Shown here one piece after another: positions 1 to 64,000 of a stretch of 64,000 bases of DNA. The stretch comes from Hyphomicrobiales bacterium (GTDB lineage: Bacteria; Pseudomonadota; Alphaproteobacteria; Rhizobiales; Rhizobiaceae). The position numbers were made by a program, and so were the translations under genes. The stretch is from the NCBI GenBank assembly GCA_900469955.1, contig UBYX01000003.1, forward strand, positions 124,001-188,000, read 5' to 3'. The stretch's first letter is position 1, and every line of letters starts with the position of its first letter. Below the pieces are notes generated by a model. It was not told where the DNA came from. It saw nothing but the letters and a program-made list of their open reading frames with translations, and did no database searches.

Positions 1-934
1 CGATGGGCGGCAGCGTGGCTGGGCGATGATGTCCTTGGTTCTGACCGCGATCGTCATGATTGCGATCGAGTTGGCTTGGGGCGGTTCCCGCGAGCATCTG
101 GGGGATTTGAGGGCGGCGGCAAACGTAAGCGGCGGGCGCGATGTGGCAAGCCTGATCCGCAACATGCTGGACAACCTCTCGGACCTCACGCTGTTTTGGT
201 TGGTCGCAGGTATTGCGGTTTGGCAGGCGCGCAGTATCGCTGACCTGCTCTTCTACGGGTTCTGCTTCGTCGCAGGTCTGCTCATCCTAAACCAGAACGC
301 CCATGGCTGGGGCATCATCACCCTTTATAGCGGCGTCGCGGTTGCGGTGGAGCGCACTGTACGTTTGGCTTCGGTTGGAAAACGGAACGCCGTGCCGACA
401 CGGCTCGTCTTGGGCCTGCCGCTGCTTGTCCTTTTCCTCTTCCTCCCCCCCATTGCCCATTATGGGGCTGCGTTGGCACTTCATTCTGCGCTTGCCGGAG
501 CAGATGCCGGCGAGCCTCTCGGACCACCGCTCTTTGACGACCTGAGAAACTTCGAGCCGCCGGAGGGCCAGCCGCGGTTCATGATGCAGTATGTGGACAG
601 CATAAAGAGCGGTGGCGAGCTGCTACGGACACTTGGCGTTGATCTTGAACGGGTGTTGGTGCTCGATTTCGTCAATCCGTTTTCGGCGGGACTGAACATA
701 CGGCCCCCGACGGGAGACAGCTCCTGGCTGCATTGGAAGCGAAACATCGATGAACGAAACCATCCGCCTGCCGAAGTCCTCTTTGCCGATGTGAAGATCG
801 TAATGATCCCGAAGCCCGGCATCAACGGCCTTCCGTTGCAGGACCTTTACGGGAGCTACATCTCGAGGGAGTTCCAGCTGCTAAGGGAGACCAGCGAGTG
901 GACGGTCTACCTGCGACGTCAAGCGGGTGGTTGA
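1..934 (+). CDS. Membrane protein, 3' part only (GT-C-like paralogue 1)
   Basis: The frame is open from the first bases of the window, so the gene begins upstream; the first ATG in view (26) is internal by comparison with the next gene. About 310 residues are visible: several hydrophobic segments, then a soluble C-terminal tail of about 130 residues. The tail shares blocks with the C-terminus of the following gene (LDFVNPFSAG, then a GDS-W-HW block, then PPAE-LFA), so the two are tandem paralogues. The complete neighbour resembles GT-C membrane glycosyltransferases; that function is inferred, not shown. The stop overlaps the region before the next start, which suggests translational coupling. 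Confidence 0.7.
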   Translation, partial: DGRQRGWAMMSLVLTAIVMIAIELAWGGSREHLGDLRAAANVSGGRDVASLIRNMLDNLSDLTLFWLVAGIAVWQARSIADLLFYGFCFVAGLLILNQNAHGWGIITLYSGVAVAVERTVRLASVGKRNAVPTRLVLGLPLLVLFLFLPPIAHYGAALALHSALAGADAGEPLGPPLFDDLRNFEPPEGQPRFMMQYVDSIKSGGELLRTLGVDLERVLVLDFVNPFSAGLNIRPPTGDSSWLHWKRNIDERNHPPAEVLFADVKIVMIPKPGINGLPLQDLYGSYISREFQLLRETSEWTVYLRRQAGG

Positions 935-941
935 GGTGGGC

Positions 942-2510
942 ATGGCGGAAATCCGGGAAGCCCCTACCCGCCTGACGCCCATCGGCAACTTTATGGGGCT
1001 GCGTGGGACGATCATCTGTATCGGTCTGTTGCTTGCAGCCATCCTTGCGCTGCCCGGCCGGACCATTACGACCAAGTATGTCAACGACCTGTTCATTTTT
1101 CTGGATGGATCATACCGGATCTGGTCGGGCCAAGTGCCGAATCTCGACTTCCACAGCTCCCTCGGGCCGCTCGTGTTCTATTTGCCCGCCGTGGGATTTG
1201 GCCTTACCGGCAGCATGGGCGCTGCGATGCCCGTGGGCATGGGTATCTTGGTTCTCATGTTGGCGGTGGTCTCGGCGGAGATAATCGGCAGCCGCATGGC
1301 CTGGAAAACCGGTCTCCCCCTATCACTGTTCCTGCTTCTGATAGCAGCCGCTCCCGCCAACCCGGGCGAACGGATCGGCGAACTTTCCTTCGCGATGTTC
1401 TATAACCGCATGGGCTGGGCGGCATTGGGTCTTTTGCTGGTAATGTATCTGCCGCGCCGAACTCGTTCGGCAAAAACGGACCTGGTGGACGGGATCTGCG
1501 CATCTTTTCTCGTGCTCCTCATGCTCTACACGAAGATCACCTATGGTGTGGTCCAACTCGCCTTCTTGGTTTTTATGCTCTCCGATCGGCACCAGTTCCG
1601 CTGGGTCCTGCAGGCTTTGCTCACCATCGTAACCTTGCCGCTCCTCATCGAGTTGATCTGGCAAGGAGGGGGCATGTACCTTTCTGACATTCGCTCTGCG
1701 GCAGAGGTCAGCGGCGGCTTGCCGACAGCGCAAGGATTGGCGGATGTGGTTTCCAAGAACCTGCACGATATTGCCGTCTATGGGATATTTGCGTGCATCC
1801 TTGTCATCGCCCGACGGAGGTTCAGGGATGTCCTTTATATCGTCTTCTGCGCAACAACCGGGCTGCTGATCATCGACCAGAATTTCCAGTTCGTGGGGAT
1901 CCTAACGCTCGGAGCGAGTGCCTCTGTTATCGCCGACCTGCTTTTGCGATCGCAATTGCCAATCAAATACCGGGCTTTGGCAAGAGGGCTTCCTTTCCTT
2001 CTTGTGATGCAGCTTTTGCCGGCGACCTTCAGCAATGCCGCCACGCTCGGCATCCATGCTGGCACGGCGATCTCTGGCAATGGTGAGCGGATTTCCCTTG
2101 GAAACCTATCCGGTATCCGCCTGGTGAAGATGTGGGACGAAGACCAGTACCGGTATTTCCACCTCTACAATGAAACCCTCGCCAACGGTGCCGCAGCTCT
2201 CTCGAGGATCGAGCCGGCGCCACAGCCGGCCGTAGTGCTCGATTTTGTTAATCCGTTCTCGGCCGGCATGCCGCTTCCGGCTCCGGAAGGAGACAGCGTT
2301 TGGTACCATTGGGGACGCACCCTCCACGGTGACAGCTATCCTCCTGCAGAGGAGCTTTTTGCCCATGCGAAATTCATCCTTGACCCTAAGTCGCCAATCG
2401 AAATCTGGACCGCCTTGGGGATGCGGAACGTGTATGCCGGCTACATTGCCGAGCACTACACTTTGGCGGTTGAGACGGAGCATTGGCGGATCTATCAACG
2501 GCGGCGTTGA
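942..2510 (+). CDS. Polytopic membrane protein, GT-C glycosyltransferase-like (paralogue 2)
   Basis: Predicted protein of 522 residues with about ten hydrophobic segments and a C-terminal soluble domain of about 150 residues. The first loop after transmembrane segment 1 carries NDLFIFLDGSYRIWSGQVP followed by an acidic residue and a GPL motif. This is the kind of acidic loop plus 'G-x-P-x-x-D' seen in GT-C (GT39/GT87-type) glycosyltransferases, which use polyprenyl-linked sugars. Function is inferred only. A GTG at 927 lies in frame, but ATG 942 is preferred because GAGGTGG sits just upstream. It overlaps or abuts the previous paralogue, so the two are probably one transcript. Confidence 0.75.
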   Translation: MAEIREAPTRLTPIGNFMGLRGTIICIGLLLAAILALPGRTITTKYVNDLFIFLDGSYRIWSGQVPNLDFHSSLGPLVFYLPAVGFGLTGSMGAAMPVGMGILVLMLAVVSAEIIGSRMAWKTGLPLSLFLLLIAAAPANPGERIGELSFAMFYNRMGWAALGLLLVMYLPRRTRSAKTDLVDGICASFLVLLMLYTKITYGVVQLAFLVFMLSDRHQFRWVLQALLTIVTLPLLIELIWQGGGMYLSDIRSAAEVSGGLPTAQGLADVVSKNLHDIAVYGIFACILVIARRRFRDVLYIVFCATTGLLIIDQNFQFVGILTLGASASVIADLLLRSQLPIKYRALARGLPFLLVMQLLPATFSNAATLGIHAGTAISGNGERISLGNLSGIRLVKMWDEDQYRYFHLYNETLANGAAALSRIEPAPQPAVVLDFVNPFSAGMPLPAPEGDSVWYHWGRTLHGDSYPPAEELFAHAKFILDPKSPIEIWTALGMRNVYAGYIAEHYTLAVETEHWRIYQRRR

Positions 2511-2629
2511 ACCTGCGGCATGTCCGACTGCTCAAGCTCGACCGGCTAACGCGTTGGCAGTGGCGCATCAACGCTGATCACCTTGATTGTTCCAGCTTCG
2601 TACGCTGCCGTACCCCCCAGCGATGCCCC

Positions 2630-2654
2630 GGAACAGCGCCCCCTTAAATTCGTT
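2630..2654 (+). promoter_or_regulatory. EcfG-type promoter of the sigma factor gene
   Basis: GGAAC at 2630-2634, 17-base spacer, GTT at 2652-2654. This matches the general-stress sigma consensus of alphaproteobacteria. Expected transcription start is about 2662, 18 bases before the ATG at 2680, so the sigma gene is probably autoregulated. Confidence 0.6.
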
Positions 2655-2679
2655 TCGATGCGGATATGGGAGGCCGAGG

Positions 2680-3171
2680 ATGTTGTATGTAGATCGGGAA
2701 GAGATGTTGGGGCAGCAGATCGTGGAACTACTGCCTCAACTGCGAGCTTTCGCCCGCCGCTTCGAAAGAGACCCAGCCAAGGTTGAAGATCTGGTCCAGG
2801 AAGTTGTCAGCAGAGCTTTGGCGAACCTGGATAAATTCACGGTTGGTACCAATTTGCGTTCCTGGCTCTTTACCATTACCCGAAACACGTTTTGTACCCA
2901 TTTTGCTTTGCGCAAAAGAGAAACTGCCGGACGCGAGGACTGCGTATCAGAGCAGGCCTGGGTGCCTCCTTCTCAAGAGTGGGTCTTACAGATGAGCGAT
3001 TTCATCCGCGCGCTTGACGAGCTGCCCTCAAAATACCGAACGGCACTGGAGCTCGTTCTCATCGAAGGAAAGAGTTACGAGTGGGCCGCGGAGGTCTGTG
3101 ACTGCCCGACTGGCACAATAAAAAGCCGGGTCAACCGAGCAAGAGAGCAGCTCTCGCAACGGCTGACGTAG
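2680..3171 (+). CDS. EcfG-type ECF RNA polymerase sigma factor
   Basis: Predicted 163 residues, the normal size for a two-domain ECF sigma factor. Region 2 is seen as VEDLVQEVVSRAL followed by the RSWLFTITRNTF block; region 4 as LDELPSKYRTALELVL, then YEWAAEVCDCPTGTIKSRV. Both blocks fit the EcfG (general stress response) group. A longer frame starts at 2587, but a good EcfG promoter lies at 2630-2654 and a GGGAGG ribosome site at 2668 precedes ATG 2680, so the short form is chosen. No anti-sigma NepR or PhyR gene is adjacent, so this is likely a secondary, orphan EcfG paralogue. Confidence 0.9.
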   Translation: MLYVDREEMLGQQIVELLPQLRAFARRFERDPAKVEDLVQEVVSRALANLDKFTVGTNLRSWLFTITRNTFCTHFALRKRETAGREDCVSEQAWVPPSQEWVLQMSDFIRALDELPSKYRTALELVLIEGKSYEWAAEVCDCPTGTIKSRVNRAREQLSQRLT

Positions 3172-3174
3172 GAC

Positions 3175-3196
3175 CGCGCGCGCCCCGCGCGATTTT
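3175..3196 (+). terminator. Hairpin terminator after sigma factor gene
   Basis: CGCGCG (3175-3180), five-base loop, CGCGCG (3186-3191), then ATTTT. It lies a few bases after the sigma factor stop. Confidence 0.5.
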
Positions 3197-3329
3197 CGGG
3201 ATTGCCGACTTAGTTATTACTCGTCCTGCTCAGGCATGTAGAACGATTTTCTAATGTCCCTACGCTATTGACGCCTGCACTTTCCGATCTGGTCGTCCTG
3301 AGGACCGGCGTGATTAAGAACGATGGCGC

Positions 3330-5231
3330 TTAACCCGCGCCGGCGGTTGTTCCGCGAGCTGGTTTCGGTCTCTCTTCCGACAGCGCCGCGGAGACCGCCT
3401 TGAAAACTGGATGAATTGGAAGGTCTTCCAGCAAGACTTTCAGTTTCAGCTGCCAGTTCGGATATTCGCTGGAGGTGCCTGGGATGTTCGTGGCCACGCT
3501 CTCTCCTAGCAAGTCTGAGAGCCGCGCCGTCACCAGCATGCTTGGTACCCTTGCCAACAAACGGTGCAGGCCGACTGCGACGTCCGGGGGGATGGCTTCC
3601 CCGTCATTCGAGATGGCCAGGTCAATTGGAACAAGCCCGATCCGGGACAATTCTTGGAGCAGCGCGCCTTTCCGTTTCTGCCTTTCGGAACGCAATTGCA
3701 AGGCAAGCTGGTGATCGATCCGGCCAAGGCGTTCCTCCAGTGAAATATCGTCTGTACTCCACCAGCCGGCAAGCGGCGAAAGATCGTGGGTCGAGAGACA
3801 GGCAAGCGAATGATAGGGGATAGCTTCGAGATTGAAGCCCTGCTCGTCGTAATCTTCGAAGTAGATGACCCGGTAACCCAGTATCCCCGCCTTTTCCATT
3901 GCGGGTCGGAATCCGTCTGGAACGTTACCGAGGTCTTCCCCGACAATAATCGTTCGCTGCGCCTTGGAAATTTCCGCTAGGCTTCGGATCATCTCAGGGA
4001 ACGGATAGCGCAAATATCCTCCAGCCCCTGGTGTATCCCCCTCAGGGATGAGAAATAGCTGCCAAAGGCTCATGGCATGGTCGAGCCGGAGAGCTCCTGC
4101 AAATGACATCGAGGCGCCGACCAGCTTTTTGTAGTGAGAGGTGGATTGGTCGATTAACGGCGCAGGCGACAACGGCACCAGGCCCCAGTCCTGCCCTGCG
4201 GCACTAAAGGCGTCAGGCGGTGCGCCAATATGCATGCCCCGAAGCACGAGGTCAGACCTGGACCAAGTGGAAGACCCATCCGGAACCTCGCCGACGGCAA
4301 AGTCGAAATAAAGTCCAATGCCAAGGCCAACGGCGCTGGCAAAGGACACGACATCCTCGATCTGCAGCGTAGTCAGCCACTGAAGCCACGCGTGGAAGTC
4401 GATCTCTTCCTTATGCGCGGTTGCAAATTCCTGGACCTCCCGGCTTTGATAGTCGCGAAACGGCTGAGGCCAGCCCAGCCAACCACTTCCGTAACCTTTC
4501 TCCGTCATCTGGCTCGAAATGGTTTCGAACAGGCAATGCCCATAAAGGTCATTGCCGCCGGCGATTTTGAAATCGCTGAACGCGATGCGGCTGAAGCGGG
4601 GATCTTGGGGATCGCTGCCTTTCCACCGCCGCCACAGCGTCCTGAGCGCAGCAAGCTTGAGATCGGCAACTCCGACATAGTCCACGGTCTCGGAATATCT
4701 GAGTCTGGCGGCCATTTTCTGATCGATCATATCCTGGGAAAAACCCGGGAGGCTGTCGACGGCAAGGTAGAGGGGGTTGAAAAAGAGGCGGTTGGAGGGC
4801 GAGTAAGGACTGCAGCGGGCCGGGTCCGAAAGAAAAAGCGCGTGGAGGGGATTGAGCCCTATAAAGTCTGCCCCGGTGTCTGCTGCTATTCGACAAAGGT
4901 TCTTCAGATCTTCGAAGTCACCTATTCCGTGGTTGCGCGACGATCTAAGCTCATAAAGCTGTAAGGAAATCCCCCAGACCCGCTCCTCTTGAAGCAGATC
5001 CGGAAGATAGCACTTCGTGCCCTCCGGCACTTCCAGGCGAGGCGTTTGCCTGTCCTCGAGCGAAGCCGAAGGGCTTTGATCGTGAAATCCGAGTGCTTGC
5101 AGCAGCCGAAGTCTTGTCGATCTTGGAACCTCCTGTACGACGCCTTGAAGATCCTCATACGTTGCCTGGATCCCCAACTTTGCGCCAAGCCTGTCGATTG
5201 CGATTTTGTTCTCGTCTTGATGGTTTGCCAT
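3330..5231 (-). CDS. malQ: 4-alpha-glucanotransferase (amylomaltase, GH77)
   Basis: Predicted 633 residues, cytoplasmic. It transfers alpha-1,4-glucan segments between maltodextrins and so belongs to glycogen and maltodextrin turnover. GH77 landmarks are visible: SSRNHGIGDFEDL near the N-terminus, the nucleophile block ALRLDHAM, the acid/base block IVGEDLGNVP, and the third carboxylate in LSTHDLSPLAGWW. The frame extends upstream to 5375, but the start at 5231 is chosen because AAGGA precedes it and an EcfG-type promoter at 5271-5295 would start transcription near 5263, inside the longer version. No other glycogen genes are adjacent. Stress control fits the use of glycogen for trehalose synthesis in rhizobia (inference). 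Confidence 0.93.
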   Translation of the reverse strand: MANHQDENKIAIDRLGAKLGIQATYEDLQGVVQEVPRSTRLRLLQALGFHDQSPSASLEDRQTPRLEVPEGTKCYLPDLLQEERVWGISLQLYELRSSRNHGIGDFEDLKNLCRIAADTGADFIGLNPLHALFLSDPARCSPYSPSNRLFFNPLYLAVDSLPGFSQDMIDQKMAARLRYSETVDYVGVADLKLAALRTLWRRWKGSDPQDPRFSRIAFSDFKIAGGNDLYGHCLFETISSQMTEKGYGSGWLGWPQPFRDYQSREVQEFATAHKEEIDFHAWLQWLTTLQIEDVVSFASAVGLGIGLYFDFAVGEVPDGSSTWSRSDLVLRGMHIGAPPDAFSAAGQDWGLVPLSPAPLIDQSTSHYKKLVGASMSFAGALRLDHAMSLWQLFLIPEGDTPGAGGYLRYPFPEMIRSLAEISKAQRTIIVGEDLGNVPDGFRPAMEKAGILGYRVIYFEDYDEQGFNLEAIPYHSLACLSTHDLSPLAGWWSTDDISLEERLGRIDHQLALQLRSERQKRKGALLQELSRIGLVPIDLAISNDGEAIPPDVAVGLHRLLARVPSMLVTARLSDLLGESVATNIPGTSSEYPNWQLKLKVLLEDLPIHPVFKAVSAALSEERPKPARGTTAGAG

Positions 5232-5270
5232 CGAAGTGTCCTTGCCAGTTGCCGGATGTAGCGTTGGGCA

Positions 5271-5295
5271 AACCGGCTTCTCCTCCCAAGGTTCC
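5271..5295 (-). promoter_or_regulatory. EcfG-type promoter of malQ
   Basis: On the minus strand, GGAAC (5295-5291), 17-base spacer, GTT (5273-5271). The predicted start near 5263 gives a leader of about 30 bases to the malQ ATG at 5231. Confidence 0.55.
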
Positions 5296-5507
5296 TGCCC
5301 CTGCGAAGGATGACGCATCCGCTCTTCATCCATCTGGGGACATTCAGCACTTCTGATGGCGTCCTTTTCATCCATCAGGCTGGGCGGCGACGAAAACCGC
5401 CGGGTTCAGACGCAAGTGATGGGGCAAAGCGAGGGTGGTCTCACCCACGCCCCTAGTGACCGCTTCCGAACGGCGAAAATGTTTCTGAAGGGGCAACAGG
5501 ATCGGAC

Positions 5508-5532
5508 GGAACGTTGCCTCTTCAGAACAGTT
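5508..5532 (+). promoter_or_regulatory. EcfG-type promoter of small secreted protein gene
   Basis: GGAAC at 5508-5512, 17-base spacer, GTT at 5530-5532. A start near 5540 leaves a short leader containing the TAGGAG ribosome site before ATG 5557. Confidence 0.6.
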
Positions 5533-5556
5533 CGATCCGCAATAGGAGAACACACG

Positions 5557-5835
5557 ATGACCAATTCCGCGCTTCCCGCTGTACTGCTCGCTCTTGCTCT
5601 TTGCGGTCCGGCCGCAGCACAACAAGGCGGGACCTTCACGCCTGATACAAACACCTCACCGGATACCAATTCCGGTGGCCCCGTCGGCACGCAGGCGGTG
5701 GACCGCCCGCTCAATGCCGTTCCAAACGATGTGGGCAAGGCTGGGAAGGACTGCGAAAAAATGTCCGGCACGGTTTCCGCGCAGCGCCCCGCCACATCGG
5801 GACAACACGAGCAGCAACCTCAGAAAAAGTGCTGA
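5557..5835 (+). CDS. Small secreted protein of unknown function
   Basis: Predicted 92 residues. The first 22 or so form a signal peptide (hydrophobic stretch ending in an AAAQQ-type cleavage region). The mature part is short, polar and rich in Pro, Gly, Thr, Gln and Asn, with two Cys (one at the C-terminus), and looks disordered. The start is fixed by TAGGAGAA at 5543 and by the EcfG-type promoter just upstream; the frame is open further upstream, but that part would precede the promoter. No known domain was recognised. Small exported proteins of this kind are common in general-stress regulons (family knowledge); a role in envelope stress is only a guess. Confidence 0.75.
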   Translation: MTNSALPAVLLALALCGPAAAQQGGTFTPDTNTSPDTNSGGPVGTQAVDRPLNAVPNDVGKAGKDCEKMSGTVSAQRPATSGQHEQQPQKKC

Positions 5836-5942
5836 CGACGAGCCATTAAACCGAAAGTTTTTTGTCGCTGACCAAAAATTTGGCCGGCTCGGAGATCGTG
5901 CCTGCGGCGTGAGCTCGGGACGCCACAGGCACGGCGATAATA

Positions 5943-8900
5943 TCAACCGATGGTCATCAGGCTGGCATTGCCCCCGGCGGCCGCGGTGTTGATCGAGATT
6001 GAAACTTCCTCCAGAAGCCAATTCAAGCAGTAGGCTTCGATGTCTGTTTCGATCTCTCTGGTTGTCGCGGACTGCACGAGCACGAGCGGACCGTCCAACG
6101 CAGCGATCTTTTGATTGACCTCCAGGACGCGATCCGGATCGCCCTCCACAAGAGCTGCGGCGAATGGCCCGTCGGCATCCCAGTCCGATGTCCAGGAGAT
6201 ACGCCCAGCTATGCCTGACGGGACATCCTGCAACGCCCGACGCAACTCCGAGCTGTCGTCAATGACAATCCGGTTGCCCGTCGCGAGCGCCGCAGCTACC
6301 TGCCGATACAAGCCCCGCTCCGTTGCGGGAGCGAGCAGCACTTTCCCGCGTGGATGGAGAGCGTAAAGATTGCGCTCTCCGACAGGGCCTGTCAGCTCCT
6401 TCTCCAGGCCAAGTGCCGACAGGCTTCCGACCTCGCGCGCCGCCTCGGCGTCCTCCTGCTGCCCCTTGCGTGAAAGCCATGTGGCGAACTCCGAAAGCGC
6501 GACATCGGTATGGATCGAGCTGTGTTGTGGCGGAACCGGGGCCTTCTTCACCAGGCGACCGATGTAAAGCGGACCTCCGGCCTTTGGCCCGGTTCCCGAC
6601 AGACCCCTCCCACCAAACGGCTGCACACCGACGACTGCGCCGATGATGTTCCTGTTGACATAGAGGTTACCGGCCTTCACGCGCCTCGTGACATGGGCGA
6701 TGGTTTCATCAAGGCGCGTGTGCAGGCCGAAAGTCAGTCCGTAACCGGAGCCGTTGATGTCATCGATCAGTCGGTCCAGCTCTTCACGCCGATAGCGGAT
6801 CACGTGCAGCACCGGGCCGAATATTTCCTTCGTCAGATCCGACAGCTTCTTCAGCTCGATGATGGTCGGGGGTACGAACGTTCCTTGCTTCACGGCTTCG
6901 GGAAGCGCCAGTTGGTCCACCTTGCAGCCGAGACCGCGCATCCGTTCGATATGCGCATTGATCTCTTCCATCGCGTCGCTGGTAATCACCGGGCCGACAT
7001 CGATGCTCAGCTTGTCGGTTCGACCAATCGTCAACTCCTGCAGTGCCCCCTTCAGCATGTTCAGCGTACGATCTGCGATGTCTTCCTGGAGGCAAAGAAC
7101 CCTAAGCGCCGAGCACCGCTGTCCCGCACTGTCGAACGCCGAGGTGATCACGTCGGCGACAACCTGCTCGGCGAGTGCGGAGGAATCGACGATCATACCG
7201 TTCTGACCACCCGTTTCGGCGATCAGCGGGATAGGCTTGCCATCCTTCGAAAGCCGCGTTGCGAGCTGCGCCTGGATCATTCGAGCGACGCCCGTGGATC
7301 CTGTGAACATCACGCCAGCTGTCTCCGGAGAGTCGATCAAGGCGGCGCCCAAGCGGCCGCTGCCGGGAACGAACTGCAGGGCGCCGCGCGGCACTCCCGC
7401 CTCATGAAGGATCTTGACGCTCTCAAAAGCGATGATCGGCGTGACACCAGCGGGCTTGGCCATCACCGAGTTTCCCGCCACCAGCGCTGCTGCGACCTGA
7501 CCCGTGAAGATCGCCAATGGAAAGTTCCAGGGACTGATGCAGACGATGGCCCCGAGGGGCGCATGGGAGGGACCGAGCGTCCGGCGCGCCTGATCCGCGT
7601 AGTAGCGCAGGAAATCGATAGCCTCCCGGACTTCGCCGATAGCATTCGCAGCCGATTTGCCCGCTTCTCTGATAATGATGCCCATCAGGGTCGTGATGCG
7701 GGATTGCATGATATCGGCGGCGCGATCGAGACACGCAGCACGGTCGGTTGGCGCAACCTTGGCCCAATCGATTGCGCCCTCCGCCGCAAGCCGCGCGACC
7801 CGGGGGGCATCTTCGATTTTTATCTCAGTCACCTCGCCTACGACATCGCGTTGATCGGCCGGGTTCAGGATCGGACGCCTCACACCATCCATCGAACCGT
7901 CGGCCAACAGCGGCGTCGCGTGACAGGACTCGGCTGTGGTGGCGAGGAGATCTTGCGAAAGGGCATGGAGCTCTGCTTCATTCGACAGGTCGATGCCGGA
8001 GGAATTAGGCCTTTCAGAACCAAAAAGACCGCGCGGGTTGGCGATCAGATCGTGCGGCCTGCCCACCGGAGAGATCTCTTGCACAAGATCGACTGGATCG
8101 GCGACAAGATCGTTGACTGATACCATCGGATCGGAGATGCGGTGCACGAAGGACGAATTTGCACCGTTCTCCAAAAGACGGCGCACAAGATAGGCGAGAA
8201 GCGTCTCATGGGTGCCGACCGGTGCGTAGATACGGCAAGGACGATCAAGCTTGCCCTTTCCCACCACTTCGTCATAGAGCGGCTCGCCCATGCCGTGTAG
8301 GCACTGGAACTCATACTTGCCGATTTGGAAATCCGGCCCGGCCAGATGATAGATCGTCGCGAGCGTCTGCGCATTGTGGGTAGCGAACTGCGGAAAGACC
8401 GCGTCGGTAGCCGCCAGCAGTTTGCGGGCGCAGGCGACATAGGCGACATCCGTGTGGACCTTTCTGGTGTAGACCGGGAAGTCCGTCAGACCGTCGAGTT
8501 GAGCGCGCTTGATTTCGGCGTCCCAATATGCGCCCTTGACCAGCCGCACCATCATCCGGCGACCCGAGCGACGCGCTAGGTCGATAATGTAATCAAGCAC
8601 GAACGGGCATCGCTTCCCATAGGCCTGCACCACGAAGCCGAGGCCGTTCCACCCCGTCAAGGCTTCGTCTAGGCTCAGCTCCTCAAGAAGGTCTAGCGAA
8701 AGCTCCAGCCGGTCGGCCTCCTCGGCATCGATATTGAGTCCTATGTCGTATTTGCGGGCGAGGAGCGCCAATGCGCGGACCCGCGGCAGAAGCTCCTCCA
8801 TGACGCGCCTCGATTGCGAGCGGACATAGCGAGGATGCAGAGCCGACAGCTTGATGGAAATGCCCGGCCCTTCGAAGACCCCGCGGCCATCTGATGCCTT

Positions 8901-9641
8901 GCCAATGGCATGGATGGCGTTCTCGTAGTCCCGGTAATAGCGTTTCGCATCGGCAGCCGTCGTCGCAGCCTCGCCTAGCATGTCGTAGGAGTAGCGGAAA
9001 CCGCGCGCTTCGACAGACCGTGCCCGCTGCAGCGCCTCCTCGATGGTCTCGCCGGTGACGAACTGCTCACCCATCATGCGCATTGCCATGTCGACACCAC
9101 GTCGAATGACGGGCTCGCCGCAGCGGGCGATCAGGCGCGTGAGGGCAGCTGCGAGGCTGCGATCATTAACCGTTGAGGTCAGCTTGCCGGTGACGACAAG
9201 GCCCCAGGTGGCGGCGTTGACGAAAAGAGAGCGCCCGCCGCCAATATGGGACTTCCAGTCTCCCTCGGAGATCTTGTCTCGGATGAGAGCGTCCCGGGTG
9301 GCGGTGTCTGGAATTCGAAGCAGCGCTTCGGCAAGACACATCAGGGCGACGCCTTCCTGACTGGACAGTGAGTATTCCTGAACAAGCCCTTCAACACCGG
9401 TGCCCTTGTGCTTCGCCCGAAGCGCCTCGATCAGTTTGCCAGCCGTTGTGCGAACCGGTTCCTTCAGATCGGCAGGAAGCCTTGCCGCTTCAACGAGAGG
9501 CGGAACGCACTCTGGTTCGGGCCGTCGATAGGCGGCAGTAATGGCCCTTCGAAGCTCACTTTGCGGACGGATTGGCGGAGCGAAATCCAAGAACGGGCTT
9601 GCAGTTTCGGATGCTGCTGTTTCGACCAGGGAATTGAGCAT
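5943..9641 (-). CDS. putA: Bifunctional proline dehydrogenase / glutamate-semialdehyde dehydrogenase
   Basis: Predicted 1232 residues. It oxidises proline to pyrroline-5-carboxylate with FAD and then to glutamate with NAD. The PRODH barrel is seen from about residue 170 to 450 (MVRLVKGAYWDAEIKRAQ, QFATHNAQT, FQCLHGMGEPLYDEV). The aldehyde dehydrogenase part follows, with SPWNFPLAIFTGQ, the ETGG glutamate and the catalytic Cys in SAGQRCSALRVL. A C-terminal extension of about 200 residues fits the long form of PutA. The N-terminal ribbon-helix-helix of enteric PutA is absent, consistent with control by the divergent putR. The usual KPAE motif reads KPAG. ATG 9641 (MLNSLVE) is chosen over the in-frame 9728 because conserved sequence begins there. 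Confidence 0.96.
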   Translation of the reverse strand: MLNSLVETAASETASPFLDFAPPIRPQSELRRAITAAYRRPEPECVPPLVEAARLPADLKEPVRTTAGKLIEALRAKHKGTGVEGLVQEYSLSSQEGVALMCLAEALLRIPDTATRDALIRDKISEGDWKSHIGGGRSLFVNAATWGLVVTGKLTSTVNDRSLAAALTRLIARCGEPVIRRGVDMAMRMMGEQFVTGETIEEALQRARSVEARGFRYSYDMLGEAATTAADAKRYYRDYENAIHAIGKASDGRGVFEGPGISIKLSALHPRYVRSQSRRVMEELLPRVRALALLARKYDIGLNIDAEEADRLELSLDLLEELSLDEALTGWNGLGFVVQAYGKRCPFVLDYIIDLARRSGRRMMVRLVKGAYWDAEIKRAQLDGLTDFPVYTRKVHTDVAYVACARKLLAATDAVFPQFATHNAQTLATIYHLAGPDFQIGKYEFQCLHGMGEPLYDEVVGKGKLDRPCRIYAPVGTHETLLAYLVRRLLENGANSSFVHRISDPMVSVNDLVADPVDLVQEISPVGRPHDLIANPRGLFGSERPNSSGIDLSNEAELHALSQDLLATTAESCHATPLLADGSMDGVRRPILNPADQRDVVGEVTEIKIEDAPRVARLAAEGAIDWAKVAPTDRAACLDRAADIMQSRITTLMGIIIREAGKSAANAIGEVREAIDFLRYYADQARRTLGPSHAPLGAIVCISPWNFPLAIFTGQVAAALVAGNSVMAKPAGVTPIIAFESVKILHEAGVPRGALQFVPGSGRLGAALIDSPETAGVMFTGSTGVARMIQAQLATRLSKDGKPIPLIAETGGQNGMIVDSSALAEQVVADVITSAFDSAGQRCSALRVLCLQEDIADRTLNMLKGALQELTIGRTDKLSIDVGPVITSDAMEEINAHIERMRGLGCKVDQLALPEAVKQGTFVPPTIIELKKLSDLTKEIFGPVLHVIRYRREELDRLIDDINGSGYGLTFGLHTRLDETIAHVTRRVKAGNLYVNRNIIGAVVGVQPFGGRGLSGTGPKAGGPLYIGRLVKKAPVPPQHSSIHTDVALSEFATWLSRKGQQEDAEAAREVGSLSALGLEKELTGPVGERNLYALHPRGKVLLAPATERGLYRQVAAALATGNRIVIDDSSELRRALQDVPSGIAGRISWTSDWDADGPFAAALVEGDPDRVLEVNQKIAALDGPLVLVQSATTREIETDIEAYCLNWLLEEVSISINTAAAGGNASLMTIG

Positions 9642-9912
9642 TGAGTGACCTGTTGGCGCTGGGTTTGTTTTATAACGGCTCTGGTTATGTTTGCGGCAAG
9701 CGGGCGGGAGATCGCAGGATAAACGCAAGCCTCGAGGCTCATGAAGGATGAACCTTGACGCTCCCGGGCCAGGTTCCCTTTTTAATTATCCAGTCTCTAT
9801 GTCCCTCCAGTATGACACGAGGAGTTGTAGCATGCACGCTCAGGTGTTTTTGACTTGATTTCAGTCTTTTCTGCCTGATACTGACTTTTGATCAGATCGT
9901 TTGGAGACCGAA
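9642..9912. promoter_or_regulatory. putA-putR divergent control region
   Basis: This 271-base region contains no gene. It must hold both promoters and the PutR sites. A T-rich stretch lies at 9778-9787 and AT-rich sequence near 9840-9890. I could not define a clear PutR repeat by eye. A GGAAC/GTT pair on the minus strand has a 19-base spacer and is not counted as an EcfG promoter. Confidence 0.5.
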
Positions 9913-10407
9913 ATGGCTAGAGAATCGGCATTTGTTGGTGAACTTGACCAATTCGACCAAAGGATCATTGAGGCTTTGTCGGAAGATGGGCGGATGTCCA
10001 TCACGGATCTGGCCGCCCGCGTTGGGCTTTCGAAAACGCCCTGCCAGCTCAGGTTCCGCAGACTGCTGAGCGAAGGCTTCATCGAAGGGTTCAAGCCGGT
10101 CCTCAATCCTTCGAAGATGCAGCTCGATCATATCGCTTTTGTGGAGGTCAAGCTGTCGAACACGCGCGAGGACGCACTCAAGAGCTTCAACGATGCCGTG
10201 AAGAAGATCCGAGAAGTCGAGGAGTGTCATATGATAGCAGGTCGGTTCGATTACCTGCTGAAGGTGAGAACCCGCGACATTGGCCGCTACCGCCGGGTCC
10301 TGGGTGAACGGATATCAACACTTCCGCATGTTGCCAACACATCCACGAACGTCGCCATGGAAACGGTTAAGGAGGCGTGGGACAGAATTGGATCGAGCCT
10401 TCCGTGA
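9913..10407 (+). CDS. putR: Lrp/AsnC-family regulator of proline degradation
   Basis: Predicted 164 residues. The N-terminal winged helix is seen in LDQFDQRIIEALSEDGRMS followed by ITDLAARVGLSKTPCQLRFRRL; the C-terminal RAM (ligand-binding) domain follows from about residue 75. It lies divergent to putA, the arrangement known for PutR in Rhodobacter and Agrobacterium, where it activates putA in response to proline. ATG 9913 is preceded by GGAGA with good spacing; a TTG at 9901 is in frame but less likely. The name is based on family plus position, not on a ligand determinant I can see. Confidence 0.88.
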   Translation: MARESAFVGELDQFDQRIIEALSEDGRMSITDLAARVGLSKTPCQLRFRRLLSEGFIEGFKPVLNPSKMQLDHIAFVEVKLSNTREDALKSFNDAVKKIREVEECHMIAGRFDYLLKVRTRDIGRYRRVLGERISTLPHVANTSTNVAMETVKEAWDRIGSSLP

Positions 10408-10493
10408 AAGGATCTCGACAAGCTTTCGACCTAGCCCATTGCTGCTTTCGGGGGATCCCGCATAACACCAACGCCACACTGAAAGAGATCCAC

Positions 10494-10997
10494 TCAACGC
10501 CGCTGCAAGTCCAACTGCGTTGTGACGATCGACTTGCCCGATGTAGGATCTTGATCAATCGTGCGAATTCGAAGCCCGTCTTCTCCCACCTTCTCGATCG
10601 TCATCTTCGCTTTGCGATCCCCGTAAATGGCATTCGCCCAGGTGACGTTGAGATTGATGGTGTTTCCTTCTCGGCTACCCGCGAGCGTGGAGGGTTTTCC
10701 TGACACTCCAATATAGTTTCCGGAATAAGAGTCCCCCGATGCCTTGACGCTCGCTTTGAAGCTGCGCGTGACAACGGCTAAAGCTCGGCACGTGCCGTTC
10801 ATCGAGAATTGGGAGGATTGAGCGTCGGATTGCATCCTGCAGGAGACGTCAACCTTGTTTCCGCCGATCTTGGTCAGGACCTCGCCGCCGCCCGCCCATT
10901 GCCCTTCGATCGACTTGAGGAAGTCTTCCTCCGAAGCGGACACATTCGAAGAAAGACATGTAGCGTAAATCAAGGTTAGTAAGGAAATCGCTCGCAT
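10494..10997 (-). CDS. Secreted protein of unknown function, probable stress regulon
   Basis: Predicted 167 residues with a signal peptide of about 22 residues ending in SNVSA. The mature part is beta-rich in pattern, with one Cys pair (near SCRMQ and GTCRA), repeated short Gly/Ser/Thr segments and a C-terminal TTQLDLQRR. I do not recognise the family; the pattern suggests a periplasmic beta-sandwich or lipocalin-like fold, which is only a guess. The start at 10997 has AGGA upstream and lies 20 bases downstream of the expected start point of an EcfG-type promoter at 11026-11050. The longer in-frame version from 11072 would begin before that promoter. Confidence 0.75.
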   Translation of the reverse strand: MRAISLLTLIYATCLSSNVSASEEDFLKSIEGQWAGGGEVLTKIGGNKVDVSCRMQSDAQSSQFSMNGTCRALAVVTRSFKASVKASGDSYSGNYIGVSGKPSTLAGSREGNTINLNVTWANAIYGDRKAKMTIEKVGEDGLRIRTIDQDPTSGKSIVTTQLDLQRR

Positions 10998-11025
10998 GGT
11001 GGAAATCCTATCTGGTTGAATGGCA

Positions 11026-11050
11026 AACATCCAACCGAACCCTTTGTTCC
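11026..11050 (-). promoter_or_regulatory. EcfG-type promoter of secreted protein gene
   Basis: On the minus strand, GGAAC (11050-11046), 17-base spacer, GTT (11028-11026). Expected start is about 11018, with the ATG at 10997. Confidence 0.55.
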
Positions 11051-11281
11051 GCCACTTTGGCTCAGTTGTCATTCATCCGGTTTACTCGGCTTGAAACAGC
11101 ACCTTTTTTCCCGATACCTGAACGGGCCCGCGGCACCTGGCGCCCGACGTTGCAACGGCTGCTCCTAAACCAGCCCCGGGCTTATCTCGACCCGATCAAG
11201 ATCGGTTCGTTGAACGATCTGCGCCAAGCCGGGTGCGGCCGCCGGAGATGATGAACGGGCTGGGGTGAGTTCCCGGGACGC

Positions 11282-13318
11282 TCAGATGTCCTTTGCCAGA
11301 CGCAACGCATCGAAAATGGCAGCATGAGTATTGCGGGCCGCCACCGCATCACCAATGCGGAAAAGCTGGTACGAACCGGCGGAGTTGCGTTCGATAGTCT
11401 GCGGCTCGCCCGAAAGCAGTTCTTCATAGGAGACCTCGCCGAGGTTTTTCGACCCAGGCCTCAGCTCGAAATAGAGGTCATCCAAGGGAATGGTTCCATG
11501 ATTGACGACGATCTGATCGACGATTCGCTGCTTGGCGACCCCACCATAGTCGCTGCCCACATGAGCGACGATCTGGTTGCCTCTCCTTTCCGCCGCTTCC
11601 AGCCGGTAGGTAACGGTGAAAGTCACATTCAGCTTCTGAAGCGAGCGCATGTAGGGGACGAGGTTCATCGCCATGACTTCCGGGGCGAAGGAGCGGTCGG
11701 GCGTCATGATCTCGACCTTGGCGCCGGTCTTGGCGATGAACTCCGCAGCCTGCAGTCCCGCGTGATCGCCCGCATCATCGAAGATAAGCACGTTTGTGCC
11801 GGGCTTCACATCGCCCGAAATTATATCCCAGGAGGAGACGACGAGTTCGTTGCCCTTCGAAAGCACCTCCGTATGGGGTAGTCCGCCCGTCGCGATGATG
11901 ACCACGTCCGGGCTTTCCGCCGTGACCGTGTCCGCTTCCGCCCAACTATTAAAACGAAAGGTGACGCCAAGCTTTTCGCATTGGCTCACACGCCAGTCGA
12001 TGATGCTGATCATCTCCCGCCGACGCTCGCTCTGCGCCGTCAACCGAATCTGGCCGCCCGGATTGTTCGCGGCCTCGAAGACCACGACGTCATGGCCACG
12101 CTCGGCCGAAACACGTGCCGCCTCAAGACCAGCCGGTCCTGCCCCCACGATCACCACCTTCTTGCGCAGGACGGCTTTTTGGATGGTGTGCGGCATGGTC
12201 TCTTCGCGACCTGTCGCGGCATTATGGATGCAGAAGGCCATGCCGCCCTGGTAGATACGATCAAGACAGTAATTGGCACCAACGCAGGGTCGGATATCGT
12301 CTTCCCGCTTCTCGATGATCTTTTGCACGATATGCGGGTCGGTCATGTGAGCTCGTGTCATGCCGACCATGTCGACTTTGCCCGCTGCAATTGCATGACG
12401 CGCTGTCGCAACGTCAGGGATCTTCGCAGCATGAAAGGTGGGGAAATTCGTTGCCGCGCGGATCTCTCCGGCAAAGTCGAGGTGCGGAGAGTTTGCCATT
12501 CCCTGGATCGGGATGACGTCGGTCAGACCGGGGTCCGTATCGATATGGCCGCGGATGACATTCAGGTAGTCGATCAGCCCGCTATCCCTTAGACGTTTGG
12601 AGATTTTGATGCCGTCGGCTTGTCGGGTACCACCGGGGAGACATTCGTCAGCTGTGTAGCGAACACCCAGTATGAAGTCTTCCCCGACCCGCTCCCGCAT
12701 TGCCTTGAACACCTCAAGACAGAATCGCATGCGATTTTCGAGCGAGCCGCCATATGGATCGTCGAGTTCATTTGTAAGCGGTGAAGTGAACTGGTCGATC
12801 AGATGGCCGTAGGCCTCCAGCTCGACCCCGTCCATCCCGCCGGCCTTCATCCGCTCAGCCGCATCGGCAAAGTCCCTGATGATGCGCTCGATGTCCCAGT
12901 CTTCCATTTTCTTTGGAAAGGCACGATGGGAAGTCTCCCGTTGATGGGACGGCGCCACAACCGGAAGCCAATCCCCCTTGTCCCAGCGCGTTCGGCGGCC
13001 AAGATGGGTAAGCTGGATCATGATCGCCGCACCCTCTTCATGCACGGCATCCGTCATCCGCCTGATCCACGGAACGATCTCGTCCTTGTAGGCGAGCAAA
13101 TTATTGAAGACCGGAGGACTATCTTTAGACACTGCGGCGGAGCCGGCCGTCATGGTCAATGCCACGCCACCCTTCGCCCGCTCCACAGTATAGGCTCGAT
13201 AACGATCCTTCGGCATGCCGTCTTCCGGATAGGCCGGCTCGTGGGAGGTCACGATGATACGGTTGCGCAGGGTCAGATGCTTCAGTTTGTAGGGCTGAAG
13301 GAGTGGATCGTTTGACAT
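11282..13318 (-). CDS. stcD: StcD-like N-methylproline demethylase (FMN/FAD flavoprotein)
   Basis: Predicted 678 residues. An N-terminal old-yellow-enzyme-type barrel (about 1-340) is followed by a short iron-sulfur segment and a C-terminal FAD/NAD(P) domain starting at VVIVGAGPAGLEA near 388. This is the architecture of trimethylamine dehydrogenase, 2,4-dienoyl-CoA reductase and StcD. The StcD assignment (oxidative demethylation of N-methylproline to proline) rests on length, the overall sequence pattern and the nearby putA/putR; other amine demethylases remain possible. Only three of the four cluster cysteines of trimethylamine dehydrogenase are seen: C345, C351 and C363, with Ala at 348. 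It is divergent from a TetR regulator. No Rieske-type proline betaine demethylase lies in the window. Confidence 0.65.
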   Translation of the reverse strand: MSNDPLLQPYKLKHLTLRNRIIVTSHEPAYPEDGMPKDRYRAYTVERAKGGVALTMTAGSAAVSKDSPPVFNNLLAYKDEIVPWIRRMTDAVHEEGAAIMIQLTHLGRRTRWDKGDWLPVVAPSHQRETSHRAFPKKMEDWDIERIIRDFADAAERMKAGGMDGVELEAYGHLIDQFTSPLTNELDDPYGGSLENRMRFCLEVFKAMRERVGEDFILGVRYTADECLPGGTRQADGIKISKRLRDSGLIDYLNVIRGHIDTDPGLTDVIPIQGMANSPHLDFAGEIRAATNFPTFHAAKIPDVATARHAIAAGKVDMVGMTRAHMTDPHIVQKIIEKREDDIRPCVGANYCLDRIYQGGMAFCIHNAATGREETMPHTIQKAVLRKKVVIVGAGPAGLEAARVSAERGHDVVVFEAANNPGGQIRLTAQSERRREMISIIDWRVSQCEKLGVTFRFNSWAEADTVTAESPDVVIIATGGLPHTEVLSKGNELVVSSWDIISGDVKPGTNVLIFDDAGDHAGLQAAEFIAKTGAKVEIMTPDRSFAPEVMAMNLVPYMRSLQKLNVTFTVTYRLEAAERRGNQIVAHVGSDYGGVAKQRIVDQIVVNHGTIPLDDLYFELRPGSKNLGEVSYEELLSGEPQTIERNSAGSYQLFRIGDAVAARNTHAAIFDALRLAKDI

Positions 13319-13365
13319 TCGACGGGCTCCGGCAGAAGGACATCGCCGTCAGGCTACGAGCCTAA

Positions 13366-13421
13366 GTACATATGTGTCAAGTTTAGAAACACCATAGATC
13401 CTTTTATCGACACATATGTAC
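13366..13421. promoter_or_regulatory. Inverted-repeat operator pair between stcD-like gene and tetR
   Basis: GTACATATGTGTC at 13366-13378 and its exact reverse complement at 13409-13421. Each arm contains the palindrome ACATATGT; the two palindrome centres are 44 bases apart, about four helical turns. It is very likely the binding region of the adjacent TetR regulator, serving both divergent genes. Confidence 0.7.
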
Positions 13422-13463
13422 ATTCTGCTTGTGACGGCGGTGAAAATCTATTAGGACGTGGCC

Positions 13464-14120
13464 ATGGAACAGTCGATAGGTGACAGCGGCTGGCGGGGGT
13501 CCTACGAGGGCTGGCTCGAAGCTGCTTACGACTCTTTGCTCGAGTCCGGCGTGGATTCGGTCAAAATCATGCCATTGGCAAAACGGCTCAATCTTTCCCG
13601 GACCAGCTTCTATTGGTTCTTCAGGGATCGCGAGGAACTGCTGGCTGCGCTTATCTCGCGCTGGCGAGAGAAAAACACCGGCAACCTTTTAAAGCAATCG
13701 GAAGCTTATGCAGAATCGCTTGCCGAAGCGATGCTGAACGTTTTCGACTGCTGGCTGAACAACGATCTGTTCGATTCTCAGTTCGAATTCGCCGTTCGCA
13801 GCTGGGCTCTTCAATCGACCGAAATTCTGACCGAAGTGCAGCGGGCAGACCAGGTGAGAATGGAGGCGCTATGCCGCATGTTTATGAGGTTCGGTTGTGA
13901 CGCGCGGGCCGCGGACGTTCGCGCGCGCACGACCTATCTGGTGCAGATCGGATATATCTCCATGCAATCGAAAGAGAACATTGCTCTCCGAATGAGGCGA
14001 ATCCCTGAATATATCTCAATCTATACCGGGCAGGTCCCGCAACAAAGAGAACTCGACCGCTTCTTCGCGCGACATGGGTATAAATCGGAGGAATGCAACG
14101 TAGAACCGTCGAAGTTCTGA
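13464..14120 (+). CDS. TetR-family transcriptional regulator
   Basis: Predicted 218 residues. The N-terminal helix-turn-helix is seen in YDSLLESGVDSVKIMPLAK followed by RLNLSRTSFYWFFRDREELL (the typical S-x-x-x-F-Y-x-x-F-x-D/R-x-E-x-L end of the TetR DNA-binding domain). The C-terminal two thirds are helical and specific to its unknown ligand. It is divergent from the StcD-like gene, and the shared intergenic region carries a perfect inverted repeat, so it probably controls that gene and itself. ATG 13464 with AGGA upstream is preferred over the in-frame GTG 13458. The ligand is unknown; a betaine or N-methylated amino acid would fit. Confidence 0.88.
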   Translation: MEQSIGDSGWRGSYEGWLEAAYDSLLESGVDSVKIMPLAKRLNLSRTSFYWFFRDREELLAALISRWREKNTGNLLKQSEAYAESLAEAMLNVFDCWLNNDLFDSQFEFAVRSWALQSTEILTEVQRADQVRMEALCRMFMRFGCDARAADVRARTTYLVQIGYISMQSKENIALRMRRIPEYISIYTGQVPQQRELDRFFARHGYKSEECNVEPSKF

Positions 14121-14218
14121 GGATTGGCCTGATCGAGGGTGCCGGCCGGCTTGGCACACCGTCGCGCGAGCGCAGCAAGGCCGAGTTCGCTTGATGCACA
14201 CATTGTTGCTTAGCGGAT

Positions 14219-15169
14219 TCAAGCCTGTTTACGCCACGCCTGCAACGCACGGAGCGCTTCTGATCGACTTGGTGCGCCTAACCGGCCGCCGAAAATAGTG
14301 CATTTGAGAGCGGCAGCGGCGGAAGAAAGGCGAATAGCGGCTCGGCTCGGCATTCCCTCGGCGACGGCAAGTGCGAACGTGCCATGAAAGATGTCGCCCG
14401 CGGCCAACGTATCGATGGCGTTGATACGCATCGCGTGCTCGAAATGTAAGGTGGCATCGCCGGGCTCTATCCAATGGCAGCCAGCTGCTCCGGCGGTCAC
14501 GGCAATGAACGTTTCGGGGTAACGCAGGTGGAGAACCGGCAGCATATCCGCGACCCGTTCGGCACCGGCCAGCAGCCTGGCAGCAGGTTCCGAAAAGATG
14601 ACGTGGCTGGCAGCGGGCACCAGCATTTCAAGCGTGTCTACCGAGGCGACGTCACCATCGAGGATGGCCGGTTTGCCGATCTCGCGGGCCACGCTCAGCA
14701 CGTCGAACGCCAATTCCGGCCATCGCACATCCACCAGCACGGCATCGAAGGCGGCGATGTCGCTGGCGGTGCAGTCTCGTTTGTTTCTATGCAGTTTATG
14801 ATCGTAAAACGGCACGATCAGCCGTTCGCCCTTGTCATCGACCAGAATTGTCGAAAGAGCGGACTGAGCTCCTTCCACAATCGTCACGCCGCTTGTGTCG
14901 ATACCGCTTTCGCTCAGATCATTCAAAATACGGCGGCCCGTCTCATCATCGCCAACCGCAGCCCAAAGGCTGGCACGGCCGCCCATCCGGCAAACGGCAT
15001 AAGCGGCGCTCGATGCCATGCCTTCGGCAATCTGCATCATGTCATAGGGGAGCACCTTGCCCTCGCCGTGCGGCATCTCGCGCACACGAAACAACGTGTC
15101 GAGAACGGCAGCTCCCACGCACAGCACGTGCTTTGCGTGCTTTTCTGACCCCGCAATATTCGTCTCCAT
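14219..15169 (-). CDS. PfkB-family carbohydrate kinase
   Basis: Predicted 316 residues, cytoplasmic. The second PfkB signature is clear near residue 250: AIDTLAAGDIFHGTFALAVAEG-type sequence with the catalytic Asp of AAGD. The N-terminal substrate lid and GG-type first motif are also present (EGMASSAAYAVCRMGG, AAVGDDETGRRI). It is last in a leftward operon after an ABC sugar importer, a GntR regulator and a DapA-type aldolase, so it probably phosphorylates the imported sugar, or the keto-deoxy acid made from it, before or around aldol cleavage. The substrate cannot be read from sequence. Its start is 14 bases from the stop of the ATPase gene. Confidence 0.88.
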   Translation of the reverse strand: METNIAGSEKHAKHVLCVGAAVLDTLFRVREMPHGEGKVLPYDMMQIAEGMASSAAYAVCRMGGRASLWAAVGDDETGRRILNDLSESGIDTSGVTIVEGAQSALSTILVDDKGERLIVPFYDHKLHRNKRDCTASDIAAFDAVLVDVRWPELAFDVLSVAREIGKPAILDGDVASVDTLEMLVPAASHVIFSEPAARLLAGAERVADMLPVLHLRYPETFIAVTAGAAGCHWIEPGDATLHFEHAMRINAIDTLAAGDIFHGTFALAVAEGMPSRAAIRLSSAAAALKCTIFGGRLGAPSRSEALRALQAWRKQA

Positions 15170-15182
15170 GCCGGCTGCCGGG

Positions 15183-16244
15183 TCAGATACGCTTGCCTGT
15201 CTCTATGTCGAACAGGTGAATAGTCGATGGATCGATGGCGATCTGGATCGTATCGCCGAAGCGCACCGCCAGCCGCTCGCGGAACAGGCAGGCGATCTCA
15301 TCTCCCTTGCAGGTGAGCTTGGCATAGATTTCCGACCCTGTCCCCTCCACCAGTTCCACCCGACCTTCAATACCGCCGCTTGCGACGGCGCGGATATGCT
15401 CCGGCCGAACGCCGCAGACGAGCTCGCGCCCGCCAAGCGTTGCAGGATTTGCGCTCTGCGGTAGAGGCAGCGTCAGCCCGTTTCCAGTGCGAAACACACC
15501 CTCCTCCACGCGGCCGCGGATGAAATTCATCGCCGGCGAACCGATGAAACCGGCAACGAACAGGTTGGCCGGACGGTCATAGAGTTCCAGCGGCGCGCCA
15601 ATCTGCTCAATCATCCCATCGTGCAACACGACAATCTTGTCGGCCATTGTCATGGCTTCCACCTGGTCATGGGTGACATAGATCGTGGTGGTCCCGATGC
15701 GCTGATGCAACGCCTTGATCTCGCCGCGCATTTGCACGCGAAGCTTGGCATCGAGGTTCGATAGAGGTTCATCGAACAGGAAAACCTGCGGATCCCGCAC
15801 CAGCGCGCGGCCCATGGCGACACGCTGGCGTTGACCGCCGGAGAGCTGGCGCGGATAACGCTCCAGCAGGCTCTCCAATCCCAAGATGGAAGCAGCTCTA
15901 TCGACTTTCGCCCTGGTTTCTTCCGCGCCCGCCTTCTTCAGCTTCAATGCGAAGCCCATGTTGTCCTTGACCGTCATGTGCGGATAAAGCGCGTAGTTCT
16001 GGAAAACCATGGCGATATCCCGATCGCGGGCAGGCAGGTTGCTGACCTCTCGCGCGCCGATACGGATCTCGCCATCGCTCAACTCCTCGAGCCCGGCAAT
16101 CATGCGCAACAGCGTAGACTTGCCGCAGCCGGACGGGCCGACGAGTGCGACAAACTCCCCGTCTTGGATATCGATGTCGATGCCGTGGATCACACGGACT
16201 GTTCCGAAACGCTTCTGAACATTCTGAATATTGACTGATGCCAT
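15183..16244 (-). CDS. ABC sugar transporter ATP-binding protein (MalK/UgpC type)
   Basis: Predicted 353 residues. Walker A GPSGCGKST, signature LSGGQRQRVAMGRAL and Walker B VFLFDEPLSNLD are intact, with the switch His in YVTHDQVEAMTMAD. The C-terminal TOBE domain (about 240-353) is the MalK/UgpC type used by carbohydrate importers. It energises the two permeases encoded just upstream. Such ATPases can serve more than one transporter (family knowledge), so it may also act elsewhere. Confidence 0.95.
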   Translation of the reverse strand: MASVNIQNVQKRFGTVRVIHGIDIDIQDGEFVALVGPSGCGKSTLLRMIAGLEELSDGEIRIGAREVSNLPARDRDIAMVFQNYALYPHMTVKDNMGFALKLKKAGAEETRAKVDRAASILGLESLLERYPRQLSGGQRQRVAMGRALVRDPQVFLFDEPLSNLDAKLRVQMRGEIKALHQRIGTTTIYVTHDQVEAMTMADKIVVLHDGMIEQIGAPLELYDRPANLFVAGFIGSPAMNFIRGRVEEGVFRTGNGLTLPLPQSANPATLGGRELVCGVRPEHIRAVASGGIEGRVELVEGTGSEIYAKLTCKGDEIACLFRERLAVRFGDTIQIAIDPSTIHLFDIETGKRI

Positions 16245-16274
16245 GGATATGATCCCGTGATGAAGCGTTTGATC

Positions 16275-17096
16275 TCAGCCGCCCTTGACGGCGCCGGCGG
16301 TAAGGCCGGCAACGATCTGTTTCTGTGCGAACATGGTCAGCAGCAGCACCGGCAGCGTCACGATCAAGGCGGCTGCCGCAAGAGGGCCCCAACTGACCTG
16401 TTCGAAGGAAAGCATGTTGTAGACGGCGACCGGCAGGGTGCGGGTCTCGCGACTTGCCAACACGATGCCGAAGACGAAATTGTTCCAGGAGAAGATCACC
16501 GCCAGAATGAAGGACACGACGATGCCGGGCTTTGCGATCGGTAGTGCGACCAGGCGGAAGACTTGCCATGACGAGGCGCCATCGATGCTGGCAGCTTCCT
16601 CGAGTTCCTTCGGAGTGGTTTCGAAATAGCCGATCATAATCCATACGACGATCGGAACGGTGACCACCAGGTGAATGATGATCTGCGGCCAGAGCGTACC
16701 GAGAAGGTTCAGCCACTGGAACAGCAGGAACAGCGGAATAAGGAAGGAAAGACCTGGGGTCATGCGGGCGATCATGATGACGACAGCCGACTTCTCGGCC
16801 TTGAGACGAGCGATGCCGTAGCCAGCCGGCACCCCGATCAGTAGCGCCAGAATGGTTGCGGCACCGGTGACCAGAATAGAGTTCCAGAAGTAGAGGAAAA
16901 AGTTGTTCTCCTCGAAAACCTTCACATAGTTCGACCAGGCAAACCGCTCCGGTATCAGGATCGGGGGGTAGGCGCCGTTGTCGATCTCGTATTTCAGCGA
17001 TAGCGAGATCATCCAGATGAAGAACAGGACAACCGGCGATATCATGACGAGCGCCACGAAGAAGAGCCCGATGCGGTCGAGTGTCTTGCGTTTCAT
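16275..17096 (-). CDS. ABC sugar transporter permease (MalG type)
   Basis: Predicted 273 residues with six transmembrane segments. The cytoplasmic EAA loop reads ELEEAASIDGASSWQVFRLVALPIAKPG, the site that contacts the ATPase. The reading frame stays open far upstream, but the start is ATG 17096, whose ATGA overlaps the stop of the first permease, giving translational coupling. Confidence 0.94.
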   Translation of the reverse strand: MKRKTLDRIGLFFVALVMISPVVLFFIWMISLSLKYEIDNGAYPPILIPERFAWSNYVKVFEENNFFLYFWNSILVTGAATILALLIGVPAGYGIARLKAEKSAVVIMIARMTPGLSFLIPLFLLFQWLNLLGTLWPQIIIHLVVTVPIVVWIMIGYFETTPKELEEAASIDGASSWQVFRLVALPIAKPGIVVSFILAVIFSWNNFVFGIVLASRETRTLPVAVYNMLSFEQVSWGPLAAAALIVTLPVLLLTMFAQKQIVAGLTAGAVKGG

Positions 17097-18034
17097 CAGC
17101 GTTCCTCCATCTCCGACCAATTGGTGCGCTGGCGAACCATCAGCAGCACGAAGGAGAGCGCGACAATGGCTATGAAGAAGATGACGGCCATGGCTGAGCC
17201 GTACCCGATGTCGTAATAGGCAAATGACGTGTTGTAGAGGTAGATGTTGATCGTTTCCGATGCCGTACCGGGTCCACCCTGCGTCATTGCATAGATGATG
17301 TCGAAGCTTTTGACAGCGTCGATTGAGCGGATGATCAGGGCAATCATCAGGAATGGCGCGATCATCGGCAGGGTAAGATAACGGAACTTCTGCCACGCGT
17401 TGGCACCGTCGATTTCCGCGCTCTCATAAGGTTCTCGCGGTATGGAGGCCAGCCCGCCGAGTACGATCAGCATAACGAGCGGCGTCCACTGCCAGGTCTC
17501 GACCAGCACTAATGAGGGGATGACGGTAGACTGGTTGTAGATCCACTCCAACGGCCCGATCCCGACCAAGGACAGCAGATAGTTCAGCACGCCGAGCTGC
17601 GGATGGAACATCATCGTCCACACGAGCGCGATGGCAACCGGCGTCGCCATCATCGGCATGACGAATACCCCACGCAGGAAGCCGCGCAAGGGAAATTGGG
17701 CGTCGAAAACTAAAGCCGCCAATGTTCCAAGAAACAGCGGCGCCACCACCGAAAGCACGGTGTAAAGAAGGGTATGCCACAGGGATTCCCAGAACCGGGC
17801 GTCCCCAGCAAGCCGGATGTAATTGTCGAACCCGATAAAACTCTGTTCCTGCCCCAGCGTCCACCGATGCGCGCTCATCCACAAAGTGAAGACCCAGGGA
17901 AACACGATCACGGCTGAAATAACGACCAGTGCCGGTATGACGAACGGCCAATAATTGGGGGCAAGCCGCACCGGCTTTCCCCCTTTTTCACGGCCGCTGT
18001 GTGCCGCCGTATTTTCCATGCCCACCGAGGCCAT
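17096..18034 (-). CDS. ABC sugar transporter permease (MalF/UgpA type)
   Basis: Predicted 312 residues with six transmembrane segments after a short cytoplasmic N-terminus. The EAA loop is EPYESAEIDGANAWQKFRYLTLPMIAP. ATG 18034 overlaps the stop of the binding protein gene (ATAA), and its own stop overlaps the start of the second permease, so all three are tightly coupled. It forms the import channel with the MalG-type partner. Confidence 0.94.
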   Translation of the reverse strand: MASVGMENTAAHSGREKGGKPVRLAPNYWPFVIPALVVISAVIVFPWVFTLWMSAHRWTLGQEQSFIGFDNYIRLAGDARFWESLWHTLLYTVLSVVAPLFLGTLAALVFDAQFPLRGFLRGVFVMPMMATPVAIALVWTMMFHPQLGVLNYLLSLVGIGPLEWIYNQSTVIPSLVLVETWQWTPLVMLIVLGGLASIPREPYESAEIDGANAWQKFRYLTLPMIAPFLMIALIIRSIDAVKSFDIIYAMTQGGPGTASETINIYLYNTSFAYYDIGYGSAMAVIFFIAIVALSFVLLMVRQRTNWSEMEER

Positions 18035-19365
18035 TATCCCTCGCTTCGCGCTAGAACCGGTGCAAACTGTTCGGTTGCCTTTTTGAGCTCGGTTGCCGGA
18101 TCAGCACCGCCGATCATGTTGGTGAGGCCAACCCCGAAACTGTCGCGGAACTCGGTCACCGGAATGATGACGGGAAGCGCCAACTGCGAAATCTTACCCG
18201 AACCCACGACGGCGTCGAGCCAGGCGGCCGGCATCTTCACGCCCTCGCGCACCTTCTGATCTTCCAGAATGGATTGGCGGAACGGAACGCCGGCACCGGC
18301 CTGGAGCAGCCGCGCGCCCATCTCATGCGAGATCGCCCACTGGCAGAAGAGATAACCGGCCTCCTTCTTGGTGCTGGCTTCGACGACACCCAGACCGTCA
18401 CCGAAGGTGCCGGATGCCCGTGCAGCCGGTCCCTTGGGCATGACGCCGTAACCGACCTTGCCGACGACGCGGGATTTTTCCGGGTTTTCGATCGGCGGAG
18501 CGAAGCCCACGCCATCGAACCACATTCCGATCTTGCCCTGCAGGAAAGCAGATTGCGCTTCCGCCCAGTTGAAACCGGAAACGCCGGGAGGCGCCGCCTT
18601 CGTCATCAGGCGTTGATAGAGCTTTGCGGCCTCCACGGCTTCTTTCGAATCCGTTGCAAGTTTGCCGTCGGCGCCGATGGGCTTTGCCCCATACCCCAAC
18701 ATCAGTGAGGTCCAGACGGGAGTATTTGCGTTCTTCAGGCCGCGCGCGACGAAGCCATAGGTGTTGGTGGAGGGATCGGTAAGCTTTTCAGCCGCCGTCA
18801 CCATCTCCTCGAAGGTTTCAGGGTATTTCAGACCCTTTGCCTCGAACAGCTCCTTGTTCCAGTAGACGATCCAGTAGTCGACCGAGAACGGGAGCGAACG
18901 CAGCACGCCATCGGCGTCTCTAGCGAACTGCATGCCGGCCTCTGCGAAATCTGCTTCCACGAGAGAAGGATCCGTGAGCGAGGGGTCTTTCAGGAAGCCG
19001 CTGATATCGGCCAGCCATTTGCCCTTTTCAAACTGCCGTTTCTGAACATGATAGCTTAGGTGCACGACATCGAAGCTAGGTTTGCCCGAGGACAGCTCTA
19101 TCACGACCTTCTGGCGCTGCTGCTGCTCAGGTGTGGCCTCGGCATTGACCTTGATGCCCGTGAGTTCCTGGAACTCGCCCAGATATTTGATCAGCGTTTC
19201 GCTGCGCGGGCTCTTGACCAGATTGACCTCGAGCGTGGTGCCTGCGTGCTTCTTCCAATTGATCGCGGCCGATGCCGGGCGGATGCCAAGCAGGGCACTT
19301 CCGCCGATTGCCGTTGTACCCGCAAGAAACCCACGGCGTGTAGGCTTGAGCAATGAATGTGTCAT
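18034..19365 (-). CDS. ABC sugar-binding protein, Tat-type signal
   Basis: Predicted 443 residues. The N-terminus MTHSLLKPTRRGFLAGTTA has the twin-arginine pattern (RRGFL) and an Ala-rich cleavage region, so it is probably exported folded. The rest fits family-1 extracellular solute-binding proteins for oligosaccharides or sugar acids (for example the segments FNWAEAQSAFLQGKIGMWFDG and YLFCQWAISHEMG-type helix). The start at 19365 has an excellent AAGGAGGAG site; the longer frame to 19401 is unlikely. It delivers ligand to the two permeases downstream. The ligand is unknown. Confidence 0.93.
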   Translation of the reverse strand: MTHSLLKPTRRGFLAGTTAIGGSALLGIRPASAAINWKKHAGTTLEVNLVKSPRSETLIKYLGEFQELTGIKVNAEATPEQQQRQKVVIELSSGKPSFDVVHLSYHVQKRQFEKGKWLADISGFLKDPSLTDPSLVEADFAEAGMQFARDADGVLRSLPFSVDYWIVYWNKELFEAKGLKYPETFEEMVTAAEKLTDPSTNTYGFVARGLKNANTPVWTSLMLGYGAKPIGADGKLATDSKEAVEAAKLYQRLMTKAAPPGVSGFNWAEAQSAFLQGKIGMWFDGVGFAPPIENPEKSRVVGKVGYGVMPKGPAARASGTFGDGLGVVEASTKKEAGYLFCQWAISHEMGARLLQAGAGVPFRQSILEDQKVREGVKMPAAWLDAVVGSGKISQLALPVIIPVTEFRDSFGVGLTNMIGGADPATELKKATEQFAPVLARSEG

Positions 19366-19418
19366 TTCCTTCTCCTCCTTCTGGCCGGAAATTCTCCTCA
19401 CCCCGGCTTGTTGCTTCT

Positions 19419-20078
19419 TTACACTGCCAGTGCCCTATCCCTCGCACTGCGGATATGAGCAGTCAGCCGCTCCACGGCCTCGTCCACGGATCGTCTTTCG
19501 ACGGCCTCGAGAATGGCAAGATGCTCCTTCATGACCGACTTCACATGGCCGGCGATGCGGAAGCGTTCCTGGTTGATGAGGCGCATCTTGATCGAATTGA
19601 CGCGGTAGGCATTCGAGATGATCGAGTTGCCGAGGGAGTCGATAAAGGCATCATGCATACCCCAGTCAACAACCTGGGCACGTTGGTCCAACTCTGGCGA
19701 AACGTTGCCGCTTTCTGCCGCCTCGGCAATATCGCGATGTTCCTTGAGAAGCTCTGCGATTGTTTCGTCCGAGGCCGAAAGAGTGAACAGAGCCAGGGCT
19801 TCCTTTTCCAGAAAAATGCGGAACTGAAATGCCTCGCGGATGAGGTTGAGATCGATATGGGCAACCTGCAACCCGCGCTGCGGAACGGTCTTGATCAGCC
19901 CGTCGGCTTCCAGCCGCGGAATGGCCTCGCGAATTGCTCCAAGCGGCAGACCCGTCAACTCCACCAGGCGGCGCTGAGAGATGAACTGTCCCGGCCGAAC
20001 GTCGCGCGACAGAAGGTGGTGCGTAAAGCTCTCATACGCCCGCTCCCTCAAGGTTGTCTGTTCGCCGGTATCGTCCAT
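19419..20078 (-). CDS. GntR-family regulator (FadR/FCD subfamily)
   Basis: Predicted 219 residues. The winged helix is seen in RAYESFTHHLLSRDVRPGQ followed by the ISQRRLVELTGLPLGAIREAIPRLEADGL block; the C-terminal helical FCD domain runs from about residue 80, with metal-binding His expected in DWGMHDAFIDSL and the later helices. It lies between the aldolase gene and the transporter, in the same direction, so it probably controls the operon in answer to a sugar-acid or phosphorylated intermediate. AAGGAG precedes ATG 20078. A 14-base palindrome upstream of the first gene (21024-21037) is its likely operator. Confidence 0.9.
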   Translation of the reverse strand: MDDTGEQTTLRERAYESFTHHLLSRDVRPGQFISQRRLVELTGLPLGAIREAIPRLEADGLIKTVPQRGLQVAHIDLNLIREAFQFRIFLEKEALALFTLSASDETIAELLKEHRDIAEAAESGNVSPELDQRAQVVDWGMHDAFIDSLGNSIISNAYRVNSIKMRLINQERFRIAGHVKSVMKEHLAILEAVERRSVDEAVERLTAHIRSARDRALAV

Positions 20079-20100
20079 ACCCACTCCTTGTAGGCGGCCG

Positions 20101-20985
20101 TCAGGCTGCCTGCTTGCGAAATAGTGCGTCGAACGCGCCTTTAATCCTGCTTCGGTCCTCCGATGAGATCGCCACGAGCGGCGCACGCACGTTTAGCCAG
20201 ATGTCTTCTCCCATCGTGTGGGATAGCAGCACCTTGACGGCCGGCGTCACCGGGAATTTCAGGAGTTCGACAACAAGATCCACAACCCGGCCATCATCCT
20301 TGCCATCAACGGCCATCGCACGAACCTCGCCTGGCAGGAAGTTGGCGACACCGGAAATCGCTCCCTGGCCGCCGAGACGCACGCCTTTCGCGAGGTCGCG
20401 CTCGTCACCGATGAGAATGATGAGGTCCCCATGATCCTTCAACAACTGCTCGGTGTGAGCCCAGTTTCCGGAGGAATCCTTAACTCCGGTGACAATACCC
20501 GGAAATGCGCGGCGTAGCCGCCCCACCAGTTCGACCGACAAGGTCACCATGGTGACGGAGGGTATGTTGTAGACGAGAACATCGCGCGCAGCCGTGCCTA
20601 GTTTCTCGAATACGGCCGAGAACCATGCAAACAGCCCATCGTCACTGACATTCTTGAAGTAGGATGGCGGGGCAAGAAGAATATTGCGCACTCCGGCTTC
20701 GAGAGCCTGGGACGCCTGATCTGCGGCATCCTCGATCGAATCCACCAGAACACCCGTCACGATTGCGGACGGCGCTATTTCCGCCTCGATGAATCGCGAG
20801 AGAACAATCTGCCGCTCCCGGCTGCCGATCGAGCACCCCTCCCCGGTCGTACCAAACAGGGTGACACTATCGCAGCCATTGGCCAGGCAACGACGTGCAT
20901 GACCGATCATGACATCGACATCAATCATGCCGTCAGCTTTGAACGGGCTTGTGAGAGCTGCCGAAAGGCCAAATTTGGTGGGCAA
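20101..20985 (-). CDS. DapA/NAL-family lyase or dehydratase (Schiff-base aldolase)
   Basis: Predicted 294 residues, one TIM barrel. The family marks are present: GTTGEG (45-50), the Tyr of VLVYNIPS (Y139) and the Schiff-base lysine in TGVKDSSG (K169). In this family these carry out aldol cleavage or dehydration of 2-keto acids. Since it stands at the head of a sugar-uptake operon with a kinase, a catabolic keto-deoxy sugar-acid aldolase or dehydratase is more likely than lysine synthesis. The start is TTG (20985) with a strong GGAGGAG site; there is no nearby ATG in frame that is better placed. Confidence 0.88.
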   Translation of the reverse strand: MPTKFGLSAALTSPFKADGMIDVDVMIGHARRCLANGCDSVTLFGTTGEGCSIGSRERQIVLSRFIEAEIAPSAIVTGVLVDSIEDAADQASQALEAGVRNILLAPPSYFKNVSDDGLFAWFSAVFEKLGTAARDVLVYNIPSVTMVTLSVELVGRLRRAFPGIVTGVKDSSGNWAHTEQLLKDHGDLIILIGDERDLAKGVRLGGQGAISGVANFLPGEVRAMAVDGKDDGRVVDLVVELLKFPVTPAVKVLLSHTMGEDIWLNVRAPLVAISSEDRSRIKGAFDALFRKQAA

Positions 20986-21023
20986 TTAGGGTACTCCTCC
21001 ATGAGATTGGAATCTGATACCTC

Positions 21024-21037
21024 ACTAACATGTTAGT
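21024..21037. promoter_or_regulatory. Palindromic operator candidate (GntR)
   Basis: Perfect 14-base palindrome ACTAACATGTTAGT, 39 bases upstream of the aldolase TTG. Position and length fit the operator of the FCD-type GntR protein in this operon. Confidence 0.5.
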
Positions 21038-21149
21038 TGTAAACAGCCGATTTTCACTTTTTCTCCTGATGTAGTTGCCGAGGATGCAAGATTCCCGCCG
21101 GGACCCTGCATTGCGCTGGTGATTGACAGCGAACAACCGCTAACGACGA

Positions 21150-21635
21150 CTATCGAAACTCTATCGGCTCGTTGTCTATGGGAAAGGCAAATCCTGCCTT
21201 CACGCGATCCATGACGACCATCGTCTTGAACCCCTTGATATCGTAGTTTTCGTAGAAGAAGCGGCGTGTGAAGGCTTCATAGTCCTCCATGTCCTTCGCC
21301 GTGATCACCAGGATAAAGTCGGCATCACCTGTCACGTAATAGCCGATCATCACTTCCTTGGTGGCGCGGATCGCCGCCTTGAACCGATCAACGATATCCG
21401 CCCGCTCACGCTCCAACGACACCAGCACGATCATAGTGATGCCGCGTCCCAAAGCCTTTGGTGAGACAATCGCCACGTCCGCTTCGATCACCCCCTCCTC
21501 GCGCAACCGCTTCAACCGCCTCTGGCATGCCGTGGGTGAAAGATTGACGATCTGCGCCAGTTCTTCCGAAGTCAGGCGATTGTTCTTCTGGACGGCGTCA
21601 AGCAACGCCCTGTCGGCTCTATCAAGTCTGATCAT
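21150..21635 (-). CDS. doeX: Lrp/AsnC-family regulator of ectoine catabolism
   Basis: Predicted 161 residues. The winged helix (LDRADRALLDAVQKNNRLT, then SEELAQIVNLSPTACQRRLKRL) is followed by a RAM ligand domain. Genes of this type (asnC/doeX) accompany the ectoine degradation genes in Ruegeria and Halomonas; here it is divergent from the semialdehyde dehydrogenase gene. ATG 21635 has AGGA upstream; the upstream extension to 21713 lacks support. Two CCTGCGCA copies, the first just upstream of this start, may be its sites. Confidence 0.82.
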   Translation of the reverse strand: MIRLDRADRALLDAVQKNNRLTSEELAQIVNLSPTACQRRLKRLREEGVIEADVAIVSPKALGRGITMIVLVSLERERADIVDRFKAAIRATKEVMIGYYVTGDADFILVITAKDMEDYEAFTRRFFYENYDIKGFKTMVVMDRVKAGFAFPIDNEPIEFR

Positions 21636-21643
21636 GCATAAAT

Positions 21644-21682
21644 CCTGCGCATCTGGCGATAAATGAGCGCAAAACCTGCGCA
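21644..21682. promoter_or_regulatory. Direct repeat CCTGCGCA x2, candidate DoeX sites
   Basis: CCTGCGCA at 21644-21651 and again at 21675-21682, exactly 31 bases apart (three helical turns), in the doeX-doeC divergent region. Lrp/AsnC octamers often bind such phased sites. Confidence 0.4.
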
Positions 21683-21757
21683 CGGGTGAGGCTGAACGCC
21701 GCCAATTGATCATGTCGTGCGGTTAGGGTTCTGGCAAACCCCAATCGGAGCCTCCTC

Positions 21758-23236
21758 ATGAAAGGCATTGCCTCTGCTGCCCTGAAAAACCTTTCGCGAC
21801 CCGACCTGATCGAGCGCCGTGCCTTTCTCAATGGCGCGTGGGTTGCCCGCGATGAGAAGCATGAAGTTGTGGATCCTGCGAATGGGGAACGCCTTACCGA
21901 CGTCGCAGCTTGCTCGTTTGAAGATGTCGAGGCGGCGGTCGAAGCTGCAAAGGGCGCCTTTTCCAATTGGCGCGACAAGCTTCCGGCCGAACGTGGGCAG
22001 ATTCTACGCATTTGGGGCAAACTGATGCGCGACAACGCGCAGGACCTTGCAACCATCATGACAGCTGAACAGGGCAAGCCGCTGGCGGAATCGCTTGGCG
22101 AAATCTCCTATGCCGCCAATTTCCTCGACTGGTTTGCCGCCGAAGGCGAGCGTGCCTACGGTGAAACGATACCGAGCCACCTGCCTGGCAGCCGGCTTTC
22201 GGTACACATGCAACCGCTGGGCGTCACCGTCGCTATTACCCCGTGGAACTTTCCCTCTGCTATGATCACCCGCAAGGCGGGCGCTGCTCTCACGGCCGGC
22301 TGCACCATGATCGTCAAGCCTGCGCCGGAGACCCCTCTTTCGGCGCTCGCGCTGGCAAAGCTTGCGCAGGAAGCCGGCATTCCCGCGGGCGTATTTCAGG
22401 TGATCACCGGCGACGCCGCACCGCTCGCGCGCCGGCTACTGGAACATGCCGATGTGCGGGCGTTTTCGTTCACTGGCTCGACCGAGGTCGGGAGGATCCT
22501 GCTCACACAGTCTGCAGCGACCATCAAAAAGGCTTCGCTTGAACTTGGCGGCCATGCGCCTTTCATTCTTTTCGACGACGCCGATCTTTCAAAGGCTGTC
22601 GCCGGCTGCATCGCCGCCAAATTCGCAACGTCCGGCCAGGATTGCCTTGCAGCCAATCGCATTTACGTTCAGCGCGGGCTTTACGATCGGTTCGTCCATC
22701 GGTTCGCCGAGGCTGCTTCCGAACTCACCGTCGGTCATGGCCTTAACCCGGGCTCCGATATTGGCCCCATGACGCGGGCATCGGTGGCCGAAAAATGCCG
22801 TCACCAGATCGCACAAGCGCTTTCCGCCGGTGCACGTCTCGTCTGCGGCGGGCAAGACAGCCCGCTCGGGGGCAACTTCGTCACGCCGACCGTTCTTGCC
22901 GACGTCACCGACGATATGCTGATCGCAAGGGAGGAAACCTTTGGGCCGGTAGCAGCGATATTCCCATTCGATGACGAACAGGAAGTGCTGGTCCGCGCCA
23001 ATGCCACCGAAATGGGACTGGCCGCCTACGTCTATACCAATGATCTCGCTCGGGCGATGCGTCTAGCCGACCGGCTCGAATACGGCATGGTTGCCGTCAA
23101 CACGCCGAAATTCACCGGCGCACCGATTCCGTTCGGTGGCTGGAAGCAATCAGGCCTCGGTCGTGAAGGTTCGCGCCACGGCCTCTCCGAATATCTCGAA
23201 GCAAAATATGTCTGCTTCGGCAATCTCGCTGCATGA
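21758..23236 (+). CDS. doeC: Aldehyde dehydrogenase, probable aspartate-semialdehyde dehydrogenase of ectoine pathway
   Basis: Predicted 492 residues. It is a typical NAD(P) aldehyde dehydrogenase: TPWNFPSAMITRK, FTGSTEVGR, LELGGHAP with the general base Glu, and the catalytic Cys in TSGQDCLAANR. On sequence alone it is close to succinate-semialdehyde dehydrogenases (hence 'ssd' in other clusters). By context it oxidises L-aspartate-beta-semialdehyde from the next gene's reaction to aspartate, the last step of ectoine degradation. GGAG precedes ATG 21758. The stop lies 14 bases before the preferred start of the transaminase gene. Confidence 0.87.
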   Translation: MKGIASAALKNLSRPDLIERRAFLNGAWVARDEKHEVVDPANGERLTDVAACSFEDVEAAVEAAKGAFSNWRDKLPAERGQILRIWGKLMRDNAQDLATIMTAEQGKPLAESLGEISYAANFLDWFAAEGERAYGETIPSHLPGSRLSVHMQPLGVTVAITPWNFPSAMITRKAGAALTAGCTMIVKPAPETPLSALALAKLAQEAGIPAGVFQVITGDAAPLARRLLEHADVRAFSFTGSTEVGRILLTQSAATIKKASLELGGHAPFILFDDADLSKAVAGCIAAKFATSGQDCLAANRIYVQRGLYDRFVHRFAEAASELTVGHGLNPGSDIGPMTRASVAEKCRHQIAQALSAGARLVCGGQDSPLGGNFVTPTVLADVTDDMLIAREETFGPVAAIFPFDDEQEVLVRANATEMGLAAYVYTNDLARAMRLADRLEYGMVAVNTPKFTGAPIPFGGWKQSGLGREGSRHGLSEYLEAKYVCFGNLAA

Positions 23237-23250
23237 AAGGATCCTTTGCC

Positions 23251-24654
23251 ATGACCATCAATCTCGACCAGATCGCCCAGATGGACCGCAATTCGGTTTT
23301 GCACCCCTTTACGCATCTCAAGGATTTTGCCAGCGGCAAGATGGGTGATCCGACTATCGTCGAAACCGGCAGGGGCATCCGCATCCAGGACGCTCACGGC
23401 AAGCAGTTGATCGATGGCTTCGCGGGTCTCTACTGCGTCAATATCGGCTATGGCCGAGCCGAGGTGGCCGAAGCCATCTCGCGCCAGGCCTACCGGCTCG
23501 CCTACTACCACTCCTACGCAGCGCACACGACCGACGAGCTCGCGATCCTCTCCGACCGTCTGGTGAAGATGGCGCCGGGTAATATGAGCAAGGTTTTCTA
23601 CGGCATGTCCGGTTCCGATGCCAACGAAACACAAGCCAAGCTCGTATGGTACTACAGCAACCTGCGCGGCAAGCCGAAAAAGAAGAAGATCATCTCCCGC
23701 GAACGCGGTTATCATGGTTGCAGCGTCGTCTCCGGCTCCATGACCGGCATGAGCTTCTACCATGACCACATGGACCTGCCACGTGCCGGCATTCTCCACA
23801 CCGGCGCACCGCATCACTACTGGGGTGCGGAGGCCGGCGAGACGGAATTCGAATTTTCCAAGCGCCGCGCCGCAGAACTCGACGCCCTGATCCTGCGCGA
23901 AGGCCCTGATACAATCGGCGCCTTCATCGCCGAGCCGGTGCTCGGCACGGGTGGCATCACTCCCCCGCCGCAGGGCTATTGGGAAGAAGTGCAGGCGGTC
24001 CTCAGGAAATACGACATCCTGCTCATCGCCGACGAAGTCATTACCGGTTTCGGACGCACAGGCTCGATGTTCGGCTCGCAGCGTTACGGCATCGAGCCCG
24101 ACCTGATCACCGTCGCCAAAGGCCTGACCTCCGCCTATTTTCCGCTGTCTGGCGCGATCGTCGGAGAAAAGGTCTACAACGTGCTGGAAGAAGGTGCCGA
24201 CCGCGTCGGGGCTTTTTCCCACGGCTACACCTATTCCGGCCACCCGATCGGCGCCGCTGCAGCCAACGCCGTTCTCGACATCGTCGAGAAGGAGGATTTA
24301 CCGGGCAATGCCCGCGAAGTGGGCAGCTATTTCCAGGAGCAACTGAAGGCAAAGTTCGCCCAACTTCCCATCGTGGGTGAAGTACGCGGGGTCGGATTGA
24401 TGGGCGCAATCGAATTCGTGGCGGATCGTGAAAAAAAGACACGCTTTGCGCCCAGCCTGACCGTCGGGGCACGGGTATCAAAGGCTGCGCGCAATCGTGG
24501 CCTGATCGCGCGAGCCATGCCGCACGGCGACATCCTGGGTTTTGCACCGCCGCTCGTGACGACAAAGGGTGAAATCGACGAGATAGTCGCCATCGCGGAG
24601 TCCGCAGTCCGATCCGTCATGGACGAATTAGTCCAGGCTGGCGAAAAGATCTGA
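23251..24654 (+). CDS. doeD: Diaminobutyrate transaminase of ectoine pathway (class III)
   Basis: Predicted 467 residues, PLP-dependent. The class III features are seen in VFYGMSGSDANETQAKLVW, ADEVITGFGRTG and the PLP lysine in LITVAKGLTSAYFPLSG. Proposed reaction: L-2,4-diaminobutyrate plus keto acid to L-aspartate-beta-semialdehyde plus amino acid. An ATG at 23233 overlaps the previous stop, but 23251 is preferred because AAAGGA lies upstream. Context (doeC, enuR, eut genes) supports the ectoine role; the sequence alone would also fit other omega-transaminases. Confidence 0.87.
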   Translation: MTINLDQIAQMDRNSVLHPFTHLKDFASGKMGDPTIVETGRGIRIQDAHGKQLIDGFAGLYCVNIGYGRAEVAEAISRQAYRLAYYHSYAAHTTDELAILSDRLVKMAPGNMSKVFYGMSGSDANETQAKLVWYYSNLRGKPKKKKIISRERGYHGCSVVSGSMTGMSFYHDHMDLPRAGILHTGAPHHYWGAEAGETEFEFSKRRAAELDALILREGPDTIGAFIAEPVLGTGGITPPPQGYWEEVQAVLRKYDILLIADEVITGFGRTGSMFGSQRYGIEPDLITVAKGLTSAYFPLSGAIVGEKVYNVLEEGADRVGAFSHGYTYSGHPIGAAAANAVLDIVEKEDLPGNAREVGSYFQEQLKAKFAQLPIVGEVRGVGLMGAIEFVADREKKTRFAPSLTVGARVSKAARNRGLIARAMPHGDILGFAPPLVTTKGEIDEIVAIAESAVRSVMDELVQAGEKI

Positions 24655-24781
24655 CAAATCAGCCGGGCGGGGGTTCTTGCTCGGCTGATGCCTGATTTGC
24701 GGGCGGTATCGCCACAACGCGGCTTATTCGCAGCGCAATCGCCACCGGGCAATGTAAAAAGCTTCATCTTTGCGATGACGC

Positions 24782-26275
24782 ATGCATAATGTCATGAAAT
24801 ATCTTCGCCGAAAACGAGACAATTTCATGCGCCGCCAAGCCAATCCCATCACCCTAACCCCCGTTCCCGCGACGAGACCGGTGGCATGGCGACCGAACCT
24901 CGCCAAACAGAAGGGTAAAACGAAACATGCGGCACTCACCGAGCGCATCATCGCCGATATTGATGCCGGCCTCCTCAAGCCGATGGACCGCATGCCCACG
25001 CATCGGGACCTGGCGCGAGAACTCGGCCTTTCCGTTCAGACCGTCAGTCTGTCCTACAAGGAAGCTGAACGCCTCGGTTATCTGCGCGGTGAAATAGGAC
25101 GCGGTACCTTCGTCAAGGCACGCGTTACGGATCGGGCGGGACGGATGATGCTCGACCATAGCCCCAACGAGGTGCTCGACCTTTCGATCGTTCGTGGCGT
25201 TTATCTAGATGCACACGAAGCCGCCTCTCGTGAGATTTTTCGTGAGATGTCCGAAGGCAGCGTCGCGGATTTCATGCGCCCATGCCGTCCGATCGCGGGG
25301 CTCGATCGTCACCGCGAAGTCGCCCGCATCTGGCTGCGCACCTTAAGCGTCTCTGCCGGAGCCGAACGCGTCCTCATGACCAATGGCGCCGCTCACGGGA
25401 TCTTCCTCGCGTTGAGCTGCATCATCCGTGCCGGCGACGTGGTCTTGAGCGAAAATCTTACCGACCATGGCACCATCGGACTTTCCAACATACTCGGTTT
25501 TAGTTTGAAGGGCCTTCCAACGGATAGTGAAGGCATTTTACCCGACGCTCTGGAGGCAGCTTGCGCTTCGGGCGGCGTCCGGGCGTTGGTGCTGATTCCG
25601 ACGCTCAATAATCCAACCGGCCACGTCATGGGCGCGGAGCGCAGGCGCAAGATAGCCGCGATTGCGGAACGTCACGGCGTTTTCGTCATCGAGGACGAGG
25701 TCTACCGCCCTTTGATCGAGGAAGACCTGCCTTCGATCACAGAGATGTTGCCCGATCTCGGCTTCTTCGTGACGAGCTTTACCAAAGTCGTACTGACCGG
25801 ACTGCGCGTCGGCTATCTCGTCGTCCCCCCAACCTACTCCATCCGTGCCGCCTCTATCCTGCGGGTATCGAGTTGGAGCGGCACTTATCTGACCGGCGAG
25901 ATCGCCACGCGCTGGATCGAGAACGGCACGGCACGGCGGTTGCTCGAACTCCAGCGCGACGAGGCTCGGACCCGCCAGGACATCGCGGCGGGAATCCTCG
26001 GGGAGCACATCTGTTCCAGCCACCCGCTGTCGCTGTGCGCCTGGCTGAAAGTGCCGGAATATTGGACGGAGGACGGGTTGGTGCGATCGCTCGCCATGCA
26101 AAATGTCGCCGTGACGCCGTCCGACCCGTTCATCGCAGGGCCAGGCCACGGTGGGGGCATACGGATCTGCCTTGGGGGCCGCATGAGCCATGCGACGCTG
26201 ACCAAGGCGCTGACGACGGTGCGCCAGGCATTCGAGCAATTGCCTCCGGTTTATGACATCGGCCCCATGGGCTAG
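24782..26275 (+). CDS. enuR: EnuR: MocR-type regulator of ectoine uptake and use
   Basis: Predicted up to 497 residues. A GntR-type winged helix (about 45-115; RMPTHRDLARELGLSVQTVS) is joined to a type I aminotransferase fold (about 150-490). The PLP-binding lysine is in TSFTKVVLTGLRVGYLV. In Ruegeria pomeroyi EnuR is a repressor whose PLP reacts with diaminobutyrate or its acetylated form, giving induction (family knowledge). ATG 24782 is the longest start; ATG 24827 is a real alternative, because an inverted repeat at 24793-24829 may be its own operator. It is read with the eut genes downstream. Confidence 0.88.
   Translation: MHNVMKYLRRKRDNFMRRQANPITLTPVPATRPVAWRPNLAKQKGKTKHAALTERIIADIDAGLLKPMDRMPTHRDLARELGLSVQTVSLSYKEAERLGYLRGEIGRGTFVKARVTDRAGRMMLDHSPNEVLDLSIVRGVYLDAHEAASREIFREMSEGSVADFMRPCRPIAGLDRHREVARIWLRTLSVSAGAERVLMTNGAAHGIFLALSCIIRAGDVVLSENLTDHGTIGLSNILGFSLKGLPTDSEGILPDALEAACASGGVRALVLIPTLNNPTGHVMGAERRRKIAAIAERHGVFVIEDEVYRPLIEEDLPSITEMLPDLGFFVTSFTKVVLTGLRVGYLVVPPTYSIRAASILRVSSWSGTYLTGEIATRWIENGTARRLLELQRDEARTRQDIAAGILGEHICSSHPLSLCAWLKVPEYWTEDGLVRSLAMQNVAVTPSDPFIAGPGHGGGIRICLGGRMSHATLTKALTTVRQAFEQLPPVYDIGPMG
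24793..24829. promoter_or_regulatory. Possible EnuR box at its own 5' end
   Basis: CATGAAAT (24793-24800) and ATTTCATG (24822-24829) form an inverted repeat. On the reverse strand the left half reads TCATGACATTAT, close to the half-site TCATGACAATAT in the eutB operator. The repeat overlaps the start of enuR. Confidence 0.3.
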
Positions 26276-26294
26276 ACTGACCGGAACAATCATT

Positions 26295-26326
26295 GAATCA
26301 TGACAATATATTAATTGACATGATTC
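26295..26326. promoter_or_regulatory. Large palindrome before eutB, likely EnuR operator
   Basis: GAATCATG at 26295-26302 and CATGATTC at 26319-26326, with inner arms CAAT (26304-26307) and ATTG (26314-26317). Of 16 symmetric base pairs only three (one outer, two inner) fail to match. It sits in the 66-base gap between enuR and eutB. Confidence 0.6.
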
Positions 26327-26341
26327 CTCTCCGCTCACAAC

Positions 26342-27361
26342 ATGACAATCATGATGAGCGACGCCCGACCCATTTTTTCCGAGGAAACCGCGGTGCCGGT
26401 CCAGTTGGCGGACATCGAGCAGGCGGCTGCACGCATTGCTGGTCACGTCACGCGCACGCCGCTCGTTCATTCGAAAAGTCTTTCCGAAACCATCGGCCAG
26501 CCCGTATTTCTGAAGCTGGAAACGCGCCAGCCGATCGGCGCCTTCAAGCTGCGCGGGGCAATGAATGCAGTGCTGTCGCTCGACGACGTGGTCCGCAAAC
26601 GCGGTCTCGTCACCGCCTCGACAGGCAATCATGGGCGCGCCGTCGCCTACGCCGCACGAGAGCTAAGCGTTCCGGCCACGATCTGCATGTCAGCGCTCGT
26701 CCCGTCCAACAAGATCGAAGCGGTCCGCGCACTCGGCGCCGAAATTCGGATTGTCGGTACTTCTCAGGACGATGCACAAGAAGAAGTCGAGCGCCTCGTC
26801 GAGTACCGTCGCCTGACCCCGATCCCGCCGTTCGACGATGCGAACGTCGTTGCCGGCCAAGGCACGATCGGTCTCGAGCTTGTCGAGGAACTGCCCGACC
26901 TCACTGTCGTACTCATTCCCCTTTCTGGCGGCGGTTTGGCTGGCGGCATTGCCGCAGCCGTCAAGGCATTGAAGCCGCGGGTCCGCATCATCGGAATTTC
27001 AATGGAGCGGGGAGCAGCGATGCATGCAGCGATTGCCGCAGGCAAACCGGTGGCAATCCGTGAAGAAGAAACGCTGGCGGACTCGCTCGGTGGCGGCATC
27101 GGCCATGCAAACCGCATTACCTTCGCGCTTTGCCGAGACCTTCTTGATGAAGTCGTGCTGCTCACCGAAGACGAGATCGCTGCCGGTATCCGCCATGCAG
27201 CGCGCGAAGAAGGTGAAATCGTCGAAGGCGCAGGGGCGGTCGGGATCGGGGCTCTCCTGGCAGGGAAGGTTCGCCCTTTCGGCCCGATCGCGGTCATCGT
27301 ATCGGGCGGCAATATCGACCCGAAAAGACACAGGGACATCGTCGAGGGAGCCACAGCATGA
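26342..27361 (+). CDS. eutB: EutB: threonine-dehydratase-like enzyme of hydroxyectoine pathway
   Basis: Predicted 339 residues, PLP-dependent fold type II. The PLP lysine lies in IGAFKLRGAMNAV; the substrate loop STGNHGRAVAYAA and the phosphate-binding PLSGGGLAGGIAAAVK are intact. In ectoine clusters EutB is proposed to act with EutA and EutC in turning 5-hydroxyectoine into ectoine; here eutA is absent. The start is uncertain: ATG 26342, 26351 and 26354 are in frame and none has a good ribosome site. The stop overlaps the eutC start (ATGA). Confidence 0.85.
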   Translation: MTIMMSDARPIFSEETAVPVQLADIEQAAARIAGHVTRTPLVHSKSLSETIGQPVFLKLETRQPIGAFKLRGAMNAVLSLDDVVRKRGLVTASTGNHGRAVAYAARELSVPATICMSALVPSNKIEAVRALGAEIRIVGTSQDDAQEEVERLVEYRRLTPIPPFDDANVVAGQGTIGLELVEELPDLTVVLIPLSGGGLAGGIAAAVKALKPRVRIIGISMERGAAMHAAIAAGKPVAIREEETLADSLGGGIGHANRITFALCRDLLDEVVLLTEDEIAAGIRHAAREEGEIVEGAGAVGIGALLAGKVRPFGPIAVIVSGGNIDPKRHRDIVEGATA

Positions 27362-28371
27362 GCCGCATCAGCATTCTGACGGCAAAAGACCTCCGCGGCA
27401 CCGTCACCCTCGATTTGTCGGCGGTCGATTGCGTCGAGCAGGCCTTTGCGGCGCTCGCCACCAAAGCCGTCGCCATGCCGCCAATCCTGCGCCTCGACAT
27501 TCCGGAGTTCCGCGGCGAAGTGGATGTGAAGACCGCCTATGTGCCGGGCTTTGACAGTTTCGCGATTAAGGTCAGCCCCGGTTTCTTTGACAACCCGAAG
27601 CTCGGCCTGCCGAGCCTCAACGGTCTTATGATCGTCCTCAGCGCCAGGACCGGTCTGGTCGAGGCCCTGCTTCTCGACAACGGCTACCTCACCGAGGTTC
27701 GCACTGCTGCCGCCGGCGCCGTCGCTGCCCGGCATTTGTCGCGCGAAGAAGCCTCCGTCGCCACGATCTTCGGTGCAGGCATGCAGGCGCGGCTGCAGCT
27801 TGCCGCGCTGATGCTCGTGCGCCAGATCAGGTCTGTCCGCATCTGGGCGCGGGATCACACCAGAGCGCAAGAACTTGCATCCGATCTTGCGCGCGAATAC
27901 GACATCGAAATTTCGGCCGTTGCCGATCCGCGAGACGCCGTCACCGGCGCCGATATCGTGGTCACCACCACGCCGGCGGAAAAGCCGATTCTGATGGCCG
28001 AATGGCTGGAACCGGGTCAGCACCTGACCGCGATGGGCTCGGACTCCGAGCACAAGAACGAGATCGACCCGGCCGTATTTTCCCGCGCGACCTATGTCCC
28101 CGATCGCATCGGCCAGACCCGGATCCTGGGCGAATTGCACCACGCCATCAAGGTCGGCGCCGTGCAGCCCGATCGGCAGTTCGCCGAGCTTGGCGCCGTG
28201 ATCGCGGGCAGGGCAAGGGGGCGGACCAGCGCGGAGGAAATTACCTTCGCCGACCTCACGGGGACCGGCGTGCAGGACACGGCAATCGCCAATCTGGCCC
28301 TCACCCGTGCGGGACAAGCTGGCCGCGGCCAGACCATCGAGAACGACACAAACATGGGAGATGCAGCGTGA
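27358..28371 (+). CDS. eutC: EutC: ornithine-cyclodeaminase-like protein of hydroxyectoine pathway
   Basis: Predicted 337 residues, ornithine cyclodeaminase / mu-crystallin family. The Rossmann motif is FGAGMQARLQLAALML near residue 138, and the lysine/arginine substrate region is seen in TEVRTAAAGAVAARHL. It is coupled to eutB by ATGA overlap and to eutD by GTGA overlap, the usual eutBCD order. It is assigned to hydroxyectoine conversion by context; ketimine reductase or alanine dehydrogenase activity is known in the same family and cannot be excluded. Confidence 0.86.
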   Translation: MSRISILTAKDLRGTVTLDLSAVDCVEQAFAALATKAVAMPPILRLDIPEFRGEVDVKTAYVPGFDSFAIKVSPGFFDNPKLGLPSLNGLMIVLSARTGLVEALLLDNGYLTEVRTAAAGAVAARHLSREEASVATIFGAGMQARLQLAALMLVRQIRSVRIWARDHTRAQELASDLAREYDIEISAVADPRDAVTGADIVVTTTPAEKPILMAEWLEPGQHLTAMGSDSEHKNEIDPAVFSRATYVPDRIGQTRILGELHHAIKVGAVQPDRQFAELGAVIAGRARGRTSAEEITFADLTGTGVQDTAIANLALTRAGQAGRGQTIENDTNMGDAA

Positions 28372-29546
28372 GCGTAACGCTGAACTTTACGCGCGAGGAA
28401 TATGCCGAGCGCCTTTCCAAGGCTCGCCGCGCCATGGAAGCGGCAGGAATCGATCTGCTGATCGTCACCGACCCCTCCAACATGCACTGGCTTACCGGCT
28501 ATGACGGCTGGTCCTTCTACGTGCATCAATGCGTGCTGGTACCGCCGAGCGGTGAACCGATCTGGTACGGCCGCAAGCAGGACGCCAACGGCGCAAAACG
28601 CACCGCCTATCTCGACCATGCCAACATCATCGGCTACCCGGACCACTACGTGCAGTCGTCCGAGCGCCACCCGATGGACCTCCTGTCGCAGATCATCGGC
28701 GAGCGCAAATGGTCGGGCCTGACGGTCGGCGTCGAGATGGACAACTATTATTTCTCGGCCGCCGCCTTCTCGTCGCTCGAGAAACATCTTCCGAATGCGC
28801 GTTTCAAGGATGCAGCAGGCCTTGTCAACTGGCAGCGTGCCGTCAAGAGCCCGACAGAACTCGACTACATGCGCAAGGCCGGCAAGATCGTCGAGCTGAT
28901 GCACAAACGTATTGTCGACGTCATCGAGCCTGGCATGCGCAAATGCGATCTAGTCGCCGAGATCTACGATGCTGGCATTCGAGGCACGTCCGAGTTCGGC
29001 GGCGATTATCCCGCCATCGTGCCGCTTCTCCCATCCGGTGCTGACGCTTCTGCTCCCCACCTGACTTGGGACGACAAGCCGATGCGGCTTGGCGAAGGCA
29101 CGTTCTTCGAAGTCGCCGGCGCCTACAAGCGCTATCATTGCCCATTGTCGCGCACCGTGTTCCTGGGCAAGCCCACCCAGGCTTTTCTCGACGCGGAAAA
29201 GGCGACTCTCGAAGGCATGGAAGCAGGGCTTTCCGCAGCCAAGCCCGGCAATACCTGCGAGGATATCGCCAACGCCTTCTTCGCCGTCTTGAAGAAATAC
29301 GGGATCATCAAGGACAACCGCACCGGTTATCCGATCGGTCTCTCCTATCCGCCGGACTGGGGCGAACGCACCATGAGCCTGCGCCCGGGCGACCGCACCG
29401 AGCTGAAGCCCGGCATGACCTTCCATTTCATGACCGGCCTGTGGCTGGAAGATATGGGGCTGGAGATAACCGAAAGCATCGCAATCACTCAAACGGGAGT
29501 GGAATGCCTGTCGAACGTGCCGCGCCAGTTGTTCGTGAAGGGCTGA
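28368..29546 (+). CDS. eutD: Ectoine hydrolase (EutD/DoeA), M24-fold
   Basis: Predicted 392 residues with a creatinase-type N-terminal domain (about 1-160) and an M24 'pita-bread' catalytic domain. It opens the ectoine ring to N-alpha-acetyl-L-2,4-diaminobutyrate. The segment NMHWLTGYDGWSFYVHQ and the C-terminal GMTFHFMTGLWLEDMGLEI block are the kind seen in DoeA and Xaa-Pro-peptidase relatives. The start is GTG 28368, which overlaps the eutC stop and has GGGAG upstream; the frame is open further into eutC but that part reads eutC out of frame. Confidence 0.92.
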   Translation: MSVTLNFTREEYAERLSKARRAMEAAGIDLLIVTDPSNMHWLTGYDGWSFYVHQCVLVPPSGEPIWYGRKQDANGAKRTAYLDHANIIGYPDHYVQSSERHPMDLLSQIIGERKWSGLTVGVEMDNYYFSAAAFSSLEKHLPNARFKDAAGLVNWQRAVKSPTELDYMRKAGKIVELMHKRIVDVIEPGMRKCDLVAEIYDAGIRGTSEFGGDYPAIVPLLPSGADASAPHLTWDDKPMRLGEGTFFEVAGAYKRYHCPLSRTVFLGKPTQAFLDAEKATLEGMEAGLSAAKPGNTCEDIANAFFAVLKKYGIIKDNRTGYPIGLSYPPDWGERTMSLRPGDRTELKPGMTFHFMTGLWLEDMGLEITESIAITQTGVECLSNVPRQLFVKG

Positions 29547-29550
29547 TGCC

Positions 29551-30564
29551 ATGCTGACCACCGGGCTTCGACCCTCGCCGATCATACCCTCCGTCGATTT
29601 CGACGGAAAGGGCGTGCAGCACGGCCACCTGCGCCTGCCCTATAGCCGTGATGACAGTGCATGGGGTTCGGTGATGATCCCGATCTGCGTCATCGCCAAT
29701 GACTATGGGCCGACCGCCCTTCTGACCGGAGCTAATCATGGGGACGAGTATGAGGGACCGGCCGCTCTCTTCGAGCTGGCGCAAACGCTCGATCCGTCAC
29801 AGGTGAACGGCCGCATTATCATCGTCCCGGCGCTCAACTATCCAGCATTTCGCGCGGGCACGCGCACCTCGCCGATTGATCGCGGCAACCTGAACCGCAG
29901 CTTTCCAGGTCGCCCGGATGGCACGGTGACGGAAAAGATCGCCGACTATGTCACGCGCCATCTGATCCCGCTGGCCGACATTGTCCTCGACTTCCATTCA
30001 GGCGGCAAGACGCTTGACTTCCTGCCCTATGCCGCAGCGCACGAGTTGCCTGACAAACACCAGGAAGCGCGTTGCTTCGACGCAGTGGCCGCCTTCGCAG
30101 CCCCCTATTCGATGAGGATGCTGGAGATCGATTCGGTCGGCATGCTGGATACGACGGTTGAGGAGATGGGGAAGGTCTTCGTTACCACCGAGCTTGGCGG
30201 CGCTGGCACGGCCAGCGCAAAATCGATCGAAATTGCGCGAAAAGGTATCGTAAACCTCCTCCGTCACGCCGGAATCTTGAAGGGCGGGCTGAATGTTCAG
30301 GCAACGCGATGGCTGGACATGCCGTCGAACGATTGCTTCACTTTCGCCCTGGATGACGGGCTGATCGCGTTTGCACGTGACCTCGGTGATGCCGTCCAGA
30401 TCGGAGAGATCATCGCCCAAGTCTACCCCATCGGCAAGACCGGTATTGCGCCCATCAAATATCGCGCCGCCATGGACGGTGTGCTTGCCGCCCGTCACGT
30501 GCCAGGTCTCATCAAGGCCGGCGACTGCCTATCCGTCATCGCTGCGATCACGGAGAAACCTTAA
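29551..30564 (+). CDS. eutE: N-acetyl-diaminobutyrate deacetylase (EutE/DoeB)
   Basis: Predicted 337 residues, succinylglutamate desuccinylase/aspartoacylase family, zinc-dependent. Zinc ligands are visible in LLTGANHGDEYEGPAAL (His and Glu) and in ADIVLDFHSGGKTLDF (His). It removes acetate from N-alpha-acetyl-diaminobutyrate to give diaminobutyrate, the substrate of the transaminase at 23251. It follows eutD after four bases. The gene is followed directly by the ectoine importer genes, so uptake and degradation may share one transcript. Confidence 0.92.
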   Translation: MLTTGLRPSPIIPSVDFDGKGVQHGHLRLPYSRDDSAWGSVMIPICVIANDYGPTALLTGANHGDEYEGPAALFELAQTLDPSQVNGRIIIVPALNYPAFRAGTRTSPIDRGNLNRSFPGRPDGTVTEKIADYVTRHLIPLADIVLDFHSGGKTLDFLPYAAAHELPDKHQEARCFDAVAAFAAPYSMRMLEIDSVGMLDTTVEEMGKVFVTTELGGAGTASAKSIEIARKGIVNLLRHAGILKGGLNVQATRWLDMPSNDCFTFALDDGLIAFARDLGDAVQIGEIIAQVYPIGKTGIAPIKYRAAMDGVLAARHVPGLIKAGDCLSVIAAITEKP

Positions 30565-30625
30565 GCCCCAACACGACGTGAGATCCGAAAACGGACCGCA
30601 AACCATCAACCAGAGGAGAATGAAC

Positions 30626-31477
30626 ATGCGCATCACGAAAATTACTGGGCTTTCGGCCCTCGCCCTCGGCCTGACCATCACATCTGCCAGCGCGCTCACC
30701 GTCAAGGAGGTCAAGGAGCAGGGTTATATTCGCGCCGCGACCGCCAATGAAGTCCCCTATTCCTACATGCAGCCGGACGGCACGTCTGCTGGAATCGGAC
30801 CGGATGTGGCCAACGCCGTCCTGAAGTCCATGGGTATAGAGGAGGTCAATTGGACGGTGACGCCCTTCGGCACCCTCATCCCCGGCCTCAAGGCACGGCG
30901 CTTCGACTTCGCCGCGGCAGAGCAAAACATCTCGCCCGAACGCTGCAAACAGGTCGCCTTCACAGAGCCGAATTCGTCCTATGGCGAAGGATTGCTGGTG
31001 AAGAAGGGCAATCCGAAAGGCCTGAAAACCTATGCCGACATCGCCAAAGACCCATCGCTCAAGGTCGCGGTGGTTTCGGGTGCCAACAATGTCGACTTCC
31101 TACGCGCCGTCGGCGTCAAGGAAGAGCAGATCGTCTTCATCCCGGCCAATGCCGATGCAATACCGACAGTGCAGAGCCGAGCCGATGCCTATGCGGCAAC
31201 CGAGTTGACCGTCTCCGAACTCGCAAAGGCCCAAGCCCAGGTCGAGCAGGTAGCCCCCTTCGAAGATCCTATCGTCAAGGGCGCACCGGTCCGCAATTAT
31301 GGCGGTTTTGCCTTCCGTCCGGAAGACAAGGAACTGCGCGATGCCTTCAATGCAGCCCTTGTCGAGTTTCGCAAGACGGACGGTTACAAGAAGATCCTCG
31401 CCAAGTACGGCCTCTCCGAACAGAGCATCGCCGCGGCTGCCGAAAAGAACGTCGCCGATCTTTGTGCTGGCAAGTAA
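30626..31477 (+). CDS. ehuB: EhuB: ectoine/hydroxyectoine-binding protein
   Basis: Predicted 283 residues with a signal peptide (MRITKITGLSALALGL up to ASALT). It belongs to family-3 amino-acid-type binding proteins: NEVPYSYMQPDGTSAGIGPD, FGTLIPGLKARRFDF and the C-terminal FRKTDGYKKILAKYGL. It binds ectoines in the periplasm and passes them to EhuCD. The start at 30626 (second ATG) has AGAGGAG at good distance; ATG 30620 is too close to it, and the long upstream frame overlaps eutE. Substrate is inferred from position next to the eut genes. Confidence 0.9.
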   Translation: MRITKITGLSALALGLTITSASALTVKEVKEQGYIRAATANEVPYSYMQPDGTSAGIGPDVANAVLKSMGIEEVNWTVTPFGTLIPGLKARRFDFAAAEQNISPERCKQVAFTEPNSSYGEGLLVKKGNPKGLKTYADIAKDPSLKVAVVSGANNVDFLRAVGVKEEQIVFIPANADAIPTVQSRADAYAATELTVSELAKAQAQVEQVAPFEDPIVKGAPVRNYGGFAFRPEDKELRDAFNAALVEFRKTDGYKKILAKYGLSEQSIAAAAEKNVADLCAGK

Positions 31478-31536
31478 CGAAAAAAGGCGCTCGGCCCTGG
31501 TCGAGTGCCAACCGTTGAAACCCGGGAAACTTCCAG

Positions 31537-32202
31537 ATGGACTGGACAGCCTACCTGCCTATGCTCTGGCAAGGAGCGACCGTCACCATGACGATCACCC
31601 TGGCGGCGATTGTCGTCGGCACCTTGCTTGCCTTTTTCTTCGGCATCCTGCGTGTAGAAGGCGGGCCGGTCCTGTCGGCTATGGCGCTTTGCTACACGGA
31701 GGTGTTTCGCGGCACATCGCTGCTCGTCCAGCTTTTCTGGTTCTATTATGCACTGCCGCTGGTTGGCTTGAGCTTCGATCCGATCACGACCGGCATTCTG
31801 GTGCTGGCAGCCCATGCGGGGGGCTATGGCGCTGAAATCGTGCGCGGTGCGCTATCGTCAGTCTCAGTGCAGCAGCTGGAAGCGGCCCGCGCGTTGAACT
31901 TCAACCGGTTTCAGACGCTGTTTCGCATTTCGCTGCCGCAGGCGGTCGTCGAGATGATGCCGGCCTTCGGCAATCTCGCCATCGAGACGCTGAAGCTCTC
32001 CTCTCTCGTATCTCTTATCTCCATTGCCGATCTCACTTTTTCTGCCCAATCGATCCGCAACATCACGCTCGACAGCACAAGCATCTATTCGATCACGCTC
32101 GTCTGCTACTTCGCCATGTCGCTCGTGCTGATGATCGCGATTCGCGTGATCGAGCATTTCGTGCGGCGCGGCAACGTTTTCCCGCGCTTGGCCCATTCCT
32201 AA
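31537..32202 (+). CDS. ehuC: EhuC: ectoine ABC transporter permease
   Basis: Predicted 221 residues, HisM/GlnP-type permease with about five transmembrane segments. The EAA loop region reads QQLEAARALNFNRFQTLFRISLPQAV, and the amino-acid permease mark EVFRGTSLLVQLFWFYY is clear. It pairs with EhuD to form the channel. Confidence 0.92.
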   Translation: MDWTAYLPMLWQGATVTMTITLAAIVVGTLLAFFFGILRVEGGPVLSAMALCYTEVFRGTSLLVQLFWFYYALPLVGLSFDPITTGILVLAAHAGGYGAEIVRGALSSVSVQQLEAARALNFNRFQTLFRISLPQAVVEMMPAFGNLAIETLKLSSLVSLISIADLTFSAQSIRNITLDSTSIYSITLVCYFAMSLVLMIAIRVIEHFVRRGNVFPRLAHS

Positions 32203-32215
32203 GGATTATATCTCC

Positions 32216-32908
32216 ATGATGTATGGCTACGAATGGGACACGACCACCTGGATCACCTACACGACGTCGATCCTGCCGATCATCCTGATCGGCCTGACGG
32301 TGACGTTGCAGGCGGCCGCAGCCGGCTTCTCCATAGCGCTTGTGCTCGGCCTCGTGTTTGCACTGCTGCGCCGCAGCCGGATCAAGGTAATCTCCTGGAC
32401 TACGGCCTTCATTGTCGAATTCCTGCGCGACACGCCGCTTCTGGTGCAGCTATTCTTTCTCTATTACGTCCTCCCGGATTTCGGCGTCGTGCTACCCGCC
32501 TTTCTCACCGGTGCACTCGCGCTCGGCCTACAATATGCGGCCTATACGTCGGAGGTCTATCGCGGCGGCATCGAGGCGATACACTATGGCCAATGGGAGG
32601 CCTCAACCGCGCTCAATTTGACACGGATGCAGACCTACCGCGACATCATCATTCCCCAAGCCATCCCTCGCATCGTGCCCGCCATGGGCAACTATCTCGT
32701 TGCCATGATCAAGGAAACACCGGTTCTTTCCGTGGTCACCGTTCTTGAAATGATGGGGCTCGCCAACATGATCGGCGAACGCACCTTCGAGTATCTCGTG
32801 CCGCTGACGCTTGTCGGCCTAATCTTCCTTGTCCTGACGCTTATCTGCTCGGCCGGCCTCCACCGCCTGCAGCAAGTTCTTCCGAAAGCAGGAATATCCT
32901 TGCGATGA
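32216..32908 (+). CDS. ehuD: EhuD: ectoine ABC transporter permease
   Basis: Predicted 230 residues, HisM-type permease with about five transmembrane segments. Marks: [21 protein letters not shown] and the EAA region [25 protein letters not shown] precedes ATG 32216. The stop overlaps the ehuA start (ATGA). Confidence 0.92.
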
Positions 32909-33684
32909 CCGACAACATCAATCCGCCCATCATCGAGTTTTCCAACGTCAGCAAGCGCTTTGGCATTCTGACCGTACTTGACCAGTTCAATTTCAGCGTC
33001 GCGAAGGGCGAAAAAGTCACCCTGATCGGCCCCTCTGGCTCCGGAAAATCGACCGTTCTGCGCATCCTGATGACATTAGAGCCGTTCCAGGAGGGCAAGC
33101 TGAGGCTCGCCGACCTTTCCTATCATGAAGCAGGCGGCAAAGGGCCCTTTCGGGCCTCAGAAAACCATCTGCGTCGGATCCGCAACCATGTCGGCATGGT
33201 CTTCCAGAGCTTCAATCTCTTCCCGCATATGACGGTTCTTCGAAACGTTGTCGAAGCACCGGTTCGAGTGCTGGGAATAGCGCGTGCGGAAGCTGAGGCG
33301 CGTGCAACCGAGCTGCTCCGGATGGTTGGCCTAGCGGATAAGAAGGACCACTATCCGGTGCAACTATCCGGCGGACAGCAGCAACGTGTCGCTATCGCCC
33401 GCGCTCTCGCCATGCGCCCGCGTGTTCTGCTCTTCGATGAGCCGACCTCGGCGCTCGATCCGCAACTGGTTGGCGAAGTGCTGTCGGTCATCCGCGGACT
33501 GGCGCATGAGCACGATCTGACCATGCTGCTCGTCACGCACGAGATGCGCTTTGCCCGCGAAGTGTCAGACCGCGTCTGCTTTTTCGACAAAGGCCGCATC
33601 TGCGAGCAGGGGACACCCGAAGAAATTTTCGAGGCCCCGAGGCAGGAACGAACCCGCGAGTTTCTCTCCTCGGTACTGCGATAG
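32905..33684 (+). CDS. ehuA: EhuA: ectoine ABC transporter ATP-binding protein
   Basis: Predicted 259 residues, the short GlnQ-type ATPase without TOBE domain. Walker [11 protein letters not shown]-loop [11 protein letters not shown], signature [15 protein letters not shown], Walker [14 protein letters not shown] and switch [13 protein letters not shown] are all intact. It is the last gene of the ectoine cluster. In Sinorhizobium meliloti ehuA leads the ehuABCD-eut operon; here it comes last, so the gene order differs. Confidence 0.93.
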
Positions 33685-34352
33685 CTACATCGCCTGGCTG
33701 CGATATCGCACCCGACACGAAGGAAACTACTAGCTGACGATCGAGATTATGTTGGTAGTGCTTCACGAAACCATTGAACCAGAGAGCGCGTAGCAGGAAT
33801 AGCTGCGGTCCCCAATGCGGTTAAAGTTCCTCCTACTGTCGGCAGCTCGTCTGTTGATGCGCTGGACCATAGGTCCCCTTTTATTGAAATGGATGGACGG
33901 ATGAGGTCGGCTCTGTCACAAGCCGACCAGGACGCGACCGCCGATAGATCTAGATCGGGGTCGGGCAACCGATTGACGTCACGTTGCTGCCGCGAGACCA
34001 CGCAGGCCGTCCTCTCGCTCCCCTGCACCTCCTGATCGGCACGGTGGAGTTCACCACCTATGCACCGCCGCCCGGTCTGAGGCTGACCCTTTTCTGCCAT
34101 GCAAACGGGGACCACGGATTTTGCAATCTCTGCCTGGGTCCAAGACAACCTCCCCCCGATCCTCGAAATTCTGCGGATAGTCCATTTCGGTCTCGGTCGG
34201 TTCGACACCAAATCGACACGTCCAAGCTGGTGATGCTGGCAGCACATTAGTGCTTTGCCTGGCCAGACGGCGCGCTGTGTGCAAAGCGCAATGGGATTGC
34301 AAACGTTTGAAATGCCGGTTAACTACTCAAAGATCGATTTGGAGGAGAAATC
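33685..34352. other. Gene-poor gap between ectoine and galactoside loci
   Basis: This holds 668 bases with no convincing gene. Open frames exist on both strands (for example 33747-34247 minus, 33984-34250 plus), but none has a recognisable motif, a good ribosome site or family resemblance. It may be decayed sequence between two catabolic modules. The right end carries a LacI-type operator (34300-34309) and the GGAGGAG site of the next gene. Confidence 0.5.
34296..34313. promoter_or_regulatory. LacI-type operator 1 (before galactosidase operon)
   Basis: ATTGCAAACGTTTGAAAT: a 10-base perfect palindrome CAAACGTTTG (34300-34309) inside an 18-base near-palindrome, 44 bases before the GTG start at 34353. 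The core AAACGTTT recurs at both ends of the lacI gene 11 kb away. Confidence 0.6.
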
Positions 34353-35402
34353 GTGGAGGAGCGCCGTCTCGTGCTTACGGCAGAGCGCCGGCTTGCGTTC
34401 GAGCCATTGGATCTTCCGACCTTGCAGGCCGGAGATGTCTTTATCCGGACGCTCTATTCCGGCGTGAGCGCCGGCACGGAGCTGTCGCAATATCGCGGCA
34501 CCAGCCCGTTTATGAAACGCCAATGGGACGTCGAAAATCGCGTATTTCGCGACGGTACGCCGAGTTGGACCTACCCCGTGCGAAATCTCGGCTATGAGGA
34601 AGTCGGCATAGTGGAACGGGTCGGAGCCGCAGTGACGCGGATCAAGCCCGGCGACCATATTTTCGGCACCTGGAACCATTGCACCGCGCATGTGATGAGC
34701 GAGACGGAGGCCGCAATACGACGGATGCCCGCCGGATCCGATCCCCGCATCGGCGTGTTCTCCCATATAGGCGCGGTGGCATTGAACGGCGTCCACGACG
34801 CTCGTATTCGTCTTGGAGACCTAGTCGTCGTGTTTGGCCTCGGCGTCCCCGGACAGATTGTGGCGCAAGCTGCGCGCGCCTCAGGAGCGACCGTCATCGG
34901 TGTAGATCCCCTCGAAAGCCGGCGCGCACTAGCGATCACGCTCGGCGCACATCGCGTGCTTGATCCAAACAAAATCTCGATAGCCGATATCGTCAAGGGC
35001 GAGACCGGCGGGCGCGGCGCCGACGTCTGCATCGAAGTCTCCGGAGCGCCGCCTGCCCTGGCGGAGGCAATACGCACGGCCGCCTATTCAAGTCGCGTCG
35101 TCGCGATGGGTTTCTTCCAAGGGGAGACGCGTGGGTTGCATCTCGGCGACGAGTTTCATCACAACCGCATCGAGCTCGTCTGTAGCCAGATCTCCGGCGT
35201 TGCACCGGAGGCCAGCCATCGCTGGTCTAAGCCGAGGCTCTGGCAGTCAGCCGTCCGGCTACAGCATGAGGGCGTATTGGACCTGATCCCGCTGATTACC
35301 GACGAAACACCGTTCGCCGACGCGCCGAGGCTGTTTGACCGGCTCGACAAAGGCGATCCGAACGTGCTGCAATCGGTTTTAACATTTAAGGCTGGCCAAT
35401 GA
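34353..35402 (+). CDS. Medium-chain dehydrogenase (zinc-type alcohol dehydrogenase family)
   Basis: Predicted 349 residues. The GroES-like N-domain (YSGVSAGTELSQYRGTSPF, YEEVGIVERVG) is followed by a Rossmann domain (DLVVVFGLGVPGQIVAQAARASGA). The Cys ligand usual at the catalytic zinc position near residue 40 is replaced by the VSAGTE motif, as in the BchC/sorbitol-dehydrogenase-like side branch, so zinc dependence is doubtful. The start is GTG with GGAGGAG ideally spaced. It is first in a three-gene operon with a Gfo/Idh dehydrogenase and an alpha-galactosidase; it probably oxidises or reduces a hydroxyl of the sugar or aglycone. Substrate unknown. Confidence 0.85.
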   Translation: MEERRLVLTAERRLAFEPLDLPTLQAGDVFIRTLYSGVSAGTELSQYRGTSPFMKRQWDVENRVFRDGTPSWTYPVRNLGYEEVGIVERVGAAVTRIKPGDHIFGTWNHCTAHVMSETEAAIRRMPAGSDPRIGVFSHIGAVALNGVHDARIRLGDLVVVFGLGVPGQIVAQAARASGATVIGVDPLESRRALAITLGAHRVLDPNKISIADIVKGETGGRGADVCIEVSGAPPALAEAIRTAAYSSRVVAMGFFQGETRGLHLGDEFHHNRIELVCSQISGVAPEASHRWSKPRLWQSAVRLQHEGVLDLIPLITDETPFADAPRLFDRLDKGDPNVLQSVLTFKAGQ

Positions 35403-36382
35403 CTGCGCGATTGGCGGTCGCTCTGCTTGGCTGCGGCGGGATTGGCGCACGTCATGCGGACGCGGTGGCGAAACTGCCGGCGGTGATGCATCTGGTCGCC
35501 TGTTGTGGACGCGAGATCGAAAAGACCGCTGCGTTCGCCGCGCGATACGGTGCGAAGCCGTTCGTTGATTTCGATCGTATGTTGGAGATGACACAGCCGG
35601 ACCTGCTTATCGTCGCCCTTCCGCCCTTTGCGCATCAGGGACAGGTTGAGGCGGCGGCCCGCGCTGGCGTCAATCTGCTGGTGGAAAAGCCGATCGCCCT
35701 GACGATGGAGCGCGCCGAAGCGCAGGTCGCAGCGGCACGCGACGTGGTCGCCTCCTGCGGCTTTATGTACCGCCACGGCGCGGCGACCCGGGCTTGGGAT
35801 GCAGCAAGCGCGCGCGGAGAGAGCGGCACGGCAGGACATTTCTCGGCGCAGTTTCATTCTAACGCGCTGCATGCGCCATGGTGGCGCGAGCGAGATAAGG
35901 CCGGCGGGCAGATGGTAGAACAGCTAATTCACCTGATCGATCTGGCGCGCCACACGCTCGGCATGCCGCAGACGGTCTATGCGCGCGCCGCAAACCTGTA
36001 TCACCGCGATGTCGAGCGCTATGACACCGAAGACGTCAGCGCGATCATCTTGGGTTACGACGATGGGCGCATCGGGGTGCTACATGCCAGCAATGCCGCG
36101 GTTCCAGGCAAATGGGCCAAGCAGTGGCAAGTCGTCGCGAGGCGGATGACGGGACAGTTCACCGATTGGAACAATGCCGATTTTTTCGCCACGGGCTCAC
36201 AGGCCGCACCGCTCAAAATTCGCGACGAACGCGACGTGTTCGTCGCGCAACTTGGGGACCTCGCTGAAGCAATCCGCTTGCGTCGGCCGCCATTGGTTCC
36301 GCTCGCCGACGGAGCAGCATCATTGAAGATCGCGCTGGCCGCGCGCCAGTCGGCGGATGAGCGGCGGGAGATTGCGCTATGA
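35399..36382 (+). CDS. Gfo/Idh/MocA-family sugar oxidoreductase
   Basis: Predicted 327 residues. The N-terminal Rossmann fold starts VALLGCGGIGARHADAVAKL; the family's catalytic EKP is in NLLVEKPIALTMERAEAQVAA (about residue 99), and the His-containing motif GGQMVEQLIHLIDLARH is present. It uses NAD(P) to oxidise or reduce a sugar or its derivative. It overlaps both neighbours by four bases (ATGA), so the three proteins are coupled. With the preceding dehydrogenase it could oxidise a galactoside or galactose-like product. Confidence 0.9.
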   Translation: MTARLAVALLGCGGIGARHADAVAKLPAVMHLVACCGREIEKTAAFAARYGAKPFVDFDRMLEMTQPDLLIVALPPFAHQGQVEAAARAGVNLLVEKPIALTMERAEAQVAAARDVVASCGFMYRHGAATRAWDAASARGESGTAGHFSAQFHSNALHAPWWRERDKAGGQMVEQLIHLIDLARHTLGMPQTVYARAANLYHRDVERYDTEDVSAIILGYDDGRIGVLHASNAAVPGKWAKQWQVVARRMTGQFTDWNNADFFATGSQAAPLKIRDERDVFVAQLGDLAEAIRLRRPPLVPLADGAASLKIALAARQSADERREIAL

Positions 36383-38316
36383 CACCACGTTTTATCGCCG
36401 ACCAGCAGGCCATCGAGATTGGTTCGATTAGGCTCAGCCACATTGAGCCGATCATTGACGGCGTTGTCGTCGCCGGGGCAGCCGAAGCGATTCAGGATAC
36501 CGACTCATGGCTGCTGAGATGGCAGCTGGAGGACGGCGCCCGGTTCGAACTGAGCCTTGCAACCGGTGAATCGACGCGGCTCTCCGGCCAATTCAGGCTT
36601 ACCGGGTACACTGGCGAGCGGCGGCTATCTTCAATCGGCCTTGCCTTCGGACGAGCATCCAATGTGCAGCGATATCTGCGCAACGGATATATGAGCTGGG
36701 ACGGCAGCTATTTTGTCGAACCTGGCAATGCGCGTGAAGCCGCCAGGGCAGATCCCACCATCCTGTCGGGCTATGCCGCGACGGCGCTCGTTTCGATGCA
36801 GGGTGATCTGGCGGTTATCGGCTTTGTCAGGCACGACCGCTTCCAGAGCCGGCTGAGCTTCGATTTTGAAGATCGACCACTGTCTTTCACTTTGGAGACT
36901 CTGATCGACTGGGTGCCTCGCCAGGGCACAGTCGAGGGCGAGCCGTTTATCATGATCACGGCACCCGCCTACGAGGACGGCATGCGCAGCTGGGCGCGGG
37001 CTGTTGCAGCTGCTTCGCCGACACCGCCGCGCCTGTCCGATCACCGCCTGACCGGCTGGTGCTCGTGGTACAATCTTTACGCCTCGCTCACTCCGTCCAC
37101 GCTTTTCGAACACCTGGAGGCTGCACAGCGATACCGCGACGAACGTGCCACGCCGTTCGACATATTCCTCATCGATGACGGTTTCACACCCGAAATGGGA
37201 GACTGGTTGGAAACCAGACCACAATTTCCCGACGGAATGCGACCGATGCTCGACCGGATCGGAGCTGCCGGTTTTGTCCCGGGGCTCTGGATAGCACCTT
37301 TCATGGTCGGAAACCGGTCGAAACTTTATGCGACGCATCCCGACTGGGTCGTAAAGGACCGGCAAACGGGTATCCCGCTCGCTCCGATGACCTTCTACGG
37401 CGAGTTTCGCTGGCATAAGCGCAGCGAGGAATATTACGTCCTCGACGTCACCCATCCGGAAGCCGAAGCCTATATCCGCTCCGTGTTCCGCGCCTGGCGG
37501 CACGATTGGGGCTGCCGGTACTTCAAGGCGGATTTCCTGCATCTCGGCTCGACTTATGGCCCGGAGGTTGCTCGCTGGCATCGTGATGATTTGAGCCGCA
37601 TCCAGATATGGATGATCATGGCGCGCCTCATGCGTGAGGAGATCGGCGACGCCGTGCTCCTCCTGTGCGGATCGCCGCTCCTACCTCCGGTTGGACTGGC
37701 TGACGCCATGCGCATCGGCCGCGATGTCGGCGTCACGTGGAAGGGACATTATTCCGCCGAATCCCTGCTGCGCGATCAGACTACCCGCAATTTCGCCAAC
37801 GGCATTTTATGGCAGGCTGATCCCGACTGTATCCTGCTGCGCGATCGCTTTCATGATTTGACGGATGCGCAGGTTCGCTCGCTAGCTCTGTTTTCCGGCC
37901 TGGGGGGCGGTGTTTTGATGACGAGCGACCAGCTCGATGAAGTGCCGGCCGAACGGCGCGAGCTGATGACGCGGCTCATAGGTGACGGCAAACCCTTTGC
38001 CTGCGATTTTCCCTTCGCCGGAACCCTTCCGCTGAACCACGGAGTGGGAGCCGGGCCGACCGGCAAGTCCGTGATGACGACGACAGCCGATCCGGTCATC
38101 GTGCAGCGGCTGCGGCGAGGGAAGGAGACGGTCCTCAATGTCTTCAACACCGGCGAGCATCACCTTGACCGTCTCATTCCTTGGAGCCTGGCCCAACGCA
38201 GAAGCCCTTGTCCGGTCTTCGAAGATGGCCAGCCGGTAGAGGTCAGTGAAACTGGCGTACCGCTGACGCTCAAGCCTTTTCAATCGCGTGTCCTGTCTTT
38301 TCAAGATGCACCATGA
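36379..38316 (+). CDS. Alpha-galactosidase-type glycoside hydrolase (GH36)
   Basis: Predicted 645 residues, no signal peptide, hence cytoplasmic. Marks of GH36 are clear: GWCSWYNLYASLTP, FLIDDGFTPEMGDW, the nucleophile Asp in CRYFKADFLH (about D385) and the likely acid/base Asp in MRIGRDVGVTWKG (about D449). It probably releases galactose, or a related sugar, from an imported alpha-galactoside. It is the last gene of the operon and ends six bases before the convergent PIG-L gene. Substrate range, including raffinose-type sugars or galactosylglycerol, cannot be read from sequence. Confidence 0.9.
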   Translation: MTPRFIADQQAIEIGSIRLSHIEPIIDGVVVAGAAEAIQDTDSWLLRWQLEDGARFELSLATGESTRLSGQFRLTGYTGERRLSSIGLAFGRASNVQRYLRNGYMSWDGSYFVEPGNAREAARADPTILSGYAATALVSMQGDLAVIGFVRHDRFQSRLSFDFEDRPLSFTLETLIDWVPRQGTVEGEPFIMITAPAYEDGMRSWARAVAAASPTPPRLSDHRLTGWCSWYNLYASLTPSTLFEHLEAAQRYRDERATPFDIFLIDDGFTPEMGDWLETRPQFPDGMRPMLDRIGAAGFVPGLWIAPFMVGNRSKLYATHPDWVVKDRQTGIPLAPMTFYGEFRWHKRSEEYYVLDVTHPEAEAYIRSVFRAWRHDWGCRYFKADFLHLGSTYGPEVARWHRDDLSRIQIWMIMARLMREEIGDAVLLLCGSPLLPPVGLADAMRIGRDVGVTWKGHYSAESLLRDQTTRNFANGILWQADPDCILLRDRFHDLTDAQVRSLALFSGLGGGVLMTSDQLDEVPAERRELMTRLIGDGKPFACDFPFAGTLPLNHGVGAGPTGKSVMTTTADPVIVQRLRRGKETVLNVFNTGEHHLDRLIPWSLAQRRSPCPVFEDGQPVEVSETGVPLTLKPFQSRVLSFQDAP

Positions 38317-38321
38317 CCATG

Positions 38322-39008
38322 TCAGAGCAATTTGCTCCGGTTGCGGACTGGACGCACCGGCGGAGCGGGCGGCAGCAGCGCGCGAATATCCGCAAAAGGA
38401 TAGATGGGTTTGAAGCCATAGGCTTCCGCGTAAGCGCCGACCGGGGCATTGCACTGGCTTGCCCGGAACGCGTTGTGGGAACCCGCGGCAAGGACAAATC
38501 GCTCAGGGTCCTGCGAGACGTGGCAGCGAATAGCTTCTGTCTTCAGCGCGAAATACCCCGTGATATCGACAAAAAAGCTGGGCTCGGCTCCCACGCCCTG
38601 CAGGGTATCGGCGTAGATAACAGGCGCAGTGAAGGAGGCGGCAATGGCGACCGCATCCGACAAAGCGCGATGATCGCCGTGATAGTCGTTTCGTGCGTGC
38701 GTGACGACGATGTCAGGTTCTACGTCGTTCATGAGCGCCTTCAGCGCCCCGTCGAGCGCCGCATCCGCGACCAGCGCACCGTCGGGAAAGTCAAGGAACA
38801 GCAAATCTGCCCCCAGAAGGTCAGCCGCTGCCTGAGCCTCGCTGCGCCGCGTGCGCGCCAGCTCACGCCGGTCGCCGGTTCCGCCCTTTGCGCCATCGGT
38901 GGCGATGGTGAAAGTCAGCTCGGCGCCGGCCGCCTTCCACGCGGCGAGGGCTCCAAACATGAAGATTTCGATATCATCGGGATGTGCACCGAGTGCCAGT
39001 ACTCGCAT
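38322..39008 (-). CDS. PIG-L (LmbE) family deacetylase
   Basis: Predicted 228 residues. The zinc-binding AHPDD motif (residues 8-12) and the second zinc site in NDYHGDHRALSDAV are intact. Family members remove acetyl groups from N-acetylglucosamine-type sugars or related amines. It is convergent with the galactosidase gene and lies 29 bases or less from the divergent EamA transporter gene. A role on an acetylated sugar of the same locus is possible, but nothing in the sequence proves it. Confidence 0.88.
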   Translation of the reverse strand: MRVLALGAHPDDIEIFMFGALAAWKAAGAELTFTIATDGAKGGTGDRRELARTRRSEAQAAADLLGADLLFLDFPDGALVADAALDGALKALMNDVEPDIVVTHARNDYHGDHRALSDAVAIAASFTAPVIYADTLQGVGAEPSFFVDITGYFALKTEAIRCHVSQDPERFVLAAGSHNAFRASQCNAPVGAYAEAYGFKPIYPFADIRALLPPAPPVRPVRNRSKLL

Positions 39009-39037
39009 TCTTCGTCCTCACTAGTGCTGTGCGTGTG

Positions 39038-39928
39038 ATGAATAACGGTGTGTTGATCGCCCTTCTGTGCTACGCGACCTTTTCATGGGGCGATGCCTGC
39101 ATCAAGGCATTGCGCGGCGGCATGTCCGTGTTTCAGATCGGTTTTCTGGTGACGATCGCGGCCGCAGCCTTTCTATTCTTCACGCACAGTGCAGAAGACC
39201 GCTGGCGCGACTTCTGGCGCGCAAAACGGCCATGGCTGGTGCAGGCGCGAGCGCTTTCGGGGTGCGGCGCTGGCATTCTCGGCGTCTATGCCTTCACCAC
39301 CGTTCCTATGGCCGAAGCTTATTCGCTAATTTTCCTAGCGCCATTTTTTGTGACCCTGTTGTCGATGCTGATCCTCAAGGAGGAGATTGGACCCTGGCGG
39401 TGGGGTGCGGTGTTTGCAGGTTTTGTCGGCGTACTTCTGGTGGTACGTCCGGGCTTCCGTGAATTGTCGCTCGGTCACCTTGCGGCTCTGGGTATCGCCT
39501 TCCTTACCGCCACCACCGTCATCCTGCTGCGCTCGCTCTCGCGCTCGGAGAAGCGCACTACCATCCTGGGCGTTATGATCATCTATGCTTTGACTATCAA
39601 CGCTGTCGGCATGGCCGTGACCGGAGCCGAGTTGCCCTCCGTCAGAGAGGCGGCACTGGTCCTTGCAGCCGGCGCGTTTTCCGCCTGCGGCCAGATGTTG
39701 ATGCTGCGGGCCATGAAACTCGCACCGGCCAATCACGTCGCGCCGACGCAATATTCTCAATTGGCTTGGGCGGCGGCAATCGGCGCTGTTATGTTCCATG
39801 AATATCCTGACGGTTTCGCTGTCTTGGGTCTTGCAATCGTCACGCTTGCCGGATTGGTGACACTCGTCCGCGAGCAGTTGCGACTTGGCAAGGTCCGCTG
39901 GAGCTCCTGGGGTCGAAACAGGCTTTAG
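39038..39928 (+). CDS. EamA/DMT-family transporter
   Basis: Predicted 296 residues, ten transmembrane segments in two EamA repeats (first about 5-135, second about 150-285, the second including EYPDGFAVLGLAIVTLAGLV). It exports or imports small metabolites; direction and substrate are unknown. ATG 39038 begins right at the first membrane segment. An ATG at 38984 is in frame but would overlap the divergent deacetylase gene. No strong ribosome site is visible at either. Confidence 0.85.
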   Translation: MNNGVLIALLCYATFSWGDACIKALRGGMSVFQIGFLVTIAAAAFLFFTHSAEDRWRDFWRAKRPWLVQARALSGCGAGILGVYAFTTVPMAEAYSLIFLAPFFVTLLSMLILKEEIGPWRWGAVFAGFVGVLLVVRPGFRELSLGHLAALGIAFLTATTVILLRSLSRSEKRTTILGVMIIYALTINAVGMAVTGAELPSVREAALVLAAGAFSACGQMLMLRAMKLAPANHVAPTQYSQLAWAAAIGAVMFHEYPDGFAVLGLAIVTLAGLVTLVREQLRLGKVRWSSWGRNRL

Positions 39929-39982
39929 GCCACCTACCGTGCGCTTCCAGAAGAGTGGAGAGCTTCGGCTCGGTGCGGTCTG

Positions 39983-41260
39983 TCACGCCGCCTGCACAAA
40001 TTCCAACACCATGGCCGCGGTCCAGGTGAAGCGGCCGCCGCCGAGCGGCTCACCGTCGAGTGGGTCGTAATATTCGGCAAACCCGCTCTCGGCGATCAGG
40101 TCGAGGCTCGATCGGGTAATTCGTTCCGCCATCATAGTCTGGCCGGCGGCTGCGAGCCCGTCAGCAATCATATAGTTTACGACGAGCCAGCACGGCCCAC
40201 GCCAGTAGCGTTTGGCGTCGAAACGCGGATCGGCGGGATCATGAGAGGGAACGAGGAAAGGTGCCTTTTCCGCCAGTTTGCCGATGGTGCTGGAGATTAC
40301 CTCCGCGCGTGCCTTCGGTACAGCGCAAAAGGCTGCGAGCAATCCTCCAATTGAAGCACTCTCGATCAGTTTGCCAATGACGCGGTCAAGGCAGAGGTAC
40401 TGGCCATGTTCCTCACTCCACAACTTCTCCATCGCGCCCTGCCCCTTCTCCGCGCGATTGCGATTTGCCTGCGCTAGCGCCGGTTCGCCGAGATCGGCAG
40501 CAAGCACCGCAAGATCCGCACAGGAGCGAATGAGGATCGCGTTGAAGCCGGGATCGACAACCTGGAATGGAGAGGCGTCGTGAAGCTTTGAATTATCCCA
40601 TTCCAGGTCCCGGAAATGCTGCACCAGCCAAAGATAACGATCGTACTGTTCCTTGGTCGGGCGATGTTTAGGGTTGGCATGCTGGGTGTCGCGGCGCACA
40701 TAAGGTTCGACGCCGTGGGTCGGCACACGTTCGAAAGCCTCGTCCCAGTCGATAGAATTGTCGCGGCCCGATTCCCAGGGATGGATAATGGCGACAAGAC
40801 CCTCCTTCTGGGGATCGCGGGTTTCGTAAAACCATCGATGCCAGGCGTCTATCTTCGGCAGCAGTGCCCTCGCCCGTCGTGCCGCCGCCTGCTTGTCGGT
40901 TGCGTTGTCATAGAGGCGGCGCACGGCAAAACCGGCGACCGCCGGCTGAGTGATGCCCGAGGTCGGTGTCGGTCGTCCCGATCTCCAAACGTCAGGTCCG
41001 GGGAAATAACCGTCGTCGTACACGTGGAAGACAATATGGGGCACCATGCCGTCAGGCCATTGATGCTGGAACAGGGTCTCGATCTCGGTCCAGGCACGAT
41101 CCTCGTCGAAATGGCGCTGGCCGAGTGCCGTAAGGCAGGAATCCCAGTTCCACTGGAAGGGGTAGAGTCCCTTGGTGGGGACGGTATAATCGCCGCGATC
41201 ATTTTCCTTTAGCACCTCGACGGCACGATCGATAAAGTCCTGTTTCCTTAGCATTGTCAT
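39983..41260 (-). CDS. GH63-type glucosidase / MGH1-like glycoside hydrolase
   Basis: Predicted 425 residues, cytoplasmic, an (alpha/alpha)6-barrel by family. Marks: YPFQWNWDSCLTALGQ, HPWESGRDNSIDWD, RYWRGPCWLVVNYMIADGL and the C-terminal FAEYYDPLDGEPLGGGRFTWTAA, as in GH63 and mannosyl/glucosylglycerate hydrolases. It is the last gene of the leftward ABC transporter operon, so it probably cleaves the imported glycoside. ATG 41260 has GAGAG at good distance; ATG 41266 is the longer option. Substrate unknown; glycosylglycerates or alpha-glucosides fit the family. Confidence 0.87.
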   Translation of the reverse strand: MTMLRKQDFIDRAVEVLKENDRGDYTVPTKGLYPFQWNWDSCLTALGQRHFDEDRAWTEIETLFQHQWPDGMVPHIVFHVYDDGYFPGPDVWRSGRPTPTSGITQPAVAGFAVRRLYDNATDKQAAARRARALLPKIDAWHRWFYETRDPQKEGLVAIIHPWESGRDNSIDWDEAFERVPTHGVEPYVRRDTQHANPKHRPTKEQYDRYLWLVQHFRDLEWDNSKLHDASPFQVVDPGFNAILIRSCADLAVLAADLGEPALAQANRNRAEKGQGAMEKLWSEEHGQYLCLDRVIGKLIESASIGGLLAAFCAVPKARAEVISSTIGKLAEKAPFLVPSHDPADPRFDAKRYWRGPCWLVVNYMIADGLAAAGQTMMAERITRSSLDLIAESGFAEYYDPLDGEPLGGGRFTWTAAMVLEFVQAA

Positions 41261-41278
41261 GATCATCTCTCGCGAAAA

Positions 41279-42319
41279 TTACTGAATGGCTGATGTTGAC
41301 TGGGGATCGAACCAGCGGATGCGGTCGGCGCGCGGCACGAGCGACAGGATATCGCCGCAACTGGCCTCGATGTTGGAATCGAGAACTGCGCGGAAGATCT
41401 TGCCGTCGACATCGGTAGTGACAAGGGTGTGAGCGCCCAACGGCTCCACGACGCGTACGGTGGCAGGGATACCTCCCGGACCGATCGCCATGTCCTCCGG
41501 ACGAATGGCAAACTCGATGTCGCCTGAAGCATTCGGCCCCTTGATAGCGCTGCCGGCGACGATGAATTGGTCTGCGCCCAACTTCTTTGCGGGCAAGAAG
41601 TTCATGGGCGGATTTCCGATAAAGGAGCCGACGAAACGGGCGGCGGGGTTGCGATAGACTTCGACCGGCGGGGCGGCCTGAACGATGCGACCCTGATGCA
41701 TGACGGCGATGCGATCCGCGAGGCTCATCGCCTCGACCTGATCATGCGTCACGTAAATCGCCGTTGTCTTGGAGTCGGCCAGAACGCCTTTCAACTCTGC
41801 CCGCATTTCCAAACGCAACAGCGCGTCCAGATTGGAGAGCGGTTCGTCCATCAGGATCACGTCCGGCTCCATGGCGAGGGCGCGGGCGACCGCAACGCGC
41901 TGGCGCTGCCCGCCAGACAACTGACCCGAATAACGCTCCAGAAGCTGTTCGATATGCATCATTTCCGCCGTACGCCGGACGCGTTGATCGATTTCCGACT
42001 GGGGCTGCTTTTGCATGCGCAGACCGAAAGCGATGTTTTCGTATACGGTCAGATGAGGAAATACTGCATAGTTCTGGAACACCATGGCGATGCCACGCTT
42101 GCGCGGCGGCAGGTGATCAACCCGGCGCCCGCCGATCCACACCTCCCCCTGGCTTGGCGTCTCAAGGCCCGCGACGATGCGCAACAGTGTCGTTTTCCCA
42201 CAACCCGAGGCACCCAGCAGCACCATGAACTCTTGGTCCGCAATCGTGAGGTCGATCTGATGCAAGGCGGTAAAGGCACCAAACCGCTTGGCGACGCCTT
42301 TGATCTGGATTTCGGCCAT
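41279..42319 (-). CDS. ABC sugar transporter ATP-binding protein (MalK/UgpC type)
   Basis: Predicted 346 residues. Walker A GASGCGKTT, signature LSGGQRQRVAVARAL, Walker B VILMDEPLSNLD, switch YVTHDQVEAMSLAD, and a TOBE domain at about 235-340. AGGAG precedes ATG 42319; the frame is open upstream to 42379 but that part overlaps the permease gene. It powers the two permeases upstream. Confidence 0.95.
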   Translation of the reverse strand: MAEIQIKGVAKRFGAFTALHQIDLTIADQEFMVLLGASGCGKTTLLRIVAGLETPSQGEVWIGGRRVDHLPPRKRGIAMVFQNYAVFPHLTVYENIAFGLRMQKQPQSEIDQRVRRTAEMMHIEQLLERYSGQLSGGQRQRVAVARALAMEPDVILMDEPLSNLDALLRLEMRAELKGVLADSKTTAIYVTHDQVEAMSLADRIAVMHQGRIVQAAPPVEVYRNPAARFVGSFIGNPPMNFLPAKKLGADQFIVAGSAIKGPNASGDIEFAIRPEDMAIGPGGIPATVRVVEPLGAHTLVTTDVDGKIFRAVLDSNIEASCGDILSLVPRADRIRWFDPQSTSAIQ

Positions 42320-42329
42320 TGTCTTACTC

Positions 42330-43184
42330 CTAGCGATTGGCGATGCCCCACATGGCGAACAGATATCTGCGCACGGCAAAGATAAAAATCAGGGCCGGCA
42401 CCACGAGCGCCGCGCCGCCGGCGAACTTGAGATAGAGTGGCGAGACGTTGATAGATTGCAGCAGGAATGCAGTCAGGGTCCGGTTCTCAATCGTGAGTAC
42501 AGCGGCTGCAAACACCTCGTTCCATGAGATGGTGAAGGCGAACACGGCTGATGCCGCAATGCCTGGCAGCGCCAGTGGCAGGACAACTTTGCGGAAAGCC
42601 TGCCAGCGATTGCAGCCAAGCGTCCAGGCGGCCTCCTCGAGTTCCACAGGAATACCCGAGAACAGCGAAAAGGTGATTAGCACCGCGAAAGGAAGCGACA
42701 GCGTCGTATGTACGATCGCAAGTCCAAAAGCGGTGTCATCGAGCCCGGTGCGAATGAAGAGCACCGCCAATGGCAGGGCCAGCAGCGGCAAGGGGAAGGC
42801 GCGTGTCATCAGCACGAGAAAGCGGAAAGCCTCCTTGCCCGGAAAATCGAACCGTGACAGCGCGTAACCCGCAGGAGCGCCAATCCCAATGGAAAGCACC
42901 ATGGTCAGAAGCGCCACGGCGACGGAATTCCACAAGGCCTTTCCGACACCCTGGAAGTTCAGGAAGAAGGACAGCGAACCGAAATCAAAGGAGGGGATGA
43001 TCCGCTTCGGAAAACTCGTTACCTCGGCTGGCGAGGATAGCGCGTTGACGAGCAGGAGGTAGATCGGCAGCAATACCCACACACACAGCACCACAATGCA
43101 GGCGATCATGAGCCCGCTGCCAGCCTTGCGCGCATCGGTCACCGTGGCGGGCACGGCCGGCACATCGTTTGTCACGGCTGTCAT
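42330..43184 (-). CDS. ABC sugar transporter permease (MalG type)
   Basis: Predicted 284 residues, six transmembrane segments. The EAA loop reads ELEEAAWTLGCNRWQAFRKVVLPLALPG. ATG 43184 has AAGGAAG upstream and overlaps the stop of the first permease; the open frame to 43460 is a chance extension over that gene. Confidence 0.94.
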   Translation of the reverse strand: MTAVTNDVPAVPATVTDARKAGSGLMIACIVVLCVWVLLPIYLLLVNALSSPAEVTSFPKRIIPSFDFGSLSFFLNFQGVGKALWNSVAVALLTMVLSIGIGAPAGYALSRFDFPGKEAFRFLVLMTRAFPLPLLALPLAVLFIRTGLDDTAFGLAIVHTTLSLPFAVLITFSLFSGIPVELEEAAWTLGCNRWQAFRKVVLPLALPGIAASAVFAFTISWNEVFAAAVLTIENRTLTAFLLQSINVSPLYLKFAGGAALVVPALIFIFAVRRYLFAMWGIANR

Positions 43185-44029
43185 AGGCGAGCTTCCTTTG
43201 GAACACGTAGAAGGTAGAGCAGCAGCAGTGTGAATGCGATGGAGATTACCAAAATCAGCATGGCGAAGGCCGCCGCGACCCCGCGATCTTGCAACGTGAA
43301 CTGCCAATGATAAGTCTCTCCCATCAGGACGGGGAACTGCGTGCCCGCGAGCGCCGCGACGACGGCGAAAACCTCGAAGGCAAGGATGACGCGTAGGATG
43401 AGTGCGGTCTGGAGGCTGGGCTTGAGCAGAGGCAAGGTGACCTTGATGAAACGCTTCCATGGACTGGCGCCGAACACCTCCGCAGCCTCATGATATTCCT
43501 TGGGAATGAGGCCCATCCCTGCGACGAGGATAACCATCATGATCGCCGTGGCGCGCCAGACCTCAGCAAGCACCACGGCAATGAAGATTACCAATTTATT
43601 CTGGTAGCCGAGGAACATGATCGGCTTGTCGATGAGGCCGAGGCTCACGAGCCAGCTATTCAAAAAGCCGGACTGCTCGAAGATTGTGAGCCAGATCAGG
43701 CCCGCCGCAAGATCCGACAGGCCAAGCGGAATGGCAAAGATATAGAGAATGGCGCTGCGCCCCGCTGAAAGCTTTGAGACGATCGTCGCCATCGACAGGG
43801 CCATGACGAGTTGGATCGGCACCACAATGGCCGCCAAGAGCATAGTATTGCGGAGAGTTTCGGGAAACTTCCAGTTGCTCGTCATCGTACGAAAGTTGTC
43901 GAGCGTCACCGCTCCACCTTTTGTAAAGGCGTCGATGGCCACCAACACAAAAGGATAGAGGAAGAAGACACATAGAAAGACTGTGGCAGGCGCCAATAGA
44001 AAATATGGCAAGGCTTTCGTTGAGCGCAT
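43181..44029 (-). CDS. ABC sugar transporter permease (MalF/UgpA type)
   Basis: Predicted 282 residues, six transmembrane segments. The EAA loop reads EYHEAAEVFGASPWKRFIKVTLPLLKP. ATG 44029 has GGAGA upstream and directly precedes the first membrane segment. It lies 77 bases after the binding-protein gene, the largest gap in this operon. Confidence 0.93.
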   Translation of the reverse strand: MRSTKALPYFLLAPATVFLCVFFLYPFVLVAIDAFTKGGAVTLDNFRTMTSNWKFPETLRNTMLLAAIVVPIQLVMALSMATIVSKLSAGRSAILYIFAIPLGLSDLAAGLIWLTIFEQSGFLNSWLVSLGLIDKPIMFLGYQNKLVIFIAVVLAEVWRATAIMMVILVAGMGLIPKEYHEAAEVFGASPWKRFIKVTLPLLKPSLQTALILRVILAFEVFAVVAALAGTQFPVLMGETYHWQFTLQDRGVAAAFAMLILVISIAFTLLLLYLLRVPKEARL

Positions 44030-44106
44030 GGCGCCGTCTCCATCGGATGAGCATGGATCAGGTCGAGGCGTCCGGGCCTCAAAGAGCCCGGACGCGGCGA
44101 AGCCCC

Positions 44107-45375
44107 TTAGTCTACAGGGCAGGCCCCTTGCGAAACCGGGTCGGGCTGCCAGCACGGCGCCTTGGCCTGATCGATCAGGGCCTTCAGAGCTTTGGCCTGC
44201 TCATCGAGCGCCGGACGGATGTCCTGACCACCGAGAATGATCCGCTCAAAGGTGTCGTTGTAGATCTGGTTGAACTTGCCACCGAGATTGCCGAGACCCG
44301 TTGGCAGCAGCGCAGGCACTGCGTCCTTGGCGCCGGTTTGAGCAGCGATCGCTGGACCGGATACCTTAACCGAATTGGGCATGTCGTCAGGGAGCTTCAC
44401 ATCGACGACGGGAAAGAAGTTCGTGGCGCGAAGGGTGGCGATCTGCGTCTCCGGTTTCATCATCCAGGCGACGAGCTCCTTAGACTTCTGCGTATCGGGC
44501 GCGGTCTTAGGAATACCGATGCCTGCGATAACCGGCATAAATCCGCGACCAGCAGGACCCGCGGGAACCGGAAAGGCAACGAAGTCAGCGGGTTTTTGGT
44601 TGAAGGCGTCGGCCAGCCGGGCAACGTGGTCAAACGCCACCCAAACTTCCTCGGAAAGCAGCGGCTGTTGCATGAAAGCGTAGGTGGTCGAGGCCGGGTT
44701 GGTGTACTGCCAGAGTTCTTTGAATTTGCCCCAGCCGGCCTCGGCTTCCGGCGAGCGAAATTTGGTCACCATTGACTTGGTATAGGATGGCAGCAGGAAA
44801 CCCTGAAAAAAGCGGTGCTTCAGACCTTCCGGACCGGCCGGGAATCCGAACTTCGGCGACCCGGTCTTGTCGGCTATATTCTTCGCCCACTCGATTAACT
44901 GGTCATAGGTCAACGCATTGATGTCGGCACCTTGCGGCAAGAATTCCAGCGCCTTCTTGTTTGCAGCCATGATGTAGGTCGCCTGCATCCACGGGAGATA
45001 CTTCTGCTCCGAGGTGCCAAGCTTGGCGAGTTGCCTGTACTGATCGTTCACATGCACGTCGCCGAGCTTGATGTCGGAAAGGTCAACCAGATCGCCCGAC
45101 ATCGACGAGAACGAACCGTGTAGAGCGCCAAGCACCGCGATCGTACCCTTACCGGCCTGGATCTCCGCCTGCAGGCGGGTCAACCAGGGACCATCGTCGG
45201 ACGGCTGATAGTCGACCCCGCCGGGAAAGCCCTTCAGCACGATATCGCGCATCTTTTGCGCTTCTTCGACCGGCTTGGCCTGGGTCGACCAGAACAGTGC
45301 CTGCGCCGCGGCGGCGCCCGAACACAGCGCCGTGACGAACGCAGCGCCGGCAACAAGTTTAAGCAGCTTTCTCAT
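44107..45375 (-). CDS. ABC sugar-binding protein
   Basis: Predicted 422 residues. Sec signal peptide MRKLLKLVAGAAFVTALCSG ends at an AAAA-Q type site. The remainder fits family-1 oligosaccharide-binding proteins. It is the first transporter gene after lacI, and a perfect GAAACGTTTC operator lies 16 bases before the start, overlapping the promoter or leader. The start at 45375 has a strong GGGAGGAGA ribosome site. Ligand unknown, probably the glycoside acted on by the GH36 or GH63 enzymes of this locus. Confidence 0.92.
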   Translation of the reverse strand: MRKLLKLVAGAAFVTALCSGAAAAQALFWSTQAKPVEEAQKMRDIVLKGFPGGVDYQPSDDGPWLTRLQAEIQAGKGTIAVLGALHGSFSSMSGDLVDLSDIKLGDVHVNDQYRQLAKLGTSEQKYLPWMQATYIMAANKKALEFLPQGADINALTYDQLIEWAKNIADKTGSPKFGFPAGPEGLKHRFFQGFLLPSYTKSMVTKFRSPEAEAGWGKFKELWQYTNPASTTYAFMQQPLLSEEVWVAFDHVARLADAFNQKPADFVAFPVPAGPAGRGFMPVIAGIGIPKTAPDTQKSKELVAWMMKPETQIATLRATNFFPVVDVKLPDDMPNSVKVSGPAIAAQTGAKDAVPALLPTGLGNLGGKFNQIYNDTFERIILGGQDIRPALDEQAKALKALIDQAKAPCWQPDPVSQGACPVD

Positions 45376-45390
45376 CGTTCTCCTCCCTGA

Positions 45391-45400
45391 GAAACGTTTC
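45391..45400. promoter_or_regulatory. LacI-type operator 2 (before ABC transporter operon)
   Basis: Perfect palindrome GAAACGTTTC between the lacI stop and the binding-protein start, where repression of the transporter operon would be expected. Confidence 0.65.
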
Positions 45401-45415
45401 ACAAATGCAGTCTGG

Positions 45416-46453
45416 TTATCGATGCCTCCTGGGTGCCGGCCCGTGACTGGCACGCGCCGTCAGCACCGGCCGCACTAGTTTATTGCGCGGTGGGTGACCG
45501 GGGTTTTCAATGATGTCCACGAGCATCGCCGCAGCTTCGCGGGAGCATTCGCGGATCGAAGCGTCGAAAGTTGTCAGGCCCGGCGGAGCGTAGGCTGCGG
45601 CGGCGATATTATCGAAGCCGATCACGGAGAGGTCGCGAGGGATCGAAAGTCCGATGCGGGAAGCCTCTTCCATGACGGTCAGCGCCAGTTCATCGAACAG
45701 GCCTATAACGGCGGTCGGGCGTTCCGGCGCGTTGAGAAGACGGTTGGCGGCCTGAATGCATGCTCCACGATCGAAACGCGGTGACGATGCGATGTCGAGC
45801 CTGACAGACGGGTCACCGCGTCGCGAAATCGCGTCCGCCAAACCATCCTGACGCAGATGGCGGAAGGTCATCGGCTCGGAAATGGTCAAAAGACCAAAAT
45901 GCCGGTGCCCCATCTCATAGAGCATGTCGAATGTTTCGGCGAAGGCCCGCGCGCCGTCAGTGTCGACCCAGCTGTACGCAAGCTCGGAATCGAGCAGCCG
46001 GCCATGCGCAACGAAAGGCACGGCTCGCTCCACGAGATAGTCAACCCGTTGGTCAACCTCGGCGATTCGGGTGATAACAACGCCGTCAGCACGGCCCGAA
46101 TCGACCAGATGGCGAAGAACATCAAGCTCCGACTGGCCCTGTGCCACGGTCGCCAGAATGAGATCATTACCGCGCTCAGTCAGACCCTCCCCCAGTCCGG
46201 TAACGAATTCTCCAAGGAAGGAGTCGACCAGCTTGGGGCCCCGAACGGCGAGCGTCATTCCGACGAAGCCGGAACGGCCCGAAACCAGCATTCGCCCCGC
46301 CATGCTCGGGACATACCCGAATTCCCGCGCCGCTTGCGCCACGCGATCACGCGTTGCTTGCGCGATTCTCTCATGTCCAGCGAGCGCCCTGGAAACGGTG
46401 GCGATCGACAGATCAAGATAGGACGCAAGTTCCTTCAGCGTTCTCGGGCGCAA
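45416..46453 (-). CDS. LacI-family transcriptional regulator
   Basis: Predicted 345 residues. Helix-turn-helix and hinge: RTLKELASYLDLSIATVSRA followed by LAGHERIAQATRDRVAQAA, then a periplasmic-binding-protein-like ligand domain (VIGLFDELALTVMEEA, DLSVIGFDNIAAAAYAPPGLTT). The start is TTG 46453 with GGGAGGAG just upstream; a longer TTG start at 46522 has a second good site (GGAGG) but would put an AAACGTTT operator inside the coding region and is therefore less likely. It very probably controls the transporter operon, itself, and the GH36 operon, which all carry the same operator core. Confidence 0.88.
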   Translation of the reverse strand: MRPRTLKELASYLDLSIATVSRALAGHERIAQATRDRVAQAAREFGYVPSMAGRMLVSGRSGFVGMTLAVRGPKLVDSFLGEFVTGLGEGLTERGNDLILATVAQGQSELDVLRHLVDSGRADGVVITRIAEVDQRVDYLVERAVPFVAHGRLLDSELAYSWVDTDGARAFAETFDMLYEMGHRHFGLLTISEPMTFRHLRQDGLADAISRRGDPSVRLDIASSPRFDRGACIQAANRLLNAPERPTAVIGLFDELALTVMEEASRIGLSIPRDLSVIGFDNIAAAAYAPPGLTTFDASIRECSREAAAMLVDIIENPGHPPRNKLVRPVLTARASHGPAPRRHR

Positions 46454-46489
46454 ATGCTCCTCCCAAAGCACCGACCAATTCGTCTGTGC

Positions 46490-46497
46490 AAACGTTT
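46490..46497. promoter_or_regulatory. LacI-type operator 3 (before lacI)
   Basis: AAACGTTT, with a TGC flank on the left like operator 1 (TGCAAACGTTT in both). It is 37-44 bases upstream of the TTG start of lacI, so autoregulation is likely. Confidence 0.5.
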
Positions 46498-46677
46498 TAA
46501 ATCGAACGATCCGCCATGTCAATCCGCCCCTCCTGCCGCAACTAATCGGATAGCCGACGCATCATCACTTTTTTGCATCGCACTAATTTGGACGAATTGA
46601 TATGGATTTCGGATTTTAAGGTACATATCATCTCGAAATGTTCGTTTATGAACTCCCCAGACTTGGGAGTTAGTTCA

Positions 46678-47886
46678 ATGACGGACACGACATCGGAACT
46701 CGATGAAGCGGTGACAGGCTTCGATATCGCCGAACGGGCAACCTGGAGCGCCGCGACCTGGTTTGCCGTACTTTCGATGGCGGCCACCAGCTTTGCGCTG
46801 GTATCGGCTGAGTTCCTCCCCGCGGGCCTATTGACACCAATGGCGCGCGATCTCGGGGTTACTGAGGGAACCGCTGGACAGGTCGTCACCGCAACCGCTT
46901 CCGTCGGCGCTGTAACGGCCCTATTCAGCAATGTTCTCATCGGCAGACTGAACCGCAAAGCGGTGCTGGTCAGTCTCAGTGCGTTGGCGATCGCGTCCAA
47001 TACTCTTGCGGCGTTCGCGACCGATTTTTGGCTGTTGTTGTTGGGGCGAGCTGGATTGGGCGTTGCGCTCAGCGGCTTCTGGGCGCTTTCAGTCGCGGTG
47101 GTTGCGAGGTTGGTTGGCGCCAATGCGACCGGTCGGGGCATGGCTATTGTCACCCTCGGTGTCTCGCTAGCCACCATCGCTGCGCCATCCATGGGCGCTT
47201 TGATCAGCGATTGGTTGGGATGGCGTGTCGCTATGGCGATGACCGCGGGCCTTGCCGCGCTTGCGATGCTCTTGCAGGCGCTCAGCTTGCCGACGCTGCC
47301 AGCCAACACAAGCAACAGTCTCGTCGATGTGTTCCGGCTGACAAAGCGGCGTAGCGTTCAACTGGGCATGCTTGCCATTCTTTTGCTGATGACGGGGCAT
47401 TTTGCTGGGTCGGTTTATGTGCGACCCTTTCTCGAACAAGTGACGCTCCTGGAAACCGAATCGATTGCGTTTACGCTGCTTGGATTTGGTATTGCCTCTG
47501 TGATTGGGAACGTCGCCGGTGGCCGGATTGCTGACGCAAGTATCGGCTTAGCGCTCGGTGTCACCTCCGCGCTGATAGCGGTTTCGGCGCTCGCCTTGGT
47601 GCTTTGGGGTGCTCATATCGGCGTCGCTTTCACCCTCGTTTCACTTTGGGGCTTGGCGTTTGGGATGGCGCCGGTGGTACTGCCAACCAACCTGTCCCGC
47701 GGAGCACCCGACGCCCTGGAGGCAGCGGGGAGCCTCATGGTCGTCTCTTTTCAAGTCGCCATTAGTGTGGGCGCCGTTTTAGGCGGTTACGTCGTCGATA
47801 ATTACGGCGCTGTGGGGCCATTGATCCTTACTGCGGTTCTGGCCGCATCGACGGTCACGTTGCCGTTGCTTCAGCCTCGCAACTGA
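46678..47886 (+). CDS. MFS transporter, drug/sugar efflux type
   Basis: Predicted 402 residues with twelve transmembrane segments. The N-terminal half shows the DHA1-type loop VLIGRLNRKAVLVSLSALAI and an early SAEFLPAGLLTPMARDLGVTEG motif, as in AraJ/YdhP/NepI-like exporters. It has GGAG eight bases before ATG 46678; upstream ATGs at 46573 and 46648 are in frame but less well placed. It is divergent from lacI, with about 150 bases or more between, and stands alone. A purine nucleoside, sugar or drug exporter is possible; the substrate is unknown. Confidence 0.87.
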   Translation: MTDTTSELDEAVTGFDIAERATWSAATWFAVLSMAATSFALVSAEFLPAGLLTPMARDLGVTEGTAGQVVTATASVGAVTALFSNVLIGRLNRKAVLVSLSALAIASNTLAAFATDFWLLLLGRAGLGVALSGFWALSVAVVARLVGANATGRGMAIVTLGVSLATIAAPSMGALISDWLGWRVAMAMTAGLAALAMLLQALSLPTLPANTSNSLVDVFRLTKRRSVQLGMLAILLLMTGHFAGSVYVRPFLEQVTLLETESIAFTLLGFGIASVIGNVAGGRIADASIGLALGVTSALIAVSALALVLWGAHIGVAFTLVSLWGLAFGMAPVVLPTNLSRGAPDALEAAGSLMVVSFQVAISVGAVLGGYVVDNYGAVGPLILTAVLAASTVTLPLLQPRN

Positions 47887-48308
47887 CATTGCACTTCAGG
47901 TTGAGCGACCAGGGTAAGCGACCAGGGCGCAATCGGAGCCGGGGACATAGAGAAATCTGTGGCATCTCTTAGGTACTATGGCGGCGCTCCCCGCCGCGTT
48001 GGTCGTGGCGCTAGCCGCTATCACCGCACGCCTGACCCGCAAAGCACTTGCAGAAGAGCCTGCGCCATACGTGCTGACACGGTTCCAAAGCACACTCAAC
48101 CCAAGTGTTACTTGACGGCATTGCAAATAACCGGCGTTACCGCACGCCCAGGAAGGTGCTGCTATGCAGGAGACTTGAACGGTTCCGAAGAAAAATCTAC
48201 TCACATCGGACCAACGCGCCCTACCCAGGCCCATAGGGCTTGCGCCTTGCAGGACTTTGGTCGGGTTGAGAATTCCGCGATTGACGCCACTCGCAATGGC
48301 CCCGTCAG
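47887..48308. other. Gap without convincing gene
   Basis: Overlapping open frames on both strands (47896-48312 minus, 47959-48375 plus) lack motifs and ribosome sites. A short direct repeat (GCGACCAGGG twice, near 47905-47927) follows the transporter gene. Confidence 0.4.
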
Positions 48309-48527
48309 TCAAGGGAAGTTCTTGCTGCCTGAGAGCATCGCAAGGAGTTGTCGGTCATCGCGCACACCGTGTTGAAACAGTGAGATCAGGTCCTCTGCGA
48401 TCCTTGTTGCCGCTCGGGACTCTTCAGAAATCCCGCGCCGCTTCAAGATCTGACAGAGGACGCTCTGCAGCATGGCCATCTCGTCTGGTTCGATGGCTAA
48501 CGTGTGTGAGACGTGTCTATCGAGCAT
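48309..48527 (-). CDS. Small conserved-type hypothetical protein
   Basis: Predicted 72 residues, soluble and helical. Its pattern (EPDEMAMLQSVLCQILKRRG, then a RIAEDLISLFQHGVRDDRQLL block) resembles short proteins widespread in Rhizobiales whose function is not known; this is from memory of the pattern, not a search. The strong acidic/hydrophobic periodicity supports a real protein. The ribosome site is only a G-run directly before ATG 48527. It is isolated, with no operon partner. Confidence 0.6.
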   Translation of the reverse strand: MLDRHVSHTLAIEPDEMAMLQSVLCQILKRRGISEESRAATRIAEDLISLFQHGVRDDRQLLAMLSGSKNFP

Positions 48528-48808
48528 CCCCCCGAGATAGAGCCTCGACTTAGAAGGTCAACCCATTCGGTCGAGTGCCGCTCCACCCCGTAAGCAAAGA
48601 TATCGTTCTAGCGTATTTAGCCACTTTTGATCCGCTACGCCTTCCGGCGATCGTTCAATCTGCTGGCATGAGATGGGGGGACAATCGGATCATCCTTTTC
48701 AGTGTCACGGATCGGCAGCCGCTCTATAGGTGGGAGGCTCTGCAAAGTTTGGGTTGACCGCTTAAGATGGCGAGGCGACAGTTACAGCCGGACAAAGCAG
48801 GAGGAAAA

Positions 48809-49117
48809 ATGATGGTGGAGACGGACCGCTGGCGCCACATGGCAAGCGCACCAAAAGACGGTAGCCGGATTTTAGTCACGATCCGCTCGTCCGAACAGGG
48901 GCCGGCAGAAGTTGACCTTGCGTATTGGTCGAATGGCGATCAGTTCGGTGGGGAGGGCTGGCGCGCCTCTGATTCTTCGCCCGGGCACATAATCGAATAC
49001 GCTGAGCCGGAATTGAAATGTTGGATGCCGATGCCCTCGGCCAGTCTTAATCGCTTGTCTATGCCCTCACCCTGGGAGGGCAGCGACACCCAACAGTTCG
49101 ACGGATCAGGAATTTAG
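48809..49117 (+). CDS. Small DUF551-like protein
   Basis: Predicted 102 residues. The N-terminal WRHMASAPKDGSRILVTI and the later WMPMPSA match the short 'W-x-x-x-x-x-A-P-x-D-G ... W-x-P-L-P' domain found in phage-related and free-standing alphaproteobacterial proteins of unknown role. The start is well fixed by AGGAGG (48799-48804) before ATG 48809. The frame is open to 48767, but that extension is not needed. No neighbour explains its function. Confidence 0.7.
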   Translation: MMVETDRWRHMASAPKDGSRILVTIRSSEQGPAEVDLAYWSNGDQFGGEGWRASDSSPGHIIEYAEPELKCWMPMPSASLNRLSMPSPWEGSDTQQFDGSGI

Positions 49118-49561
49118 GCCTCGCGCCGAAGAAACGGCTCCGCGTCCTCAAAACGAAAGCCAGAGATCCGGCTGAAGCAGGACGAGATGGTCGTCCGGGG
49201 AGGCGCGATCGAGCGTTTCTGCCGACCCGCTCAACAAAAAAGGCCGGGGCGAAATCGCACCGACCTTCCTCATCATCGCCTACTTACCTGTGCCAGTACA
49301 TCCGTGGTCAAAAGCCAGATGGCAAAGCGGCTTGCGAGCGCCAAATTCATTCCAGCGCTCATCAGCATGCCGATGACTGCGTCCTATGGGTCAAATGTGT
49401 TCACAACAAGTCCGCGGCGTCGACCGCCCCTGCCGCAGGCTTCATTCCAAAGCAGTCATCGCTGCACGGCGGTCCCATTATGATCATCCCTACTGGGGGG
49501 AGCCGAGGCGAATTAGGTAACCCTTATTCACGGATAACGTTTGGTTAATCCGAGATTGACT
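49118..49561. other. Gap without convincing gene
   Basis: One open frame (49187-49483 plus) has a composition typical of a chance frame and no ribosome site or motif. Nothing else was seen. Confidence 0.4.
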
Positions 49562-50008
49562 ATGGAACAACGTCGCTTGCGACTTTTTCGATCGAAATGC
49601 GTTTCCTCGGTCATGACCGCCAACAGCTCAGACTGCCAGCCTCTTGAAACAAAGCCCCTCTCCTATCGGCGCATGTACATGGTCGCCGAGCACGCTGCGG
49701 CGAACGCTTGTGGGCCGAGGGAAGTGCGTCGGGCCGCCGCCCGCGTCGTTAGGCTCTTGGGACCTCTCATCGATCAACCCATAGCTCCTGCCGCTCGCCT
49801 CGCGGAATCAAGAAGGCAGTTCGAGAAGTTAGTAAACGCGTTGAGCCGCCACGGCCGAAGCCTGGAAGCCGTTGCAGGCGGACTGGATCTTCCCCTACGG
49901 GGCGTCCCGGAAAAAACATCGTCAAACCCGGAGGATCGCTGCGACGTGACGATAATTCACCCGATAGCAGTCCGCCCCACCTCTGGATCCCTTTGTCAAA
50001 GTAACTAG
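49562..50008 (+). CDS. Hypothetical protein, weakly supported
   Basis: Predicted 148 residues from ATG 49562 (TTG 49541 is also in frame). The central part, MYMVAEHAAANACGPREVRR to LSRHGRSLEAVAGGLDLP, has a helical, Ala/Arg-rich pattern that could be a small DNA-binding or regulatory protein, but I do not recognise it. No good ribosome site is visible. It could be a chance frame. Confidence 0.3.
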   Translation: MEQRRLRLFRSKCVSSVMTANSSDCQPLETKPLSYRRMYMVAEHAAANACGPREVRRAAARVVRLLGPLIDQPIAPAARLAESRRQFEKLVNALSRHGRSLEAVAGGLDLPLRGVPEKTSSNPEDRCDVTIIHPIAVRPTSGSLCQSN

Positions 50009-50130
50009 CGTTCATACCCTCGGCAATCGACCACTGCCAAAGTCAGATTTGTATTTGACCCATGCGGCAATCTGCTTAGTTTGAACCGACTGCCGAACCG
50101 GGCAGCTATGGACTGATAGGAGGCACTTCC

Positions 50131-51117
50131 ATGTATAATTTGTTCACAAGGTGGGCGGCCCTTGGTGTCGCAGGGGCAGTGTTGTCCCTCGTCTCGCTCG
50201 GGGCCTCGGCCGTAGCTCAATCCTTCCCTGATCGGACAATTACCCTGGTCGTGCCATTTGCGGCGGGTGGCTCCACCGACGTCGTCGCACGTGTCATCGC
50301 CCAGAAGATGGGGGAAGACCTGAAGCAGCAGGTTGTTGTCGAAAACGTTGCGGGCGCCGGCGGCAATCTCGGTGCAGACCGTGTCGCACGCGCGGAACCG
50401 GACGGGTACACGATTTTAATGGGAACAGTGGCAACTCACGCGCTCAATCCCCTGATCTTAAAGAGGAAGCCCTACGACGCTGAGAAGGATTTCTCGCCGG
50501 TTTCGCTGCTTGTCCTTGTGCCCAATGTCCTGGTCGTCAATCCGGAACTTCCGGTCAACAATGTCGCCGAACTGATCGCGCTCTTGAAAAAAGAGCCGGA
50601 CAAATATTCCTACGCCTCTTCGGGCAACGGCACCCCCCTCCACCTTTCCGGCGAACTGTTCAACAGCATGGCTGGCGTGAAGATGCAGCATGTTCCCTAT
50701 AAAGGCGCCGGTCCCGCACTGAACGACCTGATCGGAAACCAAATATCGATCATGTTCGACAACTTGCCCTCATCTTCAGGCCATATCAAGTCCGGAACGC
50801 TGCGCGCGCTTGGAGTCACTACGGCAAAGCGGGCACCGTCGTTTCCAGATGTTCCGACCGTTGCTGAGACGATCCCCGGATATGAGACCTACACCTGGAA
50901 CGCGCTCTTCGCTCCGGCCCAGACGCCAAATGATGTGGTTGTCAGGCTGAACGAAGCCGCCAACAAAGCCCTACAGGATCCGGCAGTGATCGCTCGGATG
51001 AATGACTTCAGCGCCACGATCGTCGGTTCCACTCCCGAGGAACTTGGCAAGCACGTAAGTGCAGAACTTGCCAAGTGGGGGCCCATCGTCAAGAACGCTA
51101 ACATTCAGATGGATTGA
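50131..51117 (+). CDS. TctC/Bug-family solute-binding protein, orphan
   Basis: Predicted 328 residues. Signal peptide up to about residue 29 (ASAVAQS). Bug-fold marks: FPDRTITLVVPFAAGGSTDVVARV, VVVENVAGAGGNLGADRVA, PDGYTILMG and FPDVPTVAET. These bind carboxylates or amino acids for tripartite tricarboxylate transporters, or act as sensors. No tctA or tctB gene is next to it, so it is an orphan, as is common in this family. TAGGAGG precedes ATG 50131. Confidence 0.92.
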   Translation: MYNLFTRWAALGVAGAVLSLVSLGASAVAQSFPDRTITLVVPFAAGGSTDVVARVIAQKMGEDLKQQVVVENVAGAGGNLGADRVARAEPDGYTILMGTVATHALNPLILKRKPYDAEKDFSPVSLLVLVPNVLVVNPELPVNNVAELIALLKKEPDKYSYASSGNGTPLHLSGELFNSMAGVKMQHVPYKGAGPALNDLIGNQISIMFDNLPSSSGHIKSGTLRALGVTTAKRAPSFPDVPTVAETIPGYETYTWNALFAPAQTPNDVVVRLNEAANKALQDPAVIARMNDFSATIVGSTPEELGKHVSAELAKWGPIVKNANIQMD

Positions 51118-51452
51118 GCGGGTACCCAAAGAGGCGGGTGCGCCGCTCACCTGGCGCATCTGGAGGCTGAACAACCAAGGTGCCTGCCTTTGGCAAAAGC
51201 CGTGCTGCGGCCTTGAAAGTGATAATGAAGGACGGCATCGTGTAGAGAGACGCTATAACCGGGGTATGGTGTGGTCGAGCATCTTGGACATCGGAGACCA
51301 AGCAAAGACCAAAATCCGAGGGCGACGGAGGGCATCGACCGGCTAATTCGCATGCCGGACCCCTTTCCCTCCTCACCGGGAGCAGGAAGCTCGCAGCGGT
51401 GTGCAAGATCTTGATCAACTCTATCGACCTCAAGTTGATCGGCGCGACGATC
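51118..51452. other. Gap without gene
   Basis: No supported coding frame. The right end holds an alternative GTG start (51399) of the next gene with an AGGAAG site. Confidence 0.4.
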
Positions 51453-52550
51453 ATGCGTCTGGTTCGAGCTAAGCTTTCCCACTATCTCGTCGTTTTGACC
51501 CTGCCGATTTTCATCGTCGGTGCGGCTTACGGACAAGATATGACGCCCCGCGCACGCGTGAAGGTCGGGCTCCTTCAAAGTCCCCCATTCGTGATGAAGC
51601 AACAGGGAAGATACTCCGGAATGGCGGTGGATCTTTGGGAAGCGCTGGCTGCGGAGTTACGCGCGGAATATACCTACGAGGAATTCACCGATATTCGCCA
51701 GCTTATCGACGCCTTGTCCACATCCCGCATCGACGTAGCTGTAACCAATCTGACAATCACGGAAAGCCGCGCCGAGAGGATCGACTTCACGCATCCCTGG
51801 TTCGATTCGGGATTGCGGGTGATGGTAAACGACCATGACAGCGCAGGATTGTGGAGCCTTGTGACGGGTCTGAAGGACTCGGGCCATCTGCGCGCTTACG
51901 GCTGGCTGGCCTTTATCCTGCTGCTCGGGACACTCGTCGTCACCATCTTCAACCGCCGTTTCGACAGCAATTATCCCAGGAGATGGCGCGATGGTCTTGC
52001 TGAGGGCTTTTACTCCGTGATGTCCATCGCCGCATCCGGAAGAGCGCCTGTGAACAAGAATTATTTCGGCTGGTTGGGGCGCATCGGCCAAGGCTTCTGG
52101 CTGGTGGTCGGAATTGCGGTGGTCGCGTATGTGACATCTTCTGTCACAAGCGTGATGACGACCCTCTCCTTGACCAATCAGATCAGCGGCGTAGCCGATC
52201 TGCCAGGGCGCCCTGTGGGGATATTGCAGGGAAGCAGCGCGGAAGACGTTGTGAGGGAGCTTCAAATCGCTCCCGTGCCTTTTGCGAATATGGATTCGAT
52301 GATCGATGCATTGAGGAATGGAGAAGTCGATGCCGTGGTGGGCGACACCCCCGTTCTTGAATATTACACCCATACCCACGCTGCTTCTCGATTAATTGTG
52401 GTTGGAGCAATCTTTCACACCGAGAAATACGGTTTCGGCCTGCCACTAGGCAGCCCGTTGACGCGCCCTTTGTCTGTGGCCGTAATAGGCGCTCACGAAG
52501 ACGGCGTCATCGAGGACATTAGGGCCCGTTACTTCGGCGACAATCCCTAG
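51453..52550 (+). CDS. Prokaryotic ionotropic-glutamate-receptor-like channel protein
   Basis: Predicted 365 residues. Order: signal peptide (1-27), first binding lobe (about 32-130), membrane segment (148-166), re-entrant loop (about 184-200), membrane segment (210-236), second binding lobe (about 245-360). This is the S1-M1-P-M2-S2 plan of GluR0 and related bacterial channels. The amino-acid-binding marks are there: R106 in TESRAERIDFT and D298 in VVGDTPVLEY. The pore loop reads SVMSIAASGRAP, without the potassium filter TVGYGD of GluR0. M2 ends AYVTSSVTSVMTTLSLTNQI, reminiscent of the gate region. It could also be a membrane-anchored sensor. ATG 51453 is chosen because the signal peptide begins there. 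Confidence 0.75.
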   Translation: MRLVRAKLSHYLVVLTLPIFIVGAAYGQDMTPRARVKVGLLQSPPFVMKQQGRYSGMAVDLWEALAAELRAEYTYEEFTDIRQLIDALSTSRIDVAVTNLTITESRAERIDFTHPWFDSGLRVMVNDHDSAGLWSLVTGLKDSGHLRAYGWLAFILLLGTLVVTIFNRRFDSNYPRRWRDGLAEGFYSVMSIAASGRAPVNKNYFGWLGRIGQGFWLVVGIAVVAYVTSSVTSVMTTLSLTNQISGVADLPGRPVGILQGSSAEDVVRELQIAPVPFANMDSMIDALRNGEVDAVVGDTPVLEYYTHTHAASRLIVVGAIFHTEKYGFGLPLGSPLTRPLSVAVIGAHEDGVIEDIRARYFGDNP

Positions 52551-52861
52551 CGGTGGCGGAAGCCCCTCCGGTGTCGGCTTGATCTGGCTCGCGCTGAACT
52601 CGACCACCTGCGCGTTAATTCCGGCTTCGAAAAGCGCATCACTGGATATCCGCTGGTCGTGTTGCCGCTGACGGGACCCGGCCCTGGACGATGGGACCAG
52701 CAGGGTGTCTCGATGATAACGTCGTGTCCAGGGCACTATCGTGAGCTGAGAATCCACGACCTTGACGTTCCGTCCCAAATTGGGCGAGCAGCTAGCACTC
52801 CTTCTTGACAGGCAACAACCTCGGAGGATGATGCACATCGGCATAATCGATGGAGGGCGCA
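52551..52861. other. Gap without convincing gene
   Basis: A minus-strand open frame (52446-52970) spans it, but it overlaps coding regions at both ends and has no motif. Nothing else was seen. Confidence 0.4.
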
Positions 52862-53167
52862 ATGCGCAACTTTCTTGTCGCCAAACTATGCCTGGCACTA
52901 ATGCTGATGACCTTTGCCTCCCAGCCCTCATTCGCCCAATCGGTGAATGTGGATATCCGTATAGGAACAAGTCTCAACAATGGCAGGTCGATCACCTGCT
53001 CCCAAGGGGAGAGGCTGCTCCGCCTTCGAGGTTTCCGCGATATCAGGCGCGTCGATTGCCGTGGGCGCTTCTACATCTACCGCGCCAATCTTGGCATCAG
53101 GCGATTTGAGGTCGCGTTGAACTCGCGCGATGGTCGCGTCGTGGATATGCGACGGATTCGGAGGTAG
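52862..53167 (+). CDS. Small secreted basic protein, unknown function
   Basis: Predicted 101 residues. Signal peptide MRNFLVAKLCLALMLMTFA up to SFAQS, then a mature domain of about 75 residues rich in Arg with one Cys pair (ITCSQG, VDCRGR). The end RVVDMRRIRR and the pattern 'LRLRGFRDIRRVDC-FYIYRA' suggest a small PepSY- or antifreeze-like beta/alpha domain found in rhizobial secreted proteins, but I cannot name a family. GGAGGG precedes ATG 52862. Standing alone, its job is unknown. Confidence 0.72.
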   Translation: MRNFLVAKLCLALMLMTFASQPSFAQSVNVDIRIGTSLNNGRSITCSQGERLLRLRGFRDIRRVDCRGRFYIYRANLGIRRFEVALNSRDGRVVDMRRIRR

Positions 53168-53334
53168 CTGCTTCACCAGTGGCCTAAATGTGACCGGCGT
53201 CGAGGCGGAGGGGCGACTGTCCGCGGGCCTGCGCTTTTTCGAGAAGCTCCGCTACCGATGGTGGACGGGGCAATGATGGCCAGCCGACTTCCACAAGAAC
53301 TACACCTGGCCGACCGTAAAACGGCAAGACTCAC

Positions 53335-54408
53335 TCAAACCTCAGCTGCGTCTCGCCGCCTAAAGGCGATTGTTACGGCCATGCCCTTGCCCGGCCCAGA
53401 CTCGACTTCTATCTCTGCGTTTGCATTGTGTTTAACTGACTGCACTATCATCGCGCTGAGCTTGCCTCTTCTTGGCCAATCGGCCTTGTCGGCGAGTCCA
53501 ACACCATCGTCCGCGACCAGAACCTTACATCCCTCATCATCAACGGTGCAGCGCACCTTGATTTCACCGCCGTCGCGGCCAGCGAATGCGTATTTCAGAG
53601 CATTCGTCATAAGCTCGTTGACCACTAAGCCCACAGGCATGGCAACGTTGACCGAAACCGGCCATGTATCGACTTTCATGTCTAAGCGAATACCCTCCGT
53701 CGCATGCGCCGCCATCACTGATGAAGCTATCTGGCTGATATAAATCCCCAAATCAACGGTTTCGGTGTCGCTGCCGGCATAGAGCGATCGATAGAGGATG
53801 GACAGTGCCTCAATACGCCCCGCCAGTCCATTGAAGCGCTCACTCTCTTCAAGACGCTGTGCATTGCGCGCCTCCATCCGGATCAAAGCGGTAATCATCT
53901 GCAGATTGTTCTTGACCCGGTGCTGAAGCTCTTTCAGCAAAACGTCCTTTTCCGCCAGCATCTCGCTCAAAGTCGTCTGTTCGTCAGCGGTTTCCCGCGC
54001 TGACATCGCCAGCAGCCGAAAGAGCGGCTGCCCCGCGTCGTCGACGATGGTATTCGACCAAGCATCGACGGTGCGATCCTCTGCGCCGACCGAAAGCGTG
54101 AAAGCTCCGAGATATTCTTCGGATTCGAGCAAAGCCGCAGCGAGTTCGGCCCCATCTGCAAGTGGAGCAGCCCGAGGAAGGATCGACCAAGACTTTCCTT
54201 GGAGCTCGTCAGCCGATATGCCGGTCAGACGCTCAAATTCGATGTTTCCGTAAACAAGGGTCTCGTCGTGACCTAGTTCCGATACCGCGACCGCGAAGGG
54301 GACATGATCGAGAAACTGCCGAAACCGATTGTCATCCAGCGCTTCCGCAAGATGTGGAAGATCCGAGATCGTTGGAGACGGGGGGGTGGGATCTTCAGGA
54401 TTAGTCAT
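53335..54408 (-). CDS. PAS-domain sensor histidine kinase (HisKA_2 type)
   Basis: Predicted 357 residues, cytoplasmic. A PAS domain (about 25-135; ADELQGKSWSILPRAA) is followed by the phosphoacceptor helix LLKELQHRVKNNLQMITALI and an ATPase domain with NELMTNALKYAF and VADDGVGLAD. HR-x-KNN marks the HisKA_2/HWE group, many of which feed the PhyR-NepR-EcfG general stress response in alphaproteobacteria. It follows the response regulator gene in the same direction after 83 bases. The PAS lacks an obvious flavin-binding NCRFLQ motif, so it is not a LOV photosensor. Confidence 0.9.
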   Translation of the reverse strand: MTNPEDPTPPSPTISDLPHLAEALDDNRFRQFLDHVPFAVAVSELGHDETLVYGNIEFERLTGISADELQGKSWSILPRAAPLADGAELAAALLESEEYLGAFTLSVGAEDRTVDAWSNTIVDDAGQPLFRLLAMSARETADEQTTLSEMLAEKDVLLKELQHRVKNNLQMITALIRMEARNAQRLEESERFNGLAGRIEALSILYRSLYAGSDTETVDLGIYISQIASSVMAAHATEGIRLDMKVDTWPVSVNVAMPVGLVVNELMTNALKYAFAGRDGGEIKVRCTVDDEGCKVLVADDGVGLADKADWPRRGKLSAMIVQSVKHNANAEIEVESGPGKGMAVTIAFRRRDAAEV

Positions 54409-54491
54409 GGGATATCCGCGATGTCGACAAGCCGGAGTCCATATCACGGCATCAAAAGATAGGGCTAGCGGATTTATCGGACCGAAACAGC

Positions 54492-54851
54492 TTACGACAC
54501 CAGCCGCGCCAATTCCTGAATAATGGCACGATGGTTGTAAGGCTTAGGAAAGAAGACCGCGTGATCCGGCATTTGACTCCGATCTAACCGCCCTTTTCCA
54601 GAGGTAATAATGATCGCGATCGGCGGCCACCGGTCCCTGACGATCCAAGCAAGACTCAATCCGTCGAGCTTTCCATGCAGATCAATATCGGTAAAGATCG
54701 CACCAATCGATGCCTCGGTCGAAAGGATGTCGAGTGCATCGTCGGCATTCGCCGCTTCCAACGTATGAAAGCCTGCGTCTCGCAAGTCGTCCGCTATGGC
54801 CATGCGTATCAACGGCTCATCCTCGATCACCAGAATAGTCGTCCGCGACAT
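54492..54851 (-). CDS. Single-domain response regulator
   Basis: Predicted 119 residues, one receiver domain. Acidic pocket in VIEDEPLIRMA; phosphoacceptor Asp in IFTDIDLHG; Thr/Ser and Lys positions in IITSGKG and FFPKPYN. It has no output domain, so it works by protein contact or as a phosphate sink. ATG 54851 lies about 30 bases after the expected start of an EcfG-type promoter (54886-54911); the longer open frame to 54953 starts before that promoter. It is probably co-transcribed with the kinase gene downstream. Confidence 0.88.
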   Translation of the reverse strand: MSRTTILVIEDEPLIRMAIADDLRDAGFHTLEAANADDALDILSTEASIGAIFTDIDLHGKLDGLSLAWIVRDRWPPIAIIITSGKGRLDRSQMPDHAVFFPKPYNHRAIIQELARLVS

Positions 54852-55263
54852 TTGCTGCACCGTTTTGATCTGCGTCACGCGAGCAAACTCTCTTGTGGAG
54901 CAACATGTTCCTATTCGACTGTGATGACCGCCAGCCTGAGGTTGAACCTGCACGCGGGAAATAAGGTCACCCTGACTTACGCCTGATGTCTTGGCCAGTC
55001 CTTTGTTAGGGGAACGGTCAAAGGGATTGACCTCGACCGTGAAGGCAAGTCGCCATCGTTGTCGACGATGAGGTCAATGAGCAAGACGTCGGAAAGGCTT
55101 GAACGTCTTCACGAGAGAGACTTCAAGGCGCCCGTAGATGGCCTTCCACCAGCGGACGCGATTTCATGGCCAGGTTTTAAGGCAGTCGGCTCGTAGACCG
55201 CAAAGTTCGGTTCCGATGCATTTTCTCAAACTGCCGCAGCAAGCGCCAGTCTTTGTCCCTGGC
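54852..55263. other. Non-coding stretch with EcfG-type promoter
   Basis: There is no convincing gene in these 412 bases. The left part holds the promoter of the response regulator gene; the right part shows only short chance frames (for example 55138-55347 plus). Confidence 0.45.
54886..54911 (-). promoter_or_regulatory. EcfG-type promoter of response regulator gene
   Basis: On the minus strand, GGAAC (54911-54907), 18-base spacer, GTT (54888-54886), with the ATG at 54851. Confidence 0.55.
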
Positions 55264-55536
55264 TCAATGCAGCTTGAACTCACCATCTACACGACGCCAT
55301 TCATTCGGGCCGATCAGACGCTGATGCGTAAAGCGAACCGAGTGTAGCGGCCCATCGAGATTGGCCTGCCAGTAGTCAAGGAACTTTTGCATTTCGGGAA
55401 AATCCGGCGCTAAATCGTAATCCTGCCAGACATAGGTCTGCAGGACGGATTCAAAATCGGGAATCCGGTAAAGGATATGCGCGGTGGTAAGGCCATATCC
55501 ATTGAGTTGACGCTCCAGATCTGATGAAAACCGCAT
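55264..55536 (-). CDS. usg: Usg-family protein
   Basis: Predicted 90 residues, soluble. The full-length pattern MRFSSDLERQLNGYGLTTAH, then LYRIPDFESVLQTYVWQDYD and a C-terminal W-x-A-N-L-D-G-P-L block is that of Usg, a small alphaproteobacterial protein first noted near tryptophan genes and of unknown biochemical role. No trp genes are near. A GGAAC-N18-GTT pair lies 60-90 bases upstream (55602-55627), so stress control is possible. No clear ribosome site beyond a purine-rich stretch (GGAGACC) before the ATG. Confidence 0.85.
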   Translation of the reverse strand: MRFSSDLERQLNGYGLTTAHILYRIPDFESVLQTYVWQDYDLAPDFPEMQKFLDYWQANLDGPLHSVRFTHQRLIGPNEWRRVDGEFKLH

Positions 55537-55599
55537 GACTTGGTCTCCGCTCGCAACACTTCAACGATGACGAAATATTTCTAGCCACCGCCTCAGATC

Positions 55600-55627
55600 G
55601 GAACGGCGGATGCCGTTTTTTTGTTCC
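55600..55627. promoter_or_regulatory. Symmetric GGAAC-N18-GTTCC element; EcfG promoter and/or hairpin
   Basis: GGAAC (55600-55604) and GTTCC (55623-55627) make the EcfG spacing on both strands, facing usg on minus and groES on plus. The same bases form AACGGC-GGAT-GCCGTT followed by a T-run (55602-55622), which is terminator-like in the plus direction. The two readings cannot be separated by eye. Confidence 0.4.
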
Positions 55628-55682
55628 AGTGCAATACGTTAGCAGCCACCCCGCGTCATTGCTGATTTTTTCGTTTCGCGCT

Positions 55683-55712
55683 CTTGAAATCATAATAACG
55701 CAAAACCAGATC
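55683..55712 (+). promoter_or_regulatory. Possible RpoH-type promoter of groES
   Basis: CTTGAAA at 55683-55689 resembles a heat-shock sigma -35; the -10 is poor. No CIRCE repeat (GAGTGCTAA type) is found upstream of groES. Confidence 0.3.
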
Positions 55713-55814
55713 ATTTCGCGCAAACGCTCGATCGAGGTTTGCACCCGCCCGGACTGGTCATCCGGTCCGGCCTGGGGGAACAACGTCATCATTGTTTGTC
55801 CATTGGAGGAAAAC

Positions 55815-56129
55815 ATGTCGTTCCGACCACTTCATGATCGCATTCTTGTCCGCCGGCTCCAATCCGAAGAAAAAACCAAAGGCGGTATCATCATTCCCGA
55901 CACCGCTAAGGAAAAGCCCCATGAAGGCGAGGTTATTGCCGTCGGCCCAGGCGCTCGCAACGAGGCCGGTCAACTTCAAGCGCTCGATGTAAAGGCTGGT
56001 GATCGGATCCTGTTTGGCAAATGGTCCGGGACCGAGATCAAGATCAACGGTGAAGAGCTGCTGATCATGAAGGAAAGCGATGTCATGGGCATCATCGAGG
56101 CCGTGGCAGAGCAGAGACAAGCTGCCTGA
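55815..56129 (+). CDS. groES: Co-chaperonin GroES
   Basis: Predicted 104 residues, a complete Gro[22 protein letters not shown] with the mobile loop [13 protein letters not shown], and the C-terminal [13 protein letters not shown]. It forms the lid of the folding chamber made by GroEL, encoded 55 bases downstream. TTGGAGGA precedes ATG 55815. A rhizobial genome usually has several groESL copies; this one is probably an extra copy, given its setting. Confidence 0.97.
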
Positions 56130-56172
56130 GCCATCAACACCACGACACCAACAGTCAGATAGCTGCCTATAA

Positions 56173-57813
<1,641 letters not shown>

Positions 57814-57823
57814 GTGATCAGAA

Positions 57824-57851
57824 GGCCCGCGCCGGCATTCGCGTGCGGGCC
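57824..57851 (+). terminator. Hairpin after groEL
   Basis: GGCCCGC (57824-57830) pairs with GCGGGCC (57845-57851), followed by TCTT. The T-tract is short, so termination may be partial and allow read-through to the small gene. Confidence 0.5.
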
Positions 57852-57918
57852 TCTTGCGCCGGTTGACCCATTCAAGTTTTCCATCGGTCAAGATGCGAAT
57901 GGAGCCAAGCTTTGAAAA

Positions 57919-58188
57919 ATGGAAAAGGACACACAGCCGATACAACTGGAAACCACCGCTGCAATTAACGCCGCACATCTTCTTTACCCGGCCAAACATT
58001 TCGATCATCCAAGTGACGTGCTTGCTGCCGGCGACATTGGTAAAGACGAGAAGCGTGCTATCCTCGCGTCGTGGGCATCAGATATCTTCGCAATCGAGTC
58101 TATTCCGAGCCTTCGCGTCTATCCTGGTGCGGATAAAGCCGTCTCCTATGACGAGATCATTGAAGCGCTGAAGACATTGGACAAGTAA
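57919..58188 (+). CDS. Small conserved hypothetical protein downstream of groEL
   Basis: Predicted 89 residues, soluble, no signal. The pattern AAHLLYPAKHFDHPSDVLAA, then DEKRAILASWASDIFAIES and a C-terminal YDEIIEALKTLD is familiar from short proteins of many Rhizobiales, function unknown (recalled, not searched). Its amino-acid use is typical of a real protein. No strong ribosome site: only a weak GGAGCC about 19 bases upstream. It lies 105 bases after groEL, past a weak hairpin. Confidence 0.7.
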   Translation: MEKDTQPIQLETTAAINAAHLLYPAKHFDHPSDVLAAGDIGKDEKRAILASWASDIFAIESIPSLRVYPGADKAVSYDEIIEALKTLDK

Positions 58189-59246
58189 GATGAGCAATCC
58201 GGCGAGGATGTCTCGTCCCGGTCCCTAAACCTCCGCTTGATCAATCGCCGGAGAGCGCTAGTCCGACGGCTCGGAAGTCGAAGACTGAGCTGCTACCTGA
58301 AGGGAGATCGCCGCCGACGCCTGCTCCTCTAGAGAACTGACCCTAACATGCAAGCGTCCAAGTACCTCATAAGATGATCGCGTTTCACGAGATGATACCC
58401 GCTCGAGGATTTTTTGTGCTGCTACTTCACTGCCTATCCTATCCCGCCAGCTTGGCCGATTAGCGTCGGCTTCAGATATGCGATCATCGCGTTCGCGCGA
58501 AGGCCGGTCGCTGTGGCCGCACGATCGAGGAACTGGGGGTAGCGAGACAAAACCCTCACCACCCGTCCGTACGCATCGAGCACCACTGCCCCTCTTCCTT
58601 TCGGAGTCCGTCGGATGCGGGAAGATCGCATGCATTATCTCTTCCTCGACCGTTTCAAGGTTCACCGCGGCGGCTTCGGCGCCGACAATATTGGCGCCGA
58701 ATAACTCGCGAGCCTTTGTGTGGGGATCATCCCCACCATCCCGTGATCTTGGCCGCGCGATCGCCTTGCTGAGGATGGCAGCGAGTGCGGAGCGCGACCT
58801 TGCCTTGTCGGTCGGATGGGCATTCGACCGGCCTGCAATCTTTTTCGACGCACCACACCCTGATGCTCGGCATTGTGTGAAAGCATCGGAGGGCCGGCGA
58901 GATCGCGCTCGCATACATGTCGACGCTATTGGTCCTGCGGTAGCCGTCGATGATGACGCAGCCGCGGTCGGTCCTCGCGCCACGCCCCGAAAGGCGAAGT
59001 TTTCAATTTTGTCTGAACGGACGAAGTTGGCTAGTCGGTGACTTCCTGCAACTCGCCATCAGCTGCCTCAATATGGATGGTGAGGCTTGGCGATCTTCGG
59101 AATCCCCCGCCCCGACCATGAGGCAGAATTGGGTGCAGCATTTCTGTCTGTGAAACGCTAGCCAATTTGCTTTGCGCTGAACGTGCGCGGATGCGAGCCA
59201 GAGAATTGAAAGATCGCAGCAGTGCCTTAAGCGGTGGGAGAACGAG
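58189..59246. other. Gap with a possible decayed gene
   Basis: In these 1058 bases no intact gene is convincing. On the minus strand three frames each show short protein-like stretches: RRTNSVDMYASAISPALRC near 58900, EAAAVNLETVEEEIMHAIFP near 58630-58680, and VVRVLSRYPQFLDRAATATG near 58500-58550. This suggests a frameshifted remnant (longest open frame 58258-58983 minus). A plus-strand frame (58478-59041) looks like its shadow. Confidence 0.3.
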
Positions 59247-60134
59247 TTGACCAATCCGACCATTATCAGTTGCGCCGTCACCGGTAACATCACCAGCCTT
59301 GACTCCACGCCCTACTTGCCTGTCACGCCCGAGCAAATCGCAAATTCCTGCCTTGGCGCGGCCCGAGCTGGTGCGGCGATCGTGCACATTCACGTCCGAT
59401 ACCCGGACGGACGACCAAGCATGGAGCTTCCCCACTATCGGGAGGTGATCGAACGCCTTCGCGCGGCTGACGACGATGTCATCGTCAATCTGACGACCGG
59501 ACCCGGCGGCCGATTTGTTCCGAACGAGCAGGACCCAAGTGTTGCTGGCCCCGGGACCACCCTGTTGCCGCCCGAGCGTCGCGTTGAACATATCTCATCA
59601 CTTCGGCCGGAAATCTGCAGTCTCGATTTTAACACGATGTATTCCGGATCGTCGGTGGTGATAAACACGCCACGCAACCTCGGCATCATGGCAGACATCA
59701 TCCGGGAAGCCGGTGTATTGCCGGAACTTGAAGTCTTCGACACGGGCGATATTCAACTGGCTAACCAGTTCATTCAGGAGGGCCGCCTCGATGCGCCCGC
59801 CCTCTTCCAGATCGTACTGGGGGTTCGTTACGGCGCGATCGCAACGCCCGAAACCCTCGCCTACATGAAATCGCTGCTGCCGGTCGGCTCTCACTGGGCG
59901 GCATTTGGTATCGGCCGCTGGGAGTTTCCGATGCTGGCACAGGCATGGCTCCTCGGGGGCCATGTGCGTGTCGGGCTGGAAGACAATATCTACGTCGAGA
60001 AAGGCGTGCTTGCGAGAAGCAATGCTGAGCTTGTCCAGAAGGCGGTGCGCATCTTGAAAGACTTGGGAGGCAAGATCGCTACCCCTGGGGAAACACGGGA
60101 GATGCTGGGGTTGAAGAAGCAGCTACCTAGATAA
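59247..60134 (+). CDS. BKACE-family beta-keto acid cleavage enzyme (DUF849)
   Basis: Predicted 295 residues, TIM barrel, zinc-dependent. The metal pair is in AAIVHIHVRYPDGRPS (H-x-H), with the later Glu in VRVGLEDNIYVEKG. Enzymes of this family condense a beta-keto acid with acetyl-CoA to give acetoacetate and a CoA ester. The start is TTG 59247 with GGGAG upstream. It leads a two-gene unit with a cupin protein and faces a tripartite-transporter gene set, so it probably degrades a carboxylate imported by that system. Substrate unknown. Confidence 0.9.
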   Translation: MTNPTIISCAVTGNITSLDSTPYLPVTPEQIANSCLGAARAGAAIVHIHVRYPDGRPSMELPHYREVIERLRAADDDVIVNLTTGPGGRFVPNEQDPSVAGPGTTLLPPERRVEHISSLRPEICSLDFNTMYSGSSVVINTPRNLGIMADIIREAGVLPELEVFDTGDIQLANQFIQEGRLDAPALFQIVLGVRYGAIATPETLAYMKSLLPVGSHWAAFGIGRWEFPMLAQAWLLGGHVRVGLEDNIYVEKGVLARSNAELVQKAVRILKDLGGKIATPGETREMLGLKKQLPR

Positions 60135-60211
60135 ACCGACCCCCTCATCGCAGGCCGACGCCTCGTCCGCCAGTATGCGCGACAAATTCATAAACCGAAG
60201 CGGAGGAAACC

Positions 60212-61123
60212 ATGTACGACCGGAGCGATCCCAGATCCAATTTGGCTCAGACCCCAAAGCCGATGGAAGGCCAGATCCACAGCAGCTATTTCGGCTCGCA
60301 GCTTAGCCGCTACTACGACAGCGAACCGCAGGTTTCAGACGAAACCGGCAAGACGTGGATCAGCCGCGGGCAGAATACGGTAATAGCCTATAGCGATGCC
60401 AAGCAAGGCGGCGTCTTTGCACGCAACACGCAGCCGGACGAATATGCCCTGATTATCCCCGATCGTGAGACATCCGTCGAAATCACCACCGCAGATGGTG
60501 CCACGATCGTCGGGGGTTATTCAGTCGCGTTCCTACCACCCGGCGACAGCAGCATCCGTATGCTCACCTCTGGCAGCATCGTCCGGCTCTTCACCCCGCG
60601 ATCGAAAGACATGGCCGATGCGGCGTCTAATGCGGACGCTTTTTCAGGCCCCCATCCTAACGTTCCGCCCTTTGAAGCCTGGCCAGAGCCGCCCGGTGGC
60701 CTGAAGCTGAAGTGGTACACGCTGGACGTTCCCGAAGACCCGTCGCGTTTCGGGCGGATCTATCGTTGCACGACCTTCATGATCAACTATCTGACGCCGC
60801 GTGTCGGCCCCCGAGAACGAGACAAGGTCTCGCCGCATCATCATGACGATTTCGAGCAGTGCTCGCTCGCGCTGAGCGGCAGCTTCACGCACCATTTGCG
60901 CTGGCCGTGGACGACGAACATGAACATCTGGCGGGAAGACGAGCATCTCTACTGTGAATCGCCTTCGGTCTGCGTCATCCCCCCGCCGTCTATCCACACC
61001 ACCACTGCGGAATCCGCCAGCGTAAACCAGCTTGTCGATATATTTGCGCCACCGCGAATGGATTTTTCGGTGAAACCCGGCTGGGTTCTCAATGAAGATG
61101 ATTATCCAATGCCGAATGCTTGA
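60212..61123 (+). CDS. Bicupin-like protein
   Basis: Predicted 303 residues, no signal peptide. The C-terminal cupin has the metal motif in VSPHHHDDFEQCSLALSGSF with a later His in PPPSIHTTTAESA; the N-terminal half (QPDEYALIIPDRETSVEITT) looks like a second, metal-free cupin. It may be an isomerase or dioxygenase acting on the substrate of the preceding BKACE enzyme. GCGGAGG precedes ATG 60212. It ends at a strong hairpin shared with the convergent TctC gene. Confidence 0.75.
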   Translation: MYDRSDPRSNLAQTPKPMEGQIHSSYFGSQLSRYYDSEPQVSDETGKTWISRGQNTVIAYSDAKQGGVFARNTQPDEYALIIPDRETSVEITTADGATIVGGYSVAFLPPGDSSIRMLTSGSIVRLFTPRSKDMADAASNADAFSGPHPNVPPFEAWPEPPGGLKLKWYTLDVPEDPSRFGRIYRCTTFMINYLTPRVGPRERDKVSPHHHDDFEQCSLALSGSFTHHLRWPWTTNMNIWREDEHLYCESPSVCVIPPPSIHTTTAESASVNQLVDIFAPPRMDFSVKPGWVLNEDDYPMPNA

Positions 61124-61134
61124 CCCGACCCAAA

Positions 61135-61160
61135 GCCCCCAGAAATTTCTGGGGGCCTTT
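61135..61160. terminator. Bidirectional terminator between cupin and TctC genes
   Basis: Perfect 22-base palindrome: GCCCCCAGAAA (61135-61145) and TTTCTGGGGGC (61146-61156), flanked by AAA and CTTTT. It sits between convergent genes. Confidence 0.75.
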
Positions 61161-61190
61161 TATCATGATCGGAATCTCATAGGCCTCCGA

Positions 61191-62168
61191 TCACGTCGGC
61201 TGAACGAGGCCTGCCTCGACGAGCGGCCGGATGGACTCGATCTCCTTCTGAATTGCGATCCGCATTTCATCGGGCGTATTTGCAACTGCGGTCAGACCGA
61301 GCGATGTCAACTTCTCCTTTGTTGCAGGTGTATCGGTCCATTCCTTGATAGCACGCTGGATCGCGTTGACGATCTCGGCCGGCAATCCCTTGGGACCGAC
61401 AGCACCGAACCACAGCGTCTGATTGTAATCCTTGAAACCCTGTTCGGCGACGGTCGGTACGTCCGGAAACTCACGTGTGCGCTTTAGCGAGGTCACCGCA
61501 AGCCCACGGATCTTGGAGTCACGGATATGCGGCAGATAGTTCGACGGTGCATCAAGCGCGAAATCGATATGGCCGCCCAACAGATCCGTCAGCAACGGCG
61601 GCGACCCTTTGTACGGGATGTGATTGATTTCGACGCCTGCCAACTGCCCGATGATCGCTGCTGCAATGTGCCCCTTCGTCCCGGCGCCGGGATTGCCGAC
61701 GTTGACCTTCCCGGGATTGGCCTTGGCGTAAGCGATGAGCTCCTGAAGCGATTTGGCCGGAGCGGAAGCGCTTGCAGCCAGCAGTGCCGGACTTTCGGCG
61801 ACGATAGAAATCGGCGTGAAGTCTGCTTGCGGATCGTAGGCCAGGCTCTTCTGCACAACTTTGTTGGCTGCGATCGGCGCACTGCCGCTCACCATAATCG
61901 TGTAACCGTCGGGTGCCGCACGGGCAAGCCTCCCGCCGGCCAGCGCGCCCGCGGCGCCGGCGTGATTTTCGACCACGAATTGCTGCCCAAATTTCGCCGT
62001 TAGCACGTCTGCTACCAGACGCGTGATGATGTCGCTCGTGCCCCCCGGCGGGTAGGCCGATATCACCACGCCCGGTTTGCTCGGCCATTTTCCCGCTGAC
62101 CATGCCGTTCCGCTCGGCGCCAGAAGGGCTGTCGTCCCGCCGAGCACAATAAATTCACGTCTCTTCAT
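61191..62168 (-). CDS. TctC/Bug-family binding protein of tripartite transporter
   Basis: Predicted 325 residues. The N-terminus MKRREFIVLGGTTALLAPSG carries an RRxF-like twin-arginine signal. Bug-fold marks: VISAYPPGGTSDIITRLVA, VVENHAGAAGALAGGRLA and FPDVPTVAEQGF. It captures a carboxylate for the TctAB membrane part. The second ATG (62168) is chosen because GGGAGGA is then eight bases upstream; ATG 62174 touches that site. It is last in a leftward set with a SnoaL-like protein and TctA. Confidence 0.92.
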   Translation of the reverse strand: MKRREFIVLGGTTALLAPSGTAWSAGKWPSKPGVVISAYPPGGTSDIITRLVADVLTAKFGQQFVVENHAGAAGALAGGRLARAAPDGYTIMVSGSAPIAANKVVQKSLAYDPQADFTPISIVAESPALLAASASAPAKSLQELIAYAKANPGKVNVGNPGAGTKGHIAAAIIGQLAGVEINHIPYKGSPPLLTDLLGGHIDFALDAPSNYLPHIRDSKIRGLAVTSLKRTREFPDVPTVAEQGFKDYNQTLWFGAVGPKGLPAEIVNAIQRAIKEWTDTPATKEKLTSLGLTAVANTPDEMRIAIQKEIESIRPLVEAGLVQPT

Positions 62169-62282
62169 TGTCATTCCTCCCACTCGTTGATCGAGCCCAT
62201 ACTCCAGATTAGCGCAACACCTTTCCTTCCCGAACACGAGGCTGCACCCGTTTCGCTGTTCGGAACGGCGAACGCCGATCCC

Positions 62283-62906
62283 TCAAGATTGACCGGCCAG
62301 CCAACGCTCCTCTCCCGCGTGAAAAGCCGCAAGGGGATCCGGCCGGTCGTCACCAAGGAGGTCTGGATTGACCTTAATGCCTCGCGCATTTTGGATATAG
62401 GCGAGGAACTTGTAGGAAGATCGCATCGAGTTGAGCTGTGCCCAATCAATCGGAAGCGCTTGAGACGGATTGACCGACTTCATAACGTCGCGCTCGAAGA
62501 AGACGTGGAAGGACGAGAGCTTCCAGGCACCATCCTCTTTGACCACGCGGGAAAAGAACCGGCAAAATACGTGGAAATCAACTTCCACATCCTTCAAATG
62601 CGCACGGTTGAAGATCATGGCGGGGCTTTCAACGGTCGCCCGGTCGCCTGCGATTTGTGCAAAGGCTGGAAATACCCAGTGTTTGCTATTGCCCGTGTTG
62701 CTCATCCATTTCCGTGTGGCGTCCACATAAGCGTCGGCGCCATGACCGTCGTACCAACTGGTGCGAATATAGGCATCTCGATGGAAACATGCGGCCATCA
62801 CGTCGAAACGCCGCTGATCGCGCGCGAACCTCTCTCGGCGGACGAGATCAAAAATTTCTTCCCGATCGAGATGGGCCCGCAGACGGGCATCGAAATCCTG
62901 TTTCAT
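62283..62906 (-). CDS. SnoaL/NTF2-like protein
   Basis: Predicted 207 residues, soluble, an NTF2-type alpha+beta cone: REEIFDLVRRERFARDQRRF, then DVMAACFHRDAYIRTSWYDG and the later W-K-L-S-S-F-H-V block. Similar proteins act as small isomerases, dehydratases or lactone hydrolases, or as dioxygenase beta-subunit relatives. It lies between tctA and tctC genes in the same direction, an unusual place, so it probably acts on the imported compound. Function cannot be fixed from sequence. Confidence 0.8.
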   Translation of the reverse strand: MKQDFDARLRAHLDREEIFDLVRRERFARDQRRFDVMAACFHRDAYIRTSWYDGHGADAYVDATRKWMSNTGNSKHWVFPAFAQIAGDRATVESPAMIFNRAHLKDVEVDFHVFCRFFSRVVKEDGAWKLSSFHVFFERDVMKSVNPSQALPIDWAQLNSMRSSYKFLAYIQNARGIKVNPDLLGDDRPDPLAAFHAGEERWLAGQS

Positions 62907-62967
62907 GAGGCGTCCTGGGTTATTATGGATGGTTTCAGCAAGAGTAGGTGCAGGAAGCCGACAGCCG

Positions 62968-64000
62968 TTAGTCGGCTTCCTGCAGCCCCTCCTCGCGTAC
63001 TTTGCGGAAACGGGGAGATATGATCGACAGAAGCAGCAGCGCGGCGATGACCAGTGTGCCGAGGCTGAGGGGGCTTGTCAGGAAGACGCTAGGGTCGCCA
63101 TGCGAAATCAACAGCGCCCTGCGTAGATATTCCTCCGCCATCGGACCAAGGATCATAGCAAGGATCAGCGGCGCGGGCTCGGCTCCGACCTTCCTGAAGA
63201 AATAGCCCAGCACACCGAACAGAGCCATCATGTAGACGTCGAACACGCTATTGTTGATGCTGTAGACGCCTATGGCGACGAAGACGCAGATCATCGGGAA
63301 AAGATAGTGATAGGGCACCGAGATCAATTTTGCCCAAACGCCGACGAGTGGCAGGTTGAGGAACAGCAGCATGAGATTTCCGAGCCACATAGACACGACG
63401 AGGCCCCAAAACAGAGACGGCTGCTGCGTCAGAATTTCCGGTCCCGGCTGCACACCCTGCACGACCAGAGCCCCGATCATCAAGGCCATGGTCGCGGTAC
63501 CCGGAAGCCCAAGCGTTAACATGGGAATGAAACATGTCTGAGCCGCCGCATTGTTTGCCGCTTCGGGTGCCGCCACGCCCTCGATCGCCCCTTTGCCGAA
63601 TTCGGTGGAATGACGGGAGAATTTCTTTTCCAGCGCGTAGGCCGAGAAGGATGCAAGCAGCACACCTGCTCCCGGCAGCACGCCGAGCAATACACCGATA
63701 CCCGTGCCTCGCATGATCGGGGCGCACATGCGCTTCCAGTCTTCGCGGGTCGGAAACAGACTACTGACCGCGGCCACGCCAGCGGAACGGCTGCGTTCGT
63801 TCTCAAGATTGGCGAAGACATCGCCAAGTCCGAAGATGCCGGTGGCCACGACCACGAAATTTAGACCGTCAAGCAGGTTCGGCGTGTCGAAAGTGAAACG
63901 CGCAGCTCCGGAATTAACATCAGTTCCAATCATGCCAAGGATCGCGCCGAACAGCGCCATCCCAAAGGCGGTGAGCAGCGAGCCACTGGCCAGCACCATT
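62968..64000 (-). CDS. TctA-family transporter permease, 3' part only
   Basis: The gene runs off the right edge; the ATG at 63999 is internal. About 343 residues are visible, with about eight or nine membrane segments. The conserved GLPGTATMALMIGALVVQGVQPGPEI block and GVLPGAGVLLASFSAYALEK are those of TctA, the large membrane subunit of tripartite tricarboxylate transporters. The small subunit (tctB) would be upstream outside the window, or is missing. It pairs with the TctC protein at 61191. Confidence 0.93.
   Translation of the reverse strand, partial: MVLASGSLLTAFGMALFGAILGMIGTDVNSGAARFTFDTPNLLDGLNFVVVATGIFGLGDVFANLENERSRSAGVAAVSSLFPTREDWKRMCAPIMRGTGIGVLLGVLPGAGVLLASFSAYALEKKFSRHSTEFGKGAIEGVAAPEAANNAAAQTCFIPMLTLGLPGTATMALMIGALVVQGVQPGPEILTQQPSLFWGLVVSMWLGNLMLLFLNLPLVGVWAKLISVPYHYLFPMICVFVAIGVYSINNSVFDVYMMALFGVLGYFFRKVGAEPAPLILAMILGPMAEEYLRRALLISHGDPSVFLTSPLSLGTLVIAALLLLSIISPRFRKVREEGLQEAD

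Follow-up and report, generated by a model that had tools for sequence, protein, structure and literature searches.

The nearest described system to the locus analysed here is the E. coli ycjMNOPQRSTUV-ompG cluster with its repressor YcjW, with which it has in common a LacI repressor, an ABC importer, an enzyme that splits glycosylglycerates, a YcjQ-like MDR-superfamily dehydrogenase and a Gfo/Idh dehydrogenase. The preliminary description of the window (the whole 64,000-nucleotide stretch of DNA analysed) knew of no pathway with this enzyme set; no paper on the exact combination was found in the literature searched, but the close E. coli precedent had been missed. The two systems differ in that a GH36 hydrolase stands in place of YcjR (3-keto-guloside 4-epimerase) and YcjT (kojibiose phosphorylase), and in the window an MGH1-like hydrolase fills the role of YcjM. 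As regards control, the comparison is with the local LacI-family regulons of Ravcheev et al. 2014, which also have CG-centred even palindromes, self-regulation and the usual site distances; against these the present regulon shows nothing unusual, and the accessible part of that study does not mention it (PMC4052901).

Two gene groups make up the locus. On the plus strand, the MDR gene (34353..35402) is followed by genes for a Gfo/Idh/MocA dehydrogenase (35399..36382) and a GH36 alpha-galactosidase-like hydrolase (36379..38316), the last overlapping its predecessor by 4 bases. On the minus strand lie genes for the LacI-family repressor (45416..46453), an extracellular sugar-binding protein (44107..45375), ABC importer permeases A (43181..44029) and B (42330..43184), a MalK/UgpC-type importer ATPase (41279..42319) and the MGH1-like, GH63-type hydrolase (39983..41266). 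Two accessory genes, each present in 7 of the 68 GH36 loci that form our comparison set, encode a PIG-L deacetylase (38322..39008, minus strand; BshB-like at 78.5 bits, below the 182.5-bit cut-off) and an EamA-family transporter (39038..39928, plus strand). Judged from sequence, the cluster looks like an undescribed relative or variant of the E. coli ycj sugar pathway, and we consider it probable that in this soil bacterium one repressor governs two operons for the import and breakdown of glycosylglycerates with a C3 route. The regulation itself would be textbook; the enzyme set is the new part.

Predicted operators and extent of the probable regulon

The core motif AAACGTTT occurs three times in the window (34301-34308, 45392-45399 and 46490-46497; 0.62 expected, with three copies in 1 of 100 shuffled windows), at the regulatory places where the preliminary description had put it. 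That description was also right that site 1 (CAAACGTTTG) and site 2 (GAAACGTTTC) each form a perfect palindrome of 10 bases and that sites 1 and 3 share a TGC flank; the palindrome of site 3 spans 8 bases. The genome scan that it had proposed as a check found 25 copies of the core in 5,789,460 bases by pattern search, which leaves about 0.05 expected in the 12.2 kb cluster. The core is nevertheless not specific, since 3 of the 22 remaining copies (L076, L077, L084), whose flanks differ, immediately precede other lacI-family genes, and AAACGTTT by itself was discarded as a definition of the operator. The extended operator TTTNAAACGTTTGCA, in contrast, occurs without mismatch only twice in the 5.79 Mb genome, at sites 1 and 3 before the two operons, and the same pattern search found no copy with one mismatch.

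The core of operator 1 (TTTCAAACGTTTGCA in minus-strand reading; 34298..34312) begins 52 bases upstream of the MDR start, and that of operator 3 (TTTAAAACGTTTGCA; 46487..46501, minus strand) spans bases 37-44 upstream of the likely lacI start. For this start the best candidate is the TTG at 46453, preceded by GGGAGGAG, as supported by the L012 homologue, which reads MRAKTLKEL. By eye, a likely lacI promoter can be placed at 46494..46522 on the minus strand (TTGACA at 46522-46517, 17 bases, TAAAAC at 46499-46494), with its TAAAAC falling inside operator 3, and TTGACA with a spacing of 17-18 bases is also found in L005-L007. A consensus promoter scan returned no promoter at either place, the region upstream of lacI included.

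Both sites recur in related loci. Sites 1 and 3 are found with at most one mismatch in L005-L008, and AAACGTTT stands at the corresponding place before the MDR gene in L005-L011. All 24 loci considered, the window among them, have an AA[AGT]C[GC][TCA]TT site upstream of or at the lacI start, which is AAACGTTT in 21; this count covers loci in which the N-terminus of the best lacI homologue, located by tblastn, falls within the sequence, some of these homologues being only 30-35% identical. Elsewhere these genes are often arranged as a single collinear operon, in which no operator precedes the MDR gene. Among the alphaproteobacterial loci with lacI within the sequence, AAACGTTT precedes the MDR gene in 8 of 8 with an MDR operon separate from the lacI-ABC unit (the window and L005-L011) and in none of the four collinear ones (L013, L017, L020, L022); L012 is a counter-example, in which lacI has its operator and the MDR operon is separate, yet no site precedes that operon. 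Across the wider set, none of the 32 loci in which a same-strand partner lies no more than 119 bases upstream of the MDR gene has the site before that gene; both loci where the gap measures 122 or 153 bases have it, as do 9 of the 27, window included, in which no such partner was called. This wider count suffers from confounding: lacI is not seen in many of the 32, and the 27 include loci with little upstream DNA or with a partner that overlaps the MDR gene. The argument therefore rests on the 13 alphaproteobacterial loci with lacI.

One could suppose that the shared core is merely the generic core of the LacI family and that the two operons answer to different regulators. The copies before other lacI genes fit such a view, as does the statement, in the accessible part of PMC4052901, that CG-centred palindromes are usual in this family. 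We regard it as very unlikely, given that the extended motif is perfect only before these two operons and recurs with them, and that the same genes are often a single operon elsewhere. The arrangement found, with lacI beside its targets and the CG-centred palindromic predicted operators 3 and 1 before lacI and the MDR operon, is that of a local LacI-family regulon. Because the extended operator is perfect only at sites 1 and 3 and recurs in relatives, a single local regulon is well supported, and the two operons very probably belong to it through predicted operators 1 and 3. We infer that LacI would repress two transcription units, with one operator each: site 3 would cover the promoter of lacI-SBP-permA-permB-ATPase-GH63, site 1 would control MDR-Gfo/Idh-GH36, and repression would be lifted by an imported glycoside or a compound derived from it.

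The codirectional genes for LacI and the binding protein are separated by 40 bases, and site 2 (45392..45399, no strand assigned) falls within this gap; it is thus internal to the lacI-led unit. The preliminary description had counted it as a third AAACGTTT operator; as an equal of the other two it would give the transport operon its own control. Its perfect palindrome speaks for this, and AAACGTT, a part of the site, is retained in the three nearest relatives, one of which (L006) additionally carries AAGCGCTT in the gap; YcjW likewise has a second site within its operon, according to the accessible part of PMC6599011. Site 2, however, agrees with only 10 of the 14 fixed bases of TTTNAAACGTTTGCA, AACGTT is absent at its place in 9 more distant relatives, and it sits 17 bases before the start codon, adjoining the ribosome-binding site. 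We therefore consider a third equal operator improbable and treat site 2 as a weak or non-functional operator candidate, so that of the original proposal the joint regulon is supported, by the uniqueness of TTTNAAACGTTTGCA, its recurrence and the single-operon relatives, and the third equal operator is not.

A GH63-type hydrolase and glycerate as the likely aglycone

The GH63-type enzyme is predicted to be a glycosylglycerate hydrolase on its domain, homology and residues. It matches PF22422 at 378 bits (cut-off 27) with catalytic D169 and E398 present, and it matches the NCBIfam equivalog for glucosylglycerate hydrolase, NF047898, at 361 bits, below the 550-bit cut-off. The reference enzymes are the mannosylglycerate/glucosylglycerate hydrolases TTHA0978 of Thermus and MhGgH of Mycobacterium. 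Homology is near full length (405 bits, and 224-232 bits for the mycobacterial entries), and both the catalytic and the glycerate-binding residues of these enzymes are kept. With MhGgH numbering mapped through the alignment, the retained glycerate contacts are Tyr36, Trp40, Tyr88, Arg216, Tyr222 and Tyr375; where MhGgH has Gln434 the window enzyme has Phe, as does the Thermus enzyme. Each residue that binds substrate in the mycobacterial hydrolase, glycerate included, is kept in 35-37 of the 38 loci with the gene. Unlike the counterparts in this comparison, the window hydrolase lies within a LacI-ABC catabolic cluster.

Across the 68 GH36 loci we found the MDR gene in 60, Gfo/Idh in 59, GH63 in 38, a YcjM-like gene in 14 and glycerate kinase in 17. 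Fifty loci carry one or more of the last three; in the other 18, seven of which are at least 20 kb long, none of these glycerate-linked genes occurs within the locus sequence. The present genome has two glycerate kinase genes, both on other contigs, and no perfect TTTNAAACGTTTGCA was found there. Taken together, the enzyme and its neighbours make glycerate the likely aglycone of the substrate. The importer would then bring in D-glycerate glycosides, and the MGH1-like enzyme would cleave glucosyl- or mannosylglycerate to sugar and glycerate. The earlier proposal that uptake and breakdown form one system that includes a GH63-type hydrolase gains support, the enzyme resembling hydrolases of glycosylglycerates, one of the substrate classes put forward with it; melibiose, raffinose and galactosylglycerol, named alongside, are disfavoured because the neighbouring genes point to glycerate. 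Floridoside and digeneaside are red-algal solutes. As substrates they were set aside, since the neighbours suggest glycerate and nothing marine.

The MDR, Gfo/Idh and GH36 enzymes

The MDR protein, predicted to be a glycoside 3-dehydrogenase for gulo/galacto sugars, aligns with YcjQ (D-guloside 3-dehydrogenase) over nearly its full length (332 aa at 33%; E about 1e-36); YdjJ came next, at 1.5e-14, in a comparison that took in nine other E. coli MDRs. The Cys-rich segment of Tdh and GatD is missing from both the window protein and YcjQ. In the Gfo/Idh protein, a predicted 3-keto-sugar reductase, K97, E174, H178 and D181 are invariant in all 59 loci with the gene. The window protein matches the glucoside 3-dehydrogenase YcjS (58.5 bits, 27% over 199 aa) and NanY (53.5 bits) about equally, and its L015 homologue matches NanY better than YcjS, whereas two Chloroflexota proteins, compared with five E. 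coli Gfo/Idh proteins, are clearly closest to YcjS (94 vs 60 bits; 90 vs 62). The GH36 protein has a Melibiase domain at 50.6 bits (cut-off 27) and aligns with TmGalA (1zy9, 5m0x) over the catalytic domain at 175 bits, the subsite -1 residues DD, KxD and RxxxD being common to both; their roles we take to be those of TmGalA. Immediately before the acid/base Asp, 59 of the 66 readable loci have Arg instead of the Pro of TmGalA.

According to the accessible part of PMC4011222, gulose is the C3 epimer of galactose. The MDR enzyme could oxidise C3 of an alpha-D-gulosyl unit to a 3-keto sugar, which the Gfo/Idh enzyme would reduce from the other face to an alpha-D-galactosyl unit, NAD-neutral overall, whereupon GH36 would remove galactose. 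Such C3 epimerisation ahead of GH36 is a serious possibility, though we put it somewhat below even chances. If right, it explains why GH36 stands beside two dehydrogenases in nearly nine-tenths of the loci. We know of no natural gulosylglycerate, and a literature search on galactoside and gulose found no paper.

The same genes could alternatively serve two substrates within one regulon, with GH63 acting on glucosyl- or mannosylglycerate, GH36 as a plain alpha-galactosidase (raffinose family, floridoside, galactinol) and the dehydrogenases oxidising the freed galactose or polyol. The galactosidase residues kept in GH36 agree with this, and the best NCBIfam matches are IolG for Gfo/Idh (122 bits) and IolM for MDR (76 bits); these scores are, however, far under the curated cut-offs of 355 and 450, for which reason a galactinol/inositol pathway was ranked low. 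Against two substrates there also stand the much closer relation of the MDR protein to YcjQ than to the other E. coli MDRs and the company that MDR-Gfo/Idh-GH36 keeps with glycosylglycerate genes in distant phyla, the module recurring in Alphaproteobacteria, some MAGs labelled Gammaproteobacteria, Deinococcota and Chloroflexota. We hold this alternative to be unlikely.

Relation to the E. coli ycj pathway

Chloroflexota loci such as L032 bring the comparison closer, as a YcjM-like phosphorylase (41%) there adjoins MDR-Gfo/Idh-GH36. Searched at E up to 1e-8, neither the 68 loci nor the window yielded a YcjR or YcjT match. For E. coli ycj, the accessible part of PMC6599011 considers that kojibiose may not be the inducer in nature, and the C3 route, if right, would put forward a concrete candidate both for the natural substrate of that operon and for its inducer.

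More speculatively, and with rather low probability, the window cluster and E. coli ycj might deal in different ways with one unrecognised natural compound, which would be gulosylglycerate itself or an alpha-D-gulosyl glycoside of glucosylglycerate. E. coli would convert the gulosyl to a glucosyl unit through YcjQ, YcjR and YcjS, with phosphorolysis by YcjT and YcjM to follow; the window bacterium and its relatives would epimerise at C3 only, GH36 would remove the resulting galactosyl unit, and an MGH1-like or YcjM-like enzyme would split the remaining glucosylglycerate. Were this true, the cluster would comprise a two-dehydrogenase 3-epimerase feeding a hydrolase, and the missing substrate of ycj would be named.

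Predicted operators and the probable lacI promoter

The preliminary description had proposed a single LacI-type regulator acting on both glycoside operons through three operators that share the core AAACGTTT. The window sequence bears out the three copies where they had been placed, as well as two 10-base palindromes and the TGC flank common to operator 1 (34298..34312, before the MDR-Gfo/Idh-GH36 operon) and operator 3 (46487..46501, before lacI). Genome-wide, the core occurs 25 times, with three copies falling in one 12.2-kb stretch of the window; a simple ORF-calling script placed 15 of the other 22 within ORFs and seven in intergenic regions, one of the former (L076) being scored as such though its ORF is short (101 aa). 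Because three of these 22 copies (in stretches L076, L077 and L084 of the same genome) lie directly 5' of other lacI-family genes, each with its own flanks, the core alone is insufficient to identify a single regulator. These differently flanked copies probably mark further local regulons.

The pattern common to operators 1 and 3, TTTNAAACGTTTGCA, was derived from these sites themselves and has two perfect copies in the 5.79-Mb genome, both in the window, and no copy with one mismatch; with two mismatches there are 14 matches genome-wide, one being operator 1 on the opposite strand. Up to two mismatches, the true pattern gives 16 matches versus 13 for a reversed control, and therefore only perfect copies are informative. 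TTTAAAACGTTTGCA is also found upstream of lacI in three related loci from other genomes (L008, L012 and L017).

Operators 1 and 3 fit TTTNAAACGTTTGCA; the remaining site (45392..45399), located in the 40-base gap between lacI and the binding-protein gene, agrees at 10 of 14 fixed bases and is not supported as a third equal operator. The three nearest relatives (L005–L007), among them Rhizobium terrae (L005) and Neorhizobium alkalisoli (L007), read AAACGTTC at this position, with L006 carrying an AAGCGCTT in the same gap, and AACGTT is absent from the position in all nine more distant relatives examined. As YcjW, the LacI-type repressor of the Escherichia coli ycjMNOPQRSTUV operon, is likewise reported to have one operon-internal site (PMC6599011), this copy may be a weak internal operator.

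Behind operator 3, TTGACA and TAAAAC are separated by 17 bases, with TAAAAC lying within the operator; L005–L007 show the same type of arrangement (17–18 bases), and a promoter scanner applying a stricter rule called no promoter here. Translation of lacI (45416..46453) more likely begins with the TTG that follows GGGAGGAG at 46453, since the TTG at 46522, the start given in the ORF list, belongs to the probable -35 box TTGACA.

Operon layout among relatives

A GH36 scan yielded 68 loci, with the lacI, ABC, GH63, MDR, Gfo/Idh and GH36 genes collinear in, for example, L013, L017, L020, L022, L062 and L070. The MDR operon forms a separate unit in the window and in L005–L011, and in all eight cases AAACGTTT starts 36–54 bases 5' of the MDR start, whereas it precedes MDR in none of the four alphaproteobacterial loci that have lacI and a collinear arrangement (L013, L017, L020 and L022). 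If a single regulator has to reach operons that have split apart, an operator before MDR is expected in split layouts but not in collinear ones. L012 departs from this: its lacI has the operator and its MDR gene is separate, yet no site lies upstream of MDR. Sequence comparison gives good support to the prediction that a single LacI regulon spans the two operons, through two operators.

The distribution of the locus within the window's genus is patchy, with lacI matches (E up to 1e-60) in 4 of 57 genomes; at the family level, GH36 matches (E up to 1e-100) occur in 2 of 199, the window genome being counted in both. L022 (NZ_VCCH02000005.1), titled Mycobacterium sp. KBS0706, shares its collinear locus with Inquilinus limosus (L020) and is probably a mislabelled alphaproteobacterium. 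Next door in the window (29551-33684) lie genes for an amino-acid ABC transporter together with one that is AstE-like, all kept in N. alkalisoli (L007).

The GH63-type hydrolase and glycerate

The GH63-type enzyme (39983..41266) is a PF22422 member whose nearest match is Thermus TTHA0978 (405 bits), followed by mycobacterial hydrolase entries (224–232 bits) that we take to be MhGgH, the residues agreeing. The window protein keeps 14 of 15 mapped catalytic and substrate residues named for MhGgH (PMC6608630), and each of these 14 is conserved in 35–37 of 38 related loci (1–2 unreadable); at the remaining position, Gln434 of MhGgH, the window protein shares a Phe with the Thermus enzyme. Glucosylglycerol is reportedly not hydrolysed by MhGgH (PMC6608630). 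Two MGH1-like GH63 genes close to one another (71–76% and 63–66% to that of the window) occur in L008, L009, L010, L011 and L013, suggesting two related substrates. A PIG-L deacetylase (38322-39008) is BshB1-like below the cut-off; in L017 (7268) one lies inside the operon, with GH63 on one side and MDR on the other, a hint that there is a variant for N-acetylated sugar acids.

A DUF4147/MOFRL protein, of the glycerate kinase type, is present in 17 of the 68 loci. YcjM-like GH13 proteins occur in 14, and a six-frame search found TETN in all 14 and PYELN in eight, both described as marks of glucosylglycerate phosphorylase (PMC10608839); such phosphorylases often stand beside glycerate kinase, according to a review (PMC7178133). 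The predicted functions of these neighbours agree on glycerate. At least one of the GH63, YcjM-like and glycerate kinase genes is found in 50/68 loci, and in 35/42 of those of at least 20 kb. Among the 38 loci with a GH63 match, a small number have one that is weak or truncated where the locus ends (L052, L056 and L068).

Dehydrogenases, GH36 and comparison with ycj

Within a comparison set of ten of the E. coli MDR genes and five of its Gfo/Idh genes, the window MDR (34353..35402) is closest to YcjQ, annotated as D-guloside 3-dehydrogenase (33% identity, E about 1e-36), with YdjJ (1.5e-14) the best of the nine other MDRs; both it and YcjQ lack the Cys-rich segment of Tdh and GatD. The Gfo/Idh protein (35399..36382) scores alike against YcjS and NanY; among relatives, NanY is ahead in L015, YcjS in L062 and, clearly, in L032 and L070. 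K97, E174, H178 and D181 are invariant (59/59 loci). The DD, Trp, Lys, Asp, Arg and acid/base Asp of GH36 (36379..38316) are kept in every readable locus (66–67 of 68), and its Cys in 65 of 66; an Arg directly before the acid/base Asp (59/66 loci) might, speculatively, bind a carboxylate.

Because D-gulose is described as the C3 epimer of D-galactose (PMC4011222), a guloside could become a galactoside by C3 oxidation and then reduction from the opposite face, without YcjR. This is the simplest scheme found that uses MDR, Gfo/Idh and GH36 in one order. A search of open-licence literature, mostly titles and abstract beginnings, returned no publication on this gene set. E. coli ycj has YcjR, whereas none of the 68 loci contains a match to it. 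The regulation is ordinary; the pathway, its substrate only proposed, appears to be an undescribed variant related to ycj.
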